The notes below the pieces were generated by a model. The model saw only the letters and a program-made list of their open reading frames with translations. It was not told the origin of the DNA and made no database searches. The translations under genes were made by a program, and so were the position numbers. This document shows, piece after piece, positions 1 to 64,000 of a stretch of DNA of 64,000 nucleotides (the first letter of the stretch is position 1; the number at the start of each line of letters is the position of its first letter). The stretch lies in assembly GCF_026151205.1 (NCBI RefSeq), contig NC_087078.1:17687118-17751117 (forward strand). Direction: 5' to 3'. Origin of the DNA: Bolinopsis microptera (lineage: Eukaryota > Ctenophora > Tentaculata > Lobata > Bolinopsidae).

Positions 1-746
1 TATCTAATTTATGTGACGGTGTTTGTTCTATCATTCCAGTAACTGTAAATTCATTTTACGTCACGGCAAAGATTTTTGGTAAAAATTATATTTTTGAAAT
101 TTTAAAAAATTTACTTATTATCTAATTAATTAATTAAATAATTATCTAATCCAAAGGTTGGCGGATAAAAGTTGTTCTCTCTTATGTTTTGAACACATCG
201 GTTCAATCTAGAACCTTCTACGACATTCAGAAGTCGTTTTATTAGCGGAGATCCAATGTGGTAAAAAGTGGTAAATAGTGGTTATTCTTTACAAATTTCG
301 AAAATTTTCGAAAGTCCAAAATATTGAAAGTGAAAATTTTCAAAAGTTTTATAAAAATTAGTTCATTGTACGTGTAATGTAATTGTGAACATTTTGTATC
401 AAAATATATTTTTGAAATATTTGAAAATTTACTAATTATTTAATTAATTAATTAAATAATTTATTTTTGAAAAAGTTGTTAGAGAAAAAGTTGTTCTCCT
501 TTGTTTTCTAAACAGACTGCTTTAAACTAGAATCTTCTAGGATATTCAGAACGTGACTTATTCGCGGAAAACCAAAGTGGTAAAAAGGTGGGAAAAAAGT
601 GGTAATTGTGGATTTTGCTCAAGTCAGATTTTTTGGGAATTTTCTGGAATGATTCCTGGGACCTGTCCCGACCATATCCCGTTAAAATCGCTTTGTTGCG
701 AATTTTGTCCGACAAAGGCTTAAATAAGGACGGATTTGACTGTATA
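1..746. other. AT-rich non-coding flank with direct repeats
   Basis: I see no convincing gene here. The stretch is AT-rich and holds a diverged direct repeat (listed separately). Its right edge, read on the minus strand, begins TACAGTCAAATCCGTCC and then runs into simple sequence. That looks like the terminal repeat of a pogo/Tigger-like element next to a TA dinucleotide, which fits TA target-site use. The other end of such an element is not visible in the window. The duplicated block begins within a few bases of this end. Confidence 0.35.
88..605 (+). repeat. Two diverged direct repeat units
   Basis: Positions 88-285 and 409-605 are two diverged copies of one ~200 bp unit. Both run in the same order: an ATTTTTGAAAT stretch, a TTAATTAATTAATTAAATAAT tract (interrupted in one copy), AAAGTTGTTCTC, a CTAGAA.CTTCTA motif, an ATTCAGAA motif and a final GTGGTAAAAA.GTGG motif. 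The spacing is about 320 bp. No coding potential is visible. It may be part of an AT-rich satellite or of a MITE array that continues left of the window. Confidence 0.6.
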
Positions 747-3700
747 ACAAGTTCGGGCTGCAATTTAGAGAACAATTAGTCCACGGGTCAGGCTTCTCAG
801 CATGAATTATTAGCAGCAATTTTAAAATCACGCCAAGTACAATGCCGGGTCATTACCTGAGCATTCCGTAGCTTGACGTACCAAAAACCATTGAAGAGTA
901 GGTAATGAGTTTGTCACCTTGCAAACTTAACAGCGTGAGAGCAACCACCGCAAATGCTCTTTGATGCTTTATCATTAAACACCCCGAGTCAGTCGTTGCC
1001 CTGACACTGCCATAAACAGACCCTTGTTCAATTAATCAGTACTCTGAATTACTTTGATTAATTTTATTCATTTATTACTTTGATTTCACAACGCGATTTT
1101 CGGCAGCGCTTTAAGTTTGCAAAAATTGCTGCTGTATGCCCTCTTCAAGCTGCTGTAACCATATGGAACCCTATATACCGTAAGTGACTGACCATTTGAA
1201 TGTTCTTGGCGGCATGCGATGTGGTGTACGTTAGTATATAATCAGTAAATAAATATAATAAAATCAACATACGTGAGACTGCTCAGGAGACTAATAGCTC
1301 TATAAGTAGAGCTTTATTTTTGGCATGATTGGTTGTCTTGCATTTAGTAACTTCTTTCAAACTTCATGAATCGAGATAAAATCTTTTGCAATGTTTTTAT
1401 AATCAATATTATGCACTTATGTTAATCACTTGGAATACTTTTGAAAGAGAATAACAAGCTCAAAAACGCTATTGTCTTATTTCTTTGTAAAAAGCACAAC
1501 AGCGTGAGTAGCTTTTGTCGAGGAGCCTCGAAAGTGATCTTAAAGGATTCCCCGTTCAATTTTGGTCGATCCACGTTATCTTAGTGCAAAATAAAGAAAG
1601 TTATAGGACTATTTCATACGTATCAAATTGGATGTGCTTTTGCGGGAGATATAGCACTCGCCTTTTATTAATTGCTTGAGGGGGGTTCACAATTCACATA
1701 TATATATATATATTTTCATTTCAGTTTCTTTTTTAAATTTCAGTTCATCAGATTTTCCCACTGCTTTTAGTTTGTATTTATTCTCAATTGTATATGATTC
1801 GTATTTGTTGTAGTTACTTTAATGATATAATTTCTCAGAATTGATGTAAATAAACGATGCAAAGACTTTCGAAGATCTAATCACAACCGCTTTCTTTTAT
1901 TGTGTAGAAGTCCAGCCATGAAATATATATATATAGCAAGCATATTTAACAATTTTTAAGCAATAATGTATTGCGAGCAGCTGTAACTTAAATATTGCAT
2001 AAAAATCATATAACTCAAAACTAAAATTCTACTAGAATATAGGGAAAACTAAGATAAAATTAATGTCTTTTTTAACTCCTTTGAGTTTCTCAGAATATCT
2101 GCTATAGCGATTCATGCCCCTCCATTTCCCCAAAAGAAAATCCTGAAAATTGAACTGCTCATTTCTTCCTTTCGGATTGTCTGTTATGCTCTGTTAAATC
2201 AAATTTTGTTTTTCCGGAAAATTTCCCTGCCCAAGACACACCAAGTATTGAATACTTTTTAAGAGAGTACAATGCTTAAGCATCCAACAACAGGATACCA
2301 AGTTGGTGAATTGAAACAATGTACAATGTACATTCACAACTTTAACTGTACTGGCACGTGTGCATGTATTCAAATTGATCACGTGACAACGAAAACATAA
2401 TCACGTACTTGTGAGAAATTCAGAAGTAAGGCTGCAGATAAGCTTATGCTTACCATATTCAATTACATTTATTCAATTACATTCATTCAATCTTATTGAG
2501 GCACAGTTTATATCTCCCGCGAAAGCACACTCCCCAAATTGTGTGCTTGTAGTAACTTCTTTCAAACTTCATGAATCGAGATAAAATCTTTTTTTAATCT
2601 TTTTTTGAGGTCCTCGAAAATGACTTAACGGATTCCCCGTTCAATTTTGGTCGATCCACGTTATCTTAGTCCCAAAATAAAGAAAGTTATAAGACTATTT
2701 CATACGTATCAAATTGGATGTGCTTTTGCGTGAGATATAGCACACGCCTTTTATTTAGTTGCTTGAGGAGGGTTTACCCTGATTTTTTGTGAAACTTGAT
2801 TTCGAGATAGCAGTTTTTTTTGCCAAATCACCTCAATATGCTCAAAGCCATGCTTTGGGATGCTCGCTCCTCCAGGTTCAATCAGGTTTTCAGATAAAAT
2901 GTTTTTGAAAACATTATTTTTTATAACTCCTTGAGTTTCTCAGAATATTGCTATAAGCGGTTGAACTGTCCAAAATGACCTTGACAGGCCTGACAAGGTC
3001 ACAAACCATGATGTTTCCATTTCTTTCTGCCTTGACTTGAAGAAGGGTTTCTCTTCAATCGATATGAGCACTCTTCTTCATCGTGAATTGAAGATCTTTA
3101 CCAGCTGCTGCCCTCACAGGCATCAAAAAAGCACTATTAGCAATTGTGTCCTTTACCCTCCTACACAATTTGAACATTTTTCGTGGCTAAACCAGTGTTG
3201 CAAAGAAAAATTGTGTCTTCATTTGTAATTTTTTTTGTGTAAATTAATTTAATCACTTGTACACCTTATTACAAAGTGTTTTATTATAATAAAAACCACT
3301 TCTGTGAAATGGTTATTTTGACTATAAATATTTGAACTAAATATGAATTGATTGTGGGTACAAAATAAAATGTTGTCTTTTAAATTTTTGTTATACTGCT
3401 TCTTCCAATCCAAATATCAATTATCATAAGGGTTTTTGACTTAGTTAATTTTTCTGTCTGAGTCATCCTTGATAACGTACCTCTGAAGGCAGAGCTCCCG
3501 TTTCCGAGCTCGTATTGCAAAGGGAGGCCTGCCTTTTGAGATCGCATTACAAGGGGAACCCTCGAGTCCCAAAAACGTATATCGAAGGGTAGGTGCGGAC
3601 TTCGAAAACCGAAAAAATATTTGACAATTTTTCCCCCAAATTGTTAGATACCTAAATAAAAAAGTTGGCCCTTTTTGGCCCCTTGCCCGCTCCCTCTTTT

Positions 3701-6700
3701 TCACTATTGTCACCATAAAGTGAGAATGCTTTCAGCTAGGAACTTCAAATTTTCTAGACACATTTGGTTTGAAATTGAAGTGCCTTCCCAAAATCCCGAT
3801 GATCTCGGCACTTAATCAGTGATTTCGTCACCCAATCAGTGATCTCATAGGAGCTATTCAGTAGCGGGCAATAATGAGCCCCATTAGGCGGTACCGAGCA
3901 TGTTGGGGGATGACGATCTGGTCACTTTGAGTGAATACTGATAGCGACGTTCCTTAAAACCGAAGAAATTCGCTTTATAAGCGCTTCGGTTGCTGTCCTA
4001 TGTTATATTGAAATAGTTCTTATTATTTCAATTATCTAATCTGTTTATAATTTTAGCAATGTATATGAGATCTACCCAGTGGTAAGTATTTCAGTTTAAG
4101 TATGTATTTGTTGACTCACACCTTTTCGTTCGTTGATTTCACCCTGCTAATTGTTATGGATTCATTTATATAGATTTATATGATTGTATGTTTTGATATA
4201 TTTTCCTTTCAGATATGTTTATCATCATCAAGTCGTTTTTAATTCCAATAACATCCTATAAAGCAGTTTCCAACCAATCAGGGCATTGATTGAGTGAAGA
4301 TATCGCTGATTAAGTGCTGGATCACGTATCTGCAAGATCTCAAAAGGGTCATAACTCGGTTAAAATTGTGAACAACCAACTTGAAATTTGGGAAAGCACT
4401 TTAATTATCAAACCAGATGTGTCTAGAAACTTTGAAGTTCCTAACTGAAAGCGTTCTCACCTTATGGTGACAACAGTGAAAAAAAAGGGAGTGGCGTACC
4501 AAACCCACTTTTTAAAAATTTTTTTAAGAGAGGCTGGACCAAGATGGCCCATGAAAGGATAGCATTGAGATGCTCTGCCTACCTCTGGGGTGTGGCAATC
4601 CTGTGAAAGGTTGCTGGTGAAATCAGAGTGAATGGTGGAGGTTGACTAAAGAGTGACATGGTTCAAAGATAATACGTTTAAATGCCAGCTAAGTTTGGAA
4701 GTGTAAACAGAGACGAGACAGCAGATGAGTTAGTACTCTAAGTCACCCCAGTCTGATCCAGCTCTTCCGGCATGTTTAAGCGTTTGGGCAGTTTGCGAAA
4801 TTGACAATTGTGGTGATGTGTCGGTTGTCGAATATGTCATTGACAGAGAGTAGTAGTCCTGGAAATATTGACCTCTAATTTGGGCAATAGCCGAAACCCA
4901 CTGTAAATAATTAAATTTGACGAAACTTTCGGGAAATCTAAGTTTGACCCATAATCTATAATCTCTGAAATTTCTGTGCAATTCTAAGAAGAATTACGTG
5001 AGTTATTATATTATTAAAGGGTTGCGTGTTGGCCACCCTGTATATACACCGTTCCAATGCCAAATCTAAATTCGATAATAAACTTCATATTAGTGCTGCG
5101 TGCTGATTAATGTCCTGGTATGGGAATCAATCCACCCCTAGTGATGATAATATATTTTTGTGTTCGGCTGATATAAGTTGCAGCCAGCAGTAAAAGAATT
5201 GAAAATAAATTCCCTTTACATATTTCCGATCAGAACATTTTCGGTGATATTGACTGTCATGTTGATATTATTTAATTGCAAATTGATAAAATTTGTTATT
5301 GTATATTAAAGATGATGTAGAGTTTTTAATCATTAATATGACGTACTAGAATTATAGCTACATCGGTAATATGGCCCATTAAATGTTGTAATGTATGCGC
5401 GTTTCAAAGGACCATGAACCTGCAAGTTCTTTTTATTTGTTAGTAGAGCATTTTGGGCTATACTGTGTACTGGTTCTAACAAGTTTATTATCGGATGTTT
5501 ATTTATATTTATTATGATATATTATTCATTTCACATAGCCATGTGTATACGCGTACTGCGTGATGCGCTTGTTTCACAAGTAGACTTCGGCGGTCGCACG
5601 CTACTGCAAGCGAAAGGGCTTTGGCGTTAGAGCAAATTATTCATTGTAACGGCAATAAAATTTAAATTTTGTTTTCCTGAAAAATGTTGTCTTCCTTAGT
5701 TTATGATAGCAAGCACAGGAGGGCCAAAGTGCAAAGAAACTGCTGCTAACTGCTGCTCATTGCGTTAACGGGCAACTGCTGCTCCTGCTGCAAAGGCGCG
5801 CGACAGCAGCAGTCTATTAGCAGCAGTTTTTTTTGCACTTGGGCCCCTCCGTGAGTCGAGCTTCGGATTAGATTTGGTTTTGGGGGAATTTAAAGTTTAT
5901 GTAAAACCTTTTTTTAATTACCTAAAAAACCCAAAAAATTAAAACCAAAAAAACCATGAAGCACGTAATAATTTTTGGGCAAGCAAATTAGTAAAAGCCC
6001 TAAAAATACGCGTTACGAACATTTAAAAAAAAATTAAAACTAATTGAATTTAAACCCAAAATTTTACCTTTATTGGTTTTTGGGGGCTGCGCTGGGTCGA
6101 TCCCAAAATTAAAAAGAAATGATCAGGGGGTGGATTTTTTTTTTAATCGTATTTATGAATTGGACCTTTTGTAAAGCTCCCTTAAACAGTTCAGATGGCA
6201 AAGTTTTTTTTCAAAAATGACCAGTCATTGTTCTGGAAATAACAAAAATATCAATTGAGTAAACAAAATATCTTTGCCCAAATTTTTAACCATATTAAGA
6301 AATGTGGTCGACGATCCAGTTTTGAGCATATGGCAATTGTGCGATACAGTATTCAAAATTCCCCCTTCAGCGCAAGGGCTCTTACAGCATCATGTACCGA
6401 GACACGTGATAACACCTTTAACTAACTTATAGCCCTGGGGAAACAATTGGTCAATGGTTTGAGGAAAATTGGTGGGGTATGTTTTATTATAAATATCAGT
6501 TTTTTCCCCCGAAACATTCAATAGCTTCTTAGTTTGGAACATGAAAAAAACCAAAATTTTAGATTTAAACCCCCTGACAAATTGTAGCTTGTAGTTGTAC
6601 AATTAATAAATCAAAATACACATACTACCTTGTCGGACTTTTTTTTAAAGGGACTTTAGTTCATATTTGGGATGCTGAACCCAAGTTTACAATTTACCTG

Positions 6701-8464
6701 GGGAAATTTATCTCGTACCTTTTAAAAAAAAAAAAAAAAAAAAAAACAGATCTCGGAGAAAGCTTCACCTAGAGTTTTTTTAAACCTAATTCCTCGGTCA
6801 GACTTTTAAAAACAATCCCGAACAGGGGTGACAAAAAATTTTTTGGGCCATTTTGTAGACACCGCCCGGCTATAAGCCGGGCTACTAACCGGCTATAACC
6901 GGCTTATAGCCGGGCCACAATTTTTATAGCGGCATAACCCGGCTTATACCCGGGTTATACCGCTTCCCCTTTGATTTTTGACGAGGTTTTTTTCCTTTTT
7001 ATAAGCCTGCTTTACCGTTTTGGTTTTTAAAAGTGGTTATAAGCCGGCTATAAGCCGCTTATACCGGTTAGAAAAAGCCGTTTTTCCCATTTTGTTTTTG
7101 AGCGACGGCTATAGCCGGTTATAAGCCTGCTTTTTAGCCTTTTTTGGTTTTAAAAGGGTTTGTTAAACCGGGCTAAACCGGCTAAAAAGCCTTTTTAAAG
7201 AATTAACTAAACATGCATCGTACTGAACGATAGTCAGAGCCGGCATAAGAAATTCAGTGAAAACGGCTATTACCGGTTATAACCGGGCATTAGCCTTTTT
7301 GGAAAAGAAAATGGTTATAAGCCGCTATAACCCGGTTTAAAGATTTTAAAACTCATTCAGTACGATGAAGTTAAGTTAATTTTATAGCCGGGCTTTATAG
7401 CCGGCTTAAACCACTTTCGATCCCAAACGCTAATACCGCTTAAAAAACCGGGCTAATCCGTTTTGCGAATTTCTTATAGCCGGCTCCTGATACTTTTCAG
7501 TACGATAAAAGTTGAGTAATATCTATAACCGGTTTATAGCGGGCTTATACCCGGCTTATAAACCATTTTTTGTACCAAACGGCTAATAGCCGGCTTTTAA
7601 ACCCGGGCAATACCGTTTTCCACTAATTTCTTTAGCGATACCTAAACGGCTAATGGGCCGGCTTATAACCGGGCTTATACCCGTCCCCAAAACAACAAAT
7701 TAAGCGGCTACAAACCGGCTATAACCCGGGCTTAACCGGGCATAAAAATTGTAGCCGGCAAAAAAAAAGCGGTTTATACCCGGGCTTTAACCGCAAATAG
7801 CCGTCGGTGCCCTCCCAAATTTCCCCTTCAATTGGATGCAAAAACCCCAAGTGTTCTTTTTTAATGCCGTTTCATTTCATATCCTTCAAATTTTGGGCAC
7901 CTAAGTAGAGGGACCCTTCCCGGGGTATACAACCATTTTTTTTTGGGCAGCAGTTTGAGTTAGCTCGTACCTTTTTTAAAACCCAGATTTTGGAGCAGAG
8001 TTCACCTTAAGTATTTGAAACCTAGTTCCCGGGCAGCAGTTCAGCACTTTTAATCAAACCCACAAATTTATTTTCCCCTTTTGGTATTACCATCCCAATT
8101 AGTGTTTAAATTTCCCCATATTAAAACCAACGGGGTTTATGTTTATAAAACTGCTTTTTTCATTAAAGAATGGTTTTGAAACAATTTGCACGAAATACCC
8201 CCAAGCTTTTTTTAACAATATTCCTCAAAAGGCCAAGGTTAGCTTGCCAGGGACACTTTTAAAAAAAAAACAAATTTTTTCGGCCTCAGGGAAACTTCAT
8301 GTTCTGAACTAAATTCCATGTTCTGCAAAATATTGATTGATGTGCCTAAAAATCCAGCCCCAAAATTTACCATCACATATTAGCCCAAATATTCGATAAT
8401 CGTATAGCTATAAGTACAGCAGCGCCATCAAATAACACCAATTTTTATAATTTTTAGCACCACC

Positions 8465-11400
8465 ATGAAACCGAAGATTTTGTTAAACCAGATCGTTTAA
8501 ATTCATTTTGTCGTAAAAACTTGCTACGTTGTTTTGTCACTTTTACTTTTTCCCCGTCAAAGAAGCCAAAAAGGGTAGAAAAAAAACTTTCGATTTTGAT
8601 TTCTACCGTCCGTTGCTATTACCTGCTGCTTTGTACGATGCCACAGAAAATCCAAAATTCGAAATTGGGCACCTGGTATTGAAAAGAAGTACCTTTTTTT
8701 TGTTCTCATATTTGGCTAATATACTACGTTGATATTTAAGTGCTTTTCCCCGATCTGTTTTTTTTATTCCTTTTTTTTTTATTTATCAGTTTGTATTTAG
8801 CGTTCATACCCGGTGTGGATAATTGCCAATCGGTTTTCGTGTGACTGTTTTTCATAGCCCTTTCTATTTAATATAATGCATTTTTTTTTAATTTCTTATA
8901 AAATTGGTTACGCTATTTGTAATTAAAAACTATTGCAGGAAAATAAGAACCTTTGATACAAAACTCCGAGATCTCCCCACCCAAGGGGCACAGTCCGGGA
9001 GGGACAAGTTCACAAAACGCTAAAGAATTTTTTTGATGTCCTACCCAAAAAAGAAACTTGAATTGAACCCCTGTGCAAGTTAATCCACACCCTCTCCCCC
9101 AAGCGATGTTACACTCGTTTTTATTGCCCGTAGCATTTTTTCAAAAAACGAATACAAATTGTTTTTTAAAATAGCCAAAACTGAGATAATATTGATATTA
9201 TCATTGACCGCAAATGATAAATTTAATCCGCCCCCGACATTGTATAATTGATAAAGGGAGCTGTTGTAATGAAAAATTTTTTAAAGAACAAAACCTAATT
9301 TTTATTTTCACATAAAAGTATATTTAAATGCCCGGGCCGCTTTAATAAAATCACGGACAACCAAAACATTATTTTTTAACACGGTTTGTTTTATTAAGCG
9401 ATGACCAGCAAGTCAATAGCTACATTGCCCCAAAGATAAAAGAGTGATTTTCATCCAGCCTCGCGATTCCCTACTTGCTTGGGAAAACACCGAAAATCAC
9501 GGTTTCCACTTACCTGAACTGCAGTCTGGATGGTAGGCAGCTGAGTTAGAAAGAAATTCTGCCGGTTTGGGAGCGACGGCACGCACGTTAACACATTTTG
9601 CAGGAACTATACAAAGGGGGGTCATTTTCAGCAGCCATTTGTTTTTCCCCCCCGGTAAAAACTTCAAAGCACAGTAAAAGAGATGGAAAAAGAGGTTTGA
9701 AGCACGCCCAAACTTTTCTCCGTTAGGTTTGACATAAAGTCTTAACGTTAATCAGCTTAGTTTTGTCTTTAAATTTGGACATATTTATTACAAAAAAAAC
9801 TTTTAAATTTACTATTAGAATAAGAAAAAAATTTAAAACTTGTTATTTTTGCAGCAATATTCTTTGAGGGAAAAGGGAGGATAAGAATAAAGGATGACCA
9901 AAAAAAGATAAAAAAAGGTCACAACGACATAGTGGGGGAAACGGAGCCACTACCTGGGGTAACACCTGGTGCGATCCCTCTTGGGAGTTTTTTTTTCCAG
10001 AACAATCGACGGGTAAGCTTTACTAATTTTAGATAAACTTCGATTGAAAGTACTTTTAAAAAAAATTTGTTCTTCTCCAATTATGGTATAATGAACATTT
10101 AATTTTACAATTATATGTCCGTTCCTGCATAGATTTTCCGGAAAGGCCTGCATTTACACTGAACTTTATGGGGATTCTTTGTTGATTATTTTAATGTTTA
10201 TATAGGTGGGGGGGCATTGCTGTTGGATTGATGACTACTTCCTAAGTCGGGGCAAAAACCACGGAAAATACATTGCTATAGGGGAGACAACACTAGTTTT
10301 AAAATTCGGCTACGGGTAAGCAAAAACTCTTTTTTCATTCCCGTTTAAAAAAATTTTTTTATTTTAAGCAAACTTTACCTATCAAACACACACAACCTTT
10401 TCGTTCTCATAAAAATTTTAAATAAATCTTTTTCAGGGAGGGTTTTCGGAGTTTTGATTCTGCTACATCGAGCACCCCAAAAGAGCCCGGCCCTTTAAAA
10501 ACACCAATGGAACTCCCCCAAAGGAAATTGTACTTTCACTATGGGGATCGACCAAGGGTGGGGTTTATTACTTAAAAATTGAAGCCGTATCTTTTAGAAT
10601 AACAGTTTCAAATTTCCACAAATATTAAACATTCCTTACTGTAACTTGCAAGGATTTCCTTGAAAACTAAACGAAAAATTAAAATTTGTTTAATAACATC
10701 ATCGTAATTCTTTACTTTCAAATTCTTAACTTAAAGTAAAGTATCTATATTATGTACATTACAGAAACCGGGTGACTTTGACGGACCTAGGGGGCCTTTC
10801 ATTATGCCCAAAACGAACTTTGGCTGAAACCAGTTAGAGTTTTCAAAACGATCTTTTAAGTTTTTTCCTCGACTGCCCCAAGAGGTAAATTATAATTTAA
10901 AATTGTTAAACTAAGAATAATCTTATTTTTTGGATATTAGTACGTTTCTAATTTGCTGTAAGAAGTGCTGAACCGTTTCCAGTTCCATTTTTGTAAAACC
11001 ATTGCGAAAATTCTCACGAAATCATAGACCTTCCCAAGCAATTTAAAAAAATTGCCATCTTTTTTCAAGACATTGAGTAAGATGTCGAATGAGGAAAGTT
11101 GTGTATAATTTTTTGCACACTGCGAAAAAATTTTTTACACGACGACTTCGGTACAATACAACGGAAACTGCTCAAACTGCTGGGTGATTACGTTTGGACC
11201 CAGAATCCCCCCCAAATTTTACATATGGGGGGATCTTTCCACAACCCCCATATTTCGAGTTTTTAGAGAGGAGGGTGAACTTTATTAAAAATGATATTAA
11301 AAAGGTTTACAAATCAGAATTATCTGGCACTTTTGGGAAATTTCTTGCTAATTTTATTTAAATAAAGATTTTAGAATATTGATTGAAAGTACAGCAATAT

Positions 11401-12738
11401 TTTTTTTTTTGTCCAAAAAACGCCAAGTTTTTCCTATTAAACGACTTAAAAAATTTCTACAGCATTTTATGGTTCAATTTTAAAAAGGGTTTTGCCAACA
11501 TTAAGATGAGGGGCGCTTAACAACGCCCCAGCCCATCTTTTTTTATCAGATACACCACATGGAAACACGCAACCACAAGCGAAGGGCGTTTTTTGAGTCG
11601 ATACAACAGAACGGCTATAGGCTCAAACCCGAAGCGTGATACTTGCCATGCTAGGGGATGAATTACACGAATAGTGAATTTATTTAAAAACATAATCATG
11701 AAGTTAAGCCGCTCGTTTTTCCCTTTCCGTGTGATCATCGCATTTATGTCTTTATTTGTTATACCCAAAAAACATCATAGAAAAAAAAGTATAATACATC
11801 ATAGCAGTAAATATTCAACTTATAAATTTTGACTTTTCGTCCAAATTCTTGCAGTTATAAATAAAATTAAAAAAATGCAAAAATTGCTCCTAGAAACGCT
11901 TGAATTAACACAAAATTCAAAACCCCCAAGATTTTACATCATAATAGATAATATTACATACCTATAGCATATTTTTAACCCCGGGCGATCACAACAAAGA
12001 CCACGAGAGAAAGGAATAGGGATTTTTAAAGAAAAATTTTTTCAAACAGAGGAGTGGGGCAAGCACGTCGAAAAGGGGTTGGTTTCACGACCCCAACGAA
12101 TCCGACATTTCAAGCCCCCAAAGATTCTTCGATGTAAAACATAAAGGAGATTCAACTGAAGGGGTGGTGATTTAAAAATTAGTATAATGATGCAAAGTCT
12201 GGGGAAACTAAAAGTGAAACCCGTGGTCATTCACTGAACTGTAGAATGCAGAATTTTAAAAAATTTTCTTTACCACTCTGTCAAAAATTCCCACGGGACC
12301 GGGCCCTGTTTAGTGTTTACTTATGTTTAAATTTTCAGTATTCCATTTACCGGGCAAATAAAAAATTTCCCTTCAAACAGAAAAAAGAACGGGCCGGTTT
12401 TAAAAAAAAATCTTTGAAAGTCACAATGAGTGGGAGCCATAACTTTCCCCCCCTCATTTCCAAAAAGTCAACGCTGACCTGGAAAAGATAAGGGGAAACC
12501 CCCCTGGTTTGTAAATTCCTTGCCAAGCAATCTGTGGAACACACTGTTCACTTTTGTCCCACGCTCTCAACGCGTCGGACTGAAGACACCACGATGATTC
12601 CCCCTTTAGATAGGGGCTGCAGGAAAGAGTTTTTGGGTAAGTAACGCACAAGCGGACGAACTGAAACAGACTCGACTCCAAAGTCGAAAAAATTAAAGAT
12701 ACGCCCCCTTTTAAAAGGAAAATTTTAAGGATTTTGAT
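8465..12738 (+). pseudogene. Transposase gene, copy A, apparently broken
   Basis: The 11 exons of the intact transposase at 42987-47386 are all recognisable in order: the KPDRLNSFCR exon near 8465-8735, the exon with the DGK motif near 9870, the GGDNT exon near 10210-10320, the LHQVELPLRK-type exon near 10437-10560, the ARW exon near 11075-11310, the AHPE exon near 11500-11660, and the C-terminal exon near 12380-12738. Every exon contains frameshifting indels, nearly always a run of one base made longer or shorter, and several splice dinucleotides are altered. On the raw sequence no functional protein is possible. The error pattern suggests the true genomic copy could be intact, so calling it a pseudogene is provisional. 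Confidence 0.6.
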
Positions 12739-13706
12739 TTAAAACTTCAAATTAGTAAATCTAAAACTGAAAGTGGATGGGAAAGAAAAGTTGATAAATA
12801 ACATAAGTACTTTTTGGAAAAAATATTTTTTTATTTAAAAACTGTAATGAAAAATCGAAGTTTTACAATAATGAATTTTGAAAAAAAAATTCTGTTTTTT
12901 TAATTTTGGCATATAAGTATTAAGTGTTTTTGGGGAAAAAAATCTGGGAATTTTGTTGTAAAAAAAATTTGGGAACTTTGTAACGCTAACGTAAAATTTT
13001 GAAATTTCCCGAAAAATGTGTTAAAAAATGTCCATTGAGCAACTCACCCCATGAGAATATTTTTAAATAACTTAGGGGCATTGCAGTGCAAAATTTTTTC
13101 AAAACCACTTTTTCATTTCCCGGGGAAGTTTTCATAAAACAAACACCCCCTTGGGTCTAATATGGATGAATTTTAAAACAATTGGTAAATGGTAATACCA
13201 GGGAAAAAAAATTTGTGGGTTCTGATTAATAGTATCTCATAACATAGTCATAGTTAATTTAGTATTAACTAGTGCAGTGTTCAATCAACGAAAAATTAAA
13301 TTCAAAACCAATAGTAGAATATGTCATGGTTATTCAAAATAACAGTATGTACAAAGAATAATAATTTTTAATTTTAAACGATACACTAAACTGCGCCCGT
13401 AAATTTCTTCAAAAACTCAAGGTGAACTCTCTCCAAGATCTGGGGTTTTAAAAAAGGGAGACTATACTGCGCCCAAAATTAGGTCCAAATACTCTAAGGT
13501 GAACTATGCTCAAAGATTTGGTTTTAAAACGGACAACCGAACAGTGTGACATAAATTTTACAATACAGAAAATTATAGTCGCACTGTTTTAGAGATTGAC
13601 CGGTTTTAACCACTTTTGATACCCAAACGGCTAAAGCCGGTTTAAGCCGGGATTACCGTTTAGGGGACAAAGTTGGTTATAACCGGGTATAAGCCGGGTA
13701 TAGCCG

Positions 13707-14824
13707 CAGAGCACATATTAGGTGCGGTAAAAAAAAATTTAAATTATGCATCCTCACCCCTATAAAAGGTTTAAATTGCGGTAAGGTGCGGTAAAATTTT
13801 TACCCAAATTTTGGGGCAAATTGCGGCGTTTTTTCGAAATTTGTGCGGAATTGTGCGGTTTTTCTTTTGGGATTTTTTCCCAAAGGCTTGGAAATTCTAA
13901 ACGTATAACCGCCGCCTTTCAAAAATAGGGCGTTTGTGTTACTGGGTGTATTCTTTACAAAGACCAGTTTAACTAAAATTTTGGATTTGTTACTGAGAAC
14001 ATGGGGTTGTTGGGAGATCGGAGACAGTTTTTTGAAGACGCCTCTTATAGAGTCGATCAAATCCCATGCAGGGACTTCTGTTTCTTGTGTGTGAGCTTGA
14101 TGATGGGTCCCTTCGAGCTGTTTTGTTTCTTTAGGAAACGGTCCATGACTTTGTGTGGGTATAGATAAACATATGAGTGGTGAAAATTACGAATGATAAC
14201 TGAAACTATAATCGAAGTACGGGAACGACAGGGTTCCAAAAGGGCCGGGGCACGGTCCCCCAAAGGGCCTGGGCACGGGCCCGAAAAAGGCCTGGGAAAC
14301 GGTCCCCCAAAGGGCCTGGGGCACGGTCCCCCAAAAGGCCGGGGCACGTGTAACCGGGGCAGTGGCCTAGGCATGAGTTCCAAAAAGGGCCCGACACGGG
14401 GCCCGAAAGGGCCTGGGTCAGTCCCAAAGGGCCTGGGTCACGTGGGAACTGGGTCAATGGCCTAGGGAGATTTTCCCAAAAGGGGGCCGGGGGCACGGTC
14501 CCCAAAGGGCCGGGTCAGGGGGCCCGAAAGGCCTGGGGCAGGGTCCCGAAAAGGGCCTGGGGCACGGTCCCGAAAGGGCCCGGTCAGGGCCCGAAAGGGC
14601 CTGATCCGGTCCTAAAAGAGCCCGACTTTTTAAAAATTTGGTTTTTTTCACTCGAAAATCTTAAAAGCAAAATTTTAAAATTATCAAATTACGCGAAAAT
14701 TCTAGATTATGCGGGAAATAGCAGAAAAATACAAAATGTCGGAAAACAATAAATTAGCGGAATGTCGGAAAACGGTAAAAATTTTGCGATCCCGCCCCAC
14801 GCACCTAAAAAATATGTGCCTCTG
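13707..14824 (-). mobile_element. Nested hAT-like element, copy A
   Basis: Copy A version of the nested element at 48383-49535. It begins CAGAGCACATATTAGG and ends CCTAAAAAATATGTGCCTCTG, an inverted pair with added errors. It includes the GC-rich ~23 bp minisatellite (about 14235-14620) and, on the minus strand, the remnant of a first exon starting MDRFLKK near 14142. Sequence noise prevents finer definition. Confidence 0.55.
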
Positions 14825-16930
14825 AATTTTAACCGGTTAAAGATATTAACTAACTCATCGTACTGAACGATAGGCAGGACCGGGTATAAGAAATTCACGA
14901 AAAAGGCTATTAGCCGGTTTTTAAGCCGCATTTGCCGTTTAGGTTCGAAAGTGTTTTTAACCGGGTTAAAATATTAACTTTCTTCATCGTACTGAACGAG
15001 TTTAAAATCTTTTAACCGGGTTATAGCCGGGTTATAACCATTCCCATACCTAAAAGGCTAATAGCCGGGTTAAACCGGGTAATACCGTTTTCACTGAATT
15101 TTTTATAGCCGGGTCCTGACTATCGTTCGTACATCATGTTGAGTTAATATCTTTTAACCGGGTTATAACTCCAAATTTTTTAAAACCCAAAAGGCTAATA
15201 GCAGGCTTATAACCGGGTAATAGCCGTCGCTAAAAACAAATTAAACGGGTACTAACCGGGTAAAGCCGCTTATAACCGGTTAAACCCCTTTTAATACCAA
15301 AACGGCTAAAGCAGGCTTTTTAACCGGCTAATAGCCTCGCCAAATCAAAAAGTAAACGGCTACAACCGGGGTAAAGCCGGCTTATAGCCGGGAAAAAAAT
15401 TGTACCGGGAAACCGGCTTTACCGGGTTTGTACCGGTTATAGCCGTCGGTGATTACCAACTGGCCAAAAATTTTAGTCCCCCCGTTCGGGGGATTGTAAA
15501 ACCTGACCGAGAAATTTGGTTTAAAAAAACCTAAGGGGAAGCTTTTTCCGAGACTGTTTAAAACGGACAAAAATTTCCGAGGGAAATTTAAACTTGGGCT
15601 TCAGCATCCCAACTAAACTAAAGTCCGTTTAAATAAAGTCCCGCAAGGTAGTATGAGTAATTTTTTATTTAAAATGTACAACTACAAGCTCAATTTGCTC
15701 AGGGGTTTAAAATCAATATTTTGGTCTTTTTACGTTCCAAAAGCAAGAAACATTGAATGTTTCAGGTAAAAACGATATTTTTTTTAAAAAAAACCCCGAC
15801 CAATTTATCTCAAAACACTTTTACCATTTTATCCCAGGCTATAATTAGTTAAAGGGGTTTTCATGACTCGTCACATGACTGCTAGTAAAACGCACCCTTT
15901 GCTGCTCGAAGGGGGCAATTTTGAATACTGTACTCGCACAATTGCACAAGCCAATACTGGATCGTCGACCACATTTTTAATAGGGTTAAATTGGTCATAG
16001 ATATTATTGTTTACCCAATTGATATTATTGTTATTTCCAAACAATACTGGTCCATTTTCGAAAAACTTCGCCACTGAACTGTCATAATGTAAGCTTTTCA
16101 ACTACCAATTTCCCTAAATACGATTAAAAAACCTCCACCCAAACAGATCTAGCTAACTTCCGTTTTTGTTACCAATTTTTTAATAAAATTTTAAAAAGCT
16201 TCCCACCCCTCCCCTTTCCTTTGAAAGAACGGGTGATACCGTAAAATATTTTTTCCAAAATTATACGGGCGAAATAGTTGGTCCGCGCCAGTTGCCGCGC
16301 TTTTGGTGTTACCATTGGTGGCAGGGACTTTTTTGTCCTATTACGTCACGGCCCCAGTACTGCAAATACACTACACACGAAAGGCTTCTCCAGATCACAG
16401 TTTTTTGTTAAAATCAAACCTAATTAGATCATATTATTATTAAACTCAAACTTTAAGTTCAAAGCTTCGGCATCATTGTAAGGAGAGAAGAACATTTTGG
16501 GAGCAAATGAAAGTAATTTTTTTTTAATTGTCAAAGAGGTTTTAAACTCGTTTTCAATATCGGGGTGGGTTTGAGACTACTGTCTGATGCATATTATATG
16601 CATACTGATTTTTCACCAAAACTTTACCCACAATTTTCGACGTTTCAATATTGAAATTTTAATATTAAGCCACTGCATGTACTGAATTGATTGTAAGCCC
16701 TATATTCCAAAAATTCTAATATTTCCCACCTATTTTATATGTATTTTTTAACATTTAAGGGGAAGGAACCATTAAAATAGAGTATAAATTTTCCCAGCAG
16801 TACATTTTCTTCCAGAAATAACAAGGGCACGACATTCTGGCAAAGAAAATGAGACTGAAGTCGGAAGAAAAAACATTCGAGTAACTTTGTCAGACGCTAG
16901 CCGTTTTCATTCAAAAGATCCTTTGGGGCA

Positions 16931-17030
16931 NNNNNNNNNNNNNNNNNNNNNNNNNNNNNNNNNNNNNNNNNNNNNNNNNNNNNNNNNNNNNNNNNNNNNN
17001 NNNNNNNNNNNNNNNNNNNNNNNNNNNNNN
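16931..17030. other. Assembly gap (100 N)
   Basis: Exactly 100 unknown bases. It closes copy A of the duplicated block: sequence left of the gap matches 51746-51762, sequence right of it does not match what follows copy B. The gap size looks like a placeholder, so the true distance is unknown. Confidence 0.99.
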
Positions 17031-17111
17031 CCTAATATGACGAAATCGTTTAAAAATGCGACAAAAGCGCTTTAAAACCTCGGATTTGTTAGTGGTCTTT
17101 AAGCAATTTAG

Positions 17112-20100
17112 TCAGAAAACAGCAGAATTGTAAACTGAAAGCTCACTAACTAACTAACTAAGATTACAAACAAACTAACTAATTAACTAAGATTACAAGG
17201 AACACAAAGAAACATACCTGTACTGGTAGAATGGCCTGGGGAAGAGTCGACACTATAATGTCTACCTGTTTTCTTTTTCATCTGTTGTAACTCAGGTGGA
17301 GTGTACCTAAGCAATTAAACGGTTCATGGCTATAAAAAAAAATGACCATTTAAAAAAGAACAAGTATGTATTCTCAAACATGAAAAAATGAAATTTTCGT
17401 TTATTCTTGCTCACTAATGTAAGAGTCGAACCGACTAAGCATCCTAAAATAAATCCCAAGAACAATGTTCCGTACCTTCAAACATTTACACAACTCAAAA
17501 CATAGCAAATATGTACATTTATTTACTGGTTTTGTACTATTACAGCATACTCTTCGAAGATGAAGATCTGAGTACCAGTTATGTACCGAGTTTTAGTAAC
17601 CTATACTCTATAGCTCTATATACTAAGGTATAATTGCTTATGGGGATTTAGTAACAAAGAAATGGTTAAAGTTACAGTATGACCACTACACGATATTAGT
17701 AGATATCATCGTTGTTAAATACGTCAAAAAATCGGCTCAAAATACGGCGTATTCAATGTTCGAGAGAAATACGTAAGAATACGTGAAGATTCCAATCAAT
17801 AAACCCGAAAAAATTGAATTTAGACCCTGTTAAATTTTGTCCGAAATACGTCTAAAATTTGTCCGAAATACGCGCGCAGATCAAAATTTATTGTAAAAAA
17901 TAGTTCTTACTCCACAGTGGAAATCGAAATACGCAAATTTTCGGCAACAAATACGTTTGCATATGCATACGTTTGCTTGAAACGCTACGTATTTAACAGC
18001 ATTGGTAGATATTAGTAGAAATATACAGGTGGTTATTAATAAAGTTTATCATGAGAACGTGCTGGCAGAATACTACCACCTCGACAAATAAAGGTGAACG
18101 TCTACTGGTTAGTTGGTAAATACACAGTGTTCAACTTATGTTAATCCAGTTACGCTATTTATTATTAGTGAACTTATAATATGATGGCTCCCTTCATGAT
18201 GAGTTCATTTTGTCGTTTTCTGCGCGTTTTAACGGTGAATTTTAGAAAGGGCATTAGTCTCTTTCTTTTAGTTTAGTCGGTCCATTTGAGAGTTCTCAAT
18301 GCTTTTGTCGGTTTAAAAAGATTAACATTGTTTAATTTGCTAATCTTGAGATGTCACGTGACCACTTCAGAAAGTTCTCAGTGGATTAGACCAACTCACA
18401 CAGTACAATTTATAGAGCAAGACATTGAAAGACTATAAAGTCGATCATCGAGTCAAAGACAATGCAATTATAACACCAATTAACGCCCAATTATATCCTT
18501 TTAACCGATCTGTAAAGGTGAAAAAGAGTATAGATGATAGGGTTTTAAAACGGAACAAGTGTAGATGATTGGTCTATTAAACGGATATAGATCAAGGTGC
18601 GAGGTAAGCACTTCAGTAAAACTCTGACAAGGACAAGTAAGTCAATGTTTCGCATGGCAGTGGCCCTCAGGGGTTTTGAGGATTATAACAAGGGGACTAA
18701 CAAGAGGTTTACAGCCCTAGGTAACAAGCTGTGTGTTAAATGGTAACCAAGGCGGATGTGTGTAACTAAACGGAGACTTTTCTGAGCGCCCAATCAACTT
18801 ATTCTAGTAGATCTAGTAGATCTAGTAGATCTAGTAGATCTAGTAGATCTAGTAGATCTAGTAGATCTAGTAGATCTAGTAGATCTAGACCCGGTATTCG
18901 GTAGGTCAACTCATCACACAAAAATCTATCAGAAAACTAGGGGATAAAGAAAATACAGATCAAAATATCAGTTCTCGACTTACCTATCATAGACGTTTTG
19001 ATAGTTGTCGTAAACATTCTGGTATTGATCGTTGACATTCTGATACTGATTTTTGCCATTCTGATAGTTATCGTACACATTCTGATACTGATCGTTAACA
19101 GGATCCCCTCCAGAGTTCACATACTGTCTCCCTCTAACAGGGCTACGGCTATTACCCCTAGGACTTCGTCCCCTTTGATACCCAGGACTTTTTGCGCGCG
19201 TAGCACCACCGCGTGAAGGAATGCCTTGTGTCGCGTGTGGTCGAGAGCTCTTGGATCTGGTGTTGCTGTAGATTGGATTCTCTCGACTTGGGGACTTCGA
19301 TCTAGAAATGAGGTGCAGCTGTTAGACTTGGTTTAAGAAAATATTGCCAAGGTCAAAGACGCTTGGAAAATAAATTGCTGAAAAAATAACAATGCTTAAA
19401 AAACAACAAACCACAAGATATGTGGTTTTATATTCTCCTCACCTGACTTCACTTTTAGTTGGGGAGCAAGGAACTCTGTTCATACTCCGCACAGCCTCGT
19501 GATAACTCTTGATGCTTTTATCTATTGTGCTGTCACCATCACCCCAATCACCTGCTACCTGAATGGGTGAGTTTTTTTATCAATAATGGATTCAAAAAGC
19601 TCCCTATAATTTGTAAGAAGAACATTACGGAATGTTTCCTCGGGGAAAAAGTTTAGAAAGTTCCAGAACCCACCTCGCCAGGAGAAAGGAAATCACCAGG
19701 AGACGCTGACTTGCTGGAGATGGTGTTAGTCTCGGTGGGACCGTAGTTAGGTTTGGGAGGGTCCCAGGGACCTGGGCTGGAGTTGGTGTGAGTAGAGTTG
19801 AGGGAGGAGGTGGAGTCTGGAGAGAGGATTAGTTCGTAGTGGTGGGGTGATGAGTGGGGGGAGGCGGTCTCTTTTGCTGGTGCCCGTGAGGAGTACTGTA
19901 GAGGGAGGGGTGTTAAACGTTTAGAGTTTAGAGTTTAGAGTTTAGAGTTTAGAGTTCAGAGTCTAGAGTTCAGAGTTTAGAGTTCAGAGTTTAGAGTTTA
20001 GAGTCTAGAGTTTAGAGTTTAGAGTTTAGAGTTTAGAGTTTAGAGTTTAGAGTTTGGAGTTTAGAGTTTAGAGTTTAGAGTTTAGAGTTTAAAGTTTAGA

Positions 20101-23100
20101 TTTTAGAGTTCAGAGTTCAGAATTCAGAGTTTAGAAATTTAAGAGTTCAGATTGAGGATGTGCCCTTTTAAATACAAAACCATCCTAATTTTTGATACTT
20201 ATCATAGACATAAGGTTAATCTAATCCGTCTCTTAAATGAATGCTTTGACCTATCAAGCAAATGCTTAAAGCTCGTTCTGCTGATTAGTTACAAGGTCAT
20301 CAAGGGGGTTACTTTATACTAATCACTCTCTTCCAATTACAGTTTATAGTTAAATATCATGCACCCTCCTCGGGGCATTTCAATGTTGATTTGATTGACT
20401 AACATGTATTCAATTTACATCATAGTAGGAAAACCGTGGGACAATGTTCAGGATAGTGAGTACTGACTACAGATCACAGTAAAACTTCTATCAATAAACT
20501 TAACATAAAATTGACCAGAGTGATTATAACGAACAATGGATGACGATTATACAGCAACTCACAGGTAAAACATAAAAATGTTTCAGTAACTCACCCTGGA
20601 CTGATAATTCCGTTTGACTGGTGTATTATAAAGCACTGTATCCTGCCCCTTTCTCTGGGCCGGTACAATCTTTGCCGCTGTCATGGGGGTGAGGTAGATA
20701 GGGGACGGAGCCGGGGTCGTGGATAACTCCTTGTTGGAGCAATGTCGGGGTTTAACCGGGGTGAGGAACCGTGAGGGACGGTAGTTAACGTACACGGGAT
20801 TACGGGATGGGGTACTGACATTCTCGTAGATTATCCCTGAGCTCTGGTTTCTGGAGAGGGATGTTTGGGTGAGGAGGGAGTGAATGGTTTTTATTAAGGT
20901 TGTGTTTAACAGAAGAGGCAAGTTGATGAGTTATTGAATAAAGATGTTGTCAGGGTTCCGAATTTCGGAACCCTGACAATTCGGAACCCTGACAATTCTC
21001 CGCCAGTCAGATCACTACTTTCGGCTAATTTGATCTCTAGTCAGACATTCTTTGCAGCATATTAAAGTATTTGAGGTCAATAAAATGATATACATGTGCA
21101 TTGTAAGAGAGATTATGTGGCAATAATGTTGGCAATAAAGCACGCCATCAAATTGGTCAAAGTAAATTATCATTGTAAAGTAAAAGTGGTTTCTCACCTG
21201 CTCATGTTTGAAGGGGGAGTCTTGTTGCAGGGTCTCTTATCTTTTCTCGTACTGTCTGTGAGAGTATGAACATATTCACTGGTACTGGTTAAGGAGCATT
21301 GAGGATGTTGATTAGATAACCACACGGCCCTCTTCATACTCGTTATGATGAGTAACTCATTGAGTATGAAACGTGGTCAATACTTTGGAGAAAATGAGAC
21401 AAAGTCAATATTCATTAAAACGTTACTGTGTTTGTTAGATTTGTTTCGGAGAAACAAATCTAATTTTTCATCTACTACAGAAAAATCATTCGAGAATGAC
21501 TAACCTTCAATTGCTCTAGGATTGGGTCTGAGGGCGAACTTTCGTGAAGGCTCATCGAATTTACCATTGAGAATGTCCAGAGATCTAGCATTTAGGGCAG
21601 CCACTTTGCCGCCTTTAACTCCACCTATGAAGAAAAGTAAAGTCAATATCAGTAATATTAGTGATAGCATGGATAAATTTAAAATGTTGATGATATAATG
21701 TGATATTGTTCGATTATGGTGTAAGAGAATTTACATTCGTTCTGAGGGTTGTTAAAAATTTGTGGTGGACCAAGGCGTTGTGTACTAATGACGAATTGGA
21801 AATAAGCACCATAATTCAACTATTTAAAAACTGAATCTAGCGTTTCGTGGGTCGAGGTTTCCGTAATGACTAATGATTGTTCTGAAATTAATTGCCACTG
21901 TGGGGCAAAATACTGGGAAGCGTTGGAATCAGTTGAGAAATAAGTTTGTTGGGTGTTCACTGTATTGAAACATGTAATGAAATATGTAAAACCTTTCGCG
22001 TCATGTTAGAACTTTGCGAGCTAATTGGTTCAATGTTAATTAAATACTGATGGAAAAATGAAATAGAACGCACCTATTTACTCGAGAATCTAATTTAACA
22101 TAGTTTGAATAGCACGCTGCTATTTTGGGACCGAAAAGAAAATCGTACCACCGACAGTAAGTAACAAATTGTACTGAGAATCCACAAAAATAAACATATC
22201 TAAATATTCTGACACACCAATCAATCAGTGTATCGAATTACGAAGATCAAAAATAAATAACCGAAAAGAGTAAAAATGTTATGTGGACTGTAATACAGCA
22301 GGACAACACAGTCACCAGTCACCAGTCACCAGTCACCAGTCACCAGTCACCAGTCACCAGTCACCAGTCACCAGTCACCAGTCACCAGTCACCAGTCACC
22401 AGTCACCAGTCACCAGTCACCAGTCACCAGTCACCAGTCACCAGTCACCAGTCACCAGTCACCAGTCACCAGTCACCAGTCACCAGTCACCAGTCACCAG
22501 TCACCAGTCACCAGTCACCAGTCACCAGTCACCAGTCACCAGTCACCAGTCACCAGTCACCAGTCACCAGTCACCAGTCACCAGTCACCAGTCACCAGAT
22601 CAAGAAACTAACTTACCGAGGTTTTGCTTTCTAGCAGATAACAGTTCCGCGTCAGATATGCCCGGATAAATGTCTTCAAGGTTACCAGCTGTGGGTTTAA
22701 CGTCACACCCACTGTCTGTCTCACACTGTAAGGTTAGGGTAACTGTGGTTACTAAGGTATTCGTTACTAGGTTACTAGCTTACTTGGTTAATAGACAACT
22801 TAACTAGATGTAATAGGTTTAACATGGAAATGAACAGATAGGAAGGTGGTCCATTGTTGGGTCAATGATAAATCAAACTGATACCACAACAATACAAAAA
22901 TGTCAAGCTCAAACAAAATGTAGAACCTCCAGGCACAACAAGCGTGTAACACTTAACAACTAGTTGATTACTGTAACATACCTTAGTGTTGATGTCACTG
23001 TCACAAGTATTAGACAATAACTCTAACACTGTAATCTCGTGGGGATCCTGGATAGAGCTCTGCTGGCTGTTCTTCTCAAGTGCAGTACAATCGAGTGCTG

Positions 23101-23407
23101 ATCCAGTGCTGCACTCGAGTGCTAAACGTTGGTCCGTGCACTCGACACCGCTGTCCGTGCTGTTTGTACTGCTTTGTGCCACTAGAGGGAAAAGGAGGGT
23201 ACTCAAATGTTATAGAAATTATATACTACATTTTGGAATCAAAAAGCTGTTCGGAAAAGAGGGCTGAAACGTCAAAATGATATCAGACAGATGTATGATA
23301 AGTTGATTGGAAGTTGTATTCTTACGTTTATTAGCAACTGCTGGAGTAAAAGTTAGTCCCACACAAACACTCTCATCATCATCAGAATAATAGGACATCT
23401 CATCCAT
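17112..23407 (-). CDS. Multi-exon gene, poly-YxN scaffold-like protein
   Basis: I do not recognise this family. Exons found by splice sites and matching phase (minus strand, in order): 23407-23326 (ATG start, MDEMSYYSDDDE), 23181-22982, 22725-22617, 21624-21505, about 21346-21198, 20850-20595, 19895-19674, 19558-19443, 19301-18984, 17306-17218, and possibly a terminal exon 17134-17112 ending in TGA. All junctions keep frame except exon 4 to exon 5, which I could not resolve; an exon may be missing. The protein is at least 500 residues, polar and Ser/Pro-rich, with no membrane segment or globular domain I can name. It carries many Tyr-x-Asn motifs: IYENV, VYVNY, IYSNT, QYVNS, then a tandem tract in exon 9 alternating YQN and YDN (about seven copies in 40 residues) after an Arg/Ser-rich stretch (KSPGYQRGRSPRGNSRSP). 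YxN is the core of Grb2-type SH2 ligands, so a tyrosine-phosphorylated docking or adaptor role is my inference. No signal peptide is seen, so it is probably cytoplasmic. Confidence 0.72.
18803..18888 (+). repeat. 9-bp tandem repeat (TCTAGTAGA)n
   Basis: About nine near-perfect copies of TCTAGTAGA. It sits in the long intron between the last two well-supported exons of the minus-strand YxN gene, about 95 bp downstream of the donor site at 18983. Confidence 0.95.
19920..20134 (+). repeat. 7-bp tandem repeat (TTTAGAG)n
   Basis: Roughly thirty copies of TTTAGAG with scattered variants (TTCAGAG, TCTAGAG, TTTGGAG), decaying at the right end. It lies in the intron between exons 20850-20595 and 19895-19674 of the minus-strand gene, only about 25 bp upstream of the acceptor of the latter. 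It is telomere-like in unit length but not a known telomere repeat. Confidence 0.95.
20947..20995. repeat. 16-bp unit in inverted and direct copies (hairpin)
   Basis: TTGTCAGGGTTCCGAA at 20947-20962 is followed after one base by its exact reverse complement at 20964-20979, and then by a second identical copy of that reverse complement at 20980-20995. The first pair would form a perfect 16-bp stem with a one-base spacer, in the intron between the exons at 21198 and 20850. Confidence 0.9.
22309..22598 (+). repeat. 7-bp tandem repeat (CAGTCAC)n
   Basis: About 41 perfect copies of CAGTCAC. It lies in the intron just downstream, on the minus strand, of the donor at 22616 of the YxN gene, starting 18 bp into the intron. 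Because 7 is not a multiple of 3, all three plus-strand frames stay open and read as SPVTSHQ repeats; that is a by-product, not a gene. Confidence 0.97.
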
Positions 23408-23410
23408 CTG

Positions 23411-26400
23411 CTAGAAGTAATCGGGGAGTTAGAGTTATCAAGATCTGGACAAAAGAAATAATCAAACTGGGTATTTCAATTATTTTCTGAGAAGAGCTGT
23501 CATAAATTTCTTCGGCTCGAGCCTCAAATACAAATCATTACTTATAGAGCATGTAAGAGGCTAGGCACATATCATTTCCTCTACCCAAATATAACGTAAA
23601 ATTCATCATCAAAGTCACAAACCGACAAAACAAAATAACAATCATAGCTACAATAAAGTTTGAAAGTCCTGGAGATGTCCTGGAGATGTCCTGGAGATGT
23701 CACCCGGGTCCATCTTAAATTCATCTCAAATGATCCAACGTATTAAGCTGGTGCCCTGGTGGCACTCAGTAGTCACTATAAATTGTCGCATATCTCTTTG
23801 AAAAAAGCTCCCCCTGACCGAGCTCTGTGATTGGCCGGCGGGATGTCACGTGATGTTGAGGTTTTACGTGAAGTTATTATTCGGTCGTGCGAGCGTTATT
23901 ATGAAGTACTCGTAAAGAAATCATTCATTTGTGACAACACAAGAGTTATGATTTCGAAATTTCAATCACCACCTTACTTTCCTTTCGTTTAAAGCGTTCT
24001 ATTTCTGGTCTAAGTCTCAAAACGGTTCAAAATTCTAAATTTGCGATATGATTCGTATTTTTTGGCAGTGTGTTGGAACCATAAGCTGGACCCATGAAGC
24101 TTTTAAGAAATAAGATATTCGATTTAGGTCACTAAGTGGTACTTAACAGAGATCGGTGGCCGTATCTTGGTAACGGATCAACAAACAAAAATAGAAAACT
24201 TGTGAACTTTCAAGCCAGCTACGTCATAGATCGAAAACAACTTTGCTTTCCCACTTAATAAGCACTTAATACGACGCCCCACAAGTTAGCAACTGTAAGG
24301 TTTTAGGTCGAACGTCGATTGGCGGGAACCCAGGGAATATCCTGGCATAACTAAGTAAATCCGAGGTTCTGGGATTTAAAATAACTATGTACCCTGTATG
24401 AAAATCTCCTAATTTAAGGTCCAAGATAAGGATGACAGAAGTACGGAAACGATGTTAAACGATATAGCAGATTTCAGATGATCACTTTAGTGGTAAACTC
24501 CCACATACCTCTTAAATTTCCGGAATTTGAAACGAAGAATACGGCGGAACTGATGGCATATGCCATGGCTTCCTTTTAATTTCGTCATCCTCTTTTCAGG
24601 GACGAATGACAGTATACAGCCACTAAAGATTAACATCGAGCCATTGTCTGAATGATTTTGGAAAATTGCAGGGTGTACTCTCGTATCTCATTTATTGGGG
24701 CAAATAAGCTTACGAACTACAAATACCATATTATTTAAGACCATTCTTCACACTGAACACTTTAAATTACAAGTTGTATTTGCTTCGGGAAAAGGACCAG
24801 TAAAATCGTCAAGAACAAGGACTAATGAAATAAGCTAAATTGATATGTAGCTCCACTATAACAGTACGCGGATGATCACTCGATCTGAACTTAGTAAATT
24901 AAGAAGCAGCTAATGTTTTCAATAACAATCTAGCTCTATCTTGCGGTTGACGAGGTCTACACTAAACAGACGATACGAAGGAGTTCTATAACTAGTCAGG
25001 ATATGAGAACGAAAGCTAATTTAATTAGAGATTCAGGGAGAGTACTTTATACCAGGTTCTGATGGACACGTGACAAAACTGGATCACGTGATGTCACCAG
25101 CTTGTTTCATTGGTTGACATGGGAACTGAAGAGGCGAACACGTGGTGAACTGGAATTAATTACAGGATAGTTATTCGGTAAATAATAAAACGTGATGTAC
25201 AAATAACACTTCACAAGTTAACGGTTAGACTTTCCGCTAACAAGCAAAGTGGCCAACACTGTCATTCAAACACAAGTAGTTCACCTACTCGAACAAACCG
25301 ACCAACCAGACAACCGTATTTAAATCACGTGACTCAATCCTACCAATCAGACCACAGTATTTAAACCACGTGACTCAATCCTACCAATCAGACCACAGTA
25401 TTTAAACCACGTGACTCAATCCTACCAATGAGACCACAGTTACCACCACAGGTCACACCTAGTATTGTGCAGTCCCCCTCAGAGCTGTACCCGGAAGTGG
25501 TCCAGATCCCAGATTACAGTGTATGCTGACAGAATGCGAGACAGGAGAGGCAGAGCTGGTGTGTCTATAACAGTGTATAACTAAAGCTGGTATCTGAAGG
25601 AGAGGAGGTGTGAAGTTTTAATCCGGATATAGGGTTTACTGGACTGACTGACTGGCTGGGACCCTGGAATTGGGTTTCTGGTGAGAAACTAGGGACAGAG
25701 GGATAGGGTTGATGATTAGGCTGCGGTTCTCCAAACTATGTATTGAGTTGAATATCAGTATATCAACCCTTCACATAGCAACCATATCAACCATTACATA
25801 GCAATTAAAAAGGGAGAGATTACAGATTTACTGTTTAGTTAGGATAACAAATTCCATCAAACTTTAATATTACATTTTGCCGTTAGGAGTCCAAAGAAGC
25901 AAGGATAAATCCTGAAAATGATGCTCCGTCTGAGTAGGGGGTTAACCAGCGTAGAATGACAAAATATACCGACAAATTGTAGTTTCTATAACACGCTAAA
26001 TGGTCGTGAATTAGATGTAATCCATTGTCACCAGACAAATACAACGATAACAATAACAGCACAAACAACACCACTGAAACGGCACTGAGCCAGGGGCTCG
26101 TGAGAAATTGTGACTAATTTTAGGATGAATCAAACGTAAAGTAAACAAATCAGTGCACCCAAACAATACCCTCCAACTTCAACAGATCAGATGGAGGAGA
26201 AGTCATGCACTTACATTAGAACTGTGTACAATATTACGTTAATTAGGGAGGTGCCTGAAACCTGCCGGAAGGTACGTTTCCAGCTGTTTATATGGAGCAA
26301 TTAATGTAGAGACTGCACCCAGTGCGACACCAGGTTGTGGACATCTGTTTTAATTAAATTATCGCCTGTGACAACTTTGCTTTCTCTCTATTTTCCCCGA

Positions 26401-29116
26401 TCATCCTTGTTAAAAAAGTAACTCACACATTTATCAGCTAATCACAATATTCGTAGCAGGTAAAAATAACTAAAAAAGTTTAAAACTAACATTTAAACAC
26501 CGAGATGTTGTCAAGAAAAGGAATGTGTTTTTGAGCTTATAAGTCTAAAAACCTACGAGAATTGCCGAAAAATTTTAAACTAAGGAATTGTTAAATAAGC
26601 ATTAGAAAAAACCCAAAATATGAGTCGCAGAAAAGACAGATCGCCATAAATAAGAAAATATATCATAATACTATAATGGTGACATATTGGACGTACTTGA
26701 TGCTTTCCAATACAGAACCAACTTGAAAATATTTAACATCCTGAAAGATGCAGAATTAGGGGGCCAGGGGCATTACAAAATAATTACCATAACTATAAAA
26801 CAGTAAAAATGCAATTCCCGAACCCTAAATGATACTTGACGCAGGGGGGTTGAAACGATTAGCGCTGTGAGTGCAAAATGCCATTATTAGTCACTACAGA
26901 CACTGTTGAGACAGTGTGAGGGGTGAATACTTGGTAAAGTTCGGTACATTGAGCCATTCTCTGCTTTATCTTGTAGGAAGATAGAGTCTAGAAAGTTTAA
27001 TGATAAAATGCTGTCCCAGCCTCATCCATTATTAGTTAAGCTTTGAAATGATAATCGTTATAAAAGTCAGGGCCACGATCAGTGATTTAAACACGAAGAT
27101 TTTGAACAGCAAAAGGGCAAAAATTGGAATTAAACAAAGGAACAGCCGTCAGGCACACGGTATAAACTGTAAAGGTACACGGTGAATGTCAAAGGGTCGA
27201 ATAAAAGGTCGAATTGGGGCCTATTAGTGTCAACGACAAAGACTAACTTTATTACTTTATTAGTTCCGGAAATCATTTTGTAAAGAACACAGACTTGTAG
27301 TGCTAAACAGGATAAATAATAGCCACCCTTCTAAACAGGATAAATATTAAATACTAGCCACCCTTCTAAAAAGCAAATAAAACGTGTTTGATTTGTCAAG
27401 CTTTGTCTTGGGTAAGTTATGAAAGTAACTGTACATGAGCTCGCAAGTCGCAATAACAATAGAAAGTGTCAATAATATTTCAAGCTTTAAGAAAAACGAA
27501 TAAATAACTTAGGGCGGTCTGTGGTAAACAGCTATCTAGTGCTTTAAGAGTAGTAAGTAACAGATTGGATAAGAAAATGTAACAAATATTAAAAGTTTAA
27601 GAAACAACGCAGTAAATAACCGCTGGTTCGAAGTGCGTGTTTAATATCAACGTTTTATTAAACACAATTGTAAACTTTAGTTTAAACATCTCTGTGAGAA
27701 ATTCAAAGAAAGCTAGAAAACAATTCTGCGGATCATACTGAAATAACTCGAACAATATGACTTGTACATGTGATACGAAATAACATAGCAGCTTCGTATA
27801 CTCTTGTTTTTTCCTTCAGGGCAAGCAAAGTTGGCAGCAGCGTAACGAGACAGTACGTCTGGCAAAATGTCACTTTATCAACCAATCAGGGACAAGTATA
27901 GAAACCACGTGACACCTTGGGAACCATTCGGTTGCTACCAAGAATACCACATGACAACTCACATCCGATCTTTGCGGGCTTCTAACCAGCACAGTCGGAA
28001 CTTACTTCATCAGTCCAACTGACCAATAACAGCTCAAGCTGCACGGTGAGAACCAATGAGCGTTCGAGTAGGTGTCACGTGGGGGTGTGTCCGCCAATCA
28101 TAGAGTTGATTACAAAGTAGGAACTGTTGAATTACGTTAAAATTGTATCTGCATGCTGGTTGAAACCTCCCAAATCCTTATTATAATTTATTAAACTAAG
28201 TTTGATACTCCAGTATGAGCCAAGTACCATCCGACAAATACATTTTCTTTAGATTTAATCAAAGAGTACACAGTAGAAATTAAAGGGGACTGTCTCTCAA
28301 CTCCAGGACATTCTGCCCCGAATCTCGTGCTCCAGTTAGTTTTAGGGTCAAGATAAGGGTCCTGTGGCACGAGGTTCTGGGGTTAGAGAAGGTAAGCCAA
28401 AATAAAACTTTGACCGATAAATATGAAGGTCTAAAAATATACAATGAAGAGAACCTTGAATATTTGGGTGTACTAGAGGTATAGTTCCAGAAGTAGTGGT
28501 AATGAGATAAGAATTTGTAATGTCAACTGTCAAAATACGGTCAAAATTGTATTATTGTATTACCTGTTATCGGGGCATGTGAGCAAATTATTAGTTTCAG
28601 CCGTCTACGGAAATTAAGAGAAATAAAATGGGATGATAATATTCATAGCAGAGGTTGAGTACTAATACTATACAAGAGAAAGATTAGAGATAGTCGGGAT
28701 TATCAAATAATTGACAACAGCTCTGTCAATTATAGAACGAGTGTATTATCTTTAGATTGATAAGACTAGATGTCAGCATAGATTTCCTACAAGTTGCAGT
28801 GGCGCCTTCACACTTCCCGATTTTCAGATATTTTGTAATCCACTAGTGCACTAGTGGTTGATAAGGTTGAAAATAGTATTGACAAAAGGGAAACCATAGC
28901 TTGACAAACGTAAATATCTAAGTTTAAGACAGATATTCCAGAAGCTCAAATCAATGTATTTGATACAAACTTTAGACTGCGTTAAAAGCCATAGTCGGTA
29001 TAATATTTTGATACTGTCTGTGTGTGTGGGTGAGATTTAACAGTCTACTAAATCCAACCATCAACACCAGAATAATGTACCTGATGTGTCGGCAACTCTA
29101 AAATAGAGATAAAACA
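23411..29116. promoter_or_regulatory. Upstream non-coding region with CCAAT/E-box modules
   Basis: No gene that I can support in about 5.7 kb. It lies upstream of the minus-strand YxN gene, so part of it should be promoter and 5' UTR. It repeatedly pairs a CCAAT (or ATTGG) motif with the palindromic E-box CACGTG within about 20-30 bp: for example ATTGG at 23829 with CACGTG at 23847; the 25301-25440 array; CCAAT at 27881 with CACGTG at 27906; and CCAAT at 28053 and 28094 around CACGTG at 28076. These motifs suggest bHLH-Zip and NF-Y binding, but function is inferred. Confidence 0.45.
25301..25440 (+). repeat. 41-bp promoter-like tandem repeat
   Basis: Units begin ACCAACCAGA at 25301, ACCAATCAGA at 25342 and 25383, and ACCAATGAGA at 25424, an exact 41-bp period. 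Each full unit contains CCAAT (or CCAAC), a TATTTAAA box-like element and CACGTGACTCAATCC or its TCACGTGA variant. The tandem copies therefore repeat a complete CCAAT / TATA-like / E-box cassette. Confidence 0.9.
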
Positions 29117-31776
29117 TTAACCCATTAGGGACGACGAGTTTTAAAGTTTGCCGATTTTGATGCCGTTTAACACACTAGGTCACTTTACAGCAAAAATGAG
29201 ATATCCAAAAAAGCTAATCTGTATCTCGTTTACTTTAAAAGATACAGCTATGGTCGCATACGACCCACTCGTCCGGGTCGCAAACGACCCATCACGGTTT
29301 TTCGGCTTTAACTTCTGAAACAAAGACGTTAGGATAAAATAAAAACTATAGCATAAGTTAAAAAAATATGGTCAATATTGTGTGACTCCAACTTTTTAAA
29401 AATAAAGAATATGGGTCATTAACGACCCACTCGGCTCACTTGCTTATTACTACATATGTCCATGTAACTTCTTGAATTCAGCTAAAAACATGACATCATA
29501 AGTGCAAAATCGCCTCTCAGCAAGTGATAATCATCATAAACTACGAAAAAGCGGTAAAATGGGTCATTAGCGACCCACTAGGACCACAAAATTTATTAAT
29601 TAAATATAATGTTGTCAAACTTTTACAAATATTAGTATGTTATATGTTAAAACATGTTATATCTTGGTCATTACTCCCGTACGTTGATTTAACTTTTAAA
29701 ATCGATCAACTGGGTCAATAACGACCCACTTGGAAGTTAAACCACGTCATTAATTATTAGTATCATGCTATTTCACCATCAAGAAAGACACTCGTCGGTC
29801 TTAATTCCACGCAAACCACGGGTGGTTGACCACTAGCCCTCCTGAGATTTGGAGACTCACGGTGATCTGCAGATCACGTCACCCAATCACTGACGAATAT
29901 AATAATGGGCAGAATTGGATTGATAGGTAGGCGAGTTAATTAGCTGTTAGAACACGACCGTAATGTCGCGAGACAGCAAACAACATGCCTATCTTTTCCC
30001 GATTCCTAGAACGTCCAAGAAGAACTATACAACTGCTGGATTCAGATTTCAGATGGCTGCATCTACTCTCTTCGCAGCTTCCTTTCTTTACTTCTTAGGG
30101 GCCGTTCACATATACGTAATAACTTATTGGACAATTTTTACGCCCCCCCCCCCCCCCCACCACATAGCTATTATGTCAAAATTACACAAGCGTAATCATT
30201 TGGAAACCCCCCTTCCCTCTCGGCCGATTACGTAATACTTCTTTTCGTTTTTTTAAAGCTGCTTCGTTGTTGCGGGGTTGGTTACCCACAACGAGGTCTG
30301 AGAGATTGCAGGTTGCATCACCGCCAGCCAGATTGGGGGGGGGGGGGGGGGGGGCTTTTCCCTGTCCTTCACAGGGTAGATGTAACAATCTGAATGCATC
30401 AGTTGTTTAGTTATTCTCGTACTTTCTAGGAACCTCAAACAGTTTGGCATGTTGGATTAGATTATGCAATTTGACCACTCGTCTTTCAGTATTTACCCAA
30501 GGTTACAGCATATCTCGTATACTTCGTTCAGGGGATGTTTCTTGAGTGACATGATCTGATCACCGTGGGACCCTGGGTCTTAAGCGGTGGGCTGTAGCAG
30601 GTCGTTTACCAAGATTCGAAATTGACGAAAAAGGTAACAGAATCTAATAAGAAACAACAACAGTATGGCTAACCTAGCAAGTTAGGAACGAGGGCCGATT
30701 TCCGTGGCACGGCCACGGTCCTTTCGGTACAGATTTCCACGCACCATAGTCAGGATGCAACTCCAGGCATATGCAGTAGTGTTATTCTCGCAGCTCTTTG
30801 ATGAGTGATGACGGCCCTTCAGTTGGCCCTGGATATCAGAAGGGCTAGTTGTCAGCCACCGTGGTTTGCGTGGAAGACCGACGTGTGTCTTTCTTGATGG
30901 TGGAACAGCATGATACTGATAATTGATGACGTGGTTCAACTTCCGAGTGGGTCGTTATTGACCCAGTTGATCGATTTTAAAAGTTAAATCAACGTACAAG
31001 AGTAATGACCAAGATATAACATGTTTTTATACTAATATTTGTAAAAGTTTGACAACATTATATTTAATTAATAAATTTTGTGGTCCTAGTGGGTCGCTAA
31101 TGACCCATTTTACCGATTTTTCGTAGTTTATGATGATTATCACTTGCTGAGAGGCGATTTTGCACTTATGATGTCATGTTTTAGGCTGAATTCAAGAAGT
31201 AACATGGACATATGTAGTAATAAGCAAGTGAGCCGAGTGGGTCGTTAATGACCCAAATTCTTTATTTTTATAAAGTTAGAGTCACACAGTATTGACCATA
31301 TTTTTTTAACTTATGCTACAGTTTTTATTTTATTCTAACGTCTTTGTTTCAGAAGTTAAAGCCGAAAAACCGTGATGGGTCGTTTGCGACCCGGACGAGT
31401 GGGTCGTATGCGACCGCAGTTAGTAAACAGTGTCTAGCTCTGTTTGTGAACATCTGATTATCACGGGCTTTTCATATGTCTCAAGGGAATCGTTGCCCGC
31501 AACTATTTTGTCCTCAACAAAATAAGCCTACATAAAGTTTTAATGTCCCAATCAAGGCAAGAAGTTAAGTGAAATATTTTCCAATTATGGCGACTAATTA
31601 GCCTAAGTATTTAGTTGTTAGTGATTAATTGGGTCTCGACTGGAAAGTCAATAATGTAGCCCAATAAATTTTGAGCATATGTGCGAAAGATTCGTGGCAT
31701 TTAGTATTTTGGTTTGTCCTCTATAGCCTCTAGAAAAGGTGGGTCGTAAACGACCCTATCGTCCCTAATGGGTTAA
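29117..31776. mobile_element. Non-autonomous piggyBac-like element
   Basis: TTAA at 29117-29120 and 31773-31776 flank a 2652-bp element with 14-bp inverted termini CCCATTAGGGACGA. TTAA targets and CCC termini are typical of piggyBac. Behind the termini lie long inverted arms (about 29250-29740 against 30940-31420), with the right end carrying about 330 bp of extra subterminal sequence. Both arms repeat an interrupted palindrome of the form GGGTC-N6-GACCC at roughly 29251, 29275, 29412, 29561, 29712, 30945, 31090, 31238, 31377, 31400 and 31740. The unique centre (29745-30935) holds poly-C and poly-G runs and no transposase. The superfamily call rests on termini and target site only. Confidence 0.75.
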
Positions 31777-34700
31777 ACACAGCACACATAATATGGAGGT
31801 ACCACCGCTTCTCAGCCGCATTCTCAGCACACGACCTTGGTTCCTGGCTATACTTGACGCAGAGGCAGCCGGTTAGGGTTTTAGGCTTTCTCTAGGCAGC
31901 CTCATATCTTCAATGTCGATTTGTTGAGGCTAAATATCAAGCAATATTCACAAAAACTATCCTAGGCTTCAATATAAATACTGGCAGTTGGTGTTCAACA
32001 AAATTATAAATAAACAAAAACTAATAACACAAATAGTTTGAGAATGTCGCGACTGATAGCACAGTTCGACCACGCCCATACTCCTCCAGCCAGCTCCACA
32101 GTCTACACTACCATTAATTGTAACAGATAGTCTTGTGCCAGATTCCCACTCTCACCTTCCCATCCTGGTAGCATATCACGTGACATACCACGTGGTTGGT
32201 ATACCTAATACCCTATACTCCATTTCAACAGCTGTTCTTAAGAGAACCTCAGACAGGGAGCAGGGCGTGAAGTTACTGTCAATTTGGGGTTCCAGCTCGT
32301 GGCTTGGAACAACAAATTGTAGTTGGTAATTACAATTAATCTTGGTCGAAATGGTTTGGAAGGAACAAAATTGTTGGGAAATAGGTAATTCAAAACTGAT
32401 AGATATAACGAAGATTCAAAAATACTGAGATGAGAATTGCAAAACGTATAATACAGAGAATTTAAGCTGGTTTTTGAGAGTGTGTAGGTCTAACATGCAA
32501 AGCGAACAGACGCGTATAATATCAGTCCTTAAAACAAAGCATACGTCTCGTCTAAACCAAATTGGGTGGACAATTACAAAACTTAAAACCTTGGTATGCT
32601 GCTGTTTTACAGTACTTTGGGGACACATAGTATGTTTCAGTGAGTCAACCAATTAGGAGGCTAGGTTTTAGTCACATGATCCCATTTGTCCAATCACAGG
32701 GTAGAGCCTCTAAAATGGTGTTTAGCACAGGGCTGAATCGGCAAGCAGCTAAACGTTCGGTGAGTAGGAAAATGAGTTAAGAATCGGAACAATATCTCGG
32801 TTAAGAGTGGATATTGTTGGCAGCCTCAACTTACACCGGGAAGTGGTTAAGTAGGACTTTTTATGTGAGATTTCCGTCCGAACTATAAAATAACCTGACT
32901 ACATCGCGGACGGGATAACCCTCAACTCGAGCAGCTGCTAGCACTACTATCTACAGAGCATATAAATAGTGCCATTACAACGAACCTGTTCTTAGCTCAA
33001 ATCGCAAATCATAAAATTTAATTTGACTTAGTTTCAAAACCTCTGTCACGAGTGGCCAAGTAAACACGCCACCCCGATCAGCAGAGCACACGTAACACTT
33101 ATAAATACAACAAATCACGTGACAACCACATGCCAACCACATGACAACCACGTGGCAACCACGTGGCAACCACGTGACTGCCATGTGGCGAGCTAAACCA
33201 TCTTACGACGGAGTTTTATAACTCGTAAAATTGTAGCTTAATCATTACAGGGATCTGCCTCTAAGTGTGCTACTGTGCGGTTGTTGGTACGACTATATTT
33301 ACAGAACCGTTCATTTTAGTATAGCATCGAAGTCGTGCGCCAGAACGAAAGTTGAACGTCAAAAGTTAAATAAAATAAATTGGTTGCCCTTTCAAAAGCT
33401 CAGCTAAGCTCATACCATTCAAGTTGTGCCTTCTGTGGAACGGGCAGATAGCTAAATAGTATGATTTGATCGTGTGACTTTGTCGATTTAGATTATTCTA
33501 AGAGATCCAATATTCCGGCTTCATCCATTGAGCGGGCTGAGATAGTCCATGTGTTGCTTTTCTGGAGAAAGCAATTATTCCACAGAACACCACTCTAAGT
33601 TTAGAGTTGAGACCCTTTGAACGAAACCGATCTCATCAACGAATTAAGAAAAGCGCCAAGCATTCTCTAAAATGATATGAGAAACATACCGGATCACAGA
33701 AGCATGATTTCTGGTCTAAACCGTCATAAAGAACCAAACATCTGACTATCAAATTGGTGGTTTATACCCGTCACTCTATCTGATTGATGTCGTTACATCA
33801 GCTTCTGATTGAGATTAATGGACCCGCCCTTAGCAGACTATTAATCTTGGTATTAGTAATGATCATATTAGTTGGGTATTGATTGGATATATAGCCTTGG
33901 TTAACTGGGTGTGTCAAGTTACAGAGTGACCAGTAAAACCTGAAACATGAGCGTTTCGATCAACCACGAATCACAGATACGAAAAATTCGTTCTAATGGA
34001 GCGATGGCAGTTAATTCCAAACACAGACTAAACGAATTTTACATCCGGGAACGAAGAAGATGCCCTACATGAAGGATAGAACATGTACCTGTCTGTACTC
34101 TGTAGATCACGGCACTTGTACTCTGACTTACATTTAAAATTATTCCATCCCATTGGAAACCTAAAATCTGGGGGCAATATCCAAGGTCTGATTGGTTAGT
34201 TTTACAGCCGATCTGTGTCCTGATTGGTTGGTGTGGTGTTATTGAAATATGAACATGTGATTGGTCGTTGCTCACTGCCATCCAGATTCGATCACTGTTT
34301 ACGAAAGCTACCTGGCGAGGCACTCCAATGCTATTTGGTGTGGTGCGAGGGAAATTATTGCTTTATTGTAACCCTGGAGCAAACCAGGATAGGGATATTT
34401 ATCCGGTTTTGAAAACTGAACAAATTGAACAAATGACAACAATCCGTATCAAATAATAATACATGTATGTTTTTATGGAGTTTTAACTGAACGGAGTCAC
34501 TATAAATTCTAGTATTCACTATTAAAGTACGACAAACTACGAACAAAATGTATTCAGCCTATTGAAGGAGAGTCGTGAGGAGTAACTGAGAGTCAACACA
34601 AAAGAAAGGATATTTCAAACTCGGCACACGCCGGCAGAACCGAACAAACAAAGAAAACCACCACAAAAATAGAGCTTTCAAACAATAACAACAAATACAT

Positions 34701-35883
34701 CACGATATCCACATCCTTGCATCATACATGAAACTCTCTTAGGTCACTAGGACATCAATGATCAAACAAACAAAATCACACAGACAGCCAGCCATGAGCC
34801 AATCAAATCCCAGTGTTTCACCCACGTGATAATCCCCGCCAATCAGCAGCATGCATTGCAAGGATCACAAAATCAATCGCCTCAATTAAAGAAGTATAGA
34901 GGACAGTGTGGTGGCATGCAGCGGACTGCAGCGTCAACAGTGAACACCTTGTACAGTGCACGTGTCACTTTAGCTATAACACTTGGTTCTGACTTCTGAT
35001 GTGAACTCCTAATTGTTAGCATCACGTGATCAGTTATTTACTGTCACGTGATCAAATGTTTACTGTCGTGTCAGCGTGTTAAAGGGTAATTGGTGAGGAA
35101 ACTGATTACTATTCTTCTCATGAAAGGTGCTCTTGTATGGTATGTAGTAATTACTTGCAGTTATTAGACATTGGTTTCATAAATTCTATCGACTTCAGAT
35201 TCAAGTGCAATGTATATCAGTGGAAGCCCCTCAACAATACAGAGACAATTACGAAAGCATTGCACATGAGTGATTCAAAACTGCAGGGTCTCCAGCCACC
35301 TGAACTAAAGCCACTCAATTGTAATGGAGAAAATAAGTGAAAATGGTTCACAGATCTATACGTGCAGGACACAGCAATTGATAAAGTATCTTCGCTAAAG
35401 TTTCAAACAACGAGCTAGACGAAAAGGGAAACCGACAATCGACAAATTTAACTTTAAAATCATGAAGCGTATTCAGAACAAATACATGTGACATAGTTCA
35501 GTTGATACAGTGGAGCGAATTTCATGGTCAATGATGCAGATAATATGATTCGCTGTTTGATACCGAGGATATACATCATAATCAGTCGTCATTGAGTAAA
35601 CAAGCCTAACTAAAATTACCTCTAGGAGATAGGAAGGGTTTAAAATAATGTAACTATAATTGTAAACTGTCATAAATAAATGGATACGATTTGTGGTTGG
35701 ATGGGTGTACACCCGACATTTTCATTTGTTAATCAAATCAAAACAATGAATATTACTATATTGCATAGTTTTCTTTTGTTGGATTGCTGGTTAATACTGA
35801 GTAATCATCGATCAGTTCACGAAAGACGAAAGTTTATCAAATCGAGCTGATAAATCTACACCAATGACAAAAATCCAATCTTT
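31777..35883. other. Non-coding region with CACGTG motifs
   Basis: I see no supportable gene. E-box palindromes recur: TATCACGTGAC and CCACGTGG near 32176-32194, the 11-bp array at 33124-33178, CCAAT at 34799 with CACGTG at 34823 and CCAAT at 34839, and TCACGTGATC twice near 35023-35050. Open frames here are short, overlap on both strands and lack splice or domain support. Confidence 0.5.
33124..33178 (+). repeat. 11-bp E-box tandem array
   Basis: Five perfect-length copies of AACCACRTGRC (fourth-position variants CACATG and CACGTG), immediately preceded by TCACGTGAC and followed by a CCATGTGGC. It is a compact run of bHLH-type binding sites in consistent phase of about one helical turn, which would place all sites on one DNA face. 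Confidence 0.9.
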
Positions 35884-36337
35884 AACAAGTTCGGCCTGCA
35901 ATTTAGAGAACAATTAGTCCACGGGTCAGGCTTCTCAGCATGAATTATTAGCAGCAATTTTAAAATCACGCCAAGTACAATGCCGGGTCATTACCTGAGC
36001 ATTCCGTAGCTTGACGTACCAAAAACTATTGAAGAGTAAGTAATGAGTTTGTCACCTTGCAAACTTATCAGCATGAGAACAACCACCGCAAATGCTCTTT
36101 GATGCTTTATCATTAGACACCCCGAGTCAGTCGTTGCCCTGACACTGCCATAAACAGACCCTTGTTCAATTAATCAGTACTCTGAATTACTTTGATTAAT
36201 TTAATTTATTTATTACTTTGATTTCACAACGCCATTTTCGGCAGCGCTTTAAGATTGCAAAAATTGCTGCTGTATGCCCTCTTCAAGCTGCTGTAACCAT
36301 ATGGAACCCTATATACCGAAAGTGACTGACCATTTGA

Positions 36338-36766
36338 ATGTTCTTGGCGGCATGCGATGTGATGTACGTTAGTATATCAGTAAATAAATATAATAAAATC
36401 AACATACGTGAGACTGCTCAGGAGACTAATAGCTCTATAAGAAGAGCTTTGTTTTGGCATGATTGGTTGTTTTGCATTTTTGAGCCAAATGTGGGAATTG
36501 GGCATGGCACCAGCTCCGACTTTGCAACCCATTCAAAGTTATTGATCGACTATGTAAATCATGTTTCAGAAATTATTAGGCTGAATTCTCGTATAGCGTA
36601 TGGTCTTGACATTATTTATGGAATTTTGATTCATGCCCCTCCAGTCTCCACAAGAAAATCTCTGATAATTGAACTGCTCATTTCTTCCTTTTCGGATTGT
36701 CTGTTATGCTCTGTTAAATCAAATTTTGTGTTTCGGAAATTCTGCCCAAGACACACCAAGTATTGA
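36338..36766 (+). other. Open frame of 142 codons, unrecognised
   Basis: An uninterrupted frame containing a hydrophobic/aromatic segment (FWHDWLFCIF) followed by a plausible helical region (HSKLLIDYVNHVSEIIRLN). It begins after a possible acceptor (GCTCAG). Copy A lacks about 150 bp of it because of the rearrangement near 1345-2100. It could be an exon fragment captured in the block, or chance. I assign no function. Confidence 0.2.
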
Positions 36767-37400
36767 ATACGTTTTTAAGAGAGTACAATGCTTAAGCATC
36801 CATCAACAGGTTACCAAGTTGGTGAATTGTACAATGTACAATGTACATTCACAACTTTAACTGTACTGGCACGTGTGCATGTATTCAAATTGATCACGTG
36901 ACAACGAAAACATAATCACGTGACCTTGTGAGAAATTCAGAAGTAAGGCTGCAGATAAGCTTATGCCTTACCATATTCAATTACATTTATTCAATTACAT
37001 TCATTCAATCTTATTGAGGCACAGTTTATATCTCCCGCGAAAGCACACTCCCCAAATTGTGTGCATTGTAGTAACTTCTTTCAAACTTCATGAATCGAGA
37101 TAAAATCTTTTTTTAATCTTTTTTTTGAGGTGCCTCGAAAATGATCTTAACGGATTCCCCGTTCAATTTTGGTCGATCCACGTTATCTTAGTGCAAAATA
37201 AAGAAAGTTATAAGACTATTTCATACGTATCAAATTGGATGTGCTTTTGCGTGAGATATAGCACACGCCTTTTATTAGTTGCTTGAGGAGGGTTTACCCT
37301 GATTTTTTGTGAAACTTGATTTCGAGATAGCAGTTTTTTGCCAAATCACCTCAATATGCTCAAAGCCATGCTTTGGGATGCTCGCTCCTCCAGGGTTCAA

Positions 37401-37637
37401 TCAGGTTTTCAGATAAAATGTTTTGAAAACATTATTTTTTAACTCCTTTGAGTTTCTCAGAATATCTGCTATAGCGGTTGAACTGTCCAAAATGACCTTG
37501 ACAGGCCTGACAAGGTCACTACCATGATGTTTCCATTCTTTCTGCCTTGACTTGAAGAAGGGTTTCTCTTCAATCGATATGAGCACTCTCTTCATCGTGA
37601 ATTGAAGATCTTTACCAGCTGCTGCCCTCACAGGCAC
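37401..37637 (-). pseudogene. LINE ORF1-like fragment
   Basis: A 78-codon frame whose C-terminal half reads RPVKVILDSSTAIADILRNS followed by KELKN. The pattern RPVKV-x(6-10)-ADILRNSKxLK is typical of the C-terminal part of ORF1/gag-like proteins of LINE elements. The upstream part is basic (KRVLISIEEKPFF, RQKEWKHHG). No reverse transcriptase lies in a consistent position, so I read it as an old fragment. The same fragment in copy A (about 2890-3105) is broken by indels. Confidence 0.45.
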
Positions 37638-39240
37638 AAAAAAGCACTATTAGCAATTGTGTCCTTTACCCTCCTACACAATTTGAACATTTTCGTGGCT
37701 AAACCAGTGTTGCAAAGTAAAAATTGTGTCTTCATTTGTAATTTTTTTTGTGTAAATTAATTTATCACTTGTACACTTATTACAAAGTGTTTTATTATAA
37801 TAAAACCACTTCTGTGAAATGGTTATTTTGACTATAAATATTTGAACTAAATATGAATTGATTGTGGGTACAAAATAAAATGTTGTCTTTTTAAATTTTG
37901 TTATACTGCTTCTTCCAATCCAAATATCAATTATCATAAGGGTTTTTGACTTAGTTAATTTTCTGTCTGAGTCATCCTTGATACGTACCTCTGAAGGCAG
38001 AGCTCCCGTTTCCGAGCTCGTATTGCAAAGGGGAGGCCTGCCTTTTGAGATCGCATTACAAGGGGGAACCCTCGAGTCCAAAATCGTATATCGAAGGGTA
38101 GGTGCGGACTTCGAAAACCGAAAAAATATTTGACAATTTTTCCCCCAAAATTGTTAGATACCTAAATAAAAAAGTTGGCCCTTTTTGGCCCCTTGCCCGC
38201 TCCCTCTTTTTCACTATTGTCACCATAAAGTGAGAATGCTTTCAGCTAGGAACTTCAAATTTTCTAGACACATTTGGTTTGATAATTGAAGTGCCTTCCC
38301 AAAATCCCGATGATCTCGGCACTTAATCAGTGATTTCGTCACCCAATCAGTGATCTCATAGGGAGCTATTCAGTAGCGGGCAATAATGAGCCCCATTAGG
38401 CGGTACCGAGCATGTTGGGGGATGACGATCTGGTCACTTTGAGTGAATACTGATAGCGACGTTCCTTAAAACCGAAGAAATTCGCTTTATAGCGCTTCGG
38501 TTGCTGTCCTATGTTATATTGAAATAGTTCTTATTATTTCAATTATCTAATCTGTTTATATTTTAGCAATGTATATGAGATCTACCCAGTGGTAAGTATT
38601 TCAGTTTAAGTATGTATTTGTTGACTCACACCTTTTCGTTCGTTGATTTCACCCTGCTAATTGTTATGGATTCATTTATATGATTTATATGACTTGTATG
38701 TTTGATATATTTTCCTTTCAGATTGTTTATCATCATCAAGTCGTTTTATTCCAATAACATCCTATAAGCAGTTTCCAACCAATCAGGGCATTGATTGAGT
38801 GAAGATATCGCTGATTAAGTGCTGGATCACGTATCTGCAAGATCTCAAAAGGGTCATAACTCGGTTAAATTGTGAACAACCAACTTGAAATTTTGGGAAA
38901 GCACTTTAATTATCAAACCAGATGTGTCTAGAAACTTTGAAGTTCCTAACTGAAAGCGTTCTCACCTTATGGTGACAACAGTGAAAAAAAGGGAGTGGCG
39001 TACCAAACCCACTTTTTAAAAATTTTTTAAGAGAGGCTGGACCAAGATGGCCCATGAAAGGATAGCATTGAGATGCTCTGCCTACCTCTGGGGTGTGGCA
39101 ATCCTGTGAAAGGTTGCTGGTGAAATCAGAGTGAATGGTGGAGGTTGGACTAAAGAGTGACATGGTTCAAAGTAATACGTTTAAATGCCAGCTAAGTTTG
39201 GAAGTGTAAACAGAGACGAGACAGCAGATGAGTTAGTACT

Positions 39241-39487
39241 CTAAGTCACCCCAGTCTGATCCAGCTCTTCCGGCATGTTTAAGCGTTTGGTGCAGTTTGC
39301 GAAATTGACAATTGTGGTGATGTGTCGGTTGTCGAATATGTCATTGACAGAGAGGTAGTAGTCCTGGAAATATTGACCTCTAATTTGGGCAATAGCCGAA
39401 ACCCACTGTAAATAATTAAATTTGACGAAACTTTCGGGAAATCTAAGTTTGACCCATATCTATAATCTCTGAAATTTCTGTGCAATT
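39241..39487 (-). pseudogene. Possible calponin-homology-like terminal exon, broken
   Basis: Following a likely acceptor (TTCTTAG at 39488-39494) the minus strand reads, after one in-frame stop, WVKLRFPESFVKFNYLQW and later VNDIFDNRHITTIVNF, ending in TAG at 39241. The pattern F-x2-VNDIFDNRHITTIVNFANCTKRL resembles the last helices of a calponin-homology domain (the stretch usually reading VDL(Y/F)EGKN followed by a helix). In copy A (4730-4981) the start of the exon is open but a one-base loss breaks it later, so the two copies are disrupted at different places. No upstream exons were found. The family call is tentative. Confidence 0.3.
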
Positions 39488-40217
39488 CTAAGAAGAATTA
39501 CGTGAGTTATTATATTATTAAAGGGTTGCGTGTTGGCCACCCTGTATATACAACGTTCCATATGCCAAATCTAAATTCGATAATAAACTTCATATTAGTG
39601 CTGCGTGCTGATTAATGTCCTGGTATGGGAATCAATCCACCCACTAGTGATGATAATATATTTTTGTGTTCGGCTGGTTTAAGTTGCAGCCAGCAGTAAA
39701 AGAATTGAAAATAAATTCCCTTTACATATTTCCGATCAGAACATTTTCGGTGATATTGACTGTCATGTTGATATTATTTAATTGCAAATTGATAAAATTT
39801 GTTATTGTATTTAAAGATGATGTAGAGTTTTTAATCATTAATATGACGTACTAGAATTATAGCTACATCGGTAATATGGCCCATTAAATGTTGTATGTAT
39901 GCGCGTTCAAAGGACCATGAACCTGCAAGTTCTTTTTATTTGTTAGTAGAGCATTTTGGGCTATACTGTGTACTGGTTCTAACAAGTTTATTATCGGATG
40001 TTTATTTATATTTATTATGATATTATTATTCATTTCACATAGCCATGTGTATACGCGTACTGCGTGATGCGCTTGTTTCACAAGTAGACTTCGGCGGTCG
40101 CACGCTACTGCAAGCGAAAGGGCTTTGGCGTTAGAGCAAATTATTCATTGTAACGGCAATAAAATTTAAATTTTGTTTTCCTGAAAAATGTTGTCTTCCT
40201 TAGTTTATGATAGCAAG

Positions 40218-40360
40218 CACAGGAGGGCCAAAGTGCAAAGAAACTGCTGCTAACTGCTGCTCATTGCTGTTAACTGGCAACTGCTGCTAACTGCTGCAAA
40301 TGGCGCGCGACAGCAGCAGTCTAGTTAGCAGCAGTTTCTTTGCACTTTGGCCCTCCTGTG
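40218..40360. mobile_element. 143-bp foldback repeat (MITE-like)
   Basis: Near-perfect inverted termini of more than 35 bp: CACAGGAGGGCCAAAGTGC at the left, its reverse complement at the right, each continuing inward into AAAGAAACTGCTGCTAACT. The centre holds further GCTGCTAACT units. The whole would fold into one long hairpin. No clear target-site duplication is visible beyond the palindrome, so whether it moved as a transposon is uncertain. A corrupted copy lies at about 5720-5855. Confidence 0.7.
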
Positions 40361-41358
40361 AGTCGAGCTTCGTGATTATGATTTGGGTTTGGGTTGGAAT
40401 TAAAGTTTATGTAAAACCGTTTTAATTACCTGAAAACCCATAATTAAAACCATAAAAACCATGAAGTCACGTAATAATTTTGGGCAAGCAAATTAGTAAA
40501 AGCCCTATATAATACGCGTTACTGTAACTATTGTATTTAAAATCAAACTAATTGAATTAACCCAGGAAACTTTACCATTTATTGGTTTGTGGCTGCGCTG
40601 GGGTCGATCTCCGAAATTAAAAGAAATAGATCTAGTAGGGTGGATGGTTTTTTAATCGTATTTATGGAATTGGTACCGTTGTAAAGCTTACATTATGACA
40701 GTTCAGATGGCGAAAGTTTTATCGAAAATGGACCAGTCATTGTTCTGGAAATAACAATAATATCAATTGAGTAAACAATAATATCTATGACCAATTTAAC
40801 CATATTAAGAAATGTGGTCGACGATCCAGTATTGAGCATATGTGCAATTGTGCGAGTACAGTATTCTAATTGCCCCCTTCGAGCAGCTAAGGTGCGTCTT
40901 ACTAGCAGTCATGTGACCGAGATCACGTGATAACACCTTTAACTAACTTATAGCCCTGAGGATCAATTGGTACAATGTGTATTGAGGCAAATTGGTCGGG
41001 GTATGTTTTATTATATAATATCAGTATTTACACTGAAACATTCAATAGCTTTCCTTAGCTGTTGGAACAGTGAAAGACCAAAATATTAGATGTTAACCCT
41101 GAGCAAATTGTAGCTTGTAGTTGTACAATTAATATAATCAATAATACTACATACTACCTTGTCGGACTTTATTTAAACGGACTTTAGTTCATAGTTGGAT
41201 GCTAGAAGCCCAAGTTTACAATTTACCTCGGAAATTTATCTCGTACCGTTTTAAAACCAGATCTCGGAGAAAGCTTCACCTTAGAGTATTTTAAACCTAA
41301 TTCTCGGTCAGACGTTTTACAATCTCCGAACAGTGTGACTATAATTATTTGGCCAGTT

Positions 41359-42335
41359 GGTAGATCACCGACCGGCTATAAGCCGGCTACTAACCGGCTA
41401 TAAGCCGGCTTATAGCCGGCTACAATTTTTATAGCCGGCTATAAGCCGGCTTATAGCCGGTTAGTAGCCGCTTACATTTGATGTTGAGCGACGGCTATTA
41501 GCCGGTTATAAGCCTGCTATTAGCCGTTTTGGTATTAAAAGTGGTTATAAGCCGGCTATAAGCCGGCTTATAGCCGGTTAGTAGCCGCTTACATTTGTTG
41601 TTGAGCGACGGCTATTAGCCGGTTATAAGCCTGCTATTAGCCGTTTTGGTATTAAAAGTGGTTATGTTATAAGCCGGCTATAAGCCGGCTATAAGCCGGT
41701 TATAAGATATTAACTCAACTATGCATCGTACTGAACGATAGTCAGGAGCCGGCTATAAGAAATTCAGTGAAAACGGCTATTAGCCGGTTATAAGCCGGCT
41801 ATTAGCCGTTTAGGTATCGAAAGTGGTTATAAGCCGGCTATAAGCCGGTTATAAGATATTAACTCAGTTCAGTACGATGAAGTTAAGTTAATATCTTATA
41901 GCCGGCTTATAGCCGGCTTATAACCACTTTCGATACCTAAACGGCTAATAGCCGGCTTATAACCGGCTAATAGCCGTTTTCGCTGAATTTCTTATAGCCG
42001 GCTCCTGACTATCGTTCAGTACGATGAAGTTGAGTTAATATCTTATAACCGGCTTATAGCCGGCTTATAGCCGGCTTATAACCACTTTCGATACCTAAAC
42101 GGCTAATAGCCGGCTTTTAACCGGCTAATAGCCGTTTTCACTGAATTTCTTATAGCCGATACCTAAACGGCTAATAGCCGGCTTATAACCGGCTTATAGC
42201 CGTCGCTCAACAACAAATGTAAGCGGCTACTAACCGGCTATAAGCCGGCTTATAGCCGGCTATAAAAATTGTAGCCGGCTATAAGCCGGTTTATAGCCGG
42301 CTTATAACCGGCTTATAGCCGGTCGGTGATCTACC
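41359..42335. repeat. Palindromic GCCGG/TTATA array, left arm
   Basis: About 1 kb built from GGCTATAAGCC, GGCTTATAGCC and GGCTATTAGCC units that are themselves palindromic. Larger inverted sub-units contain CGTACTGAACGATAGTCAGG and TATCGAAAGTGGTTATAAG. The whole block is bounded by TTGGTAGATCACCGACCGG at the left and its reverse complement at the right, so it forms a foldback unit within the transposon arm. No coding capacity. Confidence 0.9.
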
Positions 42336-42986
42336 AATTTCCCCTTCATAGTTGGATGCTAAAAGCCCAAGTGTTCATTTTAATGTCCGTTCATTTCAAT
42401 ATCCGTTCAAATTTTGGAGGACATCCTAAGTAGACGGACCCTTCCGAGTAGTACAACCTATTTCTTGGGCAGCAGTTTGAGTTTAGCTCGTACCGTTTTA
42501 AAACCAGATCTTGGAGCAGAGTTCACCTTAGAGTATTTGAAACCTAGTTCCCGGGCAGCAGTTCAGCACTTTTAATCAGAACCCACGAATTTATTTTTCC
42601 TGGTATTACCATTCACCAATTAGTGTTAAATTCATGCCATATTAAAACCAACGGGGTGTTATGATTATGTAACTTGCGGTTTCATTGAAGAAGTGGCTTT
42701 GAAACAATTTGCACTGCAATAGCCCCTAAGCTTATTTAACAATATTCCTCATGAAGGCCAAGGTTAGCTTGCTCAATGGACACTTTTAACAAATTTTTCA
42801 GGCCTCAGGGTAACTTCATGATTACTGTAACTGAAATTCCATGTTCTGCAAAATATTGATTGATGTGCCTAAAATCCATGCCCCAAAATTACCATCACAT
42901 ATTAGTCTCAATATTCGATAATCGTATAGCTATAAGTACAGCAGCGCCATCAATAACACCAATTTTATAATTTTTTGAGCACCACC

Positions 42987-45900
42987 ATGAAACTTGAAGA
43001 TTTTGTTAAACCAGATCGTTTAAATTCATTTTGTCGTCCAACTCTGCTACGTCATGTTTTGTCACATTTACTTTTTCTCGTCGAAGAAGCCAATATAGGT
43101 AGGAAGAAAAAACTTTCGATTTTTGAGTTCTACCGTCCTGTTGCTATTGACCTGCTTGCTTTGTACGATGTCACAGAAAAGTCCGAAATTCGTAGAATTG
43201 CACCTGGTATTGCTAAGTAAGTACCATATTTTTATGTTCTCATATTTGGCGTCAATATACTATTCGTTGATATTTAAGTGCTTTTTCCGATCTGTTTTAT
43301 TCATTCCGTTTCTATTTATTTATGCAGTTTGTATTTAGCGTTCATATCCGGTGTGGATAATTGCCAATCGTGATTCGTGTGACTGATATTCATAGTCCAT
43401 TCTAGTTAATATAATGCTATTTATAATTATATTTCTTATAAAATTGGTTACGCTATTTGTAATTTGAAAACTATTGCAGGAAAATAAGAACCATTGATAC
43501 AAAACTCCGAGATCTCTCAGCTAAGGCGGCACAGTCCAGGATGGACAAGTTCACTAACAGTCTAAATGAACCTTTTGATGTCCTACCCAAAAAGAAACTT
43601 GAAGTTGAAGCCCCTGTGCAAGTTAATCTCATCACTCCTGCTCTCAGCGATGTTACTACATCAGATTTATTGCCCGTAAGCACTTTTCAATACGAATACA
43701 TAATTAGTTGTTAAAATAGCCTAACTGAGATAATATTGATATAATATCATTGACCGTCAAATGATCAATTTAATCTCTGCGCCGACATTGTGATAATTGA
43801 TAAAGGGAGCTGTTGTAATGAACAATTTTTAGAACACAACCTAACTTTTATTTTCACATAAAAGTATATTTAAATGCCCTGGCCGTCTTTAATAAAATCA
43901 CGGACAACAATACAATTACTTGTTAACGACAGGTTGTTTATCTAAGCGATGACTCAGCAAGTCAACATAGCTACATTGACCCAAGAGATGAAAAGGATGC
44001 TGATTTTCATCCAGCCTCGTCGAGTTCCTCTACTAGTGCTTCGGAAACACCGAAAATCACGGTTTCCACTTACCTGAACTGCAGTCTGGATGGTATGGCA
44101 GCTGAGTTAGAAAGAAATTCTGCCGGCTTGGAGTCGACGGCACGCACGTTAACATCATTTTGCAGGGAACTATACAAAGGGGGTCATCTACAGCAGCCAT
44201 TTGTTGTTCCCCGGTCAAAACTTCAAAGCACATGTAAAAGAGATGGAAAGAAGAGGCTTGAAGCACTGTCAACTCGTTCTCCGTTAGGTTTGTACATATA
44301 ATGTCTTAACGTTAATCAGCTTAGTTTTTGTCTTTGACTTTTGGACATATTTATTACTACAAAAAACTTTTAACTTTACTATTAGAATGAGTATGCTATA
44401 AATTAAAACTTGTTATTTTGCAGCAATATTCTTTGACGGAAAGGAGGATAAGAATATAAGGATGAGCCAAAAAGATGAAAAAGGTCACATACGACATAGT
44501 GTGGGGAAACGGAGCCACTACTCTGTGGTAGAACAGCCTGGTGCGATCCCTCTTGGGATGTTTGTTCCAGAACAATCGACTGGTAAGCATTACTATTATT
44601 TAGATTAAACTTCGATTGAAAGTACGTTTAAAATTGTTCTTCTCCAGATTAGTGGTATAATGAACAGTTTAATGTTACAATTATATGTCTCGTTCCTGCA
44701 TCAGATTTCCGGAAAGGCTCTGCAGTTACACTGTAACATTTATGCGGATTCTTTGTTGATTACTTAATGTTTATATAGGTAGAGGCATTGCTGTTGGATT
44801 GTATGACTACTTCCTAAGTCGTGGCATAACCACGGACAATACATTGTCTATAGGTGGAGACAACACTAGTGTTAATTCTGGCTACTTGGTAAGCAAATAA
44901 CTCATTTTTCATTTACGATTAAAAACTTTTTATGTTATAGCTGAGCATTGGACACTATCAAACAGCGACACAACCATTTCGTTCTCATAAAAATGTTGAA
45001 ATAAATCATTTTCAGGGAGGTGCTTTTCGAGAGTTTGAGGTTCTGCTACATCGAGCACTCCAAAGAGCCCTGTGCCTCTTACACCAAGTGGAACTCCCCC
45101 TAAGGAAATTGTACTTTCACTATGGAGGATCGACCAAGGGTGTGTTATTTACTTTAAAATTGAAGCTCTGTAGTCTTTTAGAATAACAGTTCAAAATTTC
45201 CACAATATTAAACATTCCTTACTGTAACAATTGCAAGGATTTCCTTGATAACTAAACGAATAAATTATAATTGTGATTAATATCATCATCGTTAATTCTT
45301 ACTTTCTAATACTTACACTTAAAGTAAAGTATCTATATTATGTATCATTACAGCACCTGGTGACTTTGACGGACCTATGGGGCCTTTCATTATGTCCAAC
45401 GAACTTTGGCTGAAACCAGTTAGAGTTTTCAAAACGATCGGTAAAGATTTTCCTCGACTGCCCCAAGAGGTGATATATAATTTAAATTGTTATAACTAAT
45501 GAATAATCTTATTTTTGGATAGTTAGTACGTTTCTAATTTGCTGATAAGATAGTGCTGAACCGTTTTCCAGTTCCATGTTTGTCAACCATTGCGATAATT
45601 CTCGACGAAATCATAGAGCTCTTCCCAAGCAATATTAAATTAATTGCCATATTTTTTTCAGACATTGAGTAAGATGTCGAATGATGGCAAGTTGATGTAT
45701 AAGTATTGCATCACTGTCGAGACTGGTTTACACGACGACTTCGTGTACAATACAATCGGAAACTGCTCTACTGCTCGGTGGATTACGTTTGGAGCCAGAA
45801 TCCTCCGATTTTACATATCGGGGGATCTTTCCTACAACACCCATATTTCTGAGTGTTTAGAGAGGATGGTGAACTTTATTGTAAATGTATATTACAAGGT

Positions 45901-47386
45901 ACAAATCAGAATATAGTGCTGGCACTTGTGAATTGCTTGCTAATTTTTATTGAAATAAATGATTTTAGAATATTGATTGAAAATGTACAGCATATGTTTT
46001 CTTTGTACCAAAGCTGCTCAGAGTTTCTATTAAATCGGACTTAAATAATTACTACTAGCATTTGATGGTTCTAATTCAATAGGTGTTTGCCAACATTAAG
46101 ATGAGGAGCAGCTTAACAGACGCCCCAGCCCATCTTTTCGATCAGATACGACTCACATGGAAACACTGCGAACCAGCAGAGCGTAAGGTCGTTTTTGAGT
46201 CGATACAACAGAACGGCTATATGGCTCATCCCGAGAGCGTGATACTCGCCATGCTAGGTATGAATGACAACGAATAGTGAATATTATTTAAAAACTATAA
46301 TACATGAAGTATAAGCCGCTCGTTTCCTTGCCGTGTGATCATCGCATTTATGTCTTTATCTGTTATATCTCCAAATAACATCATAGTAATAAGAGTATAA
46401 TATCATCATAGCAGTAAATATTCAACTTATATTCTGTACTTACGTCCGAATTCTTGCAGTTATAAATAAAATTAATAAATGCACAATTGCTCCTAGAATC
46501 GCTTGAATTTAACACATTATTCAACCCGCAAGATTTTACATCTATAATAGTATAGATATACTATACCTATAGCATATTTTTACCCAGGCGATCACAACAA
46601 AGACCATCGAGAGAAAGGAATAGGGATTGTAAAGAATATTCGTCAATCAGAGGAGTGGGACAAGCACGTCGAAAGAGAGTCTGGTGTTCAGCGACCTAGA
46701 CGAATCCGACATTTCAAGTCCCCAAAGATATTCTTCGGATGTAAAACATATATGGAGATGGTCAGACTGAAGGTTGTGGTGAGTTTATAGATTATGTATA
46801 ATGATAGCAAAGTCTGGCAAACTAAAAGTGAGAACTCTTCGTGGTCATTCTACTGAACTAGTAGAATGCAGAATTTGTTAACTAATTTGCTTTACCAACT
46901 CTGTCAAATATTCCACGGGACTCGGTCCCTGTTTAGTGTTTAGCTTATAGTTATATTATACTAGTATTACCATTTACCGGTCAAATAAATAATTTTCCCT
47001 TCAATCAGAAAGAGAACGGTCCGGTTCCAAAGAAGATAATCTTCGAAACGTACGACAATGAGTGGGAGCCAGTAACTTGCCCTCCCCTCATCTCCAAAAT
47101 GTCAACTGCTGACCTGGAAAAGATAAGGGAAGCCCCCCTGGTTTGTAAGATTCCTTGCCATAGTCAATCTGTGGAACACACTGTTGCACTTGTGTCCCAC
47201 GCTGCTCAACGACGTCGGACTGAAGACACTCAGCTGATGAGTGTCCTTCAGATAGGAGCTGCACGGAAAGAGTTTTCGGGTAGAGTAACGCACAAGCGGT
47301 ACAGAACTGAAACAGACTCGACTCCAAAGTCGAAGAAAGTTAAAGATACGCCCTTTAACAGGGAACTATTTAAGGATTTCGATTAA
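42987..47386 (+). CDS. Transposase, uncharacterised animal family, 11 exons, intact
   Basis: Exons: 42987-43216, 43480-43675, 43933-44287, 44424-44582, 44779-44888, 45016-45139, 45354-45469, 45662-45898, 46083-46257, 46588-46778, 47009-47386. All have GT-AG borders and matching phases; the joined frame is 2271 nt, 756 residues plus stop. Start is the first ATG (MKLEDFVKP). Conserved landmarks: an AIFFDGKEDK strand (candidate first catalytic Asp), a GGDNTSVNSG motif (candidate second Asp), LLHQVELPLRKLY, STKAPGDFDGPMG, STARWITFGARILRFYIS, QNGYMAHPES and, after a charged insertion, PCHSQSVEHTVALV (candidate catalytic Glu). The C-terminus is basic (KSKKVK), a likely nuclear signal. From memory this order matches a large group of animal proteins deposited as uncharacterised. 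The RNase H-like DDE fold and transposase role are inferred from the motifs plus the flanking inverted repeats and target duplication. Confidence 0.85.
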
Positions 47387-48708
47387 TAGACTTCAAATTA
47401 GTATAATCTATAAACTGAAAGTGGATGGTAATGAATTGTTGATAAATAACTATAAGTACTTTTGGAAAATAGTATTATTTATATTAAAATACTGTAATGA
47501 AAATCGAAGTTTTACAAATATATGAATTATGAAAAAAGAAAGTTCTGTTTTTAATTTTGTCATATAAGTATTAAGTGTTGGCGAAAAAATCATGGTACAT
47601 TTTGTTGTAAAAAATTGGAACTTCGGTAACGCTAACAGTAATTATGAAATTGCCCTGAAAAATGTGTTAAAAGTGTCCATTGAGCAAGCTCACCCTCATG
47701 AGGAATATTGTTAAATAAGCTTAGGGGCTATTGCAGTGCAAATTGTTTCAAAGCCACTTGTTCAATTAACCGCAAGTTACATAATCATAACACCCCGTTG
47801 GGTCTAATATGGCATGAATTTAACACTAATTGGTAAATGGTAATACCAGGAAAAATAAATTTGTGGGTTCTGATTAATAGTATCTCATAACATAGTCATA
47901 GTATAATTTAGTATTAACTAGTTGCAGTGTTCAATGCAGATCGAAAAATTAAATTCAAAACCAAGTAGTATGAATATGTCATGGTTTATTCAATATAACA
48001 GTAGTAGTACAATATGAATAATAATTTAATTTAAAGCGATACGAGCTAAACTGCTGCCCGTAATTAGGCTTCAAATACTCTAAGGTGAACTCTGCTCCAA
48101 GATCTGGTTTTAAAACGGTACGATCTATACTGCTGCCCAAGAGTTAGGTTCCAAATACTCTAAGGTGAACTATGCTCAAAGATTTGGTTTTAAAACGGTA
48201 CAATCCGAACAGTGTGACTATAATTTCACAATACAGTATAATATAGTCGCACTGTTCAGAGATTGTAGCCGGCTTATAACCACTTTCGATACCTAAACGG
48301 CTATTAGCCGGTTATAAGCCGGCTATTAGCCGTTTAGGTATCGAAAGTGGTTATAAGCCGGCTATAAGCCGGCTATAAGCCGCAGAGGCACATATTAGGT
48401 GCGGTAAAAAAATTGAAATTATGCAGTACCTCACCTGACTATAAAGGTTAAATGTGCGGTAAGGTGCGGTAAATTTTTACCAATTATGCGGCAAATGTGC
48501 GGCGATTTTTTCGAAATTTGTGCGGGAATTGTGCGGTTTTCTTTTGCATTTTCTCAAGGACTTTGGAAATTCTAAACGTATAACCGCCGCTCTTATCAAA
48601 AATAGGTCTGTTTATGTGTTACTGAGGGTGTAGTTCTTTACTAAGACCATGATTGAACCTAATATTGAGATTCAGTTATCTGAGAACAGTGACTTGATCT
48701 GGTAGAGA

Positions 48709-48843
48709 TCAGGAGACAGTTATTTGAAGACGCCTCTTGATAGAGTCGATCAGATCCCATGCAGGTATCTTCTGTTTCTTGTGTGGTGAGCTTGATGATG
48801 GGTCACTGTCTGTAGCTGTTCGTTTCTTTAGGAAACGGTCCAT
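48709..48843 (-). pseudogene. hAT-type transposase first-exon remnant
   Basis: About 44 codons starting MDRFLKKRTATDS and continuing SSSSPHKKQKIPAWDL. Starts of the form MDxFLKK followed by a basic, serine-rich stretch are frequent at the N-terminus of hAT-derived proteins. The frame ends with TGA after RLQITVS, with no following exon, so it is a remnant left after internal deletion. It may supply a transcript start only. Confidence 0.45.
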
Positions 48844-48944
48844 GACGTTGTGATGTGATATAGAGTAATCATATGATGTGGTGAAGTTACGAATGATAAC
48901 TGATACACTATAATCGAAGTACGGTAACGACGAGGGTTCCATAA

Positions 48945-49325
48945 CGGCCTGGGTCACGGTCCCGAAAGGGCCTGGGTCACGGTCCCGAAAGGGCCTGGGT
49001 AACGGTCCCGAAAGGGCCTGGGTCACGGTCCCGAAAAGGCCTGGGTCACGTGATAACCGGGTCACGTGGCCTAGGCATGAGTTCCAAAAGGGCCTGAGTC
49101 ACGGTCCCGAAAGGGCCTGGGTCAGGGTCCCGAAAGGGCCTGGGTCACGTGGTAACTGGGTCAAGTGGCCTAGGTATGAGTTCCAAAAGGGCCTGGGTCA
49201 CGGTCCCGAAAGGGCCTGGGTCAGGGTCCCGAAAGGGCCTGGGTCAGGGTCCCGAAAGGGCCTGGGTCACGGTCCCGAAAGGGCCTGGGTCAGGGTCCCG
49301 AAAGGGCCTGAGTCACGGTCCTAAA
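48945..49325 (+). repeat. ~23-bp GC-rich minisatellite
   Basis: About fifteen copies of a unit reading GGGCCTGGGTCACGGTCCC plus GAAA, with variants carrying GTCAGGG in place of GTCACGG, and two longer spacer forms containing CACGTGGTAACTGGGTCA. It is inside the nested hAT-like element. The Gly/Pro-rich frames it gives on both strands are artefacts of the repeat. Confidence 0.92.
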
Positions 49326-50934
49326 AGAGCCCGACTTTTAAAATATTTTGGTTTTTACACTCGAAAATCTTAACGCGAAAATTTCAAAATTATGCGAAAT
49401 TACGCGAAAATTCTAGATTATGCGGAAATATGCAGAAAATTACAAAATGTGCGGAAAACAATAAATTATGCGGAAATGTGCGGAAAACGGTAAATTGTGC
49501 GATCCCGCACCCATCGCACCTAATATGTGCCTCTGAATTAAGCCGGTTATAAGATATTAACTCAACTTCATCGTACTGAACGATAGTCAGGAGCCGGCTA
49601 TAAGAAATTCAGCGAAAACGGCTATTAGCCGGTTATAAGCCGGCTATTAGCCGTTTAGGTATCGAAAGTGGTTATAAGCCGGCTATAAGATATTAACTTA
49701 ACTTCATCGTACTGAACTGAGTTAATATCTTATAACCGGCTTATAGCCGGCTTATAACCACTTTCGATACCTAAACGGCTAATAGCCGGCTTATAACCGG
49801 CTAATAGCCGTTTTCACTGAATTTCTTATAGCCGGCTCCTGACTATCGTTCAGTACGATGCATAGTTGAGTTAATATCTTATAACCGGCTTATAACATAA
49901 CCACTTTTAATACCAAAACGGCTAATAGCAGGCTTATAACCGGCTAATAGCCGTCGCTCAACAACAAATGTAAGCGGCTACTAACCGGCTATAAGCCGGC
50001 TTATAGCCGGCTTATAACCACTTTTAATACCAAAACGGCTAATAGCAGGCTTATAACCGGCTAATAGCCGTCGCTCAACATCAAATGTAAGCGGCTACTA
50101 ACCGGCTATAAGCCGGCTTATAGCCGGCTATAAAAATTGTAGCCGGCTATAAGCCGGCTTATAGCCGGTTAGTAGCCGGCTTATAGCCGGTCGGTGATCT
50201 ACCAACTGGCCAAATAATTATAGTCACACTGTTCGGAGATTGTAAAACGTCTGACCGAGAATTAGGTTTAAAATACTCTAAGGTGAAGCTTTCTCCGAGA
50301 TCTGGTTTTAAAACGGTACGAGATAAATTTCCGAGGTAAATTGTAAACTTGGGCTTCTAGCATCCAACTATGAACTAAAGTCCGTTTAAATAAAGTCCGA
50401 CAAGGTAGTATGTAGTATTATTGATTATATTAAATGTACAACTACAAGCTACAATTTGCTCAGGGTTAACATCTAATATTTTGGTCTTTCACTGTTCCAA
50501 CAGCTAAGGAAAGCTATTGAATGTTTCAGTGTAAATACTGATATTATATAATAAAACATACCCCGACCAATTTATCTCAATACACATTGTACCAATTGAT
50601 CCTCAGGGCTATAAGTTAGTTAAAGGTGTTATCACGTGATCTCGGTCACATGACTGCTAGTAAGACGCACCTTAGCTGCTCGAAGGGGGCAATTAGAATA
50701 CTGTACTCGCACAATTGCACATATGCTCAATACTGGATCGTCGACCACATTTCTTAATATGGTTAAATTGGTCATAGATATTATTGTTTACTCAATTGAT
50801 ATTATTGTTATTTCCAGAACAATGACTGGTCCATTTTCGATAAAACTTTCGCCATCTGAACTGTCATAATGTAAGCTTTACAACGGTACCAATTCCATAA
50901 ATACGATTAAAAAACCATCCACCCTAAGATCTAG

Positions 50935-53467
50935 ATCTAGCTAGACTTCCGTTTTTTGTTGACCATTGTTATAACAGTTAATAGACTTGCCCGACCCGTC
51001 GCTTTCTTCGAGAAGAACGGGTGATACTCGTAAAATATTTGTTCCAAATATTATACGGGCGAAATAGTTGGTCGCGCGCAGTACGCCGCGCTTTTGGTGT
51101 TGACCATTGGTGGCAGGTACTTTTTGTCCTATTACGTCACGGCGCAGTACTGCAAATACACTACACACTGATAAGGCTTCTCTCAGATCACAGTTTATGT
51201 TAGAAATCAAACCTAATTAGATCATATTATTATTAAGACTCAATCTTCAAGTTCAAGCCTTCGGCATCATTGTAAAGGATTTGTAGAAGAACATTTCGGC
51301 AGCAACTGAAAGTAATTTATTTTAATTGATCAAAGAGGTTGAAACTCGGTTTATCAATATCATGGATGGTTTGAGACATGACTGTCATGATGCATGATTG
51401 ATGATGCATTACTGATTTTACTACCAAAACTTGACCCACAATTATGCGACTGTTTACAATATTGAATTTGAATATTAAGCCTACTGCAGTGTGACTGAAT
51501 TGTATTTGTAAGCCATATATTCCAAAAATTCTAATATTTCCTCACCTATATATAGTGTATGTTTTACAGTTTAAGGAGAAGGAGACCATTAACATAGAGT
51601 ATAAATTATTCCCAGCAGTACATTTTCTTCCAGAAATAACAAGGGCACGACATTCTGGCATAGTAAAATGAGACTGAGAGTCAGAGAAGAAAGAACATTC
51701 TGAGTAACTTTGTCAGACGTCAGTAGCCGTTTTCATGTCAGAGAGATCCTTTGGCGCACTATCGGTATCACACAATGGCAGGTCAGTCCATCAGTAACTG
51801 AAAATAAAACCCATTACGTCAGTATTGCTATTAGGAGCAAATGTTTAGATACAAACTGGTGTTATTGGGAGGGTTGGTATTCGTTCGTATTTCTGTCGAT
51901 AAATGGTAACATTTTCATGTACCATTTCTCGACAAAAATGGGCAATTTGTGCGTGTACAGTGTACATGGTTAATGTTTAATTTTAAGTGGAATGATACGC
52001 CTATGTGCAGTGTTCACCCTACAGCGTGTAAAGGGATGTGTGTAAAGTATGATTATTTATAGATTACCGTAATAAAGTAATGACAAAGTAAGCGATCGTG
52101 TACATCTCGTTATAACATTTCGGTCATGAAGTTGAAATATTACAACAATATATTATTTTATTTTCCCACTTTTCTTGGAGAGAATTCAGGTACGTGTGCT
52201 AATTGTACATAATTTTGATAGGAGCTTTAACGAAAATATAATACCAAATTGGTCGCCAAATTGAATATGGGATACTCAGGAGGATTATTGGGACAAAAGT
52301 GGAACATTTGTTACATCGGTTCTAGACATGAAGTGATTCCCAAACTTGGTTTAAGTATTCCTATAGGACCAAAATTAACTCTTTCCGACCAATTTTGAAC
52401 CATTCTGAGCACTTTGAGGATAATGTTTATGTTTGTTCATTTTTGTTCATTCCATAAACCTGGGTAATGTTAGGCGATTTTTGATGGTTCCTAGGTCTAG
52501 TTTTTAACTATATCCATCTTAGAAAACCGAATTGAGGCTTCCCAGCACTCAAATACAGCCAATACTTCGATGTCCCCATGTTCCAAAAATCTGCAGATAC
52601 TCGGGACGATTATTGAGACGAAATTGGCACATTGGTTACATCGGTGCTAGACATGCAGTGATTCCCAAACTTGGTTTGAGTAGTCCTATGACCAATATTA
52701 ACTCTTTCCGACCAATTTTGAACAATTCTGAGCACTTTGAGGATAATGTTCATGTTTGTTCATTTCCGTTCATTCCATGAACATGGGTAATGTTATGCGA
52801 CCTTTGATGGGCACTGACAACACCAAATAATAGCTAATGGAATGATACCAACTGAATAGCACTTGCATCTTAAATGACCACGAACAGCCTCCGTGAAACG
52901 AAGTAGCTTTATCCGCCAGTAGTCTTTATTTGAGCGGAGAAAGAAGCTTCATACCAAGCTGTGTAGCAACTATGATTGTATACATGTACCGGTTTACTAT
53001 GTACTAAATGTATATATGTGGTACTATAGTACTATAATACTATATATAATACTATGTCTATACTTGTAGTTGTAATAATAGAACTAGAGACAAGCGCTCA
53101 GATCATGCGAGTAAAACTTTAACGGGTGATACTCGTAAAATATTTGTTCCAAAGGACCGTCGACGAGTCCAACTCGGCGCGCGTCCTGGTAGGTTATAAA
53201 CCTACAAGTAAAACTGATTTACCGAGTCAGACAAGGATATTCTAACACCATTGGTGAGCTAAGTAAGCTACTCAACGTACAAAACCACAGTTATCCAGAA
53301 GTCGGAACTTTTACATTGTAAAGTAATCTATAATACTAATAGGGCCGTATGAATCTCACATTTCGTCCTCGTACTGCGTTCTTTATCGTTAAACTTAAAG
53401 TTTTATCGCTGCATGTTTTTCCCATCTCGTAGTCGTACTAGTCGTCGAAGCTTGGAATGAATAAATA
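50935..53467. other. Non-coding flank with short repeats
   Basis: No supportable gene. Features seen: a 33-bp sequence (AACGGGTGATACTCG followed by TAAAATATTTGTTCCAAA) occurs identically at 51016-51048 and 53121-53153; and a tandem pair with 325-bp period starts at 52271 and 52596. The end of copy B of the duplicated block lies at about 51762. Confidence 0.6.
52271..52810 (+). repeat. Diverged tandem duplication, 325-bp period
   Basis: GATACTC, TGGTTACATCGG/TTGTTACATCGG, GTGATTCCCAAACTTGG, AACTCTTTCCGACCAATTTT and GAGCACTTTGAGGATAATG occur in the same order in both halves (first half about 52271-52490, second about 52596-52810). The halves differ by scattered substitutions. Not coding. Confidence 0.8.
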
Positions 53468-55180
53468 ATGCATCTGAAATTTCTGGTTTTACAGCTGCTT
53501 CTCTTAACGGTAAGTTGTTTATATACGCTGAGCGTGTCTAGTTCAGTAAGGGAGCGGGCATTTTAATTTTTAAATATATTGTAGCATCAGAGATGCTGTA
53601 ACCATTTAATTTTAATTGGTTATAACAATTTAATCGGTAACAACAGCTACGCACGAATCTATACTTCATATTACTCATTACCCACACAGGAGTACATACA
53701 CTGCAGTGGAATCGGGGAGATACAGTTGAGTTGGTATCAAGATTTTACAAGCTGCGGAGACGAGTGTGATCTTTACTTCAAGAAATTCGTTATCCAGGAT
53801 GAAGATGGTAACGAATTTCTCAACGTAGAAGAAACAGATGAAACCGATAACACTAATTTTGTCTCTTTCCTTAACGTGGAGCAGCTTGATGAAGTTATTC
53901 CAGTAAACATCCACGCTGGTAGGAGTATAACAATATCATTTGAGGTATGGGATAAAGATATAGGTGCTACTGCTGATGATTATGAAAGAAGCATGAGGAA
54001 TTTGGTCGTACCATTTTCAGGCTTGAGATCAGATGGAACCTGGGAGTCTAAATTCTTTATAAGTGACACTAACGCTGCGGGTGACGACAAAAGAGCAATT
54101 CTTTTGATATATTATAGGATATTGAGCTGTGATAGCCACTTCACTGGATTAAGCTGTAACTACTGCGTAGCTAACTACTACGGAACAGAGTGTAGTAGAT
54201 ACTGCAAACCTGCGCCGGATAACTACACTTGCAACCAAACTACAGGAGAGAAGATCTGTGTGGAGGGCAAGAAGGGCGAAGACTGTGATGAATGCTTAAA
54301 TAGCAACAAAGAAGGACAGAAGTGCGAAAATTGCGTAGAATACCAATACGGAGAAAATTGTTCAATCTATTGTAAGCCAAATAATGAGCACTATAATATG
54401 TGCACAGAATTTGGTCACAAGATTTGTGTGGACAATTCAACCAGTGTGGCAAACAAATGCAGAAAAGGTAAGATAAGAACGCTATCTTTAGAATAACACA
54501 TATCTGATATCAGCCTCACACATTAATTGTAATCGGCTGTTATTTTAATCTCTTCATACTTTTATGTTTTAGGTACAATAACATTGATAACCGAAGCATT
54601 TAGCTTCCTTTTACTTTCAAAAGATTTTTCGTAAGATAGTGCTACACCGATGTTGAATGAAATGGTATTATCGAGTTATTAACGAATTTAAATGGTGGAT
54701 ATTTTACGTCAAGATGTCCATCCATTCTGTTTCGAATAGGCGATATTCCGGAAAAGTATTAAATATTTCTGCTTTTATAGCTGTAGTACATTCATAATTT
54801 TCGATGGCATAGTGATAAAGAATTATACTTATTTCTCAGGCAACGCAGCCCAACATAATATAGGAGTTTGGATATCATCAGGGGTGGCAGCGATTTTCTT
54901 CATAACATCAATAATGGCCGGATTGTATATCCTACGTAGAAAGCAGGAAAATTTCTCTGCCGGAAATGTGATCTACGTTAATAATGCACCCAACCCCGCT
55001 GAAGCAATCCCTACGACTGGACACAACTACGAAAATGTTGTTCTCAGAGTAACCTCGCCCACCAATGGTCATCTCTACAACGATGTCGTGCTACAAACTG
55101 AACCTGCTCTAGATGATCACGAATTACCATATTATGACTACGCACGAATCGAAGATGTGGTGAGGCACAACATTAAATGA
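53468..55180 (+). CDS. Type I membrane protein with DSL-like domains
   Basis: Three exons: 53468-53509, 53690-54467, 54840-55180, with GT-AG borders, phases 0 and 1, and 386 residues. Residues 1-14 (MHLKFLVLQLLLLT) form the core of a signal peptide. Residues about 20-155 resemble the N-terminal C2-like domain of Delta/Serrate/Lag-2 ligands, followed by the canonical IYYRILSCDSHF lead-in. A DSL-like module (about 161-216) contains CVANYYGTECSRYC and EKICVEGKKGEDC; the usual Gly-Trp is Gly-Lys. A second, partial module (about 227-271) has CVEYQYGENCSIYC. There are no EGF repeats of the classical spacing. A membrane helix at about 282-304 is followed by RRK and an 80-residue tail with VIYVNN, NYENVV, LYNDVV and YYDYARI. 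It is probably a cell-surface ligand or receptor. The tail tyrosines suggest intracellular signalling, which ordinary Delta ligands lack; this is inference. Confidence 0.82.
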
Positions 55181-55293
55181 GCAAAGGTTGAGCAGAGTCG
55201 TGTCGTGAGTCGAAGTTATTCCACATGAACTGATTAAGAAATCTGACTGTTGACGAATATCTTGTATTTTTGTTGTATGTTATTAATATTAAT

Positions 55294-55320
55294 TTGATTG
55301 ATTGATTGATTGATTGATTG
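55294..55320 (-). repeat. LINE 3' tail, (TCAA)n
   Basis: On the minus strand about six and a half copies of TCAA follow GTAGTGCTCC. This marks the 3' terminus of the LINE and the insertion junction; flanking sequence returns to AT-rich host DNA at AATTAATATT. Confidence 0.8.
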
Positions 55321-55572
55321 AGGAGCACTACCCGAAGGCATTACTCGGCACTAACGCCTTAAAATCTTTAATTACAATCAAATATAAATATATGCACACA
55401 ATGTATAAAGTATTAATAATGTATAAAATATGATTATGCTATTAGCAAATTTAAATAGTACTATTAAGAATTTTTAAATAACTCTTATCTCTTGACATAA
55501 ATTTAGAACAGCGACACAGGGTCTGAAGAATGCGCGGTGATATTTTTATCTTTTAAAAGTTGTAAATGACAG

Positions 55573-58289
55573 TGAAATTGGGCACTATCCGTCGCGGAGT
55601 CGAGTCCGCGGCGGAGCCGCCGGACTCCGAGCGGACTCCGAGCGGACTCCGAGCGGACTCCGGCGGACCGGCGGAGCCGCCGGACTCCGAGCGGACTCCG
55701 GCGGTGCTCCGCCAAAATGTATTTACAGTGGACTCGAGTACATTTTGGCGGACTCCGAGCGGAGCCGAGCGGACTCCGAGCGGACTTTAAAGTCCGCCGC
55801 GGACTCCGAGCGGCTCCGCGGCGGCTCGGTGGAGTGTCCGCCGCGGACTAAGCCACTAGGCGGACTCCGGTCCGCCGCGGACTCCGGCGGAGTGCTTGGC
55901 GGACTCCGCCGGACCTCTCCGCCAGACTTGAATCCGGCGGAGTCCGGCGGAGCTTGGCGGAGTCCGCCAGCTCGGCGGACTCCGCTCGGAGTCCGCCGGA
56001 TTCCAACAGAGTCCACTGACTTCCGACCTCCGTCTTCCGACCCTCGGCTAAATTTGTCACGTGACATACAACATAGCATTTTGCAATATTGTGGTCAGAT
56101 GAAAAGGTCGCTAGTAATAAACCTTAACCATTACCCTCACAATGTCAATTATAGTGTACAACTCTAGTCCTAACTTTGACCCTATAATGTATAAACGTTG
56201 ACCCTAACCCTCCACCAAACCGTCCGCAGCGAAATATCAATGTCATTGACTGGTCACGTGACCAAAACAATTTTTGTCATATTATCTCATATGGGGAAGC
56301 GTTTTTAGCAAGCAAAAATACGTCGACCATCACAGGACGACGCCAGCCAGCACTCTCTACGCTTTTCGAGCTCCGATCGTCCTGTGACGAAGTAAGGACG
56401 AAGCCTGAGGTCCTCAGGTAACATCGACCACCGATTGAAAATTCAAAGATTTTTGACATAAAGGTCAAATGTAAAACTAAAATCTTGATGTTGATTGATT
56501 GACGACGTCAATTTTTGAGCACAGCGCGAGCGCATGCGGAAAAGGACCGCGTAGCTAGTCAAGATGTTGATAAATATTTGGCTTGCGGCGCGATGTGTTG
56601 CACTTGCTCTAACTATAGCCCTCTCGCTTGCAGTAGCGCGCGACCGCCGGAGGCGGAAATGACCTGGTTAGCTAGGTAAACGCGATGTGCCTTGTAGGAT
56701 GAAATCCTACTAGCTGACGCCATTCGCAGCTGTGCTGCTCGCTGTACGTCAGCGATCGAAATTTATACGCGTATCCCCCGTTAAGATGTGCCACTCGACG
56801 CGCCACACAATTTTTCTCGTTGCTCGTCGCACGTCGACGAACAACGAAGCTCGTTGCGACGCGCCGCGCAATGAGCTGCCAGGCTAGGACATCGTCCTGG
56901 TCCAACAAATTTTGGCGAGCGATTTTCTCCAAAAATTTAATGAGGGCGCCGACTTCCACTCTGGCTAGGTTTCTTTTTACCCAGCGCGCGTTCCTTAATG
57001 GGATGAGGTAAAATTAGGTAAAAAGAATCCACTGACTTGGCCAGAGTGCTTTCATAAAACTTTATTACTAGCTTAGCGTTGTAGGATTATATACTTTAAT
57101 TTCGGATCGAGTGAAGCGAGTGATACACATTACTTTGATTAAACTCATGCTGATCACAATACAGTACAGGGAAGTGGGTAACACGGCTTGCAGTCGCAGC
57201 TGCAGCTCCTCGCTGGCGGTAATATTTCAATGAACAAGAATTAAGAAAAAGAGAATTTAAGAAAAAGAGAATTTTATTTGCCACAGAATAATCAATACAT
57301 ATAATATACTTCAAAAAAAACTTCAAAATATATTGTTAGTTCATCTATCGTTCATAAGATGGGGTACTCTCAATAATCAAATACATGAGTACCCGACCCG
57401 CCGCGCCACGCAAGCACCACACTGCAATTGAAATTGGAAATGTAAGCATAATGGGCGCGGGGGCGCCGCGCACGTGGATCGAGCCGGCCCACGTACCCAA
57501 ATTGCAAATGCAAATGTACATGTCACAATGTCACACTCACAGTCACATTTATTAATTTCTACACAATTTATTCATTATACTTATCTGCCCACGAGTGCTG
57601 GTATCAGTTTGTGTCTTAAAACACTCTCTAGTGGTCTGAATAGTTCTGCTATGTTGGGAACAGTTCTTTGAAGGTATTGCCATCTGCAATTTACTCCTTT
57701 AGTGTATGCAGCTAACGCTGCCTGTGGCTCATCGGCAGCAAAAGTAAAAAGTTTCTCTATATCCTTTACCCATTTCTCTACTTTCTTTTTGACATGATAT
57801 TCCTCCTTGAACCTAGGGGTTCCGATTACCGCTCCGAGGTAATAATATATGTATTATTACCTCGGAGTCCGCCGCGGACTCCGGCGGAGTGCTTGGCGGA
57901 CTCCGAGCGGAGTCCGCCGAGCTGGCGGACTCCGCCAAGCTCCGCCGGACTCCGCCGGATTCAAGTCTGGCGGAGAGGTCCGGCGGAGTCCGCCAAGCAC
58001 TCCGCCGGAGTCCGCGGCGGACCGGAGTCCGCCTAGTGGCTTAGTCCGCGGCGGACACTCCACCGAGCCGCCGCGGAGCCGCTCGGAGTCCGCGGCGGAC
58101 TTTAAAGTCCGCTCGGAGTCCGCTCGGCTCCGCTCGGAGTCCGCCAAAATGTACTCGAGTCCACTGTAAATACATTTTGGCGGAGCACCGCCGGAGTCCG
58201 CTCGGAGTCCGGCGGCTCCGCCGGAGTCCGCTCGGAGTCCGGCGGCTCCGCCGCGGACTCGACTCCGCGACGGATAGTGCCTGAAATTG
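55573..58289. mobile_element. 2.7 kb CGG-rich inverted-repeat element with 8-bp TSD
   Basis: TGAAATTG at 55573-55580 and 58282-58289 flanks a 2701-bp element (55581-58281) with inverted termini GGCACTATCCGTCGCGG. The arms are about 420-440 bp (55581-56000 and 57860-58281) and consist largely of GGAGTCCGCTCGGAGTCCGC-type units that are internally palindromic. The interior (56000-57850) has no long open frame and no transposase, so it is non-autonomous. It is inserted in the LINE 3' UTR and is therefore younger than the LINE copy. Superfamily is not clear; 8-bp duplications occur in hAT, P, Merlin and Zisupton groups. Confidence 0.85.
56000..57850. other. Unique centre of the CGG-rich element
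   Basis: No gene. It holds a short inverted pair ACAGGACGA / TCGTCCTGT near 56331-56390 and a ~45-bp stretch around 56605-56655 (CTTGCAGTAGCGCGCGACCG) matching, in reverse orientation, sequence at 40085-40140 in the duplicated block. Open frames on both strands here are short and lack domain signs. Confidence 0.6.
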
Positions 58290-58397
58290 CGCGGTGTCGA
58301 TAGCATTGTAAAAAATGCTCGAAGATAGTCATATTTTGTTATGAGGTTAAAGTTTTGTTGCTCGTTATTATGATCAACGTATGTTGTACCAAATTAT

Positions 58398-61300
58398 TTA
58401 AATTTCTAAAAGTACGAAATTTGAGTTGTCCCAGTCCTTGTCATCCGGTTTATGTGCTTGTGCAGTAAGCACATGCTTGTTGACTGTAGACTTGAATGAA
58501 TTTAGGAATTTGTCTTGTAGGCAAGTGGTGACATATTTTATGTCCTTGTTAATAATGTTGACTGTTTGGTTATATAACTTAGGCCCAATGTAAGAAATGC
58601 TCTTGTCTGAATTACATAAACGGTTAAATGGTACTGCAAAGAACTCAGGTTCTCTTCTAGGTGCGTTTAAGTTTGAAACAGTGAACATTCTTATAATATT
58701 TGGTGGTGCAGTGTTAGAATAAACTTTGTGCATTAAGCATAATATACATTTAGCTATCACGTTCGGTAAAGCTAATACTTCTAGTTTATTGAAAATTTCC
58801 TTTGTGTGTGAAGGTGTGCTATTCAGATCTTTGTCATAAAAATAGCGGTGGTATTGGTTATCTGCAGCGCGAATGCCCTTTTTCTGGGCCGAGAAGACTC
58901 TTTTAACGGAGTTTAGCGATCTTGTTCCCCAAACTGTGCAGCAGTGCCAGTAGTACAAGTGAGACTGAACAAAGCTGTTGTATATCAACTTGAGTGCTTT
59001 GTTAGGTACTGAGCCTTTGAGTTTGTAGAGAATACCCGCATTTCTAGATACTTTAGTGGCTAAATGTCTAATGTGGTGGGCCCAATTTAGCTTAGTATCA
59101 ATGATCACGCCAAGAAACTTTTCGTGATAACTTTGCTTTAGTCGCTCACCTCCCATGTAGATTTCTATATCCTTAGTTTTTTTATTTGTAAAGATCATAT
59201 ATTTAGTTTTGCTAGCATTTAATTTAAGCCCGTTATTAGTAGCCCAATCAATTATCAAAGTCAGAATCTCATTCACCAATGCATTAAGTTGTTCAAATGT
59301 ATCTGTACTTATTATTAGGTTTGCGTCGTCAGCGAAATAAATATGTTTAGCTAAATTACTAATCTGAGGAAGGTCGTTGATGTAGATTATGAACAGAATT
59401 GGTCCGAGAATGGAGCCCTGTGGTACTCCGTAGTTAAGTTTGAGGTGAGAGGACTTGCAGTTGTTGACGCTCACGTATTGCTCTCTATCGGTTAGATATG
59501 AGTGAAACCAAGATAAAGCCAACCCCCGAACTCCATAGTGCTCAAGTTTTCTCAGAAGAATACTGCTGTCAACCATGTCAAAGGCCTTGCTGTAGTCCAA
59601 TAGAAGCAGTGCTGTGACCTGCTTTTTTTCTAGTGCCCTGTGAATATGGTTTTGGGCTTCTAGTAAAGCATGTTCGCAGCTGTGCCCAGCCTGAAATCCG
59701 TATTGAGAGTCAAATAGGATTTTCTCTGTCTTTAAGTGATCTAATAGTCGCGCTTGCATAATTTTTTCAAAGATTTTTGAGAAACATGAGAGTAGTGAGA
59801 TAGGTCGATAATTTGAAACTTCAGCACGTGACCCACCTTTGTGAAGTGGAACTACTTTCGCGATTTTCAATTTATGCGGAAACTTCCCCTGATGTAGAGA
59901 CGCAGAGACTAGGCAGCTAAGCACTGGTGCAAGTATATTGCTCACTTTTTTCAGGGGAAGTATACTCATATCAGAAGTCGACTTAATCTTCAAACCCTTA
60001 ACTATTTCAATTATTTCTGATGCGGACGAATCTTCTAGATTCATGCTCCGCTGGCATTTGCTATCTTGAGTTTCTGTTACGATAGTCCTGCCCTCAGAGC
60101 ATACGAGACCATTTTCTCTCTTAAGAGTCTCACTCTCAGCTATATTGCAGAAATAGTCATTGAAGCTATTCGCAATTTGCTGAGAATCTGTTATCTCGCT
60201 CCCATTATAGTTAATTTTGTTTATCTTAATTTTGCCTTTTTTCTTTCTGTTTAACAAGTTATTAACCATTTGCCATTGTTTTCTGCTGTCGCTAGAATAT
60301 TTTGTAAAGTACGCGTTGTAATATTTGTTTTTGGCCTTATCCACGTGTTTATTCACAAATTTCTTCATTTTCTTGTACCTAATATCATTTTCAGTGGTCG
60401 GGTTTGTGACAAAATCTTCATAAAATTTATTTTTGCGATCACATGCGCACCGTAACCATTCTTGGATCCACGGCTTTGTGTTTTTACGGCGGCCTGGTTT
60501 ACTCTTTTTTGCCTTAATTGGGAAATTTCGGTCGTATAGTTCACTATATTTTTTATCGAAAGCCTCAAATTTTTCATCTACAGAATCATAGTTATTAACC
60601 AAGTTCCAGTCTACCGCAGAAATGTCGTTCTCGAACTTTTGGATACTGTCATCGTTTATTACTCGAGAAGACATCTCTGTTGTATCTTCTTGAAGTTTAC
60701 AACTGAGCCTATTCTGATCAACCATGATTGTGACAAAAGTTGCCAAGTGGTCAGAGATTGACTCAGAAATTACTCCCGATTTTGTAACAGCGTGGCAATT
60801 ATTGACGAAAATATGGTCAATGATTGTCGCACTGTGATCTGTGACTCTAGTTGGTCTAGATATCACAGGAGCGAACCCATGTTCTGCTAGAGTGTCCACA
60901 TACTTAGTGACAGAGTCTATTCTCCCGTAATCTAGTAGGTCTATGTTAGTATCACCGGCCAGTATGATATTTTTGTTTCGATGTCTTGCTAAGTTACGGA
61001 GGAAAATTTTTAATTGTTCAAGGAAACCATTCAAATCCCCACTTGGAGAGGTAAGTTCTGCAACCAAGAATTCTCCTATCTTAGGATTATCGTGGCAACA
61101 TAGAGCGCTCTTAACGTTTATGTCAGATAATTCACATAGTTTTTTGTTAACATATATAACTAATCCTCCACCACGATTTGACGCTCTGGCGGGAGTCTGA
61201 ACATACGGTGGATAGAAACCGTCTAGTTCGAGCTCCTCTCCCTGAAAAGGCAAACATTCCGTGTTACAATTTGTTTCATTGAAGCAGAGAACGTCGTATT

Positions 61301-61958
61301 TTGTGTATTGATCTATATTCTCCCGAAATTCTTCAATGTTCCCATTAAGTGACCTAACGTTTAGCGAGAAAAGTTTTAATTCATACTCCTTCGTATTTTT
61401 TATTGCTTTCGCGGTATAGTATTTGCAGTTATTTAGAAGACTAGACGTTGTTTCCCATGGATTCAAATCAGCATCAGTATCATCACGATCACCTATGTGA
61501 TTTGATAGGTGGTCGCGATTAAAGGGGTTAAACCTAATAGTGTTACTGAGATTTATCATGTGAAGCTGTCTAATGGAGTCATCATATGCTGGGAAAATTT
61601 TTCTCAAGCATTCTTTGCAGCCTGTTGAGCCAGCAGAACATCTTGTGTGGGATAGGTTGTCACAGTAGCAACATTTGGTCATTTGTCTTACATTCCCAAT
61701 TTTTTTGCAAGTGTGACATTTTTCTCGTTTATTGGAGACTGGGATTTGTATAGGCCGTGATGGTAATAGAGGCATGACGGCGTCCACTGGAAGAATTTCT
61801 GAAATGCAGCTGTAGCAAGACCATTCTCCAGTAAGTTCAGTTATGTCGCTAGGTGTTAGGTGAGCACATTTTGGGTGATATGTCATATAACAGATACTAC
61901 AAGTGATGCTTATCTTGTGTGAGACTAGGCGCTTTGTACAGGCCTTACACTCATACAG
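58398..61958 (-). CDS. LINE ORF2: PHD finger, endonuclease, reverse transcriptase
   Basis: The frame is open from the TAG at 61961-61959 to the stop at 58398, 1186 codons. The only early ATG (61886) falls inside the first zinc finger, so translation must begin upstream at a non-ATG codon or by reinitiation. Numbering from that Met: a PHD-type finger begins upstream (ECKACTK) and ends at 24-27 (WSCYSC); a second Cys/His cluster at 57-93 (CHTC, CCYC, H80, C83, CKEC); an APE-type endonuclease at about 170-390 with LNVRSL, FNET, AGDTNID and ISDH; reverse transcriptase at about 675-930 with NYRPISLLS, LLDYSKAFD (Asp 764), YGVPQGSILGP and FADD (851-854). The C-terminal part carries a Cys-containing region (CILCLMHK). 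Role: target nicking and reverse transcription of the LINE RNA. The frame is fully open, so this copy may be recent. Confidence 0.92.
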   Translation of the reverse strand: MYECKACTKRLVSHKISITCSICYMTYHPKCAHLTPSDITELTGEWSCYSCISEILPVDAVMPLLPSRPIQIPVSNKREKCHTCKKIGNVRQMTKCCYCDNLSHTRCSAGSTGCKECLRKIFPAYDDSIRQLHMINLSNTIRFNPFNRDHLSNHIGDRDDTDADLNPWETTSSLLNNCKYYTAKAIKNTKEYELKLFSLNVRSLNGNIEEFRENIDQYTKYDVLCFNETNCNTECLPFQGEELELDGFYPPYVQTPARASNRGGGLVIYVNKKLCELSDINVKSALCCHDNPKIGEFLVAELTSPSGDLNGFLEQLKIFLRNLARHRNKNIILAGDTNIDLLDYGRIDSVTKYVDTLAEHGFAPVISRPTRVTDHSATIIDHIFVNNCHAVTKSGVISESISDHLATFVTIMVDQNRLSCKLQEDTTEMSSRVINDDSIQKFENDISAVDWNLVNNYDSVDEKFEAFDKKYSELYDRNFPIKAKKSKPGRRKNTKPWIQEWLRCACDRKNKFYEDFVTNPTTENDIRYKKMKKFVNKHVDKAKNKYYNAYFTKYSSDSRKQWQMVNNLLNRKKKGKIKINKINYNGSEITDSQQIANSFNDYFCNIAESETLKRENGLVCSEGRTIVTETQDSKCQRSMNLEDSSASEIIEIVKGLKIKSTSDMSILPLKKVSNILAPVLSCLVSASLHQGKFPHKLKIAKVVPLHKGGSRAEVSNYRPISLLSCFSKIFEKIMQARLLDHLKTEKILFDSQYGFQAGHSCEHALLEAQNHIHRALEKKQVTALLLLDYSKAFDMVDSSILLRKLEHYGVRGLALSWFHSYLTDREQYVSVNNCKSSHLKLNYGVPQGSILGPILFIIYINDLPQISNLAKHIYFADDANLIISTDTFEQLNALVNEILTLIIDWATNNGLKLNASKTKYMIFTNKKTKDIEIYMGGERLKQSYHEKFLGVIIDTKLNWAHHIRHLATKVSRNAGILYKLKGSVPNKALKLIYNSFVQSHLYYWHCCTVWGTRSLNSVKRVFSAQKKGIRAADNQYHRYFYDKDLNSTPSHTKEIFNKLEVLALPNVIAKCILCLMHKVYSNTAPPNIIRMFTVSNLNAPRREPEFFAVPFNRLCNSDKSISYIGPKLYNQTVNIINKDIKYVTTCLQDKFLNSFKSTVNKHVLTAQAHKPDDKDWDNSNFVLLEI

Positions 61959-61964
61959 CTATTT

Positions 61965-62469
61965 TTACTACTTCGGATAACTACCATTTTTTGGCTGTAA
62001 ATGATACTCTTGTTTAAATGTAGATATAGGTTTGCTACTGTATATTAATATATAATAACGTACACGGAAAAACAGTTACTGAAAGTATCTACTCCAGATG
62101 AGTGAGCCAAGAAAATGGGGCCAGGGAAGAGTGAGAAAACGTGCGAGGTTTTGTGAACACTCTGTCCGGGTCCCTAACTTCAGCTCCTAACTAGAGAAAT
62201 CAATTCAGTTAAGTGTTATTCTGTGGGAATAAGTTTAAAAAGTTAATTGAAGTATGTGAAATGTGAATGTGACTTGTATTCTGTATTTGTAACTTGTAAG
62301 TGTATGTACTTAGTGGTCTGATTACGTGATTCAAATTAGTAAAGATAAGATTTCGATTAGCCGTAAGCTGGTGCAGATAAGACATGGTTCGTATACTGTA
62401 CGATTCTTAGTAGATTAATAATTATGTCCAAATTTTCGATGTAGTATGTTTGTATATTGTATTGCTGTT
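61965..62469 (-). other. Spacer between LINE ORF1 and ORF2
   Basis: About 500 bp of AT-rich, non-coding sequence between the ORF1 stop and the beginning of the open ORF2 frame. No convincing internal promoter or hairpin was identified. It separates the ORFs too far for simple stop-start coupling. Confidence 0.5.
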
Positions 62470-63055
62470 CTAAGGTCTGCCCAATGAAGAAACATACTCC
62501 CGTCTTAGCGGCCAGTGTTTTCGAATTAAGTAGCTGCGCCCCATAAATTCTTTGACACAGGTAGCAAGAGAGCGAGCTATCTCTCTCTTGGACAGTACTG
62601 TTAGGTGGATTCCGTTTCCATCATGATCTACAATGACCTCTCTTCTCTGGTATAAAACAGTACAAATATGGTGCGAGTCAAAGAACCATAGCTTGGACAC
62701 TCTATTGCTTAGTTCAAAAATAAAACTGTTAAAAAGCTTAACCTCCTCATTAAGCCACGAGAAACGTGTGAGAACTAAAGAATTAAATATAAAAGTCGTG
62801 TTAGAATATTTCTCAATTAGATAATCAATATTTCTTTTAAAATCACATGAAAGGGAGTGGTGGTGGTGGTCATAGCGGGATAAATCGTTTATACCAGAAG
62901 AAATTATGACAATTTTAGAGCCAGAAATATACTGTTCGTGATCTAAAATTTTGGATAACTGGTACATTTCGCGTTTGATGCAGTGTACGTTAGGAAGGTC
63001 GAAAGGAACATCTCTGAGAAGCGAGTCCGTCAAGAATAATAGACGCTCCTTAGGT
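62470..63055 (-). CDS. LINE ORF1 C-terminal part: SGNH esterase-like domain
   Basis: Listed from where the frame becomes continuous with PKERLLFLTDSLLRD, upstream of the first ATG at 63033. The SGNH/GDSL hydrolase blocks can be seen: TDS in place of GDS (block I), IISSGINDLSR with the Gly-x-Asn-Asp of block III (residues 47-50 from Met), and DHDGNGIHLT (block V Asp and His, about 138 and 143). Esterase domains of this type are known in ORF1 proteins of CR1/L2-type LINEs, where they are thought to act on lipids or membranes. This segment overlaps the end of the upstream oxygenase frame in a different phase; I infer a single ORF1 broken by one frameshift near 63105-63130. Confidence 0.7.
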
Positions 63056-63986
63056 TGAGACTGCTCAGTAACTGTAGGCTTATGAATCGGTTCGTGGATC
63101 CTCGGGATTTTTTTTTGCGAGGGGGGGTATTCTGAGAGAGGCGTCTGAACGTAAGCGATATTCTGCAGTCCTGAGTTTCTGGTTGTGGCAATATACCATG
63201 CTCCCAGAAATTCTGTGATTCACGTGTCATCACATACACACATCCATGATCAAGTTTGTGGATCTGTTGTTTGACCGGACCGACTTTGCTACGAAATACC
63301 AGGTCTCTAGAAGCCCCAAGACTGAGTGTAATGATGTCACCAGTGACCTCATTTTCATCATCACTGTGGAAGGGTATATGGCACTTGCCGTTTTCATATT
63401 TGGTGATTAGACAAGTTACCTGCTCCTTATTAAACGTAGGGTCATCTAATACATTCGAAATGTTTGTAAAAATGTGGTCAATAACGGAGTTCTGAGGATA
63501 GTTTCTGGCATGATGCACGGTTGACCCATAGCGGTAATCTGTTGCTCCGAAGTACTGTACGGATCGGGATGCGATTCTGCGGAAGTTCATGCCCTTGCAG
63601 ATGTCCATCCAATTAATGTCATTAAAGTTCACACTTAGATTACATACCGGAGTAGGTAGAGCTGCGGAGGGTGAGCTGATCACTAACTGTGGTGGGGCTG
63701 GAGCAGAAGGGAGTGTGCTGTTTCCGACGCAGTCTGCGGTTGTTCTCCGAACTTCTGTCTTGTAGTCCTCTAGTGTTGTTTCTGCCTTCTCCAGCAAACC
63801 GGAAAAATGGTTCATTAACGAATCTATTTTAGCGACATCTACCGTAAACGAATTGATAAAGTTAGCATTTTTACAATCGTTCTCCAGTTTTTGTTTCAAT
63901 AGAACTTTACGTTTTGAAGTCTTAGTGTTGGATTTAATCCCTAAATCAATTCCCAGTGAACTGTTGTACGAGATTTCGTGCGCCAT
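63030..63986 (-). CDS. LINE ORF1 N-terminal part: AlkB-like 2OG-Fe(II) oxygenase
   Basis: 318 codons from ATG at 63986, only 14 bases from the window edge, so the true start could lie further out. Residues about 50-82 look like a coiled coil (KIDSLMNHFSGLLEKAETTL). Residues about 140-283 match AlkB-family dioxygenases: TDYRYGSTVHHAR, CLITKYENGKCHIPFHSDDE with the iron-binding His207-x-Asp209, SLGASRDLVFR, the distal His263 in FWEHGI, and Arg275/Arg281 in CRISLTFR for 2-oxoglutarate. All metal and co-substrate residues are present. Family members remove alkyl groups from nucleic acid bases, so repair or protection of the LINE RNA/DNA is a reasonable inference. The last ~30 codons (after a 7-C and a 9-A run) read out of phase with the SGNH frame. 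Confidence 0.78.
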   Translation of the reverse strand: MAHEISYNSSLGIDLGIKSNTKTSKRKVLLKQKLENDCKNANFINSFTVDVAKIDSLMNHFSGLLEKAETTLEDYKTEVRRTTADCVGNSTLPSAPAPPQLVISSPSAALPTPVCNLSVNFNDINWMDICKGMNFRRIASRSVQYFGATDYRYGSTVHHARNYPQNSVIDHIFTNISNVLDDPTFNKEQVTCLITKYENGKCHIPFHSDDENEVTGDIITLSLGASRDLVFRSKVGPVKQQIHKLDHGCVYVMTRESQNFWEHGILPQPETQDCRISLTFRRLSQNTPPRKKKSRGSTNRFISLQLLSSLNLRSVYYS

Positions 63987-64000
63987 GTGCTCGTCCTTAA

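Follow-up and report, generated by a model that had tools for sequence, protein, structure and literature searches.

The 64,000-nt stretch of Bolinopsis microptera DNA analysed here, referred to as the window, contains what we read from its sequence as a complete class II transposon that is probably autonomous. The protein that it encodes is most likely a transposase of the DDE (RNase H-like) type, from a divergent, hAT-related lineage.

The element occupies window positions 40636-50926 (10,291 bp) and has TAGGG...CCCTA ends. Perfect 8-bp copies of the target duplication AGATCTAG (40628-40635 on the left and 50927-50934 on the right, neither assigned a strand) enclose the termini, which read TAGGGTGG...CCACCCTA. 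Terminal inverted repeats, a class II feature, are present at both ends: the left arm (40636-42757, plus strand) measures ~2.1 kb and the right arm (47693-50926, minus strand) ~3.2 kb including a nested insert. The duplication, the matching termini and arms of 2-3 kb had all been described in the initial annotation, and each was recovered on direct reading. The outermost 1049 nt of the arms are 100% identical (40636-41684 against 49878-50926); further in, the match continues as interrupted blocks that reach 42757 on the left and 47693 on the right. Many GGCTATAAGCC-type repeats populate the arms, and the inner blocks of the left arm are rich in GGCTATAAGCC. The nested insert (48383-49535, ~1.15 kb, no strand assigned) lies outside the arm proper; its inverted ends read CAGAGGCACATATTAGGTGCG, and it contains tandem repeats of 23 bp. 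Because the same ends recur pairwise across the genome with duplications, we conclude that the element is real and that chance is excluded.

Inside the element, sequence reading predicted the open gene that had been proposed there: 11 exons on the plus strand with GT-AG borders, encoding 756 aa with no inner stops. Exon 1 (42987-43216) supplies the start codon and is followed by exons 2 (43480-43675) and 3 (43933-44287). Exon 4 (44424-44582) encodes FDGKED, in which the candidate first catalytic aspartate is D265 (44435-44437) or D269 (44447-44449), and exon 5 (44779-44888) encodes GGDNTS with the candidate second aspartate, D341 (44859-44861). C370-x-x-H373 (45073-45084) and VELPLR lie in exon 6 (45016-45139), and the GPMG motif in exon 7 (45354-45469). 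The ARWIT motif of exon 8 (45662-45898) includes W470 (45779-45781), a possible counterpart of the tryptophan in the hAT RW motif. Exon 9 (46083-46257) encodes NGYMAHP; exon 10 (46588-46778) precedes exon 11 (47009-47386), which encodes PCHSQSVEH with the putative catalytic glutamate E687 (47174-47176) and closes with a TAA stop at 47384-47386. A family alignment of low diversity (4 rows, 30-91% identity to the first row) had in common the blocks (G/C)D(N/G)TSxNxG, CxLHx(V/I)ELP(L/F)R, ARWIT, NxYxAHP, AMLGD and P(C/S)HxQSVE, together with FDG(K/R)xD, which three of the 4 rows reach. Conserved in this alignment are both candidate aspartates, CxxH, the tryptophan and the candidate glutamate, to which we provisionally assign catalytic or DNA-positioning roles.

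We searched the genome (264.65 Mb in 232 contigs) for further copies. The left 601 nt of the element returned at least 43 matches, many of them as facing pairs (the best 40 of 74 candidates were scored); the paired TAGGG ends recur, and the element in the window is one of many copies. Close coding copies fell into two subfamilies: three at 98-100% DNA identity (the window copy on C7, and copies on C11 and C12) and ten at 84-85%, a count of 13 that leaves out a noisy duplicate within the window and two short fragments on C9. More distant relatives in the same genome showed 65% and ~30% identity. A query drawn from the 30% group gave 115 matches at E<=1, none of which overlapped the 18 DUF4371 places in the genome.

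The noisy duplicate became apparent when window positions 2109-16930 aligned to 36628-51758. Divergence was at most 1.5% substitutions per kb in the first 4 kb, and 6.5-9% with many indels from ~6 kb on, the higher divergence being spread evenly over the element and its downstream flank. This evenness suggests unpolished sequence or an assembly duplicate; we therefore rejected 6126-16142 as an independent copy and regard it as a probable assembly fault.

Two of the three closest copies encode an intact 756-aa protein, the C11 product being nearly identical to that of the window, and the C12 copy has stops, with exons 5, 6 and 10 altered in length. In the second subfamily, the copy at C3:1937 reads open across exons 4-11, the part covered. 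Between the subfamilies, exons 4-11 gave dN 0.046 and dS 0.232; the resulting dN/dS of 0.20 indicates that the protein is under constraint (purifying selection).

Twelve of these 13 coding copies (those on C7 and C11, plus the ten second-subfamily copies) sit between paired ends 10-14 kb apart, which argues that the gene is the element's own and travels with its ends. The remaining copy, on C12, has a right end but lacks the left arm; of the 2.1 kb read there, the match is confined to the 403 nt that precede its start codon. A gene of the host, or a passenger caught between inverted repeats and moved by another transposase, could account for the many end pairs with too little room between them for the gene, and for the failure of ten shorter TAGGG pairs (L059-L066, L068 and L070) to match the product. 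Yet the association of coding copies with matched ends makes such an origin very improbable, as do the transposase-like motifs and the pairing of each subfamily's ends, TAGGG or TAGTG, with its own version of the gene. Moreover, the ORF list for the window element held no other frame of 130 aa or more.

Target duplications were read at 22 end pairs, a count that excludes the loci with a single good end (L057/58, L069, L073 and L074). The duplication was 8 bp at 7 pairs, 9 bp at 10, 10 bp with a mismatch at 1 and unreadable at 1, and 3 had no clean duplication. Among the 13 TAGGG pairs, five had 8 bp, five had 9 bp, one fell in a G run (L062) and two were without a clean duplication (L067 and L068). 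The nine TAGTG pairs comprised two with 8 bp, five with 9 bp, one with 10 bp including one mismatch, and L071, where the best duplication matched in only 6 of 9 letters. At the four of ten second-subfamily coding copies whose flanks were read, one duplication was 8 bp and three were 9 bp. The nTnnnnAn pattern, described as the Hermes target preference in the available text of PMC10368747, fits 3 of the 7 duplications of 8 bp. The family's target duplication is therefore 8 or 9 bp. An exact length of 8 bp, first taken as the family trait, describes 7 of the 22 pairs and is too narrow for the 10 with 9 bp; clean duplications of either length nevertheless flank 17 of the 22 pairs.

Empty sites bore out both lengths. 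The flanks of ten TAGGG elements were joined with one copy of the duplication and sought elsewhere in the genome. At least three of the ten joined flanks were found uninterrupted, a lower bound because 40 of 5295 candidates were scored. The joined flanks of L066 (9 bp) matched at 251 of 251 nt (100%) in at least 11 places, those of L059 (8 bp) at C12:1555113-1555364 (98% over 252 nt) and those of L061 (9 bp) at C10:6105525-6105778 (97% over 254 nt). Each matched stretch is as long in the query as in the target, so the 8-bp and 9-bp duplications are both real. A further pair, 25 kb apart at C4:2505154-2530288, sits in a 21-bp satellite whose repeat is restored by removing 9 bp, and not by removing 8 or 10. 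The family thus has the target duplication (8 or 9 bp) and the empty sites characteristic of class II elements.

Database searches with the protein gave it no name. No Pfam family matched at E<=10, whether we queried with the full 756 aa, with the N-terminal 260 aa alone or with either of two distant relatives, although HMMER filters may hide weak matches; the families without a match to the product at this threshold include the Zisupton/KDZ, P, Kolobok and Dada transposases. PDB sequence searches returned no meaningful relative, with one irrelevant match each (E 1.4 and E 1.6). In public viral contigs the family pattern had 0 matches and none of 73 stretches found was confirmed as a relative; in public genome contigs, none of 33 was. 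A hAT motif pattern likewise had 0 matches in the viral contigs. We recognised no published description of this element in full-text literature searches. The product thus falls in no named Pfam family, but has one block that resembles hAT when set against one hAT protein.

That comparison used a single transposase from the same genome, L079, assigned to hAT by PF05699 at 2.6e-10 and itself weakly similar to Hermes (E 0.04-0.06, at CSSH, CPTRW and ASER); the corresponding profile, A2, is this one sequence entered twice. With hhalign, the family matched L079 with a P of 1.4e-4, a probability of 52-53% and a score of 39.9, aligning D2 and CxxH, as against 27.9 for the best of 100 shuffles and 17.4 for the reversed sequence. 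The D2-CxxH segment by itself scored 37.5, and none of 60 shuffles scored as high. ARW lay opposite the hAT TRW, where 8 of 60 shuffles did as well, and IPCHSQSVEH lay opposite IPVTVASAER, where 56 of 60 did; global alignment of the whole core with L079 failed (score 3.3). We conclude that one block, D2-CxxH, aligns significantly, and that the RW and E motifs fall at the places expected for hAT with scores no higher than those of shuffled sequences.

Other features both join the family to hAT and set it apart. The TAGGG and TAGTG ends fit the hAT end rule. As in hAT elements of the DUF4371 and Hermes type, D2-G-x-S and CxxH can be profile-aligned (with the one hAT protein), RW and (S)xER motifs align at matching places with scores that shuffles also reach, and part of the copies have an 8-bp duplication. 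However, hAT elements are described in the available part of PMC3942097 as 2.5-5 kb long, with terminal inverted repeats of 10-25 bp and 8-bp duplications, whereas the present family has kilobase-long arms, full elements of 10-14 kb and duplications of 8 or 9 bp. It also lacks Pfam matches to PF05699, the C-terminal dimerisation domain of hAT, and to a BED finger. Groups named hAT5, hAT6 and hAT7, with duplications of 5, 6 and 7 bp, are reported in excerpts of PMC12730594 and show that duplication length can vary within hAT; the present family departs from the hAT norm in the same respect, with 8 or 9 bp. Since duplication, inverted repeats, element size and PF05699 do not follow the hAT pattern, we file the family as hAT-related and not as a proven member.

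The structure of the element fits the MULE superfamily better than hAT. MULEs have terminal inverted repeats of >100 bp and duplications of 8-10 bp according to the available text of PMC5225508, and the present family shows both features. A close parallel is Muta1 of Aedes aegypti: according to the same text its duplications are 8 or 9 bp long, its inverted repeats exceed 100 bp and have subterminal tandem repeats, its non-autonomous derivatives are numerous, and it has CxxH and W in common with hAT. The family resembles Muta1 in its 8- or 9-bp duplications, its long repeat-bearing inverted repeats, the abundance of non-autonomous derivatives, and the presence of CxxH and W. It differs in its product, which has 756 aa against the 416-554 residues given in PMC5225508 and shows neither a MULE Pfam match nor similarity to an IS256-type profile. 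This profile was built from 87 stretches found, of which 80 loci were used and gave 42 open frames of 330-520 aa, or 27 after removal of near-duplicates; in the two of the 27 proteins that were checked, both PF00872 and PF10551, the MULE domain, are present. Against the family, the 27-protein profile gave a probability of 0.6% and a score of 20.5, away from the catalytic motifs, compared with 39.9 at D2-CxxH for the one hAT sequence. Because L079 did not match the profile either (score 15.4), the control sets the family apart from IS256-type proteins but says little about eukaryotic MULEs. Outwardly the family resembles MULE, and in one core block it resembles hAT. The absence of a MULE-type transposase by Pfam, and by a profile of IS256-type proteins, makes it unlikely that the element is a MULE superfamily member in the manner of Muta1.

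Resemblances reach still further. Very long, internally repetitive inverted repeats on a DNA transposon are also found in Galileo, of the P superfamily (available parts of PMC3573991 and PMC3688188); Galileo, in contrast, has a P-type transposase with a THAP domain, for which there is no Pfam match here. The C/DxxH signature is common to five superfamilies, hAT, MULE, P, Kolobok and Dada, according to excerpts of PMC10045372 and PMC3706591. A lineage of superfamily rank among these C/DxxH transposases is a possibility to which we give some, but clearly minor, weight. The private motif set (ELPLR, GPxG, NxYxAHP and PCHxQSVE), the lack of any Pfam family, and the mixture of 8- and 9-bp duplications with kilobase-long arms are all compatible with such a rank, but the D2-CxxH block is hAT-like in a comparison that covered one hAT protein and a set of IS256-type proteins. 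If its nearest relative is hAT, this placement overlaps with the hAT-related lineage that we prefer.

For that hAT-related enzyme, the initial annotation had suggested a cut-and-paste transposase. The suggestion gains from the gene's co-occurrence with defined elements (12 of 13 copies), the clean duplications (17 of 22 pairs), the three or more empty sites and the purifying selection; the cut-and-paste step itself we infer. In such a scheme, the 756-aa protein would bind the repeat-rich arms and cleave at the TAGGG ends through its putative catalytic residues, D265 or D269, D341 and E687. CxxH and the RW tryptophan (W470) may position the transposon end and the flanking DNA, by analogy with what has been argued for Hermes and Muta1. 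In hAT cleavage, hairpins form on the flanking DNA, and a cut-and-paste order with hairpins on the flanks may, by the same analogy, apply here. The transposon ends would be joined to the target with a stagger of 8 or 9 bp between its strands, and repair of the gaps would then leave a duplication of that length.

Proteins with this order of motifs, which the initial annotation describes as common in animal databases and usually without a named function, have no match in Pfam at the threshold used; if they are indeed common there, gene sets list them as unknown genes. The defined ends, together with the empty sites and the intact copies, allow the family to be annotated as a transposon and used in repeat masking, and its ends and transposase form a candidate pair whose activity could be assayed. 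With a hAT-like core and a spacing of 8 or 9 bp, the determinants of duplication length would also become testable within one enzyme. More tentatively, the family may represent a superfamily-rank lineage that joins hAT and MULE, with a hAT-like core on MULE-like, kilobase-long repeat arms and a relaxed 8- or 9-bp spacing. Were this so, it would provide a mobile-element identity for many unnamed, 'uncharacterized' animal proteins.

Alignment of the two stretches showed that window positions 2109-16930 are a direct duplicate of positions 36628-51758. The duplicate is near-identical at first and then, from ~6 kb, evenly noisy, with 6.5-9% substitutions plus indels. Because this uniform noise spans the transposon copy and continues past the element's end, the duplicate is likely to represent unpolished or artefactual assembly.

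The right arm of the element carries a nested element (48383-49535) with inverted CAGAGGCACATATTAGGTGCG ends, which are typical hAT-like termini; its interior is filled with tandem repeats of a 23-bp, GGGCCTGGGTCACGGTCCCGAAA-type unit. Elsewhere in the window, inspection by eye noted LINE-like long open frames on the minus strand (58398-63986), comprising a 1162-aa endonuclease/reverse transcriptase-like ORF, a 318-aa AlkB-like ORF and a 187-aa ORF, and a plus-strand open frame (53726-54496) resembling a piece of a Delta/DSL-EGF protein.

In the rest of the genome, the same short sequence, CCTGTCATTCCGC, which belongs to a repeat, adjoins three family copies (L060, L064 and the C1:13326245 end, L086), and this shared flank hints at a target or neighbourhood preference. 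In two pairs of TAGTG ends, those of the second subfamily, the partner ends lie far apart: 25 kb at C4:2505154-2530288, with a 9-bp duplication, and 22 kb at C13:13429365-13451574, with a 10-bp duplication containing one mismatch. These pairs represent either very large family members or elements carrying nested inserts.

Among more diverged sequences, a distant family copy (L075, C3:1621300-1624700) is broken by a LINE-like reverse transcriptase frame. Matches of ~30% to the protein block from the candidate first catalytic Asp to the CxxH motif were found at C1:5440251, C2:13728921 and C5:20273355, within long open frames of 498, 308 and 467 aa, respectively. These are possibly intronless distant relatives, and if so would be helpful for structure work.
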